This document shows positions 1 through 64,000 of a DNA stretch of 64,000 nt, in pieces. Location of the stretch: NCBI GenBank assembly GCA_947561715.1, contig OX387200.1, positions 13,394,501 through 13,458,500 of the forward strand, in the 5' to 3' direction. This DNA comes from Ascidia mentula (taxonomy: Eukaryota > Chordata > Ascidiacea > Phlebobranchia > Ascidiidae). Numbering within the stretch: position 1 is the stretch's first letter; each line of letters starts with the position of its first letter. The translations under genes and the position numbers were made by a program. The notes under the pieces are model-generated. The model ran no database searches and was not told the origin of the DNA. It was given only the letters and a program-made list of their open reading frames with translations.

Positions 1-3000
1 GCTGTCGGCCATGACCACAAATCTCTGCGCGCCTTCGTCCCGCTCACGACTAATATCTTCGTCATAACTCTTATCTCCCGGTGCTGTCGCATTGTTTTGT
101 ACGAGCTGCTGATGGTTCTTGTGTTGTTGTCGAATGAACTCCGCGTATTTTCTAGCACGGTCTATTTTTCCCATCTGTCACGGAATGGAAATGATTTTTT
201 TTATTTATTGTTTTGGCCTTTCCAGAAATTGTTAAATGTTTGTTGGGATAACATTTATCACACCTTCAAACACAGATGGCAATTAAAGATCTCTTCCGAA
301 TATTAATTTTTCTACATTAAATAAAAATATTATGACTTTATTCATCAGACACGACATCGCTCACTTTCTCCCTTGCTGTGATCAAATCAGGACCAAGTCC
401 ACCGAGATTAAGATCTCTTTTTAGGTTTTTGTAATCTTCCAATGTATATTTCTGGAAAATAAAGTAATTTGTTGTTAAGAAAAACAACATGTAGTATTTG
501 CAAACCATTATTTTCGCTATCTTACACCAACCTTGTACTTTGCTTTTTGTTTTTGCTTTTCGTATTGTTCTAGGTAGCTTCCACCACCATCATCGTTGGA
601 AACCAGAGATGTATCAAGTTCTAGTTTGTCTTCTGTTTTACCACTCGTTCCAAGTATTGGCGGCAGAAGGGGCAATGTTTGCTTTCGATTTGGAAGTTCT
701 GCCAAACAACAACAGTTAAGTTATAGTTAAGACAGTGGAACAAATTATACCGTGTTAGTTAAATTCAATTTAAAATTCCCTGCTTAAATTTCATAAATAT
801 AGTTGTCACGACAAAAAATGTAATTTATCTCTAATGTTAAAACTCGTTGAAGCTGATGCTATGTTTAAATTTTGATTATCCTCGATACTTATTGACGAGC
901 TACACTGCAGAATTGTCCGAATAACGTAAATCAGTTAGCTATTCTTACGTTGTAAGTTACTCGTCCAGGTAGTTTCCCTGTTATTGCGTTGGCCGTGTTT
1001 TAAACTGCTGGATCTTGGCGAGGAAAAATAAGTATCCTCCTTTTTTACTGATGGTCCGTTAGTGGGCGGAAGAGGAACTTGATATTTGTAAGCATGCGAT
1101 GAAACAGGGATTGGTATACGAGATGCCGGGCTGTGGGGACTTTGAACTGCGGGGTCGAAATTGACTCGTTTCTTCAATTGGAAAGTTTGCGGATGATAGT
1201 ATTGACTTTCAGGATAGTTCTGGGCGGCAATTTGTACTGGAAAGAAATCTCCGCTGATGTTTCGAGGACTTAGTGGGTTGTCGGGTTTAGGCGGAAGATC
1301 CACATGAGAAGATTGTTGCTCCATCGAAGTGTTGTTGTCGTAACGCTGTTTATACGCCTGCAACAAAACCCAGAATAATAAGGTTGGATTTTTTTTTATT
1401 TTATCGTTGCGGACACAACAACGCACATTTTGTCATCCAGTTAAATGAAAACGTTCATACGGTAAAATCTACACCCGCGATACATGACATTGGGATTTCT
1501 TTCCTCTATATTATCCAGGTTTACTTTGTTTTTAATCAAACCTTGTGCATAATACCTTTGTGTTTACTATATTACATACCTGTAGAAGATGACTCGGTCT
1601 CACAGGACTTTGATATACGAAATTCTCGGTTTGAGGAGCTTCGCCGTGTGCGTAATAGTATCTTGGATCATCTTGTGGTTCTTCTCTTGTCTGATATGCA
1701 CCAACGTGATTGTCCGAACATTGACTTTCGTCGCTTTCTTGGTAACTAGAATTAACGCCGATCGACGAATCGTTCTGCTGACTGAGTTTAAGGTACTGAT
1801 CGTGAAGCAATTGTTGTCTGCGATGGAGAGTGTTGCGATGATGATCAAACGAGCTGAAGGCGGGATGATTTGCAAAGTTGTCGTTTTCATCTTCAAACTC
1901 GGGGTGGTTGCGAGGGGAGGTAAATTTTCCTTCATCGAAAAAAAAAAATTAGAATTAAAATTAAGAAATCAATGATAGGTTGTTTGTACGAGGAACTAAC
2001 AAAAATGCAAGAATAGTTTTTAACAAAACGTGTTATCTGGAACTAAGGTGTAACATACACAAATAAATAATTCGACTTTATGACACCATTAGGGCAAAAA
2101 ATAAACCAGCAACATTTTTCAGCTTGCATATAAACCTGATAAAAACTTAATTTTCCAAAATGTTACAAAACATCCAAAAATTAGCGCTAATCGTGAACTT
2201 TATCGTTTCCTTCAGCCAATAAATACATGCCTAACACAAATAAAAAAACTGCATGAAATCTAAACTAACTTTCTTATATCCGTAAACACACATTTAATTA
2301 TTATATCTTACTCGGAGAATAACGTTTCGTAATAAGTTCTTCCGGATTCAACAAAGGCCGGTTCATCTCCCTTGTGTTGCCCAACTCGCGCAAAGTTTTC
2401 CTTTGTGGGAGTTTTGAACTTTCCCGTCCGTCTTTGATGCCTTTTAAGCGATTGGCCTGAAGGATGAAGATTTCAACAAATATTGTAACGTGTTTTTTTT
2501 AACTCTAATACCAAAGGGAACGTTTTTCGATGCCTAAACACTTACTTCAGGGGTGGTCCGATCTAAACCAACAGAACAAAACTATTAATGACAGAGGAAT
2601 GTGCTACAAAAAGTTATTTGGTGACTGTGCCGATATTTTATGTTTGATCAGACCACCTTAATTCACGTTACAATAAGTGTATAGACAAAAAACGAGCACA
2701 ATCATTTAACCGGTTTGTAAGAAATAACGATTTTTGTCACATTTATCATTTTTGTTAGTATGGTGACGTTTTGTAAGAGACGAATTCGTTCACCTACAAC
2801 TAAAGGATTTTTGGCAAGGCAGGCACCCAAACAATGCTAATATTTAAACGTCTATACTACAGACTGCCAAGTAACCAGCAAGCCGAATTTGATGTAAATA
2901 ACACGTTTGGATAAAACAAAACAATGCACACAAACCGAAAACAAGCACGTTTTTTAAAAAAAGAAAAAAAAAATTATTTTTTGTGTTACAGCTCGTGAAA

Positions 3001-6000
3001 AAAAACAGCACATTTTAAAAATAGTTTTGGTATCGCAACCTATAATTATATTTAAAGTGTATTTAATTTACCTGCTGTTTCCAAACATCCTCCAAACCCA
3101 TGATACCCTGGTTTTCTTTCGGTGATGGAGGACTTCTATGCCGATCATCATGTATGTAATTGTCACTTTTCTGATGATTAAAATTACACTTGCAAGATTT
3201 TTGAAGCATGTACAAAATTGTCGAGCGAACCTGTGTTAGCTTGTTTGTGTCTGACTTAGGTCGAAGTTGGTCGTTGTGCTCATCCTGCAATTGCTTATTG
3301 CGTTTCGAATATATTTCCAAGTACGAGGCCGAGTTGCTTTTTCTTCCTAATCTATAAAATTGTCTAAGTTGATTTTAACATATTAATTAACCTATGTTAT
3401 ATCGAAAAAACTTTGCCGTTAACATAACTGCTCACGAACATAAACATAAAGGCAACTCACATAATAAAAACATGTGGATATCTTTTTGTGGAAATTCAAT
3501 TAACACCGATGCAGTCCAAATACAGATTAAGCAAAAATTAACTACATGCTAACTTTCTTTAAAAACATGGAGAATTTACCAAAGACAAAAGCATTTTTGA
3601 ACCTGATTTTGTTCATTTCAATGTAATCTTTATCTTTAATCGACTTGGGAGCTCTTGGTGGGGTTGGAGCATGCGAAACCATGTGAAGACTTCTCTTGTT
3701 ACGAATTGATTTGGACGAGTCGTTATTTATTGATGTGGTTTGCGAGTTCTGTTCTCTGATACGAGGGGAATAATCTGGGAGAATATAAAATAGTATTGAC
3801 CACATGCATAACAAAACTCTGAACGTACCACACTGGATATAATTTGGCAATTAAGATCTATTCAACATAATTTTTTTTGATAAAGTGAGGGAAAAAATTT
3901 ATCTGAACAATCAGCTTGTTCGGAATTTTATGTGCTTACATTTGGGTTTGCTCTCCTGACCGGTTACATTTTCTTCATCGTTTTGTTTGATAGTCTGTAG
4001 CTCGTGCTGTACAAGTTGCTGATGATTATGGTTCGAAAACATGTTTTCTTCCGTGTGGTTCTGCATTGAATTTTCTATCCAACAAAGCATTTTGTTATGC
4101 CTAACATCTAATTCATGTCAAACAATTTATTCTACCCTGGGTCCACTGTCTTTCCAACTGTAGCATTCTGGCGAACTCTTCTTCATATAATTGATTCATA
4201 GAGTCTAGTCTGTTTGGGTCTGCACTTAGTCGCACTGGTGAGTCTCTATGGGCACAAAAACTTCTTGAACATAACAACACATATATTTGTGCAGGGTATT
4301 GTTTTGTGCCAGGGTTTACCTAAAAACAGTACAAAATGGGACAGATATCAGATAACTGTTACCTGCCAATATAGTAACCAAACTCTTCTTGTTCCTTGGG
4401 TGGGTTTAATTTCTCTTCGTTGCTGTCTGGCCTTTATAGAATTTAATTTGGGTTTGTATGCTTTCAAACTTTAATTAAACCTTTTTGTACCTTGTTGGTG
4501 ATAATTCTGTGTTATGAACAGTTATGGCTCCACCAACAGAAGGCTGCAGTGCAGTCTTTATTTGACCATGACTTGCAATTTGATGTTGTGGCGGAGTAGA
4601 TGGAAGTCTAAGATAACAAAGAAATTTCAACTGGTCTCTGTAGTAAATATCTTTCCTTAGTTGGAAAAGAAACGAAAGATACCAGATTTACTGCCACAAA
4701 ACTGCAATTATTATCCTTTTTTTCAAATTCTGCAAAAGTTTTCAGGTACCTTGGGGCATTTCTGAAATCAATTACAAATTCAGGGTTAATTTCAGGAGAT
4801 TGCAGTGAAGGTTCAGATTTTTGAGAAACTTCTCTCCACCCAGGGTTGTATCTCAGGTCAGCATAACGATCAGGTTGAATTTCACTTTAATATGTTAAAA
4901 ACAAAAAGTGAAATTAGCCACACAAAATATTTATTTGCAAAATACATATCCAGGCAAAAACAATGTAATGTAGCTGATGTGTTAGACCAGTGTTTCCCAA
5001 CCAGTGGTACACGGTGACATTCCTGGTGGTAAGCAAGCACTTTTCCTTTAGCGGATATAGTTCGAATTGAAAAAATCATGAGTGATCTCAAAATGTTTGC
5101 TACTTCATCCCCTACTTTGTAACACTCAACCAGGTGGTAAATGTTGAAATTGTTTTACATCCAAGTGTAAACCAATTACGCAACCACAAAAAGGTTGGAA
5201 ACCATTATGTTAGACACTGATGCACAGCATGTGTTAAATATTTGCCACAAATATAATCATATGGTATTGTTTTTTTTACCCAGGTTTGGTTTTTGAATCC
5301 AACATTGAGCGCTCCGAACTTGACAAATCTTCAGATAAAGTAACCTGTCCCTCATCTCCATTCAATGAGTCATCAACAGCTACAATGTTAATATCGTCAT
5401 CATCAGAATCCTTTAATTCCTTTCTAACTACTGCGCCCATTGACATGTTACTAAGAGAATCTTTTAAAGAAGAAAATTTTCCAGGAACAACTGCATTGGC
5501 AACTTCCACTGAGTCACTCAAATCTCCAAGTTGCTCTGTATTGAGAACATCAGTTTCTAAGTTATTTGGTCAAAGTGAATTGTCTGCAGGCAATGTCATC
5601 TATTTGATTTGTATCATGTATGAAAACACTACAGTTACCCGGTAATTATGAAAACAAAGGAAATCTTTGGAGCCCATTGTCCAAACTACTTTTGTCAAGA
5701 GACAGAACTAATTATTACTTAGGCTACCCCTTAAACACTTCATTTACCTTGATCAGCTTGTTCAAATTTCTGTGCAAGAGATTGCACTGAATAAGGTGGT
5801 GCAGAAGAAAGTGTCTTTGTTGGGGAGAGTAGTACTTTGCCGTACACGTCCTAAATATAGTTTCTGTATTTAGCTTGTGACTTTGTGGTTTAGTTGATCA
5901 GCTATTCATGCTTACACTAAGCTTTGTTTTTTCTCTGGTTTCGAATGATGCTTGGCTTAAGCGGTCAAGACTTAGATGAAGTTGTGCTTGAAGACTTTCC

Positions 6001-7307
6001 GTCATGGAAAACTGCATCCCTTCCCCTCTCTTGTCTGGCTGGACATCTATTTATGTCAGTAAAAAATAACTGTGCATTACACCAGCTTTCACAAAAATTT
6101 TAAATTAAAAAAAAATTCTAATTAAGTAGTATGCTAGCACCTTATGATTTTTTATCAAATCTTTTTTTTTGTTTCTTTTTACTAATACCAACCCATTATA
6201 AAATATTAAAAAAAATTAAGGTTGCTTTCCATCATTGTTTTCATAATTGGTCATTCTGTTCGTTAGGATTTTGTCAAGTATTGATCCCTATTTCCCATGC
6301 CAGTGTGTGTGACATAACTATTATATATATATATTGGGCCTATGGCAACAGATAAAAAGACAAATAATTTTTTTTTGTTTAGTTTGTTAAAAATACTTGA
6401 CTACTTTCAACTATTACAAATCGGATTCAGCTGTGCCGCTGAAGTTTGAAAGTAAGTAAGTGTGAAGTTAGTGAAAAAATGTTGCTGACCTACATGGTAA
6501 CAATATGTGGTTATTGGGCCTATGATAAGTTAAGAACAAATAAGTGTTTGTTTAAATACACACAAATATGCAATGATACGCCAGGTCCATATAACATTCA
6601 ATACATGACCATACATTTGAGTCTCTGCTGTTGATATGTTTGAGATTCATTTAAGCTGTCTTGACAAGACTCGACTTTTGTATTTCGTGCACTGTTGGTT
6701 ATAAATTCATCCTCATTCTCCACTGTTTGGGGATGAGGCAGTTCAACTCTGTAGGTCCCCTTAAAAGTGTTCAATATTTAACAAAAACATAATTCTAATA
6801 ATTTTACATTTTAATTTACCTCAATTTCTTCATCTAGCTTCTCAAGTGAATCATAGTGATTCACATTCTGCCTGTATAAATCATACATAAAGAACTTTTA
6901 AAAATATGAATAGTTTACCATAAATTTATGATAAAATTTGATTCATACATCTCTTAATGTTGATCTTTCTTTGAAAATAGAACCTGGTATTCAAATCTTC
7001 GATGTTCCACATTCAAACATATAGGCCTATAGACCTCCTGATAAATATTATGTAGCCTACATACACCCTACAACTGCAAGTACAGTGGATATTAGTTAGA
7101 TGTACAGGATAAAGTCATACGCATCAAAGTATGTGATGTTTTAACTCTACGTTGCTGTCACACGGTGCACAAATTGTAACACACAATTGAGTGCAGGCAC
7201 TTTCCGAAAAAAGGTAAATGTAAACTTTCGCACAAACGACTATCTTCATTGTTTTTGGCGTTGGTGTCTTAACAACATTCAAAACAAAACGGCGCCACCT
7301 ACCGCAT
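1..7307 (-). CDS. JHY: JHY-like protein (junctional protein hydrocephalus family), about 20 exons, C-terminus off the left edge
   Basis: Multi-exon gene read right to left. Exons I can phase: 6820-6871, 6615-6759, 5916-6034, 5748-5850, 5280-5535, 4750-4884, 4491-4607, 4373-4431, about 4135-4248, 3941-4074, 3558-3776, 3063-3340, 2312-2458, 1531-1935, 960-1360, 535-705, 353-455 and <1-180. Each has GT/AG ends and keeps frame where checked. A tiny first exon (ATG plus two bases, 7303-7307) fits the phase but is tentative. Family-like blocks are ADLRYNPGWRE (exon at 4750), SYLEQYEKQKQKAKYK followed by YTLEDYKNLKRDLNLGGLGPD (split over 535-705 and 353-455), and a last block ARKYAEFIRQQH near 130. 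From memory these match the conserved C-terminal region of vertebrate JHY, a protein needed for normal ependymal cilia. The rest is polar and disordered, with SxSYLE/IYSKRNKQ-type repeats. Identity is recalled, not searched. The C-terminal end lies outside the window. Confidence 0.6.
4988..5207. mobile_element. Non-autonomous hAT-like MITE, 220 bp, in a JHY-like gene intron
   Basis: The element begins CAGTGTTTCCCAACC and ends with a degenerate inverted match (AGGTTGGAAACCATTA). It is bracketed by perfect 8-bp direct repeats TGTTAGAC at 4980-4987 and 5208-5215, the target-site length made by hAT transposases. It has no coding capacity. It sits between exons 4750-4884 and 5280-5535 of the minus-strand gene and does not touch their splice sites. 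Confidence 0.7.
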
Positions 7308-8942
7308 AATAGAGTTCTTAACCGAAAATCCAGGAAGTCGAAACGCTTGTTACACGGATTTAGTTCTGATTCGGGTTTTCAAAAAAATACCAGGTTCAGG
7401 TTTGGTTTGGGGGTTCGTACAATTTATACCAGACGGGTCCAAGTTTAGTTCCGGTTAAGGAAAATTAATCGTTCGAAGCGGTACAAAGTTCAGAGTCCGT
7501 CCCACTGTACCGTTTTAATTTGAAGTAAACAGGTAATGCATGCGAATTAGCATTTTTGTATCTCCGAATTTGTATCTTTCATATTTGACCATTGCATGGT
7601 TATCTTACATAATTGGATTGTTTTTTTCTTATACAGCGGAAGCCCAGTATTTGGTGGATATGATCGAATCACCAGTGCCTTGTTGAAAATGATGGCTTTC
7701 CAACGAAAACTACTAAGTTGTATGTGTCTGCTTCCATACACGAGACAAGAACTTAATGAGATAAATGCCAGTCATAATCATGAATGCCAATATAGTAATC
7801 AAAGTTTTTAACCGCATGTCCAGGGACCGCGGATGCCGGTCTGCTTAAATTTATTAATATGTCAATTTTATTATATTTTAGCTTAAATGTTACCAAAGTA
7901 CAGGGCCATAAAAGTTGTTTTGAAACTTGATCGTTCCACAAGTGCGAAAATGATGAGAAGAACTGGTGTAAAAACACCCTTTGTAAAATTTACATCCACA
8001 TGACCATTAGTCTGTCTGATTTAAATTTTTGACCTTTTTCGGCCATCCCTGCTCTGTATAAGGCAGAGATTTTCAATCTGGGTATCGCGGAACCATAATG
8101 TTTCGGGCAGCACAAGGGGCTACATCAACTGCAAGGTTCTATGCAAGCCACTAAGTCATGACATTAACACCATTAAATACTGCGTTACACTAAAATATTC
8201 AGTTGGACTATACATTCATGTACGGACAGTGTGTTTATGGAAAATATACGTTTTTCTTTCACTGTGACAAAAAAAGGGGTTCCGCAATATTTACTAAACT
8301 ACTCCAAGGGTTTCATGGCACCAGAAATGTTTTTTCCACAAGCACGATCACATCACGGATGTATCTATATTTCGATGCTTAATGATTACTAGCGTAATAG
8401 TAGCCTATATTCAATTGTTAAATGATCACATTTACTGTTGATGACATATTGGCGAATAGCTACACAGTTACTGGATATGTTTATGGTGTGGGTTAGGCCC
8501 GATTTTATCCAAAATTTTAGTAAAACTAACAAAGCGTGTTCCAACCACCAATTTAATGCCATTTTAATTTATTGTCAAATTAATGTCATACTGGCAAAAC
8601 AATTCCCCAGCAAATACAACTTAAAGTGTTGATAAAATTGGGCATAACGTAAGTATCATCGAAGTTTATTATCAAGTCTACGTAACATGTATACTACGAA
8701 TATTTTAACATCAACACAAGGCAGTATTATGGCAAATTTATACGTTAAAAGACGTGACCCTATATTATGCTTACTAACAAGAAATATATTTTTGAATGAG
8801 CAGAAGAAGCAAATGTGGTATAATTCTTCATCGCAATTTACTGTTGCAAAACAATACAGTAAAAACAGCGAACAACACTGCTAGTGCAAACTGAAACAAC
8901 AAGGCAACAAAGAAAAGAAAAGTGAACGTGACAATGTACAGT
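7308..8942. other. Intergenic spacer between the JHY-like and RIIa genes
   Basis: I see no convincing exon on either strand. At 8070-8330 there is a possible old hAT-type remnant: a start like CAGAGATTTTCAATCTGGG and, 200 bp on, GGGTTCCGC-type sequence in inverse sense, but no matching target duplications. The part next to 7307 should hold the promoter of the minus-strand JHY-like gene. Confidence 0.4.
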
Positions 8943-9463
8943 TCAAACGTCGGTATTCGTTTTCACAATCTCTATCAACTTTCTGTCACGGTCGTTTATG
9001 AGGTTTTGTACCTCACCAAGCATGAATTTTAGTGGATCTTCTGGTCTTGAATATACCATGTGCTCGGTTATCTCCTGGTAAAAGGTGATTACGTTAGTAT
9101 AATTTTCTGTCGCAATACAAATAAGCACACCAGTCAATTGCTTACATCTAAACTTTGTTACATGACCATTACATATTTATTCCGGAAATAAGTGCATTTT
9201 ATAAAACAACAAACTTTATTGCCAAAGCATACCCGAAATATATGCAGTATGTGGTGCTTTTCCATGTACGTTACGGCACGTTGATAAGGATCTTCATATA
9301 TTGGAACACTGTCAGGACTCAAAATTTCCGCTTGTTGTGATGCTGGTGTTACTGGTGTAATTGGGGTGATTCTTTGAGTTTCCGCTGGACCAGCTTCAGC
9401 GCCTGTTTGCTCGCTTGTTTCAGTCAGTAAAACGCGTTTCTCAGCAACTTCTTCTGAATCCAT
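8943..9463 (-). CDS. Small RIIa-type dimerization/docking domain protein, two exons
   Basis: Exon 1 is 9233-9463 and exon 2 is 8943-9074. The intron begins GTATGC and ends TTTTACCAG, joining ...HHILHIFR to EITEHMVYSRPED in frame; the protein is about 120 residues. The N-terminal half is acidic and Thr/Pro-rich (ITPITPVTP). The C-terminal half has the RIIa/Dpy-30 pattern: a helix YMEKHHILHIF, a second helix EITEHMVY, the signature RPEDPLKFML, then a charged tail. Such domains dimerize and dock amphipathic helices of A-kinase anchor or radial-spoke proteins, typically in cilia and sperm tails. The sequence reminds me of the C-terminal domain of TEX55 and of EFCAB10-like proteins, but I cannot name the orthologue. 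The next gene on the right is divergently transcribed. Confidence 0.75.
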
Positions 9464-10363
9464 AGTTACAAGTGTGAAAAACCTGATTAAATAGCGTTAC
9501 ATTATACGCGCAGTTATATATTGTATTAGCATATGGTAACTTTAAAACTGTCTCCTTATCCCACAAGTCATTGGTTGTTGAGAAAATATTTTGCATCTTT
9601 CTAATATTTGCAATAAAACTGCTACCACTGGCAATTACAAGAAAGGCTACTGCTGAAAACATCGATCAGACCGAAGCCTGAACTGAGCTCGTCAGGTTCT
9701 TCGCCATTGTTTGTTACCATGGCGGCGCGTTTTTATAACCAACGAGGCATGACGTAAGTACACATTGCGGTGTATCGACACACTTTAGATCTCAAATTAC
9801 ACATATATGACTAGAATAAGGAAACCTACAAACAGAATACGCTCCTCTAATATGCCTATATAACATTGTTAGTTTCTCACGTACCAAAGTTCATGCAGCG
9901 ATCAAGTAAAACTAACTTAGAATTTAGTGTTACATTTTCCATGTTAATAACTACAGTTTTGTGTTAAAGTTTGACGACATTTTCAACCCTTGGTTGTCGA
10001 CTGCATCGTTTGCTTAAAGGTGGTCCATATTTCAACAGAAGTGAGTCACGTCCCAACTTCCTTACAAAGACTGTGACCCAGTTTATGCACAGACATCGAT
10101 TGCAGCAAACCCAAAGCACATAACAGACGCCTTCAGCATTAAAGCTACACTTGCACACTTAAGCCTCGCCTTACATACTGCGGTCAAACGGCGTAGCGGT
10201 TACCGGCATATTAGGCAAGGCATGTCTGTGCATAAATCCGAAAGAGCGCACCAAAATGCCGTTAGTTTGGTAAAAGTTTATACGCTTGGCAATGTGCGAA
10301 AGGTACAAGGCCGAAGTGGTCACATTTCATGTTGTAATTATATGAGATAATTGAAATCAGAGT
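9464..10363. promoter_or_regulatory. Shared upstream region of the divergent RIIa and WFDC1 genes
   Basis: These 900 bp separate two start codons that point away from each other, so both promoters should lie here. I see no TATA box with conviction. A GC-richer patch with ATGGCGG-type sequence lies at 9715-9730. Untranslated first exons may also be present. The assignment rests on position only. Confidence 0.35.
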
Positions 10364-12367
10364 ATGAAAACAGAAAATGTCAAAAGTTGTTTTAGTTGGT
10401 TTCGACGTAAGTTGATTATACTCGGAACAGCTTGGATTGTTTCAAACTCGCTTCTAGTCGATGTGATATTCCCAGCAACAGCATCACCTGTTCCCGACAG
10501 AAACGTATCATCGTCTCAACATGGGGTAATGTGTTTTTGGCTGTGATTTTGATACCACACTTTTCTAACTTACTGTGTCTTTAGGCTTTTAGGCAGGTTG
10601 CCCATTTGCCACACGCCAACCCTTATTTTGATTAGAATGTTTGTAACCATATACCAGTCGATGCATGAATCCTTTTTTGTAAAGGATTTTTTTCCGATAT
10701 AACTAACGGTTCACCCAACGTATATAAGGGAACGGACGCTCAAATTCTAGACAGCAAACTGCCATATTGTTATGAAACCATTTTTTTATCACACTAAAGA
10801 GTGCGTTATAGTCAGGTTTTATTGCGAACTGGCGATATCGAAATAATATGGAACTATGTGCATTAAGTAATATTTTGTGAAAACATATTTTTTTTTTGCG
10901 AATTTGCAACCGTCAGTGGGTGTTTACAGTAATTTTCAAAAAAAGGTAAATTTAATAGATTGTTATTTTTGTTTAATAAATTCGAACCTTAACAACAAAA
11001 CAGTCACAAAAACGAATTACGTAATTTGTAAATCATACTGTTACATTGGTATGAACTTCAGTCTTTACATTCCTGGTATTCGTATACGAATCAATTGTCA
11101 TATTTAGAGAAGACTGACAGATCAAACTGAACGGCATCATACGCGCAACCACCGATGCCCTGCGCCTTCTGCCAAAATGACCAGCAAATTGTGTTCAATG
11201 CTTCCCTGTTCTACAGACAGTGATTGTGAGGTAACAAACAGTCTTAACTTATTTAAATGCTGCTTGAATGTCGTGTTGTGCTTTGGAGTTTATGTAGCCT
11301 ATCCCGTTTTATTCAACCAAAAGATGACAAGTTGACGTGTTTACGATTTTCACGCATTGCTTTTCGAACAACGGTATGTTCCAAAACAATGATAAGAGAT
11401 GTCTGCAGATAAGAGAAGTTTACACAGAGAATTTCAAGCTTGCGGAATGTTGACATAGCTTGTTATTGCAGAATTCTAAATGCTGTTTCAACGGTTGCAT
11501 CTTCTCGTGCGAGCGTACTACTGCAGCATCTTTACCTGTCATCGATTGGATAACTCACGGTACACGTTGGCATGGAAACGAAGATGTGGATTTAAATGAG
11601 TAAGTTGAATTACTGGCATAATATGATCTTTCTATTTTAAATTAACCAACCCCTGCAAATTTGAGACATTTATGTACTTTTTACGGGTGCAGAACTTGAC
11701 CAAGTGAATTAAAGAGAAAGAAATACTTCTACCATGCAATTAAATAAAGTCTGTTTGAACAGCTTGCGAGTTTACTCACCTATGTTTTTTTGCAGCGTTG
11801 ACTACGAAGTTGTAACAGGCGAAGAGCTAATCGAGAGTCACCATGGTCAACCAGTGATTGGCGAGTTATGCACAACTACAATTGACCAAGAGGGGAACGC
11901 ACCTTTGGAATGTCCACATGGGTATTTATTTTTTGAATGCATTCTTTACACCAGCGGGTTTTAAAGTGGGTCTGCGGTCCCAAAGGAGTTTCGGGGGGAC
12001 CGTGAAGATTCTGAAATCTTTAAGTATTAAGTCTAAAATTTTAGACAATAATGCTTGCGTCACTGTCACCGGACGACGGTCCTTTATTCTATCACAAGTA
12101 TTAAGAAGGCGATTGTTCGCACACAATCTTTCGTTAATTCTAATGTTTAAACTCAGAGCACGAGTCGATAAGTTGCCAGGCAACCGTTTTGAAAACTTTT
12201 TCAAACGTTTGAGAACCACTTTATTGCCACACATTTTGTTAAGATATCTTTGTCATGTGGAAAACGTTGGCGATCCTGATCGTGGTGTTCCAGACAGCGG
12301 AAGATGCATGGTCTCAAAAACTCATTTTGCTTCGGATAACCTAGAAACTATCTACGAGTTCACGTAA
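10364..12367 (+). CDS. WFDC1: WFDC1 orthologue (WAP four-disulfide core domain protein 1, ps20), complete
   Basis: Five exons: 10364-10525, 11108-11230, 11472-11599, 11796-11921 and 12244-12367, all GT-AG and in phase, giving 220 residues. As I recall, human WFDC1 is the same length. Residues 1-45 form a signal/anchor segment with a hydrophobic stretch LIILGTAWIVSNSLLVDVIF. The WAP core follows: HRCPAPSAK, LCSMLPCSTDSDCE and KCCFNGCIFSCE supply the eight cysteines. After it come the WFDC1-specific PVIDWITH block, then CTTTIDQEGNAPLECPHGY, and CHVENVGDPDRGVPDSGRC matching the family's second cysteine motif. The family is secreted and growth-suppressive. The exon 4/5 junction (GG|A) rebuilds the Gly-Tyr-x-Cys motif, which decides that acceptor. 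An AATAAA lies near 12548. Confidence 0.92.
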
Positions 12368-13072
12368 CGTATAGCCAATATATACTATACCAAAGACAAT
12401 AGGCAACGAGCATGCATGACTTACGCCTCCATGAATCGTTCTTCAATAGAACGTCGTCAACATAAAGCGTTTTTATCTAATATACCCTTTCATGAAATCA
12501 ACTGATTTAATGCATGATTAATGCATTAGTGAACATGAAACATGACAAATAAATGGAATATGGTTGTAGATCATGAAGGTAGATGAGAATTGCGCGCACG
12601 GAAAATCACGTTTGCAACAGAATATCAAACTGCATGTTCGCCAAAAGAACAAGCATCTCAGCATCAAATCGATGACAATATACATTTCACGGAACGTTCA
12701 GTTTGCAATGTTCTTAGAGAACTTTAATTTCATACAGCGATGATTTGAAGTGGGCAAACAATGGGGACTTGTTGAAAAAAAAGATTCGTATGCAACTTGA
12801 AATAGTAAAGAAAATAGGAAGTGCGTCTCAATCAAAAAGGCAGATTCTATGCAGGAAGTGTGGTGCAAACAAGTTTTTAACAGTTGAGAATACAAAAATC
12901 AAATTAAAGTTGAAAAAACACTTGTGCGATACACGGTATATAACGCGCAAAAAAGTGAAACGAAAGGCCTCTTTGACAGCTTTATAAAGAACTGCATGGC
13001 GTCACATTTTTTTTCAGCAAATCCCTACTTCCAACATATCCCTCAAACTAGAGCCTTCCACTCTCTGGAACA
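12368..13072. other. Intergenic spacer 3' of WFDC1
   Basis: AT-rich sequence containing the WFDC1 3' untranslated region and short lysine-rich open frames (around 12745-12987) that have no splice context or recognisable domain. I see no gene here. Confidence 0.4.
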
Positions 13073-13080
13073 GGATAGAC

Positions 13081-13454
13081 CAGTGCTTTTCAACCTTTTA
13101 AATTCTATACGCACTTTTCTGTGGCACGAAAATTTCATCCGCACAATGCAGCCAAACCGCGCATGAAATGTTTGCGAACCCCAGAATGTACATAACTAAT
13201 ACCAACAGCCAGGCTTCATGATAAATTGCCCTTTCTTGGACGTTTCGAAATTTAAACGATTGGAAACCTATCCACGATTAAAGGGGAAGGATTAGCGTTG
13301 CTTCTTGAAGCTAGTGTACGTAACCATATATAAAAAGTTCTTAGACTAAATAGCCTTTAATCGGGCGATTGTCATCAGCACCATGTTGCCCATCCGCACA
13401 ACAAATTTTCACATCCGCACCAGTGCGGATGGTCCCACAGGTTGAAAAGCACTG
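13081..13454. mobile_element. Non-autonomous hAT-type MITE, 374 bp
   Basis: The two ends are perfect 16-bp inverted repeats, CAGTGCTTTTCAACCT at 13081-13096 and its reverse complement at 13439-13454. Perfect 8-bp target duplications GGATAGAC flank them at 13073-13080 and 13455-13462. The CAGxG terminus and 8-bp duplication are hAT hallmarks. There is no transposase. The intact ends suggest recent insertion. Confidence 0.9.
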
Positions 13455-13616
13455 GGATAGACTATATGTATGTGTACAAGCAAGTGGCAGAGATCAACAA
13501 CTATATCATATCAGTGCAGCTGGTGATTGTGGCACAGGACTAGCTTTAACCAGCAGGCCGAAAGATTTGCGCTTTGCGTTATCTTTCGGTCAACGTCGAT
13601 CGCGTTGGAAACCCCA

Positions 13617-16428
13617 CAGTCCAAGGTATAGTGAATCTACTCCAACGTTTACCAAAGCCACCAATCGTGGACACATATATAGGCAATATACTCTAACGTT
13701 TACCAAAGCCACCAATCGTGGACACAGTTCAAGGTATAGGCAATATACTCTAACGTTTACCAAAGCCACCAATCGTGGACACATTGCAGGGTATAGGCAA
13801 TATACTCTAACGTTTACCAAAGCCACCAATCGTGGACACATTGCAGGGTATAGGCAATATACTCTATAACGTTTACCAAAGCCACCAATCGTGGACACAT
13901 TGCAGGGTATAGGCAATATACTCTATAACGTTTACCAAAGCCACCAATCGTGGACACATTGCAGGGTATAGGCAATATACTCTAACGTTTACCAAAGCCA
14001 TCAATCGTGGACACAGTTCAAGGTATAGGCAATATACTCTATAACGTTTACCAAAGCCACCAATCGTGGACACAGTTCAAGGTATAGGCAATATACTCCA
14101 ACGTTTACCAAAGCCACCAATCGTGGACACAGTTCAAGGTATAGGCAATATACTCTATAACGTTTACCAAAGCCACCAATCGTGGACACAGTTCAAGGTA
14201 CAGGCAATATACTCCAACGTTTACCAAAGCCACCAATCGTGGACACAGTTCAAGGTATAGGCAATATACTCTATAACGTTTACCAAAGCCACCAATCGTG
14301 GACACAGTTCAAGGTATAGGCAATATACTCTATAACGTTTACCAAAGCCACCAATCGTGGACACATTGCAGGGTATAGGCAATATACTCTATAACGTTTA
14401 CCAAAGCCACCAATCGTGGACACAGTTCAAGGTATAGGCAATATACTCCAACGTTTACCAAAGCCACCAATCGTGGACACAGTTCAAGGTATAGGCAATA
14501 TACTCTATAACGTTTACCAAAGCCACCAATCGTGGACACAGTTCAAGGTATAGGCAATATATTCTATAACGTTTACCAAAGCCACCAATCGTGGACACAT
14601 TGCAGGGTATAGGCAATATACTCTATAACGTTTACCAAAGCCACCAATCGTGGACACATTGCAGGGTATAGGCAATATACTCTAACGTTTACCAAAGCCA
14701 TCAATCGTGGACACAGTTCAAGGTATAGGCAATATACTCTATAACGTTTACCAAAGCCACCAATCGTGGACACAGTTCAAGGTATAGGCAATATACTCCA
14801 ACGATTACCAAAGCCACCAATCGTGGACACAGTTCAAGGTATAGGCAATATACTCTATAACGTTTACCAAAGCCACCAATCGTGGACACAGTTCAAGGTA
14901 TAGGCAATATACTCTAACGTTTACCAAAGCCACCAATCGTGGACACATTGCAGGGTATAGGCAATATACTCTATAACGTTTACCAAAGCCACCAATCGTG
15001 GACACAGTTCAAGGTATAGGCAATATACTCCAACGTTTACCAAAGCCACCAATCGTGGACACAGTTCAAGGTATAGGCAATATACTCTATAACGTTTACC
15101 AAAGCCACCAATCGTGGACACAGTTCAAGGTACAGGCAATATACTCCAACGTTTACCAAAGCCACCAATCGTGGACACAGTTCAAGGTATAGGCAATATA
15201 CTCTATAACGTTTACCAAAGCCACCAATCGTGGACACATTGCAGGGTATAGGCAATATGCTCTAACGTCCACCAAAGCCACCAATCGTGGACACAGTTCA
15301 AGGTATAGGCAATATACTCTAACGTTTACCAAAGCCACCAATCGTGGACACAGTTCAAGGTATAGGCAATATACTCTATAACGTTTACCAAAGCCACCAA
15401 TCGTGGACACAGTTCAAGGTATAGGCAATATACTCTATAACGTTTACCAAAGCCACCAATCGTGGACACATTGCAGGGTATAGGCAATATGCTCTAACGT
15501 CCACCAAAGCCACCAATCGTGGACACAGTTCAAGGTATAGGCAATATACTCTAACGTTTACCAAAGCCATCAATCGTGGACACAGTTCAAGGTATAGGCA
15601 ATATACTCTATAACGTTTACCAAAGCCACCAATCGTGGACACAGTTCAAGGTATAGGCAATATACTCTATAACGTTTACCAAAGCCATCAATCGTGGACA
15701 CAGTTCAAGGTATAGGCAATATACTCTATAACGTTTACCAAAGCCACCAATCGTGGACACAGTTCAAGGTATAGGCAATATACTCTATAACGTTTACCAA
15801 AGCCACCAATCGTGGACACATTGCAGGGTATAGGCAATATACTCTAACGTTTACCAAAGCCACCAATCGTGGACACAGTTCAAGGTATAGGCAATATACT
15901 CTAAAACGTTTACCAAAGCCACCAATCGTGGACACAGTTCAAGGTACAGGCAATATACTCTATAACGTTTACCAAAGCCACCAATCGTGGACACATTGCA
16001 GGGTATAGGCAATATACTCTAACGTTTACCAAAGCCACCAATCGTGGACACAGTTCAAGGTATAGGCAATATACTCTAACGTTTACCAAAGCCACCAATC
16101 GTGGACACAGTTCAAGGTACAGGCAATATACTCCAACGTTTACCAAAGCCACCAATCGTGGACACAGTTCAAGGTATAGGCAATATACTCTATAACGTTT
16201 ACCAAAGCCACCAATCGTGGACACAGTTCAAGGTATAGGCAATATACTCTATAACGTTTACCAAAGCCACCAATCGTGGACACATTGCAGGGTATAGGCA
16301 ATATGCTCTAACGTCCACCAAAGCCACCAATCGTGGACACAGTTCAAGGTATAGGCAATATACTCGAGCGTTTACCAAGGCCACCAGTCGTTGACACATT
16401 GCAGGATATAGGCAATATACTCTAATGA
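13617..16428. repeat. Minisatellite, about 48 copies of a ~58-bp unit
   Basis: Tandem array spanning 2.8 kb. Every unit carries the core TTTACCAAAGCCACCAATCG followed by TGGACACA. Two alternative halves then occur: type A (GTTCAAGGTATAGGC) and type B (TTGCAGGGTATAGGC). The linker varies as ACTCTATAACG, ACTCTAACG, ACTCCAACG or GCTCTAACGTCC, so the unit is about 56-60 bp. Blocks recur at larger spacing: 13873-14073 matches 14573-14773 (700 bp), 14066-14260 matches 14998-15192 (932 bp), and 15153-15385 is nearly repeated by the next 232 bp. Edge copies (first near 13630, last 16365-16428) are the most divergent, as in arrays that homogenise from the middle. Long open frames in it, such as minus-strand YCLYLELCPRLVALVNV, are by-products of a unit without stops. 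Confidence 0.97.
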
Positions 16429-16948
16429 TTTTAATTTATATTAACCTCTCCTTGGATGAAAATATGTACTTTTTCAGATCTCCGACGTGTTTTTGCAACC
16501 GATTGTGACCAGACAACTGATACTGATCGACAACCTACGTTCCGTAACTTTTTTACAGGCCGACTGACAATTTCCTAGCTCAACTAAGAAAGTTGTTGGT
16601 AATTTTGTAACAAAGAAAATGTAAAATGTAAAAATGTAAAATTTAGGCCATCTCCTATTTTTTGGGATTCCTTACCTCAGATGGCGCCATCCACATGTAT
16701 ACATACATTGCATGTGCATTTGTGCCAAGTTTCAGCTGGGGGTAAAAATAAAATAGACCCTAAAAAGAATAAAACAAATGCAAAAAGGGGTATAAGTCTT
16801 GTGAAAGTTGATATGTGATCCATCTTATAGTTGTCATGTTTTTTAATAATCACTTTGTTTTTTTGATATCAAGAGAAAATAAGAAAGTGTTGCTTTTAGA
16901 TTTTGTTCCTTCTGTTTCTAAGTAATAGTAATCTTAAATTAGCCAAAG
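16429..16948. promoter_or_regulatory. Upstream region and 5' UTR of transgelin-like gene A
   Basis: Unique AT-rich sequence between the minisatellite and the start codon of gene A. It has a short self-similar patch (AAAATGTAAAATGTAAAAATG, about 16617-16640) and no obvious TATA box or perfect CArG box. It presumably holds the gene A promoter. Confidence 0.3.
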
Positions 16949-18932
16949 ATGTCATATCGAATAAGGGGATTAGGCATGGACAGGGAGATTGAACAGAAGA
17001 TCGAGCAAAAGTATTCTTTGGATGACGAAAATGAATTAGTGGAGTGGATTGTTTCAGTGCTGATGTATGGACAAGGAAAGCAAGATTTTGAAGAATGCAA
17101 TATTGAAGTTCCACAATGTCCAGGCAAAGAGGTTAGAATAGTAAGAGTGTATGTTTCAGTATGCTGCATGTATGACTAAATACAGATTTTGTTATGCTCT
17201 ATAATAATTAACAAATCTAAATTGATTTGTAGTTTTTAATTTTTATACTTATGATTTTAAATTGTATACATAATGTAGGCTGATCCATTTGGAAAAAAAG
17301 GAAATTGAAATGAAATATAGGGTTTTTAGCTCTTTGTTTTTTCAACAGGCATTTCAGGAATGGCTTAAAGATGGTATGATTTTGTGTGAACTTATGAATG
17401 TTTTAGCACCAGGGAGCTGCAAACCTCAAATTACCACAAATACAACAAATGAAGTACAGTTATTTTGAAAACTAACTTGTTTGTACACCACAGTTTATGG
17501 CAATTGTGTCAAAAGGTCAAGAGGCAGTGTGGTCCAACATCATTTAGTCACGGGCCATAACAAACCATAAGTTTTTCCCGCGAGCCTGTTATATTTGGCC
17601 ATTGGCCCCCGGGCCTGCAGTTGGACCACGCTGTTTTAAGGAATCAATTTTTTACTTAAATATTGTATGACATAGACTGAAAATTGTTTTTCTGGCAGTT
17701 GTACTTAGCCAATGCATGTCCAAAGCTTTTACACATAGTTTTGATATTGACAGTTGAACACACACACATATATATAAATGTTTATGTTTTACTTCTCTTA
17801 CGTATGAGTTTAAACCTAATAATCTCTTTTATATTTCTAAAAATTGCTACAATGCTATTCCAGATTTAATGTGTAAAATATTTTGTCAGGGTATGCGACG
17901 AATCAAGCAAATGGACAATATTTCCATCTTTTTAAATGCAGCTGGAAGCTATGGAGTTAGAAAAATGGATGTTTTTCAAGTAAGGCAAAAAATTTAAAGT
18001 TATTTGTGTGATAAAAAACAAAATAAATGTATGTGTTATAATTTTTTGAAGAAAAAGATTTAAGTAGTCACTAAGAGGCTTGATAATAATTTCTGTTTTG
18101 TTTACGTGTTTGCCTATTACTTATATTTCTTGTCCATGACATGCAATGTTTTTTCACTTTTGTGTAATGAAAGATTATGCATATACACACTAGGGTCCAA
18201 ATAAATTTTGTTAATATAAATGTATTGAATTTTTTTTGTTTAGTAGGTCTGTTTCAGTCTTCTTTAATTTGTTTAAATTTTAAATGTATTTACTTGCAGA
18301 CTGTTGATCTATTTGAATCTCGTGATCTGGCCCAGGTACAAGTTACCCTCTACAAACTTGGTTCTGTTGCACAAAAAAATCAATTTCCAGGTCCTGTGAT
18401 TGGTGTAAAAGTGGCCGAAAAGAATGTTAGAAAGTTTGATCCAAGCCTGACCAAAGAGGGTAGAAACATAATTGGATTACAGGTGCTTTCATGTTGTTGT
18501 GGTTTGTTTCCACACCATTGATTTTCTTAACTGGTTCAAGAAACTCAGCTCCTCTGAATTGTGTGATCAACTTACTGCCTGTATCTAGTTACAATGTGGC
18601 GAAACTCTCATGTATTGTAAATATATGTACATGTATACATTGTAATTATGTTTATCCAACTAGAGCAGCAAATATTTTGTTTTATGTTTTCAAGCAAATA
18701 TATTTGTTGTAATTGTATAACTATCTTATTCTAAAATACTTCTTTTCTTGGTTAGAAACACATATATACTAATTTAGTGACTTTTTTGTTTTTGTTAAAT
18801 TAAACATATGTCTAGTACTTGGGGCTAACTGAATTTTTTTGTTTTAAGATGGGTACAAACCAAGTTGCTTCACAAAAAGGCATGACACCTTATGGTCTTG
18901 GTCGGCAAATGGTAACAAGAGTGAACAAGTAG
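16949..18932 (+). CDS. Transgelin/calponin-like protein A, complete, five exons
   Basis: Exons 16949-17131, 17349-17453, 17890-17979, 18300-18482 and 18849-18932; all introns are phase 0; 214 residues. An N-terminal calponin-homology (CH) domain covers exons 1-4: FQEWLKDGMILCELMNVL, then MDNISIFLNAAGSYGV, then TVDLFESRDLAQVQVTLYKLG. Exon 5 completes one calponin-like (CLIK) repeat, IGLQMGTNQVASQKGMTPYG. A single CH domain plus a single CLIK repeat is the transgelin (SM22) plan: cytosolic, actin filament binding, usually muscle. Exon 1 is 39 nt longer than in genes B-D, adding about 13 residues including FEECNIEVPQC between the first helix and the intron. The gene heads a tandem family with B and C on the same strand. 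Confidence 0.93.
17525..17633. mobile_element. Probable hAT-like MITE in intron 2 of gene A
   Basis: 109 bp ending in inverted repeats CAGTGTGGTCCAAC and CAGCGTGGTCCAAC (13 of 14 identical). The interior is GC-richer than the intron. The flanking 8-mers TCAAGAGG and TTTTAAGG are not a clean duplication, so the insertion is either old or trimmed. Confidence 0.55.
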
Positions 18933-20133
18933 TAGTTGAAGTTCCAGTGACAACATTTGGAATTAACTGATGAGAGTTGATGTTCAGCTTGCCATTTGAC
19001 CTGCATTAAAACTTTGTACATTTACACATTTCGTAAGAAGCCTATTTGGTGCTATAAACTTTTCTCTGATTTATTCATTATCTGATACAAGTCGTACTTG
19101 CATGCATCACTTCATATATCTGCGATAATTCTTCGTGTGTTTTTTTTAATCATTGTGAGGTTGAATTTTTTCTGACTATTTCTTTGCTATCTGGCCTATT
19201 CTTTTTGTGTTGCAGCATAAGATAATTTTCTGTCAGTTTACAAGTTGTTTTTGAATTATCAAATGTACTCTCTATACACTTTATAATATCTCTTTGCTCA
19301 GAAAGGTGCGTATAAATTTTCTCAACACAACTGTTGCACAAATGCCGAATTCCCATCATCAATTGTATCACCGAATCAGTGCCACCTGTATTGCTATCAT
19401 GTTGTCTTCACCCAAACTATGTTTAAACGCATATGTAGCCCAGTCCAAAAATTATTTGTTTGGTTTCATCATCTGTTTTCCGAAAATTTAATAGCAGAAT
19501 GCTTCTCTGCTGTCACAGCCGAATATAAGGTACTGTTATTTCGAGATTTCCGTGGTTTCTGCTCCGTGCCGCGCAACTTGTTTCAGTGCCATAGCGTTTT
19601 TGCGCAGCATTACATTCTCTAATAAGCTCTTTGGTCCATTTATGTCATTCCATTCCTGTTTGTTTGCATCACTGTAACACACTCGTGAAATTGTGCTAAA
19701 AGCTCAAACTAACAATTCGAATCAAGATTGGTAATGATTTGTCATCATTTGTTTTGGCATCGTGTTGTCTAACGCCCTCTACCTATTTGCTTTGACAATT
19801 TACACGAAAGAATAACCGCATACCTCCAGCAAGCCACGCCGCTTTGCGCTGTACGTCGTCCGTCTGGTGCTACTTTCTGTAACTTAAAATACAGTTTCTT
19901 TTGTTACTACTGAACCCAAAAAAAGATGTAGAAACAATTTAAGTGCATCATGATGCACAACCTATTGATATGTGGGTTTCTTTGACTATTGTTTTGCAAC
20001 GCCACGTACGACATATGTGCCGCCAATCTTTCGCATTAATATTTGTGAAAACGTTAATTGGAAGGAAGGTCGTACCAAAAGGAATAATGCTTTTACTGTT
20101 CACCACAAAAAGCTTTGCGTAAATTGCCGCGGG

Positions 20134-20143
20134 CCATATATGG
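20134..20143. promoter_or_regulatory. CArG box (SRF site), CCATATATGG
   Basis: Perfect match to CC(A/T)6GG and itself palindromic. It lies 1.9 kb upstream of gene B. SRF sites of this form drive vertebrate transgelin and other muscle genes; function here is inferred. Confidence 0.5.
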
Positions 20144-20848
20144 CAGTAAAGAACTTATTGCAAAGATCGACTGTAACGCTTTGTGGTAATACTCATTCTT
20201 CTACAGTTTCCCCGGTTTGTTAAAGAAAGGTATGTTATATCAAGAAAGTGAGTATATGTAGTCAGGGTGACCTTATAATGTTGAAATGACCGAATTTTTA
20301 ACATTATTTGCAGAAAGTTACCATTCTGTGTGATATCAATACAAAACCGTTGCCGAATAACAAGCTTAGCAATATTTTTAAATTTCTGCGAACAAATTAG
20401 AACTGCTGTTGGCAACCCAGCATGTCGTCTTCATTCGGCAACACGTATGTTAGAGGTTATTGGATTGACGTCACAAAAATGTCGCATCAGCACCATCAGT
20501 TTTACTGTCTTGTGCCTCTGTCATTTCAGTATAGCTCGGTCACCTGATCTGTTTATCATAGTACAGAACTACTCCGTAGCCTAGGGTAATGACACAACCT
20601 GTAATCGTTTAATGGATGCTTGTACTCCTCTTTTGCCCTGGGGACAAGCGTTTTAGAAGGTTAGTTTTGGTTGATTCGTTTCGGAAGCGTAATTATCATT
20701 TAACTCTATAATGGTACTATTAGGAAGTGAACGAACCGTCAGCGTATTTGGATTGGTGTTTTATCGTCAATGCGCATTCTTGACGGGCGTTTTGCCGACT
20801 GACGTCATCACGGAATTCGTGTTTGAATCAATCACAAACCGCTCTCCT

Positions 20849-20858
20849 CCAAATATGG
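20849..20858. promoter_or_regulatory. CArG box (SRF site), CCAAATATGG
   Basis: Perfect CC(A/T)6GG match 1.2 kb upstream of gene B. It is the exact reverse complement of the box at 21394. Confidence 0.55.
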
Positions 20859-21393
20859 CAAAAGTGGCTTGTTGTGAACGGAGCTGACTGCATTAAAGCG
20901 CGTTCGTGCGCTGGCTTGTCATGTCTGGCAAGTGCAATAAGGGTTGTATGTGCTGGTTAAGCGGTTGCGTCTACAGAGTATGTTTGCCGACTGCGTTACC
21001 CAATAGTCGTGAACAAAGCATATTTACTTAGCCTGTTTGTCGTTTGCCGCCACCATTGCAATTACAGTAGAACGTAGATGACAAAGAGTGGGCGCAAGCA
21101 CACGGAAAGCTCAGTAAGCAAAGGCATGATTTCCTTAGGGATGGAAACATTTATTCAAAATTGTTATTTGATCAAATACTGATCATGTAAAACCAAAGAA
21201 TGTAGTCCTACTGAAACCTTGGCTCACGTTATAGCAACGTATATAATTACGTCTTAGTGAAGTTTTAGTCGCTCCATTTACCCCCATTCATCGCCTGGCT
21301 GTGTTTGTTCACTACCCAAGCGTGCCAACGACGGAGCTAAAACGAGGGCATTTGTGCGAAAAAAGACGGCGGCCATACCGGGCGGCGGCCTTT

Positions 21394-21403
21394 CCATATT
21401 TGG
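21394..21403. promoter_or_regulatory. CArG box (SRF site), CCATATTTGG
   Basis: Perfect CC(A/T)6GG match 630 bp upstream of the gene B start, inside a GC-rich patch that looks promoter-like. It is the closest of the three boxes to the gene. Confidence 0.6.
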
Positions 21404-22032
21404 TGCGAAGAGCGATGTGCGACTGTAATGACGTACTACTTCAGCTCGGTGAAAAGCATTGAACCAGACTGGCTCAGTCGAGGTTGTCAACGAGTGGAGT
21501 TTTAGTTTGTAGCTTTGGATAGACGTGGAACTGCATGTAAGGAAGTAAAGTTGCGTTGTCAATGGCTTTAGTTAGCTTGTGTGTTTAAAAGGTTAAACAC
21601 GCTCTACCCGTAGCAAAACTGCTTGTTTGAAAAGTATTTTTCTGCCGAAATGTACCTGAACGAATGTAATCTGATCATTCTCTAGATAAAAATCTTGTGC
21701 ATTATTTTCACATTTCTTCATAAAAACTTGTCTTTGCTGTCCGGTGTGTGTCAGAATACCGTGATTCAATCTCTGCATTTGTATTTTGATCAGTTTCCGT
21801 TGTGCGGATGCTGCGTGAGTGTGTGCGTGCGTGCTTTCGCGAGTGTGCACACCCACTGGTCTGAACGAGCGCTTGTAAATTTTCGTGAATGTGCCACTTT
21901 GAAGTGATGTACCGCCCTCATCCTATAACAGCAGCTAAACTTTACAAAGCTGCGATTCGCCATTGAGTTGTGTTTTTCTTATAACAGAGTTTAGGATTGA
22001 TATATTTTGAATCCCCAAAAATACTTGATAAA

Positions 22033-23032
22033 ATGGCAAACCGACCAAAAGGGTATGGTCTATCCGGGGAGATTGCAAGCAAGATCGACTCTAAATACAG
22101 TGATGAGGACGAAAAGGAAATTTGTCAATGGATCAACGCTATCACTGGTCAAACCTGTCCGCAATCAGGAGCAAAAGTGAGCGCAGCTTAACGAGCATAA
22201 TTATATGTGAACTATACCCACTTATACGCCGTATATATAAGAGATTTACTTTCAGTAACTGCCATTAGCACAACGGTGGACAAATTACGCTGATATGAAA
22301 AATGATGTTGTTTATTTATTGTCTTTTAGGGTGTGCAAGAATGGCTGAAGGACGGTACAGTTTTATGTATGTTGATAAATGCGATTGCTGAAAATCCTAT
22401 CAAGAAATACAACACTTCGGTAAATGTTTGTATACAATGTGATCATTGTTTGGCACGTTTGTAACGGCCGGTACTTTCTATTTGCTACAGAAAATGGCCT
22501 TTAAGCAAATGGAAAATATTTCCATGTTTTTGACCGCTTGTGAGAACTACGGAGTACCGAAAACAGATCTGTTCCAGGTGCGTGTGTTTATCAGTTTGTA
22601 GAAGGTTTACTAATATGTGTAAGTTTTACAACCAACTACCATTTATTACAGACGGTATCATTATACGAAGGCACAAATATGCCACAAGTATTGGCTACAC
22701 TTCGAGCTTTAAGTTCAGTTTCCATTAAAAAAGGTTATGGTGGTCCAGTGTGTGGGGTGAAAATCGCGACAGCTAACAAACGTGAACAAGATGAGCAAAA
22801 ACTACGCGAAGGTCGAAATGCTATTGGACTTCAAGTGAGTATTTATTGGTCGTAGTTAATGTAGGACGTTTAACAATATGTTTTGGATGGTTATACTGGC
22901 TTAAGTTAACGTCCTATTTACAGGAACCTTATGTTTTATTTGCATAAACAGATGGGCACCAACCAGGTTGATTCACAAAAGGGCATGACACCTTATGGGC
23001 TGGGACGGCAACTTACACCACAAAATAAATAA
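22033..23032 (+). CDS. Transgelin/calponin-like protein B, complete, five exons
   Basis: Exons 22033-22176, 22330-22419, 22491-22577, 22652-22834 and 22952-23032; all introns phase 0; 194 residues. It starts MANRPKGYGLSGEIASKID, the transgelin N-terminus. The CH domain continues through VQEWLKDGTVLCMLINAI, MENISMFLTACENYGV and TVSLYEGTNMPQVLATLRAL. The C-terminal CLIK repeat is IGLQMGTNQVDSQKGMTPYG. Exon 2 is five codons shorter, and exon 3 one codon shorter, than in A, C and D, so B is a separate paralogue lineage. An in-frame ATG exists 36 nt upstream (21997), but the family N-terminus supports 22033. AATAAA lies at 23313-23318. Three CArG boxes upstream suggest SRF control. B also seeded the fused pseudogenes at 28581 and 40006. 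Confidence 0.95.
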
Positions 23033-24266
23033 AGTTTTGTGAGCAACAGTATGCATGACCTCCTTTATCAAGACAAACATTCCACATTCACCACAAGATA
23101 TTGATTCTGCAGTAAAACACCGCTTCCTCTGCATGCATTTCGGTGTATTTTGGACCAAGCAAACCATTTTGTTTTGTGGTTTCTTTCTTGTGCAATTGCA
23201 ATTTTAACTCAGGCTAAGCATGGCTGGCCTGCTAAACTAAAACTTTCTTTTTGCAAAAGCGTCTGCGAGTAACTGCTTGTGTGCGCATATATTGTATTTT
23301 CTATTGTACAATAATAAAGCACTTGATAAATGGTACTGGACTAAATAAACTATCCATATTCGCGAGAATTGTGTTAGTCCAAAAGAAGCTTAATAAAAAA
23401 ATGTTTGCAAAGTATTGCTCTTGGCCGCATTGCAATTGCTTCACTAACATATATGCTTTATGTTTTCATCAAGCAATGCTTGGAAAAATGAATGCACAGT
23501 TGGTTGGTGTAACATTCCTATTGGAAAGATACGACGATTAAACCAACCGTGATATTTAATGAGCAACACCATTGACTATGACTATTACTAAAATATTTTA
23601 CGGTGGTTATTTAATTAGGATGTTAAGATACAAAATCACCTGCGGCGAAGGCAAACCTCTAACTTACTTAATTGGTAGGCAATGGACCTTTACCACGTGT
23701 ACCATAGAAAATGTTTCTCCGGCACGCGTAAATTTTAACTTGAACTTGTACTCTCCATTCTAAGCATTAAATGTTATTGGCGAAACGCTAATCATTATCC
23801 CATTCAGGTGCCCTTTTCCTCTGACTGGAACATCTTTTCGGAACATTCTACCTTGGTTGTGAGTTGAGAAAAAACAAAATAGCGAAAAACAAACTGAGAG
23901 AAACGGAGGGTTATTTGCCGAAAAAGTTTGGTGGATCTTTTAACATCAAGAAGTTGTTCCTTTTTTTTCAAAAAATGCGCGATAAATACGTTGGTATCCA
24001 AAACATAACTTCCGTTTTTTAGCTGCATATAGAACGTTGGCGTTTGTATGTTTTATCTTTCAGGCTACCAATTTCAATAGGTAATATCCGACAAGATCAG
24101 CCAACCATGTAAAAAAGACATTGGCAGTCTTATTTATTCTATGACACATTGTGTTACCTCTTTTGCCACGCAGGGTTACCCCTAAAAGTTATAATAAATA
24201 TTTTGCAACTTGGCAGGAGGTAGAACATATTTATTAGCATTTAAACTGTTGAAATAAAATACAAAA
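23033..24266. other. Intergenic region between genes B and C
   Basis: Contains the 3' UTR of B to about 23330 and the upstream region of C. The part from about 23800 to 24266 is repeated, diverged, at about 28780-29150 and 40200-40580, so it is the conserved 5' flank of gene C. I see no separate gene. Confidence 0.5.
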
Positions 24267-25206
24267 ATGGCAAATCGACCCAAAGGATATGGATTGTCAA
24301 GAGAGATTTCCTCAAAAATTGATGCAAAATATTCCGAAGAGGACGAATTGGAAGTCGTGGCATGGATTGAGAGCATTACCAGTGAGAGCCCAAGCGGACG
24401 GGGTAGAGAGGTGCAACATTTTTATTTCAGTTTCTTCAACTTAAGTAATACGACGTTTTTTGTTGTTTAGGCGTTTCACGCGTGGTTAAAAGATGGTCTG
24501 GTTCTTTGCGAGTTAATGAACAAACTGAATCCAGGAAGCTGCAAACCAAACAACGTTTCAAACACCACTATTGAGGTAGACGTACTTTGCAAAACTTTTT
24601 TAAGATTTTTGAACTTTTCACTTGTGCTTCACAATTACAATTTATTTTCTCATAATGTTATGTTAGTTTGGGGACTTTTAAGTACTTTCACTTCAGAAAG
24701 TTAATGGCTGTGTTTTTTCAGGCAATGAAAAAAAACAAAGAAATGGAAAACATCGGCATGTTTTTGTCAGCGACTGGCAAATTTGGCGTTGCTTCAATTG
24801 ATTTATTTCAGGTTTGAATTGAAATTTTATGGATAAACCTTCCATACAAAACTTCCTTTCAACATTTTGCAGACCGTTGATCTTTACGAGGCTCAGAACT
24901 TGGGTCAAGTTCAAGTCACTCTATTCAAACTCAGCGCAGCCGCACGAAAAAAAGACGTAAACCTTCCACAAATAGGAGTTAAGATAGCCGAAACAAATGT
25001 GCGTGAATTTGATGAACAGAAAACCAGAGAAGGCCGTAATGTCATTGGCTTACAGGTAAGGAAACTAATGATTGACCAATGAGAACACTTCTGTTATGAT
25101 TTTCAACTAAAATTTGTGTTTGCAGATGGGAACTAATCAGGTTGCTTCACAGAAGGGCATGACACCGTATGGTTTGGGTCGACAGCTAACAAACAAACCT
25201 GAATAA
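24267..25206 (+). CDS. Transgelin/calponin-like protein C, complete, five exons
   Basis: Exons 24267-24410, 24471-24575, 24722-24811, 24873-25055 and 25126-25206; phase 0 throughout; 200 residues. It has the transgelin plan: MANRPKGYGLSREISSKID, the CH-domain blocks FHAWLKDGLVLCELMNKL and MENIGMFLSATGKFGV, then TVDLYEAQNLGQVQVTLFKL, and the CLIK repeat IGLQMGTNQVASQKGMTPYG. All family positions are intact. Introns are only about 60-150 bp. AATAAA lies at 25398-25403. This is the parent-like copy of gene D (40582) and of the LINE-interrupted copy whose exon 5 survives at 38290. Confidence 0.95.
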
Positions 25207-27639
25207 CTGAAAGTTGCTCTTTTGGTGTAATCGCATTTGGAGTTGTTATCATTAAATGAAAACTTATTTTATCAAACCAAATTCGTAAATGCAGCATATA
25301 TAGTTCACCTTGACTTCAACACTTGTCACCAGTGTAAAGTTTAAATGTAAAAAAGAACCAAACTATACTCTGTGTATCTTAATGTGCTTATATATGTAAT
25401 AAACACACAGAACATTTGTACGCATGTCACTAAGCAATTCTTACTGGACGGAAAGTCATAATCGAAAAAATCCAAACTGTTTTAAAACATGTAGAAAACC
25501 CGTCCTGTGCAGTTTTAAGGCTAAATTGTTTGATCATTTGCTAAAAAAAGGTCGGGCAGAAAAATGGTGTTGTTTATTCTGTTGCATCGTAACCCACACG
25601 ACAAGTTGTGACTGTTTATCACATGCGGTATTTCCACGCTAAGGTAATGCTGACGTCCAGACCCCACGAGAGGGGGTAGAGTCTATAGGGGGACCCTTGT
25701 TTGCTTTGAATATGTGAAATTTCACTGGAAAGACTAAAAATGTGTTTTAATGTCAGGGCATCTATGTCAACCATATGCGACAAGACGAATCCGAACCCGA
25801 ACAGTCGGCCAATATCATGACTACATTTTTTACAGACGTGCGGACACAAACAATACCCGAAATTTTTGGACGAATATAAGGAGTAGGTCTGAAGGTATGG
25901 CCCGGATGATAGTATCCCACTGCGTTTTCTATATCTAAACACAGAAAAAAAGTGTTTCTCAGGTGCAAAATACTTGAAGCGAATTACTAGGCTATATAAA
26001 TCTAAGGCTAATAAATCGCTAGAATAGTAATTATGGCTGTACAGACTGTGCCCATCTGTAGGCAAGCAAGTGCGGAAATGACACGCACAGCCTGTACAGT
26101 CTCTCAGTGAGTTATTTTCGCACTGGTAATGAAGACCAGTTGTATTTGAAACGTCTCACGTGGGGCGTGCGGGCAACACATGCTACATATTATGTAGCAA
26201 AGGTGACTGCTATGAATAAAACACTTTTTGCTTTCCCAGAAGGTCTAAAATGAATAATAGGTAGTTTTATACCAATTTTTCGCTCCAGCAGGCTATGCCT
26301 TACGCTTTACAGTTTGTGCCCTCATTGGTTATTAAAAAATACTTGTCATTTTTATGACGCAATTGTTCCTTTGTAAACATGTAGACAATGTTATTAGTTG
26401 ATTGCTGAAAGTTTATGTAGTTAAAGAAATTACCTGACTGAAACCATTTTGTTGCCTAAATTCACCTCGACGTCTTGCAACGAAGTAACACATTTTTATA
26501 GAAAGACTCAAATGGGTGCAACGCAACAAAGAATATTTTTGCATTCATTGGGCCCCATAATTAAAAACAGCTTGGTAACCACAGCAGTAGCTCAAGCAAT
26601 AATGTACATATTCACAGGATCCATTGGTTACGCCAAATTCAAGAATTTTTGGCTTCGGGACTTATACACACTTCAGGTTATATTTCTTTAACGCAGCCTA
26701 ACTGTGAAGAACTTTGCAATGCCTCAGTCGGTGAGTTATGTAGAGACAACAGCCAACAATCTTTTTGACTGGAACGCTGCTACCAGTAACACCATGCAAA
26801 CACAGCTAGAAGCCAATCCATTGTTTATTGCTGCTGCCGATGTGGTGTTAAGGTGTAAACCTGTATCCTTCTCAGTGCTCCTCGCACCTGCTTTAAACCA
26901 GTAGGGTTTTTATTTAAAAAAAGCGCGTTACTGCCATACACACTCTCAGCTAACCGCACGCAAGAACAGCCATAGAAAAATATTCGCAGACACTAGAGGC
27001 AATAAGGAGAAGATATTAAAATATGTAACATACTCCTCCCACTGCGAAAGGGGAGTGTCAACACTCCATACATTAGACACAAAGACTTCAATACCGTCAA
27101 ACATAGAATAACAAGAAATCCTTGAAACCAAGCAACAAATAACCACTTATCACCATTTAGCGCGACAAACCAGCCTAATAAAGAAAAATCACTGTGTCGT
27201 GCCGTAAGTGCGGTAAGCAAGGTAAGAGATGACATTATATACAACGAAATTAAAAAACACAAAGTTAGTGGAGGTGACAAAGAGCAAATACAAAAAGTAT
27301 CTACCGCCATTCTTCGGCCGAATAAAAATCAGTGCGGATATTTCTCCGTGGGCGAAGACGTGTATCTGTGTGCTGACGAGCGCGTGCGAGGAGATATTTT
27401 GGTATCCCCAGCTTTCTGAAGATTGTATTTTGAGCTTGAATTTCTTTTAGACAAACTCATGCATTGTTACTTACAGTGATATGGCTCTTATCAGCAGGAA
27501 ACTGGAAGTTGTCCTTGTTACTTAAACGAATTTTAGGACGTGTGGGTTCTCCGACGAAGTGATGTTTTTGTCGAGGGTAATGCTCACGTAATCGACAAGT
27601 TTTAGGTTTGCCGTGTAAGAATCGTATCTACTGTACAAG
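25207..27639. other. 3' flank of gene C and unassigned sequence
   Basis: 25207-25790 is the C 3' flank, repeated almost unchanged at 41498-42050. From there to 27639 I find no exon that I trust. The open frames at 25619-26065 (minus) and 26449-26904 (plus) lack splice context and recognisable domains. At 26940-27010 a short minus-strand stretch resembles the end of the repeated open frames at 28015-28080 and 39450-39530, suggesting a third fragment of the same dispersed repeat. Confidence 0.4.
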
Positions 27640-27697
27640 GCCACCGGCACTAACCGACACCAACCGGCAAGAGTTGCAAGATACAGACATCTCCAGC

Positions 27698-28105
27698 TTA
27701 AGGAGAGTTTGAAGAATTAGGAGTAAATGACCAACAACTGCCTGCGACAAAAGAAGATGTAGGGTATCCGATAGAAGAGAGCACCCGATTGCTTACGGTG
27801 GACGATCTGTCACAAAGTGTGAGGGAAACCACTCCACCATCTGGAGAGAACTGCTCGCTGCTGTGTACGACCTTCTCTTTTAGCTGCATTACTTCTTTAC
27901 AAAGCCCCGCAATTTGCTCTACTAAAGAGGTTAGGTCGAACTTTGACGTTTTAGTAGGTGTCACAGCAAAGATGTTTTGCCTCTGTGGATCCTCACATGA
28001 TCCAACCGACTCAACTAACCGCACCCAAGAGCCGTCACATAAAACAAATTCGCGGACGCTAGAGGCGATAAGGAGATAAAAATATGTAACAAATGCACGA
28101 AACAC
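27698..28105 (-). CDS. Duplicated antisense open frame, unrecognised protein
   Basis: 135-codon open frame with the run FVLCDGSWVRLVESVGSCED and a short heptad-like helix LTSLVEQIAGLCKEVMQLKEKV. A copy lies at 39228-39548, where the reading frame ends earlier. Its persistence in both block copies, plus a related fragment near 26940-27010, suggests part of a dispersed element rather than a host gene. I recognise no domain and see no promoter or splice sites. It may be non-coding. Confidence 0.25.
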   Translation of the reverse strand: MFRAFVTYFYLLIASSVREFVLCDGSWVRLVESVGSCEDPQRQNIFAVTPTKTSKFDLTSLVEQIAGLCKEVMQLKEKVVHSSEQFSPDGGVVSLTLCDRSSTVSNRVLSSIGYPTSSFVAGSCWSFTPNSSNSP

Positions 28106-28580
28106 AGGAATATTTTATTATCAGATCTTCGCGAAATAACACACGTGACAGCCTTTTCACGTACTTCGTCATTTGTCAAGCAAATCATCACCAAGTCTAA
28201 CAGACTTCACCTTCACAAATGTGGTTGTTAATCAATACAAGGATCAGTTTTACAGCATTGGACAAAACAACTGTTGACAGTCGTACTGTTGCCATTTACA
28301 AAACAGAAATTTGACACGTCGTTACTGACATGAGCCACGTCCGTTCTACGACGGAAATTTCAAGCGGGAATTACTAAAAGACTAATTGATGGCATTGTTT
28401 GTATTTTATTTTGTTTTGTGTGGTTGTTTGTTTTGGGTGTTTTGGGTTGTTTTTTGTTTTTAAAAAAACGAGCGCTTGTGAATTTTCGTGAATATGCCAC
28501 TTTGAAGTAATGTTCCGACCTCATGCTGCGGAACAGCAGCTGAACTTTACAAAGCTGTAATTCGCCATTGAGTTATGTTA

Positions 28581-28692
28581 AAAGAGTATGGTTTATCAAG
28601 GGAGATTGCAAGCATGGCTGAAGGACGGTACAGTTTTATGTATGTTGATAAATGTGATTGCTGAAAATCCTATCAAGAAATACCACACTACG
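28581..28692 (+). pseudogene. Transgelin B pseudogene: exon 1 fused to exon 2 (copy 1)
   Basis: AAAGAGTATGGTTTATCAAG plus GGAGATTGCAAGC comes from B exon 1. It runs straight into ATGGCTGAAGGACGGTACAG of B exon 2, with the rest of exon 1, all of intron 1 and the start of exon 2 missing. The join lies in a GCAAG/ATGG similarity and breaks the frame (the exon 1 frame reaches TGA shortly after). B-like 5' flank precedes it, and B intron 2 sequence (GTAAATG...) follows before the similarity ends. Exons 3-5 are absent. Confidence 0.85.
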
Positions 28693-29152
28693 GTAAATGT
28701 TGGTATACAATGTGATTATTATTTGTATTTGCATTTGAAACGGCCGTCTAGGAACATCTTGTCGGAGCACTTTACATTTTTGTGAGTTGAGAAAAAACCA
28801 ACTGAGGGAAACAGAGGGTTATTTGCCGAGCCCAACAGTGTGGTGGATATTTTAACATCACGAAGTTGTTCATTTTTTGACAAAATATGCGTAATAATTA
28901 TACGTTGGTATTCAAACTTTCGTATTTTGCATACAGAACGTTGGCGTTTATATGTTTTATCTTTCAGGCTACCAATGTCAATAGGTAATATCCGACAAGA
29001 TCAGTCAACCATGTTAAAAAAGACATTGGCAGTCTTATTTATTCTATGACACATTGTGTTACCTCTTTTGCCACGCAGGGTTACCCCTAAAAGTTATAAT
29101 AAATATTTTATAACTTGGCAGGAGCTAGAAGGGCATATTTACTAGCATTTTA

Positions 29153-32100
29153 TTATGGCGCAAATTTCTTATCTACGCATTTGCACTCTGAACGTTAACG
29201 GCCTAGGCCAGGCAACCAAGAGAAGGGCCCTATTTCGGAACCTTTCCTCTTTGAACTTTTTTGCCTCCAAGAAACTCACTCTACCCCCCATACCGAATCC
29301 CTGTGGAAGTCCGAATGGACTTCCGGCCCAACCCTCTTAAACTCGGCACCTCTAAAAGGCTCTGCCTACGGGGGTGTCGCAGTTCTTCTAAACTCATCCA
29401 GCCTCCGAATTCTCAATTCAACTTCTGACTCTGACGGTCGCATTATTGCGGCCGATATATCAACCCTGACCCACACCTTTCACTTAGTTAATATATACGC
29501 ACCCTCCGGCACAAAAAATTACATATTCAATAACAAATTCTTCGACTCTCTCTACCCCTACATCTCTTCTACCCACCCAATTGTTTTTACTGGAGATTTT
29601 AATTGCGTAACCGACCCTACCTTAGACAGATACCCATCACTACCCAATCGACAACCCAGCTATAACCTCATAAAATTACTAACCACTTTTAATTTACAGG
29701 ATTCTTTTCGGCTTCTACACCCAAATCTCCGTCAATTTTCCCGCCGCGCCCCAAACTCTCAGTCTAGAATAGATCGAATTTACCTCTTCCTTTCATTATC
29801 TCCCAATAATCATCTTTTTACTCCTTGCCCCTTTTCGGACCATGACTCAGTTTCGGTCTCTCTTAACCTTATCTCTTCTCCACCCAGAGGCCGTGGCACA
29901 TGGAAAAATAATACTAAAACTCTTAACGACCCTCTTTTCCGTCTTGACTTTTACCGCTTCTACCCTCTTTGGCAAACTCTCGCTCCTTTACACCCTAACC
30001 CAATGGACTTTTGGCTAACACTTAAATTTAAATTTCAATCCCTGACAAAATCACATTCGAAACGTTTGGCTAAACAATCCCGAGAAGAAACTTACACCCT
30101 ACAGCAACAACTCGACACCGCCCTCCAAATTCTTAACGACAATCCCTCTTCTGAAAACTTTCGCTCCTTTCAATCTATTAAAAAATCCCTAAATTCTCTC
30201 TACCTTTCTAAATCCCGTGACTCTATTCTAAAATCTCTTTCCTCCGACTCCCATTTTAAAAACATTACCGATAAATTACTCTATTCCGAATTACTACCCT
30301 CACGCATTCACAATCCCATTTTCGAACTACAAGACGACCACGGCCTCCCTCTCTCTACCCCCAAGGAACTTCTTTCTCACACTCGGCAATTCTTCGAAAC
30401 TTTATATTCTAATCAAAACCTTCCAATACCTGACCCCGCTAATTTATTCGCTAAAATTCCCCTTAAATTAATTCCGGACCAACACATTGAAACCTTATCA
30501 ATCCCCATCACGCAACATGAAATTAGAAAAACTCTTTCCCTCTTTCCCTCCGGCAAAACCCCCGGCCCCGGCGGTCTCAGCAGCGAGTTTTACTCGCTGT
30601 ACTGGAACCTCATCGGGGCCGACCTCACCCAAGCTCTTAACTTCTTATATTTTAATTCCTACACCCCTTCAGATTACAACCTTGGACATCTTACCCTTAT
30701 CTTCAAAAAAAATGACCCACTCTTCTAAATAATTACCGGCCAATCTCTCTTTTAAATACGGACCTTAAAATTCTTCACAAGCTTCTAAATCTCGGACTCA
30801 AACCCTTCATACCCGAAATTCTTTCTTCAAATCAATTCGCTACCCCCGGCTCTTCCACCACCGACGCAACTTCTCTCCTACGCGATCTCCACCATCACGC
30901 TTCCTCCATCAATTCGGACACTTACTTCATTTCCCTCGATTTTCAAAAAGCCTTCGATTCTGTTTCATTTTCTTGGCTACTCCTTCAGTTAACTCTTAAA
31001 CGCTTTCCCACTTGCTTTACTAATTACCTTTCTGCACTTCACTCTAGCGTCAACTCCCGGGCCTTCATAAACGGCTTTGCCACAACGGATTTTCCGATCA
31101 GGAGGGGTATCAGACAAGGAGATCCCCTTAGTCTGAACCTTTTCCTGATTGCCCTAGATCCGCTCCTCGTTGCCCTTCAAAATAACTCTTCCATCGACTT
31201 AACCCCAGTGCCATGCCGCGAACACACAAGGCAATCGCTTACGCCGATGACGTCACCCTAGTGGTGGTGCATCGGCACTCCCTCACCAAAGCCCTCGGCC
31301 TCATTGATCATTTTGGTAAATTTTCTGGATTAAAACTAAACCCCACCAAAACCGAAGCGATTGCCATCCTTCGACCTCCCATTGATGACCCGACCTTGTG
31401 TAATATAAAGTGGAACCCTAAATCGATAACTCCGTTAAACACCCCAATAGGCGCACCATCAGACATTACCGCGACATGGCACAAAACAATTACCTCTTTG
31501 CAATCCCGCGCCAATTCTATCAGCAACCCGTTTCTTACCTTTGATTCTAAATGCATCCTCTCAAAAACTTTACTTTTGCCCCAATTTCATACCTTGGTAA
31601 AACTTACCCTTTATCTCCCCAGCAACGAGAACGGATCGACGGCATTGTGGTAAAGTTCGTCGTCGGCCCAAACAACCCAACCTTGCCAATTAACATCCGT
31701 GACCATGGCGGTTACGGCGCGGCAAACATTCCTTTCTACGCTGACCTATCACTTCTCTCTTCTATAAAGCAATATTACAATCACCGCCTTTTGGAATCCC
31801 CAACCTCTCCACAACTTTCCTTTATAGAATATAACATCGGACTTCCCCTTAGCAAACTTTTTAACCTTCGTTCTAGAAACTTTCTTCCACACGCTTCAAC
31901 ACCTTCTCCGCACTATCTTCATATTCTTAATCTTCTCAAATCTTTCAAACTCACCGAAACTGAGCTCATGACCAAAAAACTCAAACCCCTCTATCTCCGG
32001 GTTATCGACGAACCAACACACCACATCCCTTTAACGACTGGCCCCAAATTCACCATCCCATCTTTCCAAATTATCTCAAAACTTTTAATTTTCGGCTAAC

Positions 32101-32751
32101 ACATAAAATTCTTCCGTTAAATTGTCAAAAATCATACCTCCCCTTGGACCAACAACCCCACTGCTACCTGTACAATTTCCTCTTTGAAACTTTTACTCAC
32201 CTATTCTACAACTGTCCTTCCATTCAACCTCTGCTCACCTTAATTCGCAACGTCTTTCGAACTTTATCTGACCTAAACACCTGTCCTTTCGACACCCCTT
32301 TACACATCACATTTCCACAACTTCACAACACAACACCTTACACGAAAACATTAGGAGCACTGTTAAACACCGCACTAACAAACACTATCTGGAAAACACG
32401 AAACAGAATTAAACACGACACACGCCCCATCAACGACATACCCCGCCACTTAGTAACATCCTGCAAATCCTCCTTTCGCTTAAGACTCACTGTCCAGCGA
32501 AATAGGGACAACCCCTTTCTCGAGGAAATCCTGGCCGATGTCGTAAACACGCTTAACATCACGCATACCGACACCCCATAAAAGCGCCCACTCGCAGAAC
32601 ATAAATTTTTAAACTTGGCCACGCGATTTACCGTTTTTTTTCCTCCGTACATTACCGCCCACTCGTGGACTAGAAAATATCCAGAAAATCATGTTAAATC
32701 AACCACTAGGGGTCGATAGCTCCCCATGCGATTATTTTTATGTGTTTTGCG

Positions 32752-32760
<9 letters not shown>
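29153..32760 (+). mobile_element. LINE-1-like/Tx1-type retrotransposon, 5'-truncated and decayed, plus strand
   Basis: Starts almost exactly at an ORF2 start (MAQISYLRICTLNVNGLG), so ORF1 is missing. Apurinic endonuclease motifs follow across shifted frames: QETHS near 29270, VNIYAPS near 29490, GDFNCV near 29600, RIDRIYL near 29770 and SDHDSV near 29840. The reverse transcriptase is in pieces: the frame at 30003-30728 carries SGKTPGPGGLSSEFYSLYW, then DFQKAFDS near 30950, RGIRQGDPLS near 31110 and AYADDVTLVV near 31240. The C-terminal parts lie at 31551-32099 and 32144-32581. At least five frameshifts or stops break it. The sense strand is strikingly rich in C and T and poor in G. Confidence 0.9.
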
Positions 32761-32797
<37 letters not shown>

Positions 32798-32879
32798 CTA
32801 AGCAAGAAGACAAAAAACAATGGTTAAACACAATGGCAAGAAATCAGCAAAAGAGAGTCAAGTTATTTGGGTATATGCT

Positions 32880-33413
32880 TCAAGCAGCGTAGGACCACTT
32901 TCTTCTGTAATAATTCGTTTCGCTACAATATTTTTCACTGGCGATGTTTAGTTCTATAGATCTTGTTTTTTGCAACATGTTAACAAATTCTGTTATTGTT
33001 GGTTTCCTCTTACCGTATTTGCATCGATAAATCACAAATCTGGCACAAAGAAGAGCGCAATTTAAAAAGCATTCAAAAATATTGTTATTTTCATGTCTAC
33101 CAAACAGTAAATGCGCACGAGAAAAATACAAGGGTACACGGAGTTTAGCGCTTAGCCAACTGCATACATTTTCCCAGTAATGTGCTGCGATAGGACAATT
33201 TACAAATAAATGTAAAACCGTTTCCTCGGCATTTTCGCAAAAGACACATGAACCTGTTTCTATAAACTTCAGATCTTTTAACTTTTTATTGGTCACAATG
33301 GCCCTGAGATTTAGCTTAATTTGAAAACTAAGGATTCCCATACAGCTTGTGCTTTGGGTTGAATTATATTGGCGGTTTGAAGTTACGAATACAAAGCCTT
33401 TGTGCTCTCGCAA
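32880..33413 (-). pseudogene. LINE ORF2 C-terminal part, frame-shifted from the main ORF
   Basis: About 177 codons continuing ORF2 after a one-base shift. It contains the zf-RVT-type zinc motif CVFCENAEETVLHLFVNC followed by HYWENVCSWL, normal for the C-terminus of plant and animal L1/Tx1-type ORF2 proteins. The shift falls in or next to the 6-T run at 33426-33431 (an A run in the sense strand), a typical slippage site. Confidence 0.8.
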
Positions 33414-36400
33414 TGTGTCAAGATATTTTTTAAAACGTCTGTCAGGTTTTTATGTGTAGGCACTGGTCCATTGTCCCACTCCTCGGGCATGCATGCTATA
33501 AGCTTGAGAAACTTAGTGAAATCTGTTGTACTTGGGTCAAGACTAAATTTTGTAGTAAGTGCATCATATTTCAAATATTCCCCATTGTGGTCTAGTAGGT
33601 CGTTGTGGGCCATTACTCCCGCGTCTATAAATGTTTCGAAATAGAAGGGTTTACTGCGTTTTTTTAATGCTTTGTTGAGCCAGAGAGGTCTGTTGCATGC
33701 GTGGTCGGGGTTTTTGCTCAGGATTGATTTCGCAATGTTTATGTTACAACGGAGGGTTCTCAATGGGATGATGCTCCTAAAGATTGTACTTGATGGGCCG
33801 ACCGTCGCGTTTAAAAGTGTCTCCAATCTGTTTGGGTGTAAGAATGGAGTTTGAAGACCCGTTATATTTTTTGTTTCCTCGCAAAATAATTCCCTGAGCG
33901 CTTTAAATTTTAGAGCCAACATATAGTTCTCAATATGTATCATGCCCGCCCCACCGTTATCCAAACTTTTACACAGGTTCACTCTTTTAATTCGTTCCCA
34001 AGATGAGCCCCATATAAATTTAAATAAGGCTCGGTCGATTTTACAAATGCACTTTTTTGGGATGATCACTGGTAGGACGCACAGTTTATATGTCAATAGA
34101 GGTATAATGAGACTCTTAGCTATTGTTATTTTGCCGAGAAGGGTTAATCCTCTGGACGCCCAAAGGTTCATTACTATGTTCGCTTTTTTTAGTGCCGGAG
34201 AAAAGTTTAGTTCGATAAGTTCCTCATCTTTGTATTTTGTGAGTGGTATTATAACCCCAAGGTACTTAATAGATTCCGAGGGCCATTGAAGACCATCCTT
34301 TTGAAATGGTTTGTGATGGTTTGAGCGATTTGGACCTATGAAAAAGGCACAGGACTTTTCCATATTTACTTTGCAACCTGTCATTTCGCCGAACTCCTCT
34401 AAAATTTGAAAGATTTTGGTGAAATCCGCATCAGAACCTTTAGTAAAAACGAGTGTATCATCCGCAAATAAGGATGTTTTGTATTCTTTGTCGTTTAGTC
34501 GTATGCCTTCAAAATCACCCTGTCTAAGCGCAGTTGCTAGGCATTCGATGCAGAGCACGAATAACGTTGGGGAGAGTGGGTCTCCCTGTCTGACGCCACG
34601 TTCTATGTCAAAAGATTCTGAGAGAAAGTTGCTATTGGTGACTCTCGCAGAGGCATTTTGGTAAAAGCCTTTAATGAGATTGACAAATCTGACTCCGAAC
34701 CCGAACGCAGAGAGAGTTGCGAAGATAAATTCCCACCTTAAAGTGTCAAAGGCTTTATAAATATCTAAAGACAGTACTGCCCCAGGAACGCGGTAATGGT
34801 CCGTACTGTCAATCATGTCGAACAGCAACCGGATATTTGTTCCTATATAGCGGTGTGGAAGAAAGCCGTTTTGGTCGTTGGATACGATATCGTCGATAAC
34901 ACCGCGTATTCTTGTGTTAATCACTTTGGCGGCGATCTTATAGTCAACGTTTAGCAGGGTTATTGGGCGATAATTTTGGGCCTGTAAAAGGTCTTTCCCT
35001 GGTTTGGGAATTAGGGTGATGAGTCCTTCAGATTGGCTCGCGGACATTTTACCGGTTTCAACCGTAAACTTCCATGCATTTAGGTAGACCAGTTTGATAT
35101 CATCCCAAAATATCTTGTAAAATTCAACCGGGAAGCCATCCAAGCCTGGCGATTTGTTTTTTTGCATGGTTTTAATCACATTTAAAAATTCCGCTTCCGT
35201 TGTCTCCTCATTCAGTTTTTCCGCTTGTTCGCAAGTAATTTTTGGCAGCGCGAGCTTTTCTAGGTTACTTGTCAGCAGGGTGTTTGGAGTCGAACATGGA
35301 GGTTTCTCATACAGGTGGGTATAAAAGCCAGCTAGGTTATTCAGTATTAATTTATGGTCAGTGGATATAGTCCCGTTGATCAATAATCTAGAGATGGTTT
35401 TTTTTGCGACATGTCGTTTTTCTAAGTTCAGGAAGTATTTTGTGTTTTTTTCTCCTTCTTCTGCCCAACGTACCCTACTCCGAATAATAGCACTTTTTGT
35501 TTGTCGCTCTAAAAGGGTGTCCAAGTTTCCTTTAGCTTTTGAAAGTGCTTCGACTCGCTTCTGTTTATCGTCCCCTTGTAAGTTGGTTATCTCAGTTTCC
35601 AGTGACGTAATTTGCTTCTCTAAGGCGTTATGTTTGACGGTTAATTTGCGCTTTAATACGGCCGCAAATCGGATCGACTCACCCCGAATTACTGCTTTTA
35701 ATGCGTCCCATCTGGTGTGGGGATTTGTGTCTGTTTCTGGGTTTTCAAGAATGAAGTTGTTGATGACTTTCCTGATTGTTGCCCTGTATTTTTCATCTTT
35801 TAAATGCATAGTATTTAGCTTCCAGTAGCCCCTTCCTTTCGGAGATGGGTTTATTGCAACATCTAAGGTTAGCACACTGTGATCTGACATAATTCCTGGG
35901 ACAATGTCAACGTTTACTACGTCGCTAATTAAGCTGCGATCGACAAGAAAAAAGTCAATTCGTGATAGTGACAGTGGCGATTTCTGAGTGCGGGAGAATT
36001 TTTTTGTTGAGGGAAATTTAAATCGAAAAATGTCGGTAAGATTCGAGTGTTGCATGTAGTTTTGTAAGGCCTCCTTTGCTCGTTTGTTGGGGTGATGGGC
36101 GTTTCCGGTTTTATCAAGTCCTGGGTCAAATGCTAGGTTAAAATCCCCCCCCATTATAACTGGCGCACCAGAAAAGTTTGACAGTTCTGCGAATAGGTTG
36201 TGGAAATATTCTGGGGAGTCGTTGTTGGGTGCGTAAACATTAGCTAGGGTTATTGTTTTGGAGTTAATTTCTATTTCAGCCAAAATGAATCGGCCATCGC
36301 GATCGGATACGGTGTTTTTTAACGTATAAGAGAGGCCTTTGTTGAACAGGATTCCTACTCCCCTGCTGCTCCTATTGCCATGTGACCAAATAGCTTCCCC

Positions 36401-36559
36401 GCCCCATTCTAGTTGCCATAATTTCGCGTTGTCAGGACTGGAATGGGTCTCTTGCAAAAAAGCAATGTGACACTTGCGACGCAAAAAGTTAAACACCGAT
36501 TTTCGTTTAATAGTCTTGTTTAGGCCCCGAACATTAAAGGAAACAATATGGGACGCCAT
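33383..36559 (-). CDS. LINE ORF2: endonuclease plus reverse transcriptase
   Basis: About 1,058 codons from MASHIVSFNVRGLN. The frame is open a further 15 codons upstream, overlapping ORF1, but the MASH start 12 nt after the ORF1 stop fits best. Endonuclease motifs: FLQETHSS, NVYAPNND, MGGDFNLAFD, RIDFFLVD, SDHSVL. Reverse transcriptase motifs: SPGLDGFPVEFYK, NYRPITLLNVDYKI, LDIYKAFDTLRW, RGVRQGDPLSP, LFADDTLVF and YLGVIIP. The catalytic Asp of block A and the FADD box are present, so both enzyme domains look functional. It nicks target DNA and copies its own RNA at the break. The frame ends early at 33383 because of the shift described for 32880-33413. Confidence 0.93.
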   Translation of the reverse strand: MASHIVSFNVRGLNKTIKRKSVFNFLRRKCHIAFLQETHSSPDNAKLWQLEWGGEAIWSHGNRSSRGVGILFNKGLSYTLKNTVSDRDGRFILAEIEINSKTITLANVYAPNNDSPEYFHNLFAELSNFSGAPVIMGGDFNLAFDPGLDKTGNAHHPNKRAKEALQNYMQHSNLTDIFRFKFPSTKKFSRTQKSPLSLSRIDFFLVDRSLISDVVNVDIVPGIMSDHSVLTLDVAINPSPKGRGYWKLNTMHLKDEKYRATIRKVINNFILENPETDTNPHTRWDALKAVIRGESIRFAAVLKRKLTVKHNALEKQITSLETEITNLQGDDKQKRVEALSKAKGNLDTLLERQTKSAIIRSRVRWAEEGEKNTKYFLNLEKRHVAKKTISRLLINGTISTDHKLILNNLAGFYTHLYEKPPCSTPNTLLTSNLEKLALPKITCEQAEKLNEETTEAEFLNVIKTMQKNKSPGLDGFPVEFYKIFWDDIKLVYLNAWKFTVETGKMSASQSEGLITLIPKPGKDLLQAQNYRPITLLNVDYKIAAKVINTRIRGVIDDIVSNDQNGFLPHRYIGTNIRLLFDMIDSTDHYRVPGAVLSLDIYKAFDTLRWEFIFATLSAFGFGVRFVNLIKGFYQNASARVTNSNFLSESFDIERGVRQGDPLSPTLFVLCIECLATALRQGDFEGIRLNDKEYKTSLFADDTLVFTKGSDADFTKIFQILEEFGEMTGCKVNMEKSCAFFIGPNRSNHHKPFQKDGLQWPSESIKYLGVIIPLTKYKDEELIELNFSPALKKANIVMNLWASRGLTLLGKITIAKSLIIPLLTYKLCVLPVIIPKKCICKIDRALFKFIWGSSWERIKRVNLCKSLDNGGAGMIHIENYMLALKFKALRELFCEETKNITGLQTPFLHPNRLETLLNATVGPSSTIFRSIIPLRTLRCNINIAKSILSKNPDHACNRPLWLNKALKKRSKPFYFETFIDAGVMAHNDLLDHNGEYLKYDALTTKFSLDPSTTDFTKFLKLIACMPEEWDNGPVPTHKNLTDVLKNILTHCESTKALYS

Positions 36560-36570
36560 TATGACATTAT

Positions 36571-37962
36571 TTAATATTTTTTCAGTCCAATCTCGATGTC
36601 CCACTCAAATTCCATGCCGCACGGACAACGAAAGGGTTCGCCAGGGTTTATGAGCTGCGCAAATACTTTGCCACAGTCACAGTTAATTATTTTATGTTTA
36701 CACACAGCATTACAACAATCAATGCTCATCGTTGACTTAGGGACGCGATTCATCGCGTTACATACACATATGATAGAGTACCTTTCGCATTGGATACATT
36801 CGAAGGTGCCCTCCTCCTTTCGGAATTCTGGTTGAAAGTCCTGACAACATGGCATAAGCCGCATTGTGCTTCGACATGTCGGACATTTGCAGACTTTACT
36901 CCCCACTTCCACAAGAAACAGTTCATCTCTGCAACATTGTACCGCCACAGTCCATTCTTTCGAGCATCCCCAGCAGCGTGTTGATTTAGATTTGGAGGTA
37001 ACCAAGATTTCCTCTTTACATTCTGGACAGTTCAAGGAAATTACGCTTTCGCAAAGACTAATTGACTTGCTTTTAGGCAGGTCTTCAGGGCTTCTTGTTG
37101 GTCGTTTTCTGGTGGTCCGCTTATCGATGGGCGTGCTTGCGTGAGGTGATTCCGTGGCTTGGAACTCATCGGTCAAGTTGTAATCAGCTACAGTGTTTGG
37201 GACTTTGGCACTATCGCTCTTTGGGCTCTTATCAGTTGTAGTCGCAGCTTTCTTATCAGGTTGCTCCAGACTTGCACCTGGTGCTCCGGGATTTTTGTTA
37301 CCTTGCTTTTGCTTCAATTCTGATGTGTTTGCACGTTTTGATGGCTGAACATTTGCAAGCTCTGGGAAATCCAATTTACGTTTTGGGCAAACGAATTGTT
37401 TGTGACCCTTTTCCCCGCAGTATTTACAGGTTGCTACCTGACCATGGTAGGTAACATAAAATTCGCAGTCCAAAATTCTAATATAGCTTGGGATTGGGTT
37501 ATCTTCTAGGTCGGATACATTCATTGTGGCGATACGCATGCCTGAAAGCAAACCTTCTCTTCCTTTACGATGTATCATCTTGGAAACATTCCCATATTTT
37601 TTTGTCAACTCTTCTGCGATTGCCTGGTTTGGAAAGGGTATTGGAACCCATCCTACAGCGACATTAACTTTGTCGCTTTCATAAAGTCGTAGGTGTTTTA
37701 TCCCTTCTAGGGTACTAAGCTTTGCATATAGGTCGAGCACATGTTCTCTAGATGTACAGGTGATGTCAAAAGAGTTTCCCCTCATTTCAGCTATTCCAGT
37801 AAGCTTTTTGATTGAGTACTGTAGATTATTAAGAGTTTCTAACACATTTTCTCTTTTCAAAATGCCTTCCGCCTTCAAACTTAGACAGTTTGGCCTTCTC
37901 CATTCGGCCGACTTTTTATATGCTACTTGCGCGTAACTTGGCTTTTCTGCCATTTCTCGCAC
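36571..37962 (-). CDS. LINE ORF1: zinc-knuckle RNA-binding protein with a cysteine-rich C-terminus
   Basis: 463 codons (MREMAEKPSYAQ; a second Met at codon 4). Residues about 30-190 form an RRM-like ORF1 core ending GMRIATMNVSDLED...SYIRILDCEFYV. The CCHC knuckle CKYCGEKGHKQFVC follows. Then comes a basic, Ser/Lys/Pro-rich linker (residues about 215-305), and a C-terminal region of about 150 residues carrying many cysteines: CPEC, CWGC, CC, CKCPTC, CC, CIQC, CVC, CC, CKHKIINCDC and CPC. This could form several zinc ribbons. The core plus knuckle is typical of Tx1-clade ORF1, which coats the element RNA. The extra cysteine-rich tail I do not recognise. The stop lies 12 nt before the ORF2 start. 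Confidence 0.9.
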   Translation of the reverse strand: MREMAEKPSYAQVAYKKSAEWRRPNCLSLKAEGILKRENVLETLNNLQYSIKKLTGIAEMRGNSFDITCTSREHVLDLYAKLSTLEGIKHLRLYESDKVNVAVGWVPIPFPNQAIAEELTKKYGNVSKMIHRKGREGLLSGMRIATMNVSDLEDNPIPSYIRILDCEFYVTYHGQVATCKYCGEKGHKQFVCPKRKLDFPELANVQPSKRANTSELKQKQGNKNPGAPGASLEQPDKKAATTTDKSPKSDSAKVPNTVADYNLTDEFQATESPHASTPIDKRTTRKRPTRSPEDLPKSKSISLCESVISLNCPECKEEILVTSKSKSTRCWGCSKEWTVAVQCCRDELFLVEVGSKVCKCPTCRSTMRLMPCCQDFQPEFRKEEGTFECIQCERYSIICVCNAMNRVPKSTMSIDCCNAVCKHKIINCDCGKVFAQLINPGEPFRCPCGMEFEWDIEIGLKKY

Positions 37963-38289
37963 GTCCGCACACTACGCGTGCTACAGGTAGAATGGTTTTT
38001 CTTCTTGTGTTTTCGCGTGTGCCTGCTAGGTATTTGCGCCAACTAGTGCGATACCCGCGAGGGACTGGCTGCCGCCAGGAGTTGCTGTGTATCGTCAAGC
38101 CCTTTCCCTTATTCGTTGCGTTCTCTTCTTACTTTGTTCAATTTTATGCGTGGCGTTATCCGTTCACGTGGTGTGATATTCGTGGGGATTTGATGTACCC
38201 CGAATAAAATAGTTAACGGGCAAGGAAACTAATGATTGACCAATGAGAACACTTCTGTTATGACTTTCAACAAAAAATTGTGTTTGCAG

Positions 38290-38370
38290 ATGGGAACTAA
38301 TCAGGTTGATTCACAGGAGGGCATGACACCGTATGGTTTGGGTCGACAGCTAACAAACAAACCTGAATAA
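38290..38370 (+). pseudogene. Orphan exon 5 of a transgelin C-like gene
   Basis: An 81-nt exon with intact acceptor (TGTGTTTGCAG) and stop. It encodes MGTNQVDSQEGMTPYGLGRQ and the NKPE end, and is preceded by the end of intron 4 from 38222. Its VDSQEG matches gene D, not C (VASQKG), so it shares a more recent ancestor with D. Exons 1-4 are gone; the LINE 5' end lies 9 bp upstream of the surviving intron. Confidence 0.9.
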
Positions 38371-39227
38371 CTGAAAGTTGCTCTTCTGGTGTAATCGCAT
38401 TTGCAAATCGCGTTGTTATCATTAAATGGGAACTTATTTTTCTCAAACCAAAGTATTTTTCTCAAACCAAAGTTTTTTTCCAAACTTGATCCACATATAA
38501 GCCTATATAACAAATAGATCTGTGCGAATAATAACGCTACGATGTTTTGTAGTATTTCAACTCAAATTTATTAACAAAAATAACAGGCGTTGGCCCTGTT
38601 CACAGCTTATCATTAAAATTCGCACAGATTTCTGTTTTACACATACCTATATGTGGATAAAGTGTGAAAAAACCCGGTGACCCGGTGTAAAAGTATCTTC
38701 CCACCGTCACTATCATTGGATAAAGCGTTCCGCATGATGAGACAGCTTTTTGTAAAAACAAAAACTTTTTTAAAACTTGTATCTGTTAATAATTTTGGGC
38801 TGATTTTTACGCTACGTCACTGGATCTTGCCGTTAGACTTGCGAACCGTTGGGGGGTCTTCGGCAACTTCTTGATACACGTGTTATGTGATTGCTAAATC
38901 ACAATTTTCGAAAATTATTCACGAATTTCGCAATAGGCCAAAAACATGCTTAATTCCTGCAGAATATTGTAATCTTTTCATATGGCAAACAAAAACACAT
39001 GCCTGTGTGACAGTCTGGACTTAAAAAATATTAATGGGGTCTGCGACTACTCTTCATCATCAAAAGGGGGACCAACCGGCACCAACCGGCACCAACCGGC
39101 AACAGTTGCGGGACAGCAGAGACATCTACAGCTTAAGGAGAGTTTGAAGAATTAGGAGTAAATGACCAACAACTGCCTGCGACAGAAGAAGATGTAGGGT
39201 ATCTGATAGAAGAGAGCACCTGATTGC

Positions 39228-39548
39228 TTACGGTGGACGATCTGTCACAAAGTGTGAGGGAAACCATTCCACCATCTGGAGAGAACTGCTAGCTGCTGTG
39301 TATACGACCTTCTCTTTTAGCTGCATTACTTCTTTACAAAGCCCCGCAATTTGCTCTACTAAAGAGCTTAGGTCTAACTTTGACGTTTTGGTAGGTGTCA
39401 CAGCAAAGATGTTTTGCCTCTGTGGATCCTCACATGATCCAACCGACTCAGCTAACCGCACCCAAGTGCCGTCACATAAAACATATTCGCGGACGCTAGA
39501 GGCGATAAGGAGATGACGATAAAAATATGTAACAAATGCACGAAACAC
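39228..39548 (-). CDS. Duplicated antisense open frame, second copy
   Basis: 106 codons, nearly the same as 27698-28105 (VLCDGTWVRLAESVGSCED, LSSLVEQIAGLCKEVMQLKEKV). The reading frame diverges after KEKVVY, ending at 39228, so at least one copy is not maintained. Unrecognised and possibly a non-coding repeat. Confidence 0.22.
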   Translation of the reverse strand: MFRAFVTYFYRHLLIASSVREYVLCDGTWVRLAESVGSCEDPQRQNIFAVTPTKTSKLDLSSLVEQIAGLCKEVMQLKEKVVYTAASSSLQMVEWFPSHFVTDRPP

Positions 39549-40005
39549 AGGAATATTCTATTATCAGATCTTCGCGAAATAACACGCGTGACAGCCTTTT
39601 CACGTACTTCGTCATTTGTCAAGCAAATCATCACCAATCTTAACAGACTTCACCGTCGCAAAAGGATCAGTTTTACAGCATTGGACAAAACAACTGTTGA
39701 CAGTCATACTGTTGCCATTTACAAAACAGAAATTTGTCACGTCGTTACTGACATGAGTCACGTTCGTTCTACGACGGAAATTTCTAGCGGGAATTACTAA
39801 AAGACTAATTGATGGCATTGTTTGTATTTTGTTTTGTTTTGTGTGGTTGTTTGTTTTGGGTGTTTTGAGTTGTTATTTTGTTTTTGAAAAAAACGAGCGC
39901 TTGTGAATTTTCGTGAATATGCCGCTTTGAAGTAATGTTCCGATCTCATGCTGCGGAACAGCAGCTAAACTTTACAAAGCTGTATTTCGCCATTGAGTTA
40001 TGATA

Positions 40006-40117
40006 AAAGAGTATGGTTTATCAAGGGAGATTGCAAGCATGGCTGAAGGTCGGTACAGTTTTATGTATGTTGATAAATGCGATTGCTGAAAATCCTATCA
40101 AGAAATACCACACTACG
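40006..40117 (+). pseudogene. Transgelin B pseudogene: exon 1 fused to exon 2 (copy 2)
   Basis: Same fusion point as at 28581-28692 (GCAAGC joined to ATGGCTGAAGG), with a few substitutions. The identical breakpoint shows that the B copy was broken before the block was duplicated. B-like flank (39893-40000) precedes it. Confidence 0.85.
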
Positions 40118-40581
40118 GTAAATGTTTGTGTACCATGTAATTATTATTTGTATTTGCATTTGTAACGGCCGTCTAGGAACATCTTGTCGGAGCACTTTAC
40201 ATTTTTGTGAGTTGAGAAAAAACCAGCCGAGAGAAACAGAGGGTTATTTGCCGAGCCCAACAGTGTGGTGGATATTTTAACATCAAGAAGTTGTTCATTA
40301 TTTGACAAAATATGCGTAATAATTATACGTTGGTATTCAAACTTTCGTTTTTTGCTGCCTAGATCACTGACGTTTGTATGTTTTATCTTACAGGCTACGA
40401 ATTTCAATAGATAATATCCGACATGATCAGGCAACCATGTTGAAAAGGACATTGGCAGTCTTATTTATTCTATGACACATTGTGTTACCTCTTTTACCCC
40501 TAAAAGTTATAATAAATATTTTATAACTTGGCAGGAGCCAGGGCATATTTATTAGCATTTACTGCAGACATAGAAAACAAA

Positions 40582-41497
40582 ATGGCAAATCGACCAACAG
40601 AATTTGGAATGTCAGGAGAGATTTCCTCAAAAATGATTGCAAAATATTCCGAAGAGGACGAATTGGAAGTCGTGGCTTGGATTGAGAGAATTACCAGTGA
40701 GAGCCCAAGCGGACGGGGTAGAGAGGTGTAACATTTTTTTTTAGTTTCTTTAACTTAAGTATCATGACGTTTTTTGTTGTTTAGGCGTTTCACGCGTGGT
40801 TAAAAGATGGTCTGGTTCTTTGCGAGTTAATGAACAAACTGAGTCCAGGTAGCTGCAAACCAAACAACGTTTCAGGCATCAGATTTGAGGTAGACGTACT
40901 AGTTTTTTTTCAAGACAATACCATTGAAATTTACACTTGTGCTTTTTTCCCATAATTTCATGTTGCTCTTATAAGTACTTTCACATGAAAAGTTATTGAC
41001 TGTGTTTTTCAGGCAATGAAAAGAAGCAAAGAAATGGAAAACATCGCCATGTTTTTGTCAGCGGCTCGCAAATTTGGCGTTGAGCCAAATAATTTATTTC
41101 AGGTTTGAGTTGAAATTTTATTGATAAACCTTCCATACAAAACTTTCTTTCAACATTTTGCAGACCACTGATCTTTACGAGTCTCAGAACTTGGACCAAG
41201 TTCAAGTCACTTTATTCGAACTCAGCGCAGCCGCACGAAAAAAAGGCGTAAACCTTCCACAAATAGGAGTAAAGATAGCCGAAACAAATGTGCGTGAATT
41301 TGATGAACAGAAAACCAGAGAAGACCGTAATGTCATTGGCTTACAGGTAAGGAAACTAATGATTGACCAATGAGAACACTTCTGTTATGATTTTCAACAA
41401 AAAATTGTGTTTGCAGATGGGAACTAATCAGGTTGATTCACAGGAGGGCATGACACCGTATGGTATGGGTCGACAGCTAACAAACAAACCTGAATAA
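40582..41497 (+). CDS. Transgelin/calponin-like protein D, complete, recent copy of C
   Basis: Exons 40582-40725, 40785-40889, 41013-41102, 41164-41346 and 41417-41497, with the same sizes and phases as gene C; 200 residues. Frame and splice sites are intact, so it may be expressed. Several normally constant positions differ from C: KGYGLS is TEFGMS, SSKIDAKYS is SSKMIAKYS, EGRNVIGLQ is EDRNVIGLQ, and QKGMTPYG in the CLIK repeat is QEGMTPYG. These suggest weakened constraint or altered actin binding. An upstream in-frame ATG exists at 40528, but the MANRP start matches the paralogues. AATAAA lies at 41689-41694. Confidence 0.9.
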
Positions 41498-42755
41498 CTG
41501 AAAGTTGCTCTTTTGGTGTAATCGCATTTGGAGTTGTTATCATTAAATGAAAACTTATTTTATCAAACCAAATTCGCAAATGCAGCATATATAGTTCACC
41601 TTGACTTCAACACTTGTCACCAGTGTAAAGTTTAAATGTAAAAAAGAACCAAACTATACTCTGTGTATCTTAATGTGCTTATATATGTAATAAACACACA
41701 GAACATTTGTACGCATGTCACTAAGCAATTCTTACTGGACGGAAAGTCATAATCGAAAAAATCCAAACTGTTTAAAAACATGCAGAAAACCCGTCCTGTG
41801 CAGTTTTAAGGCTAAATTGTTTGATCATTTGCTAAAAAAAGGTCGGGCAGAAAAATGGTGTTGTTTATTCTGTTGCATCGTAACCCACACGACAAGTTGT
41901 AACTGTTGATCACATGCGGTATTTCCACCCTAACTTCAGTCCAGACCCCACGAAAGGGGGGTAAAACCATTGTTTGCTTTGAATATGTAAAATTTCACCA
42001 GAAAGAATAAAAAATGTGTTGTAGTGTCAGGGCATCTATACCAACCATACAAAGATCGAATTTAAGACTGATGGCGCCAGTACATCGATACCAATAGGTG
42101 GAAGTGGGAAATACTCACAATTTCTTCGCCGCTGATTGGCAGCATTGGTCAACCGCCCCACCCACATACCAAGAAGAAAACCTGATCTTTTACACCAGCT
42201 AATAAAAGAAGATACTTTTTTTTCCAAACTTGATCCACATATCAGCCTATGTAACATATAAATCTGTGCGAATAATAACGCTACGATTTTGTGTAGTATT
42301 TCAACTTAAATTTATAAACAGATTTCTGTTTTACACATACCTTCATGTGGATAAAGTTTGAAAAAAACCGGTGACCCGGTGTAAAAGTATCTTCCCACTG
42401 TCACTATCATTGGATAAAGCGTTCCGCATGATGAGACAGCATTTTGTAAAAACAAAAACTTTTCTAAAACTTGTATCTGTTAATAGTTTTGGGCTGATTT
42501 TTACGCTACGTCACTGGATCTTGCCGTTAGACTTGCGAACCGTTGGGGGGTTTTCGGCAACTTCTTGATACACGTGTTATGTGATTGCTAAATCACGATT
42601 TTCGAAAATTATTCACGAATTTCGCAATAGGCCAAAAACATGCCTAATTACTGCAGAATATTGTAATCTTTTCATGTGGCAAACAAAAACACATGCCTGT
42701 GTGACAGTCTGGACTTAAAAAATATTAATAGGGTCTGCGACTACTCTTACGTCAT

Positions 42756-43090
42756 CAAAAGGGACCCGCCAGCAGAAAAAGCTTGAGAACCACTCTGCTG
42801 ACTGTTGTAGTGCGATGCTGCAACCCTTTTACAAAAAAGTTTGCTTTCGGTAACTGCTTCTATTAAGACGTAGATTTTTTTATCAGTAATATATGAATCA
42901 ATGTTTCCATTGAGTTTGTGACAACCCTTTGCTTGCAAGTTTTAAAAGTATTGTTTTTTTTGACAATTAACTGACTTCGTATTAGGTGTATTATTTTATT
43001 AAATATTTGCAGTTTCACAGTATGTGCAAGGTACAACACCTGTTCTAAATATTTTTTATACATCAATATTAATGTGACCATTTCCTTTAA
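42756..43090. other. Spacer between the duplicated block and DNAJC11
   Basis: AT-rich. At 42776-42798 it carries GCTTGAGAACCACTCTG, the reverse of a hAT-like CAGxGTGGTTCTCAA end, so a truncated MITE may sit at the block boundary. The DNAJC11 promoter must also be here. No gene is seen. Confidence 0.35.
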
Positions 43091-46000
43091 ATGGCTCTTA
43101 CTGGACTTGAGGAGCTGGTGGACAATGAGGACTATTATAGTTTATTGAATGCTTCACGAGAGGTAGCCTACTATGTTTTTGTTTTTTCAGTAGCAAAGTT
43201 TTACCATCTTTCTGTAACACTGACACATTTTTCAGGCTTCACAAGAAGAACTGAAAAGTTCTTACCGTAAGTTATGCATGGTGTACCACCCTGACAAGCA
43301 TGACTCATCCATAAGTCGAGAGGCATCAGAAATATTTGGAAGAATACAAACAGCATATACCAGTAAAATATTTGGGACAAACTGCTTTTCTTGTTTAATT
43401 TAGTGGCATTAATAAATAGAGGACTTTTGATTATCTATTTATTAGAAATGTTATGTAAAATATCAACTAAATATTATTTGCACAGTTCTCAGCGACCCAG
43501 TAAGAAGGCATATATATGATGTATATGGAAAGAAAGGTTTGGATGCTGATTGGCAGGTAAAGAGCAAGTTCAGCATGCCACAAGACTTTTCAAATATTTG
43601 ACATATTCTGCCAATGGCTTTTAAATTTTGTGTTGATAGCTTATTGAAAGAAGAAAAACACCACAAGAAATGCAAGAAGAATATGAACGAATGCAGAGGC
43701 TTCGTGCCCAACATCGGTTGGAAGAGAGAACGCATCCAAATGTGTGCTTATTTAACTGTGCATGTTAAGGTGTAAAAATGCAATTCAGTTAGAAACATTT
43801 GTGTTTTTTAGGGTACATTTAGTGTTACTGTCAATGCAACTTCCTTGTTTGATGAGCAGAACATTTATGAAGATGAATATTACAATCAGCAATTAGTGTT
43901 GCCTGACATAACTAAAATGGCTATGTCTCAATCAATAGAGGTATATAGTTGTGTGTTGGCTTTTGTTTTTATATGTAGTTATGGTCAACAACTTACTGCT
44001 CAGTGACACAACATGAGTGTATTACATCATACAAACCACATATTAATGTATATGCAGGCTCCACTTTCAATGTCACATACAGCTACACTGAGTGGAAATC
44101 TTGAATCAAATAATGGAAATGGATCTGGAAATTTTAATGTAGCTGTGAGAAAAACATTAACGTCCAAGTCATGGGCAGAGGTAACAATTTTTTTTATATA
44201 AGCTTGCACTCATAATTTATTAGTTTTTGTTTTGTAGATGATGATTGGGGCCACTGATTCCAGTGGATATAACTTTGCTTTGAAAGGATACCGATCAATG
44301 GGTGGTGGTCTGTAAGTAAAAAAAAATTGTAGGAATATTTTATTGCATTTCCAAGTTAAATATAAAAATAAAGAGTACTCTATATCAGTGGTTCTCAAAC
44401 GTGTTAGATCCAAGGCTTACTTGGATCTGATTTCATTTGTGATACACCAAACATATTGATTTGACATGCATCCAAAACTGTTTTTTTGTAGAGACAGTCC
44501 AGTTATTTACCTTTTAGTGTGACTTTTATGTGGGAAGATATTTTGTCAAAAATTATTTTCTAATAAAGATATAAAATTCGAAAAGCTTTTTTAAAAATTG
44601 AAGTATGCTTTTGACAATCCTAAAACTACCTACCATTTAGGAGCTTTTGACAAAGAAATCTAAATGATTTTATTAAATGAAAAGTTCCCGTGTGGTGTCA
44701 TAAGGCGTGTATTTAAACATGATGTATCCTGTAACGCAATTCGGGTAATTAATTGTTTAGTTAACCTATGTTTGTCCTTGGGCCATGTGCGACAATAATG
44801 TCGATAAACTTTGTTGAAGTTGCATAAGTTCAGCGCATTTTGCAGTCCAAATTGCGTAAGTATTCTTGGAGGTTGGCAACAAAATTTTGTGAAGAGTCGG
44901 CCCAATATACCAACTGTTCGTTTGTAATTTATTCTGCAGGTTTGCAATTATTCATTTTCCTTTGGGAATGATGTTACAAGATGACGTATTAGCCGTTCGT
45001 TTGCCGGGAGCCAATTTAACGGTGGGTCGAGTGATGGGCGATAACTTGTATGGTTCATTGGATCTTTCGATGGGCGATGCACACCATTTATCTTCAAACC
45101 TCGTGAAAGACACGTCTCGGTGGCGGTTTGCAGCGAAATTACAAGTTAGTGTTTTTCTAATGCAACATGTTTCTCCTCAACTGGACTGTTCGCTTGTTTA
45201 CAGCTAGGAATACCACATAGCTTTGGAGTTCTAAGCGTCACATACAAAATGCCAGACGAACATGCGGATTTTAAATTTGCCATAAAGTAAGCAATATACA
45301 TTTGGCAATGTTACAACAAGGCTTAAACGAAGTTGTGTTTGTTGTTTGTTTATAGAGGAGGAACGTTTGGATGTATGGTGGAGTATGGAGGACAACACCA
45401 GCTCTCTGCTCATTCTGTCATATCTGCGCATGTTAACATTGGAGTTCCTCTTGGTGTATCAGTGAAGTTAAAGTAAACTATATTGTTTTTGTTTTAAATC
45501 GCCGTTCGAACACATTTGTTTTTTAAATAAAGCGGATCGATTGCAAATAGTGTCTTTAATATCTCTGCTCGTAATATACCCCTGATTTAGTTTAATGCAT
45601 TTTCTGAATATCTTTTGAATGTATATTTACGATTGTTCTCAGGCTTAACAGAGTTTCGCAAACCTACGTAGTTCCAATCATCTTGTCGGACGATGTTAAC
45701 TTTGTAGCCGCTTTTTATGGAACCATTGTTCCAGTGGCAGTTTATACTGCTCTACAAACGCTGGTTATTCGTCCTTATTTAAAACGAAAAAAAGAAAGGT
45801 AAACGAGTAAATTAAGATGTGGATTGGTTTGTGATTAAAACAATTTGATCATTATTTAGAGAAGCTGAAGAAAATGAACAGTCCCAAGTGAACGATACGA
45901 ACAGAAAACGAAAAGAAGCGGAAGAAACGGTGAAAAAAATGTTTCTGGAAATTTGACTAATTTTAATTAGATTCCACCAAGGACTCAGCATGGATTTTGT

Positions 46001-46896
46001 CGCTCATAACGTTCAGAGCCCAGTACTCCATAATCTCATCATAGTCCTGTGTTGTTTTTTGTTTGAGGTTGTTTGTCAATGTAATGACACTTACTGTTTG
46101 TGGTGCCCGAAGTTGAATAGTATTTTTGCATAATAATTTTGTTGCTTGGGGTTTTCTTGCGCTAAATTTATGCAATGACTTTTATGTTTTTCAAAACAAG
46201 GTTAAAATGATGAAGCAGTCAACAGAGCGCAAAATCGAGTCAGAGGAACGCAAAATGGGGTTGATCATATCAGAAGCTCTCTACGGCCGTCTTGTGGCCG
46301 ACAACAGGTGGGCGGAGAAGTCGCTAGATGTTTTCGCATTCCGTGACTGAACTTTGATAGGATTATATGCCCAAATATATAAAAATATATCTCTATGTAT
46401 GCCAGAATGCAATGCAACCCTCTGAACTTAGTAGTGAATTATCCCAACACAGTTATTCGCGTGTAAGCATTTTATTAGCACAATATGCCTGGTGTTTTCA
46501 GTTCATCGATGACAAGAGTTGTTGATGTGACCATTCCATTGCAAAATCTCGTCGAAAATTCGAGACTTCAGCTTCCCGCCGGTATAACAAAAAGCGGCCT
46601 GCCAGGATTTTACGATCCATCGCCGGGCAGCGACAAAAAACTGAAGGTGCCTCGCTTTGAAGTTTTTTGTATTATGTTCTGCTACATAAACCTGTTGGTT
46701 GAATCGTACGACAAGTGTGTAGACATTAAATTTACAAATGTTACTGAGACGTTATACTGTAGCAACAAATCACATTGGTTTTTTGCTAATAGAATAAATA
46801 TATCATATTTATTAGATTACCTACAAGTTTCGTGGAGGAATACATCAAGTTGTTATTGAAGATCAAGAAGCTGTCCGGATTCCTTTGAGAAGTTAG
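43091..46896 (+). CDS. DNAJC11: DNAJC11 orthologue, complete, 15 exons
   Basis: Exons: 43091-43162, 43236-43362, 43486-43556, 43640-43741, 43812-43940, 44058-44180, 44238-44311, 44940-45144, 45204-45286, 45356-45472, 45643-45798, 45860-45929, 46201-46307, 46502-46646 and 46816-46896, in phase, giving 553 residues (human about 559). The N-terminal J domain (residues about 14-82) has the catalytic HPD in MVYHPDKHD. The central part matches the family: HPxGTFSVTVNATSLFD, SQSIEAPLSMS, LGIPHSFGVLS and LNRVSQTYVVPI. The C-terminal DUF3395 region includes EERKMGLIISEALYG, VVDVTIPLQ and KSGLPGFYDP. The family acts at mitochondria with the MICOS/SAM complexes in cristae organisation. If the donor at 45930 is not used, a premature TGA follows at once (45953), so retention would truncate the protein. 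AATAAA lies at 47050-47055. Confidence 0.97.
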
Positions 46897-49800
46897 TTAC
46901 AACTTTGTTTGAGTGACAATTTTATACTCGCTTTGTGGTCACGATATTTATTCCATCTTATCAGGCCATGCCACAGGTGACAACAGCTCAACATTTTGAT
47001 TGGATTGGACCAAATATTTTCATAAAGACGACACGCTGCTTTGAGTGCGAATAAATATTCGACAATTTATTGGACACTGCAGAAAAAACCTTTTCCTTGA
47101 AGAAAATGTTGCAATTTTTCGCTGGCAAACGTTTATCAGTGCAGAAATACAAATATATTTGTGTATTATCAACTAAATCTCGAAATAATTATACGAAATA
47201 TTGATTCTATCGGAGTTGGAAATATGTATGGGTTTTGTTTCTCATCTCCAATGGATCGACTTTTACCCAAATTTTACCGATGTCATATTTTAACCACAGT
47301 TTAATAGGTGTGACAAATTTGGTGCTTTTTGAGAAACTGTTTGTTTCTGTGTCTGGATGAACTTCTTATCTGCCAAATATTCGCAAAAGTACAACACTGT
47401 GTTGGCACTTGACTGGCGCTAATAAACGTGTTTCAACAAATGATTAGTAAGCGTGGGATTTACAACGACGATCAGCAAACAGCTCCTGCCAAACTTATAC
47501 ATGTAACTTACTAGATACCGAAATTATCAAATGAAATCGGTTGCGATTTTCTCGTTTCCATTCTACAACTGATGCTTAACATTACTTCATACTAACTTTG
47601 GGTTCCTTGCTGGATTCAATACAAATTCAGTGCACCTAAACATTTCAACCGAATATTATTCACGTTCTTCCGTTCAGTATAGAGAACTGCCATCATGTGT
47701 ACAGAGTTACGCACTGTGTATTCTGAATGGATATTGTGTTAAAACCCGTGGCGGTGCGTTACGCCACTGTAAACGATTTTCTTCTCAGCGTCGATGGCGA
47801 GTCATGAGACAAAGCTGGCATATTTTGAACACCTTGGCAAACGATCTATGAGTAGCACAAGTACTGTGAAGAGGCTGTCCAAAGTCAAAACACCTTATTC
47901 GCTATTGATGTATCAAGTGCTTAATTGGCTCTTTGATCCGAAAACGTTGGATCGTTGAGGCGATTAAAGAGAATATTGCAGAGTCAGAAAGATATTTCTT
48001 AAATACAGGCCGTTTGCCACCAACAACAATTATCGGTGAGACCTTGTTGTTGGCGCGTGCTTGACATAAAGGTTTGATCTGAATGCAACATTTGTTTTGT
48101 TTTGGGTTGATCTGAATGCAACATTTTAGTCAAATGTCAGGTGAAACATGGCCTTGTGATATTTGACAGTTGTACATACTTTTGTTTCCATCACAATAAC
48201 AAATAGCTGTACAAGTTAGAAGCAGAATTAGTCCCTCGCTAAGAAAGCAGACATTTTACTATCTTGTGCAAATATGTGCACTGTGACATAGTTGTCGTAA
48301 CAAAGCAAACATTATTGTAGCGAATTTTGTTGCAACAATGTGGCGTCTGCAGTAGAACAATACAACTGTCTACTAACCCCACATAAGACAATAGTCGAAG
48401 GTGCAGACCACCGATTCTTATCAGTCGTTTACGTACTACTGCATGTATACAGAACACGCCCGAACGAAACCCCGGGTCAAGACGAGCTGATACAGGCATG
48501 TTTACTTCCTATGTCATTGAAAAAAGAAATTTCATCGTAATATATAAATCGCAAAGGCTGCTATACCAAACCACATTTACCTTAAATATTCGTCGAGCTT
48601 AGCGCAGTTTTACAACACCAGTATATTATAAAATGGCATAACCCAATGTAAATGGCAGCAAAACTGATTTTGTCTTTCGACTGTTCCAGTTTAGGAGGCA
48701 AACTCGGCGGAGGTCCACGAAGATAAACATTCTTGCGTTCGACAAAGCTGTTGAGAAATGTGTATCTGGGCCAGGAATCTGAGACCAAACAGACTTCTAA
48801 GTTGCGAAGACGCGAATGCTTTACGATGTGTTTGACGTTGGCAAACACGATTTCGTTATGGGTCCATCTCGTTAAATGCCAACGTCCAGCGTTCAGTTTC
48901 TTTGGGCGTCACTGCCCTCATAAGAATAGACAGAATAAGGACGACAAGTTATAGTTTCCGCTGAATTTAGTAGAGGTCAACAAATCTTAAGTATGCCCAC
49001 TCGATGAGTTTTGCGATATTACTCGTTGATATTCCGACCCATCGCTTCTGCTAAATTTCCGCTGAAATTTTCGTGCCAGTATGTACTTCACATCGATGGG
49101 TATATGTCAAGTTAATTAACAGGCAATTACTACAAGCTGAATTGCTTCGTGCGCTGATGGACCAATTGAAATTTATTACATGATCAACATTAAAATTCCT
49201 ATACTCGAAAATTATGGATCAAATTTACATACAGTATTTTGTCCTAGAATTTGCATTGCGTAGAAAATTGCTCAGAGTTGTTCCACCCAATGTGGTTCAT
49301 CACAGTTGGTTTGGAAGTTAAACTTTTCAAGACGTCTGATCCAAGACAATGAATTCTCAACCATACCCCACTCGGTCACAATTGTCGTTATCTGCAGGTA
49401 TCGCGCAAGCCTTTGTTTTCACTCGCTTGACGCCTGAGTCTAAATTCTAATACGAAACTGTTGCACGCTGTTTAGATTTTATGGTGCGTTCTTTTGTTGC
49501 GCGAGGTTGACAAAAGCGGTAAATTACGCAAAGAGCCTTGGGGCCCAGGTGTCTTTCTTGAGCAATTGTAAGTGTCATTGTTTCGGCAACAGTTTCAATC
49601 CAACCCACTGACAAGTGTGAAGATAGCAAAAAACGCCCGCACCAAAACGACTCCAGTCGACTGGCAAAATGTTTCCATGTATGCGGAAACGTTTGCATGT
49701 TGAGTCAGTGCAGTTGCAAGTACAATTTGTTATGAAATTATTGACAGCTGAGTGTAACATCACAATAGAGTAGAAATCCGCCGGGTAATTTATTGCCGCC

Positions 49801-50180
49801 ATGAGCTCCATCGCTCACAGCCTTTTTCTGGTTGCGACCGATACAGGCAGCGATAGGAGAGAGGTGATAGTTGCTTGTCTGCTGCTTTGCCAACGGCGAG
49901 AGGAAAGGCGCTTGAGAAAAAGCAGGCTCGCAGATTATGATAACAGTGGTGTCGCTGAATGATTTTAGTTTTTGGAGAATATGTTGAAACTTGGCCGAAC
50001 AATTACGTAATTCAAATTCGCAATCTTTTCGATACAAGGTATTTAATACTTTATATTGCTTGTGCAGGTGTAAGTTTTGCAGTGATTGAAATTTAATCGG
50101 GATCTTGAGGTTTTGGAATATCAAGATTCGCGATTTACATAAAAAGTTTCTGACAAAGCAGAACCAAGACCTTGGACAAC
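46897..50180. other. 3.3-kb region between DNAJC11 and the coiled-coil gene
   Basis: After the DNAJC11 3' UTR I see no supported exon on either strand. A short direct repeat, TGATCTGAATGCAACATTT, occurs at about 48076 and 48109. The 153-codon minus-strand frame at 49738-50199 covers the start of the next gene in antisense, has no domain, and is probably chance. The upstream region of the 50181 gene lies at the right end. Confidence 0.4.
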
Positions 50181-53100
50181 ATGAAGCAAGGTTTGTCACG
50201 AGTTGTCACAAACGAGATGAGTCATGACGAGTTTATGGAGACCTTCGGCAGTGCATCGCCTTCACCGACCACTGCAGGTATGTGAATCTCCGTTCGATGC
50301 AAACTCACGTGATTAAAAGGGACAAAAACGAGCGACCAGCAACGAATAATCTAAATATAGATTGATCATGTAACGTTTTTGTTGCATCATTGGGTGGTGT
50401 AAATCGTGTGGCAGTAGTGTTAAGTTGGTGTGTGGCAACAGAACACAAACTGTTATTCGTCTGGGCGCAACGTACCGGCTTAAAGTTTGAAGTTCTGTCT
50501 GTTCCCTTTCCAGAAACTATGATATTTAGCTCCACAAGCGAGGATATGAAACGATCGCACGGTTCAACGGTTTCGGAAGGCTCGAACGAAACGAGTCACG
50601 GATATGGACAGGTTAGTGTACTTACCTTGTATTTATTTATGTGTGTAAGTTGAACGCCGTGGTTTTAAGCTAAACTTTGCCCACGTCTACCATAATGCCG
50701 AAAGCGATGACAAATACCACATCATGTGTCGAGCGAGCTTAATGCGGTTATAAACGCTGTAAGCATTCCTTTGAGATAAAACCTCTGTGGAGCATTGGCA
50801 AAACCAGCGCCTTGCTTGTTATCCGGTAATCCGCCTGGGCGTTGTTACTTTATCTGTATGGTTGCAATCGCGATGGGAGAAAGTGGGAGACTATCGCAAA
50901 CATATTTTTAGCAATATTTCATCGGTCTCTTTCAGCTCAAAAAGGTTTTTAAGTCCAAATTCTCGGGTTATGGGTCGATTCGTGAAAGTATGCAGAATGT
51001 ATGTTTGTGACGTAACGCTACTCGCCTTGTTACGTCATTAACATTGTAGCTCGGTCGTGGAACATCTTGTATATGTAAGCAGAAACTGTTAAACACGAAC
51101 TGGGGGCTTAACGTACACACACGTACACGCGTCCAGCCAGCAATCCTACTGGGTAGTAGCTAATCGTGTTGCCAAGTTCAGTGCGCAGGTGAATGAATTG
51201 TAATTGGTCGGCTCTTTTCCAAACACGTTCGCGTAAAAGAAACAGGTTTGACGTGGTGCGTTTAATGAGTCCCATCGTCGCAGTTTTCAACTACCTTGGG
51301 TACCTAGTTAATTCGCCTACCACCACAAATAAACGCATATTAAGTCGTATAGCAAAAGTAAATTGCCGGGTAGTTACCTTTTTCGTTCAGGGAAATGTTC
51401 AGAGTATTGTACATTAAATTAGTGCTAGTTAGTTTGAATGAAACCGAAGGCAAAGACAGTTTTGTGACATGAGCAAATTTTTTGTTTTTCGAAAAACTAT
51501 TCAAGGAATAAAATATATATGTACAGTTTGACAGTGAGATGACCATCCTTACTTCAGCACTTAAAAAAGAATGTTTGTAAACAGACAGTTTGACAGCCTG
51601 TTTCGACATTTAGAAAGATGGGGGAAAACCAAATAGTACGTCAGTGTTTATTCACACCACTTGAGAAGTGTCGGCAGGTGTTGATGGGTAAAATACAAAA
51701 ATCTATTCCTATCAACTCGTGGAACCAACATCGGTATTGTTGAAGAGTCTCTGCGTGGTGTTTTGCACGTACCAGAGTTTCGAAGCTGGAGTGTTTTTGT
51801 TTGGGTTAAGTGAACGGCGGGAAACGATTCTAGTGGGATTAACTTGTTGATATGTTTATGGGGTCGCGACTACCGTCACCTGTCTGTATCTTGAATCATT
51901 CCTCCTAGTAATGTCATGAACCTTTTCAAACCTGTCCATAGGGGATTTCGACAAACAACTTTGTATCAAATAATAAAGTTTTAATTCCGAGAGTTGGTAC
52001 AGCACCTTAGCCATACGTAATGTATGGGTTGGTAGGCTTGGTATGACTGACCTGAGGATACAATTAAAAGACGTTAACGTCACCTTTGACAGTTGTGAGA
52101 AATTCATAGCTTATAGGAAGCTCGTTATGGCAATGCGAGTTGGCGTAGATAAATAAAGTTTAGTTTTGCCAAGTAAATTTGGCAAGTCATACCAGTAACT
52201 AAGGATAAACTTTTGGAAACTCTAGGATTTTTTTTCTGCTATAAAGTTCCGCAATTTTTGCCAGTCTCCGTGAAATCCAGCGCAACCGATCACGAACAGT
52301 CTGAAAACGAAGCGCGTCAATCACGTTTTTTGCGCTAAACAACATTGCAAATGATGTCTGTTCCTCGTCCACGTCTTAATTTGCAAGTTACCGAGGTCGC
52401 ACAACAAAATCTAAAATGCTGAAAAGATGAACACAGCAAACAATGTTTCGCGATGGTTACAAACCACTTGTATGTGTGGCATGACTTGTTTTGTCGTCAA
52501 CTGCACACGTCGGGAGTACGTAGTTAGTGCGGGTGACACGGACATTAGTGGACCCACGCAGATTTGACAGTTTATTGCCGTCGCTGGAACTGTAAAGTAT
52601 TTTACTCTCACGACGAATTTTTAACGACCCTTGCTATACAGCGTGCAAGTATACATATGCGACGGTTTATTTAAGCTTCCTATTTACCCGTTGCGATTTA
52701 GATTGATCCACAAACGAGCAGGTGATAAGTTGCGTACTATGTAGGTCGATGGCCTGGGAGAACAAACTGGTTTACTTCTGCCTGACATCAGTTGTTTATT
52801 GTTGACGGACGCTAAATAAGCTAATGTTTACGCAAGGATTTAATGTCGGTCGGTTGGTCGCGTTTGCTTTTTGGGACAAACTTTGGAACCACTTTGGTCG
52901 CGTAGTAATTTTTATTGCGACCCAATTACAGCTTCAGTGTGTTGGTGCGAGCCTAGCTTAACCGACTAATGGGAAATTTAATTGTCTTTTAATGGCACGC
53001 AATTGATGGTCGAAGATCCGCATCGCCCAAAGGGTTGGTTGGCCAAAAACGCTTGCTTCCAACCTATAGATTGTCGCAAGTATCACGTGCGCGTTGTTCG

Positions 53101-56100
53101 CGTGTGATTCATATCGATGGCCGCGACACAAAGATTAATTGCAACTCAGTCTGTTTACGGCGGCAGCCGTTTCGGTCTCACTTGCACTGAAGGTTTATAT
53201 TTTGACCTTCGCCGCTACGATTGCCAACCTCTCATATACTTCACCCAAGCTTTGCAACGTGATTTATGTTATTGTGGTTGCCCAGGGCTCACTGCCAAAG
53301 CTTGACTGACCTAGTGAACAATCAGTACTCAGATAGCACCAACTTGTCGCCACTCTTACTGATAAATATTTATGCCAACTGATCTTTCTTGCAGGGTGTT
53401 GAAGGAAAATATAATATGAGGAAAGAAATGAAAAGTACAAGCCGGGAACCAATGCGAGCATTAAAGACAAGAGGTACGTACATATGTTGACTTGTTAGTG
53501 CGTTTTCCCACTTGGCCAAAAGCAGATTTCTTCAATGTGTCTGCTATTTGGTTCTTTCATTGCAATGTTAATTCGACCGTGATATCGAGAAAACAAAGTA
53601 TTTAACATTTTGCTTTAATGTTGCTGTTTGTTGTAGGGTACTTGAGCTCCAGTCAGGAAAATATATTATCAGAAAGTGACAATGTTGCACCGAAAAGCAA
53701 GTTTTCCTCTATTGCAAATCGCCTTGCAAGACGGAGTTTTCGCCTTGGATCGAAGAAAAAGTCACCCAGCGAAGGCTCAATTACTATAGAGAGCAATTCT
53801 AGCTTAAGACCTCCAACACCAACGCGTTTGGGAGCTTTTCTTTTTAAAAGAAGCAAAAGCGTCAGTCGTCAAGCATCCTCGGACTGTACGATTACAAGGT
53901 ACACTTACTGTTAGGAGTGGTCATATAGTTTGACATTTGCCGCAAATATGCCACGAACCTTAGTCGCAAAACTCATCGTAGTCCGTGTTTGGCATTAAAG
54001 TTGATAGCCTACTTAAAGATATGCGAAAAGTTTACTTTCTGCCAGAATGTAACCCACAGAGAATGACCGTAAATAGGTTGATATTATGCAACAAGCCTGG
54101 ACATGCTTTACAGCAAAACTTAGCAAAATCGTTTTAAAACATATTTTTTATGTATTCATTAGCTTTCGGACTCTGCCCGATAATGACGTAATAATAAGAC
54201 CTATCGCGTCAACGCCGAGCCGCCTTGAAGCTCGTCACAGGCGATCGAAGGTGACGCGCAGCATGAGTCTCTCACCATCCACGTCCTTGCTTGTCAAACC
54301 GGTAAGCTGATATTGCATGCTAAACCACGGGTATATTTGTATACAAATGGAAGTTGAGGTTATCACATTTTTTGCTATTCTTTTATATATTAATCAGTTA
54401 AATGCAACTGACTGTTACTTCCGACTTTCCAACTCCTCTTTAGCTAATTTTGTGTGGTCTACTGACTGCTGGATATCCCGAAACGCGCTGTAATTTCCAT
54501 TTCAACTATATCGCACCTCTTTCGCCGTCAATTTTACATCGGGTGATGAGATATAACATTAAAAATTACAAATCAATGTTATTGTTTCTTTAATAATTCT
54601 TGTTACATGTCATGCCATGTTAATTGTGCAAGAACAAATATGTGGTGTGTCAGCGTAACATAATCGTATAGCCTCGCAAGTATTCAGGTTGAACGTAGAA
54701 ACAGACATCATATCTTTAGTAAATTCGGGCAAAAAGACTTAGTTTGCCATCCGGGCAGAAGTGTCGAAGTCAACTTTGTCACGCTGATGCCAATGAATTC
54801 ACCGGCATTGTGTCGCCCCTGAGCATTTCACAATGCAGTGCCCTGAAGGTTCTTAACACGAGGCTTCGTTTTTATTTTATCAGAATTCGGAGCAATCGAA
54901 GCGTCACAGTACGTTTGTTTCATCACGGTGGGAGGAGGCGATTGAAGGTGAAACTGTGGATGGGAAACAGGAGGTTGACCTCCTGCAAAAAATCCTAGAA
55001 CAGAAAGGACAAATCCTCGAACAGCAGCGCAAGTTTCATGAGAAGGTTCGTCGTCGTCGTTTTTCACCATTAAGAAATATGTGTTTTAGTTGTTTCGACC
55101 TTTTCGGTGACGGTTTTTGTCCGAAAACTTTTATATTTGTTTGTGCCTCGAAGAAACCATCTATCTAATGTTAGTGGCCAACTCGGTTCCATTTATTTGT
55201 TCAAAAATTTGAAATTTAATTTATTTTGATCGCCACTGCAAGCTAATTTATAAGGAATATAAGATAAAAGTTTAACGAAGCTAGTTTTCTTCGGATATTA
55301 ACACGATTAAAATGGTCATGGCTTCTTATAAACACTTATTGACGTATTTGTTTGCAGTCGTTGGCGATACGTTCAGAGCATCACGATGGTGATATGACGC
55401 CTGAGAGTGAAATTACCAAGAAATACGAAGCGATCAGGCAGAATGAAGAAATGCGCGTTGTGGCCGTAGTGTCCTTGCTAAACCGGTGAGGAAAATACTT
55501 TTCATCTATTTGCGTTACTGTAACTAAGTTGTTACAAATTTTAAAATTATGCCGTTTTTTTTTCAGACGAAGAAACTCGCTAAAAATAAAATGTAAGCAG
55601 TTTGAGAAGAACGTGACCTCCAGTGACAATGGAAGAGCGAAGTTCATACAGGAACGACTTCTCGAGTTTCGGAGAAAATTGTCGGTTGTCGAACAATGCA
55701 TTGAAGAGCATAAAGACGCGGTGAAGGTATGATAACTTGCTTGCTTGAAGATTTAGATCGTCAATTTGAGACCTTGTTATAATTGCTCCGTTGACCGCGG
55801 TCGGTTAAGTGCCTCTTCACCAGTTCACACGCTATAAATATCTTTTTTTTGTCCGCAGCTTTCTGTCGCCAAGCTCGAACTCAAATGTTGTCTGGATCTT
55901 TTTCAACTGGGCCTGCAAAAAGACGAAGAGTTGTTTTCGAACGGCGCCATTCTGAAAGCAAACAAAATCGGAAAGAGGCACGCAACCATCACTACAGCGC
56001 CATCCTGTGAGACGCTCGGGTCATTGGACGATACGTCGGTTTTCGGTGATTCGGCTTCTGCATCCGCCATGTCCTTGGTTAGCTTTTTTCAATTATGTAT

Positions 56101-57102
56101 TATAAACATATTTTTTTTTAAAAACTTTGCGAAGTTATGGCCTTTCCGAAGCCATGTTATATGTACAGTAAAAATAACTCTTCTAGTGCTGGTCAGCTAA
56201 ACGCAATTGATCATACATTAACATAAGCTGTCAATAATAATGATAGTGACAAGGTGGAATGTAAATTGGCATTTGTTATTTTTCTATAGAACTTTAACCA
56301 GTCATCACCAATACCGCAATCCAAACGACAATCTGGCTCCACCTACCGCAAAGAAAGCCCAGGATATCAAAAGGACGTGAGTTTGGACGAATCATGTGGG
56401 AAGACAACAATTGATGATGCAGGTAATAAATTCTGTTCAGCTTTGAAACAAAATTTCTGACACCAATTTTAATTTCCCTGATCAAAAACTTTATTTGTAT
56501 TTTTCCACATTTATATACAAGCTGAATGCCAAATTAAATTCCATTAATTTTTTCCAGGGAGAAATCGTTCCACAGATTTCGGGATAACTTCCGATTGCGA
56601 CAGCGGTTTCGACAACGGAGACACGTTGAGTCGCAGTGACATTAGCCTCTATGGAAATTTGTCCAAATCCACCGGATCCATAGTTTCATCCTGTTCCTAC
56701 TCGCCCACGCCGTCGATAAAACGCGACAATTTCCACAAGAAACCCATGATGAACGTGTCGTCTGGTGACACGGGAAAATCAACATTGACGTCGCGTTTGG
56801 CCAAACGCAGTGATCTAACGACGCATGGGGGCGCACTTGCCCGAATCGAGGTAAAAGAAAGTTGGCTTGAAGTGATGCAATGAATAGCACAGCCTGACTA
56901 TTTGTTTTCATTACTTAACCTGAAAAACTAATCGGATAGTCTAAATGTTTAGTATTACATTGTCTAAAAGTATTTTGTGCTTATGACATGCTGGATAAAA
57001 AAACAACATTATTTTTTTAAGGATTTTGAGGTTTTTGCCGAAAAAAGGAAACGTTGTATCTCCAACAACGGAAAACTCGTACCTCTAAAAGGCGGTTGTT
57101 GA
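50181..57102 (+). CDS. Unrecognised serine-rich, coiled-coil protein, 12 exons
   Basis: Exons: 50181-50277, 50514-50611, 53395-53473, 53637-53898, 54163-54301, 54884-55045, 55358-55485, 55567-55726, 55859-56077, 56290-56422, 56558-56850 and 57022-57102. All have GT-AG ends and the phases close exactly, for 616 residues. The N-terminal third is basic and Ser/Thr-rich, with a patch RLARRSFRLGSKKKSPSEG and repeated kinase-like sites (KRSKSVSRQAS, RRSKVTRSMSLS). Residues about 240-430 are predicted helical/coiled coil: LLQKILEQKGQILEQQRKF, then EMRVVAVVSLLNRRRNSLKI, then FIQERLLEFRRKLSVVEQCI. The C-terminal third is again Ser-rich and ends DFEVFAEKRKRC...VPLKGGC. No signal peptide or membrane segment is seen. 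It may be a cytoskeletal or signalling scaffold, but I cannot name the family. The first intron pair spans 2.8 kb; an alternative promoter there is possible. Confidence 0.7.
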
Positions 57103-59347
57103 ATTGCTGCCGACCGTGACGATCAAAGCTTCGTGTATTTTTTGTCGAATACAGTTCAAATATTGATTTTTGTACATGTTTTGTTTACACTCGATGACAT
57201 TACACTTTTTAGTTGTAATTGACCGTTTTCAAGTCTTGCCATAACCCATGCAGTGAGCTATATTTATGTTGATACAAAGCCATATGTGCGATGGTTGCTT
57301 TTCTTATTTCACTCAATAAACTCCCCTTTGAACATATTGTTACAAATGTGAAACTAGTGAGCAAGGATGAAAGCTTAGGAGACAGACAGCATTTTGCACC
57401 CAGTATCAAGGTCGCAGACAATCGTATCAGTTACTTTATATGACAAGGGACAAACAGCTTCGTCAAGATTGTCACACTCTATGCATTTATTATTTGTTCG
57501 CTTTGAATTTCAGGCTATAACCTTAAACATTCCAGGGGGTTATTTCGGAAGTTTAACAAAACTCACCATGTATTACATTTTGTCCCCCCGGACGTATACA
57601 AGTCGCTTGTCGTCTTTACACAATTGTTAACGACGTTGTCAGCATCACGCGCTAACTTATTCTTATACTTGTCAACCCGGTCGTGAAGTGAAGTGACCGA
57701 CACCAATGCTGAGTGATTTGTTTACACAATCGATTATAGAAGGGTCGAAGTTTTGTTAACCGTTCCACTTCAACAAACGTAACGGTCGCCAAAATATCAT
57801 CAACTATTTCGACGTGAAATGCATTTAATACCACTTTATTTAGCTGGTAAGAAACAAATGCGAGTTTTAATTCGGTTGGGTTTAAATTATAATTTAGACA
57901 CCATCACTGATCAGAACTTTACTTCTAACTTCTTCACAAACCTTATTCTCCCGACTTCTCAAATAAGAATTGTTCCATTTGCAAACACGAAGTACCAAAT
58001 TAATTTGCTGAGGTCTGTACCAAACTTTTTCTATTAAAATTTTGGAAATCATCGGTTTCATTGCAAACAAACATTTAATAATATGTTGTCGAGTGGTGAC
58101 ACGCGTTGTGTTTTACTCATAGTGGTTTGTGGTGACGTTGGACAAGAAGAGAATCTTCAGCGAGTATCTACCGCGTGTGTTGTATGTTCTGGTGTTTAAC
58201 TAGATCAAACTTTGATCGGCGGATGTAAAAGTTGCGTGGAGCGATTTGACTCAAGAATCCTTTCTTTCGACCTCATGAAACGAAAGGTAACAAAGCAAAT
58301 GTTTGAGTAATGACTCTACGCTACAGACGATGCTCGCTTTCTGATCAGACCGTGGCAGAGTGCACAAGATTTCGGAACCTCAGCATGACGTTTAGAGTGT
58401 CTGTACTACCTGCTGCTTTTGGCTTGTAAAAGTCTGTGTTTGCTTTGGTCGACCTAACTCCCATCGCTGTATACTCACTATCCATATAAGCCTCACTTCT
58501 AGTCGATGTAAGCCACTGTTGAGATTGCTGACAATAAGAACAGTTACTTCAAATTGGCCTGGTGTTAACTTCCAGAAAAAAAGCAGCAAAGTAATTGAAT
58601 AGAGAGTAGAGCAATAAGAACTTCAACTCAGTTTGCCGAAGATAAGTCATGTCTTGACTTGTCCTTCACAGGTAATTACGGCTTGTTCCTATGAGATATT
58701 GTTTACTTATTGTTCAGGCTTAGTCTAGCTCAGTTAAGTTTTGGGTGGGCTGTGGCTCATTTGTTGTTTTTGCTGTTTTGCGCTTATAAAAGCACAAGTT
58801 TTCACATGTTCCAATGTTGCTAAACGCTGCGTTTTATGCTTATGTTTCCCAACCGTTTGCCTAACAAACCACAACGTTTCTAGACATTGAAATATCCTCC
58901 GTAAGTCAATGACATTTCCTTAATAAACAACATTTGTCGTTCACAAGGCTGTTTGTGACTAGGTAAGTTGGAACAACAAACCAGAGAGGAAACGACGTTA
59001 CTCAGTTTACCACATCAAGCTAGCTGTGTATGAGATCAATATGCTGAAAAATTGAACTTATTGGCTATAATATCGGGTTAGTGGAGACAGATGGCACTTA
59101 TGAAAGCCATGTATCGTTTCGCGTGTATGATTTTAAAACAAGCCTATAATAATAGTCTATGCTAATGAAGGGGTTGAGTTGCTCGCGTAATTTAGTTACT
59201 GTATATACGTATGTTGTTTACTATACCACAGAGATGTTTACAGTATGACGTAGGAGGTATTGCAGTAGGCAAGTAATATATCAAATCCATTCCTGAATAA
59301 GATCTGGTGTATGATATGATTTAACTTTATATCACAGTTCTCGTAAA
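57103..59347. other. Intergenic region between the coiled-coil and PH-domain genes
   Basis: Contains the 3' UTR of the upstream gene (AATAAA at 57315-57320) and presumably the promoter and any non-coding first exons of the PH gene. Short frames here lack splice context. I see nothing else. Confidence 0.4.
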
Positions 59348-62300
59348 ATGGATGGTAAACCGGTTCGCGTAGCTGGTTATCTTCTGAAACAGGAATATAA
59401 ATCTTCTAAGGTAAGTGGAACGAAACGTGAACCGCCTGACAACGCAATGTAGTATTTGTCTTTATCCCATAGCATTGATAAGCAAGTGATCGGGAGATAA
59501 ACTAAGATTTAAGTGCTGATTCCTGTCCAACTAATTTCCTAATCATGTTCTGTTTTAACGAACATCTGATTTCCATCTTGACTTTTAGGTTTTATGGTGT
59601 GTTATTCGGAATGGAAACTTCTATATTTACAACACGCCATCACAAGGTCATGCTTCGCAGTTGTCAGAGGCGGAAGAAATTCCAGTCCAGACTTTTCCAA
59701 TCAGCCATCTGTCAGCCACGGCGTATGTTCTACCTAAAAGTCACAAACGGTATTTGGAGAAGTTGGTCCACTACTTGTTTTCACGTGTATCAAACTATGT
59801 TCGAAGAATCATAAACTTGCATTTAATTAACAAAAACTTTTCATTTGTGCGGCATTAATAACTCTTTTGTGCATTCTATGCCATTTGAATTTAACTGTTC
59901 TTATCTAACGTTTTGGCACATTGATTTTAAAACCTTATATCACCTAAATTTTATGATATGATAACGTGTTAAACGTTATATTATGGTATAACTTACACAA
60001 AAAATCCACAAACATACCATAAAAATTAAACATGATGTCAAAGAGACGATTTTTTTTTGGTTGAACTTGGCATATTTAAAAACACATTTTTCTATATTGC
60101 AGAACTCCCACTCATTATGCGTTGCAACTCGACTGTGCGAAATCTGGTCAGTCATCAACATTTTACGCCAACCACGAGTGGGAGCTAGAGCGGTGGGTTG
60201 ATGGGATAAAGGCCGAGGCGTCGTCAGACAACAATTTTCCAGTCAACGACCAGCGCTCATTATTGCCACCTAGCGTAGAAGTTACGGAACTACGTCATCA
60301 GCATCGCTGCTCAGCCGACTTTGGCCACCGTTCTCACAAAGTTTCTCCGGAAGCAATACAAAAACGTGATGTAGTCGTCCAACAGAGTGACAGCGTATTT
60401 GATAGCATTATGAAGGACGACGTTCCCCAAAAGAGTTTGCAAAGAGCGCCCTTGTTGTCTGAAAAGGTCAGAACGGATTTGTTTAAATTGGTAACACTGA
60501 GCAATCAATCTCGGAATAGTTTTTCCCACGACGTTGTGTGGCAATTAATTGATTAAGTTTTTATACCGTTGGTTTGTATGATCTTTTCGAATAAATCTTG
60601 ACGTTTAAAGATAGATTTGCTATAGAGCACACGTTCACAAACTCACGTACACTCATTCAGTAAATGGAAACACTTTTATTACTTTAATATCCATAGAAGC
60701 AATTCCGGCGCACATATTTGCTTGATTTTTGGGCTCATTATATTGTTTATATTGGTCATGTTTTGTTCATACTTCGGAATTTACAAGTTTGTAAACAAAT
60801 ATGGAGGAATGTCGATTATTCAATGAATGTCTTGTGTAGCACCTCAAGAAAACGTTTATGACACGAGCTCTACCGGATCTTGTCGTATCGAGTCAAGGTT
60901 TTAACTCCCTTGAAAGAAAAAGAGCAAGTAATTTCTCTTCACCAACCCTCTCCCGTTCATCTTCACACCGAAGCAGTTACCAAGATTCCGCTGACGAGTC
61001 GTCACTTGCATCGTCGATTACGTCATCTCCTTTGCTGTCTAGAAACGCTACAATGAGGTAAATTTCATTTTGTTGAGTACTATAATAATCTACAATACAG
61101 ACACAACGAAACAAGTTTTACAGAAATAAAACGAAATCACCTTCATTGTGTTTTCAATTTACCGTATCTTTTTGACACGTTATATAGTTAAATACTGTAA
61201 AGAGGGCGGAAACCGCAAATTTACCACATGTGCTTTGGCGTTCTTTCCGTCAGTACACAAACGTCCGGCCGCGCAAATGACACGTCCAATGTCGGAACTA
61301 TTCAAACCGAGCCAAACTCCACTGGGAGGAAACTTTCAACGGTGGGACGTGACCAAATAAGGATTGATAAAAAAGCCAAACCCAAGCGAACTCAGGCTAC
61401 TATTCGGGAATTGGGTTTGGAACACCAATCATCGCCAATGTTTTATGTCAACAAGAATGTGAAATCAGTAGCAACCCCCCACCTCGATCAATCGGCAAAA
61501 GGCAGCGGTCGACTTACTGAAAAACGACATACGATAACTGGTGAGTGACAAGGAAATGCATCTTTCACATATGTATTAGGTTCTTGAATTTTTATAACGA
61601 TTCATTTTCCACGATATTTTTAATCAATTATACCTTATTTGAACAAACCTAAAGGCCATAAAATTTATTATAGCTTGTCAGAACCCTTGTCAAATATGAC
61701 ATCAATGCCTCCGCGAAAACCGTTGGTTTTCACATGATATCAATCCATTGGAACACATCTGAAAACATTTGCCCGAACGTCATTGCACTTTACTTGCGTT
61801 TCCGCCAGATGTGTTAAATTGCCCAATACGTCGGTAATCGAGCCACCCGGCTGCGTGCAAGCCAGTGTCACCAACCCGCCACGCGGTGGGAAAGTGGTGA
61901 AAGTTTGGCATTTACAAAACGTCCTTGTTCTGTTGCAAGGTTTAACCTGATCTGTAATTGGACTGCACTTTATTGATTTTTATCCAATGCTGTCGATTGT
62001 GTGGTTGTAGTTCTTCAAGATCCGGCGTCGAGGGGCGTGTCTCCGCATGAACAGCAAAGATTGACACAACAACGTGATTCACTCGCTCGTTCTCACAGGT
62101 ATGAGATTTTATGTTGCTCTCATGGGATGCCATCAACAAATACGATTTGTAGCAAATTATTTCCGTTCGTTTTTTTTTTATTTATTCATAGAATATTTCT
62201 ATGTGTGAGTCACATTTGCGTTCGAGGTGGTGCGTCAACTCGTCTGTGAGAACTTATTCCACTGTTTCTTAGACATTCAATTGCGCCACTGACGAGTCTT

Positions 62301-64000
62301 GACTTTCAAATTCACCAACGAAAACGGAATTCCAAACCCCAGCTGTCAACAACTTCTCTCTACAAGTTGCCGAGTGCTGCAGGTATGTTTTTGACAAAGA
62401 AAAATATTTGTATCTGTCCATATCGATTTTGTTTTTTTGCCTTGAAACTCAACATCAGGGTTCTTACCCAGCGATGCGAGATTTATCTCTTGGCTGCTTG
62501 GATGCTGAATCATTAAATTTGGTTTTATAAATACTTGAAGTTCAGATCAATAACAAAAAAGTGTAAATTAATTTTGTACTTTGGTGCAGTAACAGAGACG
62601 TACAAATTTGTGATAACATCTGACCATTTAAAAGAATGCATTGATATGTTTTGAAAATTTTTCATGTTTGCGTTTTTGACCATATTGGCGTTTTAAGTTG
62701 ATTCCGACAGCGGTGAGACAGAAGATTCTGAAAACGCTGAAAACGGCGCAAGGTTTGTTTGTTGTTTTTGAAACTACGTGCACGAGTGATCTTCTAAACG
62801 TTTGGGGTATCCGTCTGTTTGTTGTTTTATCTTTCCCGAATGTATTTCAAATGTGTAATCACAGACCTCTCTCTTTTTGAGAATTAGCATTCTAATTGCC
62901 GAAGGGCGTCTGTGCGTCCGGCAACTACTAAAACCCCTCACCTCAAGTCGAGCGTTTAAGCCACTTGTAATATCAAGCAAAAAAGGTCGACGATGACATA
63001 AGCTGGCGAGTCACCGGGGATATGTTTTGATTACTGTAATCAAAATTCCTTTACCCAGTTATTACCAACTTTCCCCAATAGAGGTAATCGACCAGAGGCA
63101 ACGTGCCCATTAGGCTGCCTCCCTTTGCCGCTAATAACCTGCGTTTTGGCAATGTTCGAAGGTGAGTTGGTGATACGCAACATTTCCTTCTCTTACGCAG
63201 AGTGGAGTATCTTGCTGCAAACCCTTCTTCGGCAGGTTTACACGATAACTTCGAAACTAAAGACAGGGTGGCTGACTCCCTATCAGACGTTAAAGAAGGT
63301 ATATCCGATTTGACTTCTAACATGTGTTCGTTATAATTCACATAACATTACATTTACGCAAATCTCTGTATATCTACAAAAAAGTTAGTGCCACGATCCC
63401 AAGACCAATCAAAGTTGTTATTGGGAGATCTGTATATAAACATTTTTTTACGAAGGCAGTGTAATGTCGTTACCTCCTTCCAACATCAGACGAAATAAGA
63501 CCGACGAAGATGTCAAGACACACACTTACTTTCCGGGTATTGACGTGTTGGAAGACTTCGACAATCTTAACATATCAGGACACTTTGATACACACGATAT
63601 AATGAATACGGTTCGTTATCATTTCAATGATGATAAGATTAAACCTGCAAGCACTGAAGTCATCACACCATCAGCGCAATCTCTTGGGTGTGAAGGTGCG
63701 AACAATCTCATCAAATCTCAGAATATGCAACCAAGTGAGAAATTTGCAGCTTACGCGTCACAGAGTGTTAAATTGGGAGAATTACAATTCACTAGCGAAA
63801 ATGTAAACAAGCCCAAGCAACGCGAGACATACACAGCCATGACCACAGGACTGCTTGGTACAAGAGAAACATGGGTCGATACAAAAAATGTCAAGGGTGA
63901 AAATTATTTTACCCATTCATGCAATGTAAAAACGGATGTAGTTAATTTCGAAGCACCAGCGGATAATGCAAGTTCAAATGGCTCCGATTGCAACCTGTTA
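59348..64000 (+). CDS. PH-domain protein with long Ser-rich tail, unrecognised, runs off the right edge
   Basis: Exons in phase: 59348-59410, 59589-59749, 60103-60466, 60840-61057, 61254-61540, 62011-62098, 62273-62382, 62698-62752, 63201-63298 and 63456 to beyond 64000 (open for 180 codons to the edge). Residues about 5-115 form a pleckstrin-homology fold: VAGYLLKQEYKSSKVLWCVI (beta 1-2), NGNFYIYNTP, HYALQLDC, and a final helix HEWELERWVDGIKAEA with the invariant Trp. The rest is polar, Ser/Thr/Gln-rich and likely disordered. The last exon begins GSVMSLPPSNIRRNKT when the acceptor TTTACGAAG is used; the alternative AG four bases later would give an immediate stop. If exon 3 is read through, the frame ends at 60556, a possible short isoform. 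The start may not be first: the exon is open upstream after an AG. PH domains usually bind phosphoinositides or proteins at membranes. Confidence 0.68.

What the first reader, a model, noticed from the sequence alone, without database searches (positions are those of the whole stretch)
29150..38222. Two tail-to-tail LINEs replace exons 1-4 of a third transgelin C copy
The gene C 5' flank stops at about 29150 (AGCATTT), where a plus-strand LINE begins. The minus-strand LINE ends at about 38213, and transgelin intron 4 resumes at 38222. About 790 bp present in copy 2 (40560-41350) is missing. So LINE insertion was accompanied by deletion, or one LINE inserted and a later event removed exons. The two elements meet 3' end to 3' end at 32760.
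Basis: seen in the sequence. Interest (0 to 1): 0.7.

Follow-up and report, generated by a model that had tools for sequence, protein, structure and literature searches.

The report
Jumping gene that lands beside CTCF sites
What looked like two jumping genes meeting tail to tail is one inside another, and the inner one belongs to a family that tends to insert at a fixed distance from DNA motifs of the kind read by the genome-folding protein CTCF.

Summary
The junctions are real: transgelin copy C stops at 29150 and resumes at about 38213-38216, lacking the 782 bp that carry exons 1-4. The tail-to-tail reading is wrong. In 8 of 8 other plus-LINE 3' ends read, window 32690-32756 runs on into 37995-38213 (six of the eight lie in one repeated region). 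So the minus LINE (32763-37994) is nested in the 3' UTR of the plus LINE, with a 12-bp target-site duplication. The outer LINE begins 4 nt before its ORF2 start codon and stands in place of the exons.

The inner LINE led to something larger. Of 35 distinct insertion sites of its family, 20 have a CTCF-consensus match (12 or more of 15) upstream on the element's strand; shuffles gave 0.94 on average, 5 at most. At 10 of 14 sites with a readable duplication the best match starts 43-47 nt before the first nick (one scores only 10). A consensus-free alignment finds the same block. The exact motif occurs 74 times genome-wide, its reverse 2, and the genome, probably a tunicate's, holds CTCF. Best reading: an L1-type LINE targeting CTCF-bound DNA, as TRE5-A targets tRNA genes. 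Tethering is inferred.

The parts
27643..29150 (+). Transgelin copy C 5' flank and 5' UTR remnant
   Evidence: 92.4% identical to 39075-40560
29151..32762 (+). Outer LINE, first part: 5'-truncated 4 nt before the ORF2 ATG (29155); ORF2 lies in pieces in different frames
   Evidence: 8 of 8 other copies read go on upstream of the same ATG; EEP and RT domains; ORF pieces
32751..32762 (+). Target-site duplication, left copy, GTTTTTCTTCTT
   Evidence: present once in the empty plus-LINE copy L060, once in near-identical form in the others
32763..32797 (-). Poly(A) tail of the inner LINE (T run on +); its inner edge cannot be told from the duplication to within 2 bases
   Evidence: sequence
32798..37994 (-). 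Inner LINE, L1 type, complete at its 5' end
   Evidence: same 5' end in other copies; 99% copies over 4.7 kb elsewhere; ORF2 hits LINE-1 ORF2p at 3.7e-113
36571..37953 (-). Inner LINE ORF1, 460 aa, a CCHC knuckle (by reading) and a Cys-rich C-terminal third
   Evidence: no Pfam family
33383..36604 (-). Inner LINE ORF2 (endonuclease and RT); its frame breaks near 33327, where about 70 nt held by other copies are missing
   Evidence: the C-terminal zf-RVT piece lies in another frame
37995..38006 (+). Target-site duplication, right copy
37995..38215 (+). Outer LINE, last part (end of 3' UTR); right edge 38212-38215
   Evidence: follows window 32690-32756 directly in other copies
38035..38049 (-). 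CTCF-like motif GCACTAGTTGGCGCA in the outer LINE 3' UTR; its start lies 43 nt from the first nick of the inner LINE (41 by the program's edge)
   Evidence: same motif in eight empty copies
38216..38370 (+). Transgelin copy C intron 4 and exon 5 (38290 on)
40561..41342 (+). Copy B segment (exons 1-4) absent from copy C

Best explanation
Transgelin copy C was hit by a 5'-truncated LINE that now stands in place of exons 1-4. Later an L1-type LINE of another family inserted, in antisense, into the 3' UTR of that first LINE. The second family does not land at random: its machinery is brought to DNA carrying a CTCF motif, most likely by touching bound CTCF or something at CTCF such as cohesin, and its endonuclease makes the first nick about 43 nt downstream of the motif start (about 28 nt past the 15-nt core), on the 3' side, with the element's sense strand parallel to the motif. 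The 3' UTR of the outer LINE carries such a motif, so the first LINE brought the landing pad for the second. Shown: nesting, duplication, motif, spacing and orientation, CTCF gene present. Inferred: that CTCF itself occupies the motif and is the tether (about 0.65).
For: Nesting. Motif: 20 of 35 distinct sites score 12/15 or more at -95..-30 on the element strand (shuffles: mean 0.94, max 5 of 1000); 15 of 35 at -65..-50 (mean 0.23, max 3). Of the 18 sites first read after the motif had been noticed, 10 reach 12, 8 of them at the expected distance. No two of the 35 flanks are alike at E 0.001. Consensus-free: 14 sites aligned on the left edge of the duplication give a best 15-column block at -45, 5.80 bits, null max 5.14 in 5000. 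Spacing: 10 of 14 sites at 43-47 nt; with the program's own edges, 8 of 10 at 41-44. Controls on the element strand: 3' flanks 0 of 12, farther upstream 1 of 28. Eight plus-LINE copies without the inner LINE already hold the motif. Genome-wide 74 exact motifs against 2 reversed; the 20 of these 74 fetched share little beyond the motif. CTCF orthologue, fingers 2-8; a 69-aa exon piece has CTCF as best solved-structure match, 6.9e-51.
Against: 15 of 35 sites lack a score of 12; L095, L058, L084, L054, L057, L083 and L085 show nothing convincing (8-10). L087 and L094 reach 12 only at other distances, and L045 sits at 35. Opposite-strand matches of 12 or more: 5 of 28 upstream, 2 of 12 in 3' flanks, above what the window background would give. 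The motif was first seen by eye in flanks that make up 17 of the 35. The left edges of four duplications were read by hand and the others trimmed by 1-2 nt. No binding data exist here. The CTCF consensus used for scoring was recalled.
Confidence: 0.78

Rival explanations
1. The inner LINE's own protein (ORF1 Cys-rich domain or ORF2) reads the motif directly, as site-specific LINEs read their targets; CTCF is not involved and the likeness is convergence or competition for the same sites.
For: ORF1 has a CCHC knuckle and 23 Cys in its last third. Fixed spacing is also what a bound endonuclease would give.
Against: The motif follows the CTCF consensus through its degenerate positions, is enriched genome-wide far beyond the LINE's own sites (74 against 2), and the genome has CTCF.
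Confidence: 0.25
2. The LINE simply uses open, nucleosome-free DNA, and CTCF sites are open.
For: CTCF sites are accessible in animals (recalled). Some opposite-strand matches exist (5 of 28; 2 of 12).
Against: Mostly one side, one orientation, and a spacing within a few nucleotides; 3' flanks 0 of 12 on the element strand.
Confidence: 0.06
3. The outer LINE's loss of 782 bp is a later deletion, not part of the insertion: it first inserted at the exon 4/intron 4 border and a deletion then removed its 5' part with exons 1-4.
For: No duplication flanks the outer LINE; a short T run is shared at the 5' junction.
Against: Needs two events where one suffices; truncated LINEs with target deletions are known (recalled).
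Confidence: 0.3
4. Tail-to-tail pair of LINEs, or twin priming.
For: Orientation of the two ORF sets.
Against: 37995-38213 belongs to the plus LINE; the two elements hit different sets of genomic copies.
Confidence: 0.01

Closest known systems
TRE5-A of Dictyostelium (tRNA-gene-targeting LINE)
   Same: APE-type LINE; integrates in a narrow window (80.2% within 47+/-3 bp) from a DNA-bound host complex; ORF1p contacts TFIIIB proteins (passages of PMC5391098; passages of PMC5911963)
   Different: Target is Pol III genes through TFIIIC/TFIIIB, and TRE5 inserts upstream in opposite transcriptional orientation; here the mark is a CTCF-type motif and the sense strand is parallel to it
Mammalian LINE-1
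   Same: ORF2 aligns to LINE-1 ORF2p over about 870 aa; poly(A) tail and target-site duplications
   Different: L1 nicks at short T-rich sites (recalled); this family's nick sites share no clear sequence (by eye) but a distance from a motif
Target-specific LINEs (R1, R2, Tx1, Utopia, Keno)
   Same: Insertion position fixed with respect to a sequence
   Different: Those go into repeated genes such as rRNA and snRNA (start of the abstract of PMC4640811 in the listing, else recalled); here beside a degenerate motif in DNA that differs from site to site
LINE insertions with target deletion
   Same: 5' truncation, short shared bases at the 5' junction, missing target DNA (class recalled)
   Different: 782 bp including four exons; timing not proven

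Membership tests
L1-group non-LTR retrotransposon (inner LINE) | APE-type endonuclease plus RT in ORF2, closest to LINE-1 | tested here: met
   Pfam Exo_endo_phos and RVT_1; among solved structures LINE-1 ORF2p 3.7e-113 against R2 1.9e-27
L1-group non-LTR retrotransposon (inner LINE) | target-primed insertion: poly(A) and target-site duplication | tested here: met
   12 bp here; a program found one at 11 of 20 sites tried, of which L028 (no poly(A)) was not accepted; 4 more read by hand
Target-specific LINE | fixed insertion point relative to a sequence | tested here: met
   10 of 14 sites at 43-47 nt. Not met at L045, L087, L092 (41, score 10) and L094
Target-specific LINE | target is a multicopy gene or satellite | tested here: not met
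   no two of 35 distinct 5' flanks alike at E 0.001
Host-factor-tethered LINE (TRE5-A-like) | element protein binds the host factor on the target | not testable with these tools
   only motif and spacing are seen
CTCF motif | host encodes CTCF | tested here: met
   L120 (C73:9337500-9342500), fingers 2-8, CTCF best match 6.9e-51
CTCF motif | CTCF occupies the sites | not testable with these tools
   no binding data
Tail-to-tail LINE pair / twin priming | 3' ends adjacent, or both halves of one element | tested here: not met

The most novel reading that the evidence does not exclude
A lineage of L1-type LINEs in a tunicate integrates by docking on CTCF, or on cohesin halted at it, nicking the DNA a fixed distance (about 28 nt) past the 3' end of the motif. 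That would make the machinery of chromosome loops a retrotransposon integration tether, and the insertions a fossil record of germline CTCF occupancy and orientation.
Probability: 0.6. Interest if true: 0.88.

Novelty: new variant of a known kind. Interest (0 to 1): 0.78.

Why it matters
Tethered integration is documented for LTR elements and retroviruses (recalled) and for Dictyostelium LINEs. In three paper searches (I saw the titles and abstract starts of 19 of 21, 15 of 114 and 15 of 92 papers) I saw no LINE targeted to CTCF sites. If right, how an L1-type element can be steered becomes testable with an element whose target is one host protein, and such insertions may seed or disturb loop anchors. 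It also explains why this LINE sits inside another LINE: the outer one carries the motif in its 3' UTR.

Tried and rejected
Tail-to-tail and twin priming: rejected. The motif as part of the LINE's own 5' end: rejected, because the duplication lies between motif and element, the flanks are unlike, and empty copies hold the motif. The motif as one dispersed repeat: 20 of 74 exact sites fetched; they share with each other no more than 27 bp, motif included; L107 resembles the L047/L081 target by eye; the other 54 were not fetched for this. A first conclusion that the genome lacks CTCF was wrong: those searches scored 150 of 934 and 150 of 1151 candidates and were filled with ordinary zinc fingers; a shorter query (150 of 1576 scored) gave a 61% hit, and the gene. 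Same targeting in the plus-LINE family: one copy with both ends read (L074/L078) has poly(A), a duplication and, by eye, no motif; one copy is too few. No paper naming the assembly by size found (0 papers). A fold of ORF1 was not run.

Rows dropped before counts: L081 (same target as L047; scores 14), L088 (9) and L091 (10), whose 5' ends look rearranged in duplicated copies (scores); duplicates L043, L050, L051, L055 and L061 are counted once, through L042, L049, L054 and L056. With these out n = 35; one search used 28 of them (19 of 28 reach 12), and L052, L054, L057, L059, L083, L085, L093 were added. In one search, 14 3' flanks were tried and 12 counted. The duplication edges used are those less 1-2 nt at the outer end, where the program allowed a mismatch or ran into poly(A); L012, L045, L089 and L094 were read by hand.
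Full report
OBSERVATION. Self-comparison of the window shows a row of transgelin copies. Copy C 5' flank 27643-29150 matches 39075-40560 (92.4%), and the match resumes at 38216-38452 against 41343-41572 (93.2%). The three-way alignment shows copy C ending in ...AGCATTT just before the start codon and returning at the exon 4/intron 4 border. The missing 782 bp hold exons 1-4 of copy B; the copy B protein has a CH domain and a calponin repeat. Copy C keeps exon 5 (38290 on). One flank query finds no second, LINE-free allele in the 195,842,439-base assembly.

WHAT LIES BETWEEN. Genome searches contradict that. The last 222 nt (37995-38216) hit places that adjoin 3' ends of plus-LINE copies. In the eight such places read (L060, L062-L068; six of them in one repeated region of C70), window 32690-32756 runs on without a break into 37995-38213. 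Upstream of 32690 the copies differ; L060 and L063 hold about 370 nt more there. The 12 bases GTTTTTCTTCTT occur once in L060 and twice here (32751-32762, 37995-38006), flanking an element whose sense strand is minus, with a long poly(A) (32763-32797). So the minus LINE is nested in the 3' UTR of the plus LINE with an ordinary target-site duplication. Its 5' end at 37994 is, within a few bases, the end shared by other full-length copies.

OUTER LINE. In 8 of 8 other copies read, sequence of the element goes on upstream of the ORF2 start codon: a spacer, and before it Cys-rich coding-like sequence that I read as ORF1 (L074 is itself cut off within it). Here the element begins 4 nt before that codon, with a few T shared at the junction and no duplication. 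It lacks a long poly(A), as do the eight other 3' ends. Its ORF2 lies in pieces in different frames. It is a 5'-truncated insertion joined to loss of 782 bp of target. One event is simplest; a later deletion is not excluded.

INNER LINE. ORF2 (EEP endonuclease and RT) aligns to LINE-1 ORF2p at 3.7e-113, far above R2 (1.9e-27). ORF1 has 460 aa, a CCHC knuckle by reading, and 23 Cys in the last third, with no Pfam family. The closest copies are 99% identical over about 4.7 kb, so the insertion looks recent. The window copy lacks about 70 nt near 33327 that lie between the two matched parts in other copies, which shifts the ORF2 frame, and about 38 nt before the poly(A) that many other copies hold.

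AN UNEXPECTED REGULARITY. Reading the 5' flanks of full-length copies, I saw a recurring CTCF-like word some 55 nt upstream, on the element's strand. Scored against CCRSYAGRKGGCRSY (recalled vertebrate CTCF consensus), window background reaches 12 of 15 at 0.04% of positions. The 5' ends of truncated copies were then located, fetched or cut from loci already held, and examined. Over all 35 distinct sites, 20 reach 12 or more at -95..-30, against 0.94 on average and 5 at most in 1000 dinucleotide shuffles; in the narrow range -65..-50, 15 of 35 against 0.23 and 3. Of the 18 sites first read after the motif had been noticed, which are the fairest test, 10 reach 12; 8 of these sit at the expected distance (L082, L086, L089, L090, L093, L012, L016, L031), L087 and L094 do not. 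No two of the 35 flanks are alike at E 0.001. Where the duplication could be read (14 sites), 10 have their best match starting 43-47 nt before the left edge of the duplication, that is, the first nick; six at 43, one of which (L046) scores only 10. These edges are trimmed by 1-2 nt or read by hand; with the program's own edges, 8 of 10 sites fall at 41-44. Without any motif in mind, aligning the 14 sites on that edge gives the strongest 15-column block at -45 with 5.80 bits; 5000 random shifts gave at most 5.14. Controls: on the element strand 3' flanks 0 of 12 and -160..-96 1 of 28. On the opposite strand there are more matches than expected: 5 of 28 upstream and 2 of 12 downstream.

AT THE WINDOW SITE the motif is GCACTAGTTGGCGCA, 38035-38049 on the minus strand, inside the outer LINE 3' UTR, 43 nt from the nick (41 by the program's edge). 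It is present in eight plus-LINE copies without the inner LINE, so it preceded the insertion. By eye, L044 and L045 are also insertions into sequence of this LINE type.

HOST FACTOR. CCRCTAGNKGGCGCY occurs 74 times exactly in the genome (28 forward, 46 reverse), against 2 for the pattern read backwards. The 20 of these fetched share with one another no more than 27 bp, motif included; L107 resembles the L047/L081 target. A bacterial-type cellulose synthase fragment (C71:8044065-8044532; found; TIGR03030 2.5e-21, far below that family's full-length cut-off; bacterial cellulose synthase structures) points to a tunicate, since tunicates are the animals with such a gene (recalled). Nine large contigs (192.2 of 195.8 Mb, lengths) resemble the nine chromosomes of Clavelina lepadiformis (start of the abstract of PMC10884593 in the listing), but its 210.1 Mb differs and I do not claim the species. 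CTCF was missed at first because only 150 candidates were scored, then found: L120, minus strand, intron-split fingers with AFVTSGELTRH, YASVEISKLRRH, GRKSDLNVHMRKQH and CRYCDELFHDRWSLMQHQ; a 69-aa exon piece has human CTCF as best solved-structure match at 6.9e-51 (other zinc-finger proteins follow, the first at 9.8e-45). Oikopleura CTCF has been profiled by ChIP (passages of PMC5240408).

MECHANISM. A mostly one-sided, one-orientation, fixed-distance nick with no clear shared sequence at the nick itself is what tethering predicts. The nearest precedent is TRE5-A: 80.2% of tagged integrations within 47+/-3 bp upstream of tRNA genes, TFIIIC binding needed, ORF1p in contact with TFIIIB proteins (passages of PMC5391098 and PMC5911963). 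The 3' side of a CTCF motif is where the CTCF N-terminus and halted cohesin lie (recalled), so either could be the dock. Direct reading by ORF1p remains possible. CTCF is said to be absent outside bilaterians (passages of PMC12221973), so whether related LINEs there lack the preference would be a test.

WHAT DOES NOT FIT. 15 of 35 sites lack a match of 12; several are truncated or from divergent copies, but seven show nothing convincing. L045 sits at 35 nt, L092 at 41 with a score of 10, and L087 and L094 match only at other distances. The opposite-strand excess is unexplained. Binding was not measured.

Noticed in passing
13615-16424: Tandem array of a 59-bp unit, about 48 copies, 93% matches, near the transgelin cluster.
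   Followed up: no
G000:C70:16.9-17.9 Mb (L062, L064-L068): Many same-strand copies of the outer LINE with shared flanks, some spaced about 14.24 kb (17617726, 17631968, 17646212), suggesting a long tandem unit that contains the LINE.
   Followed up: partly
18836-18908, 21864-22452, 22949-23024: Further short transgelin-like pieces, so the cluster had more than three copies or fragments.
   Followed up: no
near 33327 (minus LINE): About 70 nt held by other copies are missing, with 3 shared bases at the break; the ORF2 frame is shifted.
   Followed up: partly
L119 (C71:8043700-8044900): Bacterial-type cellulose synthase fragment in an animal genome, as known from tunicates.
   Followed up: partly
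L047, L081, L107: A repeated stretch carrying a CTCF-like motif, hit by the inner LINE in two places and LINE-free in the part read of a third.
   Followed up: no
38035-38049 and 32703-32717: The outer LINE 3' UTR holds two CTCF-like words on opposite strands (GCACTAGTTGGCGCA on minus, CCACTAGGGGTCGAT on plus), so LINEs of this type may spread CTCF-like sites.
   Followed up: partly
flanks of the inner LINE family: CTCF-like matches on the opposite strand are also more frequent than expected (5 of 28 upstream; 2 of 12 downstream).
   Followed up: no
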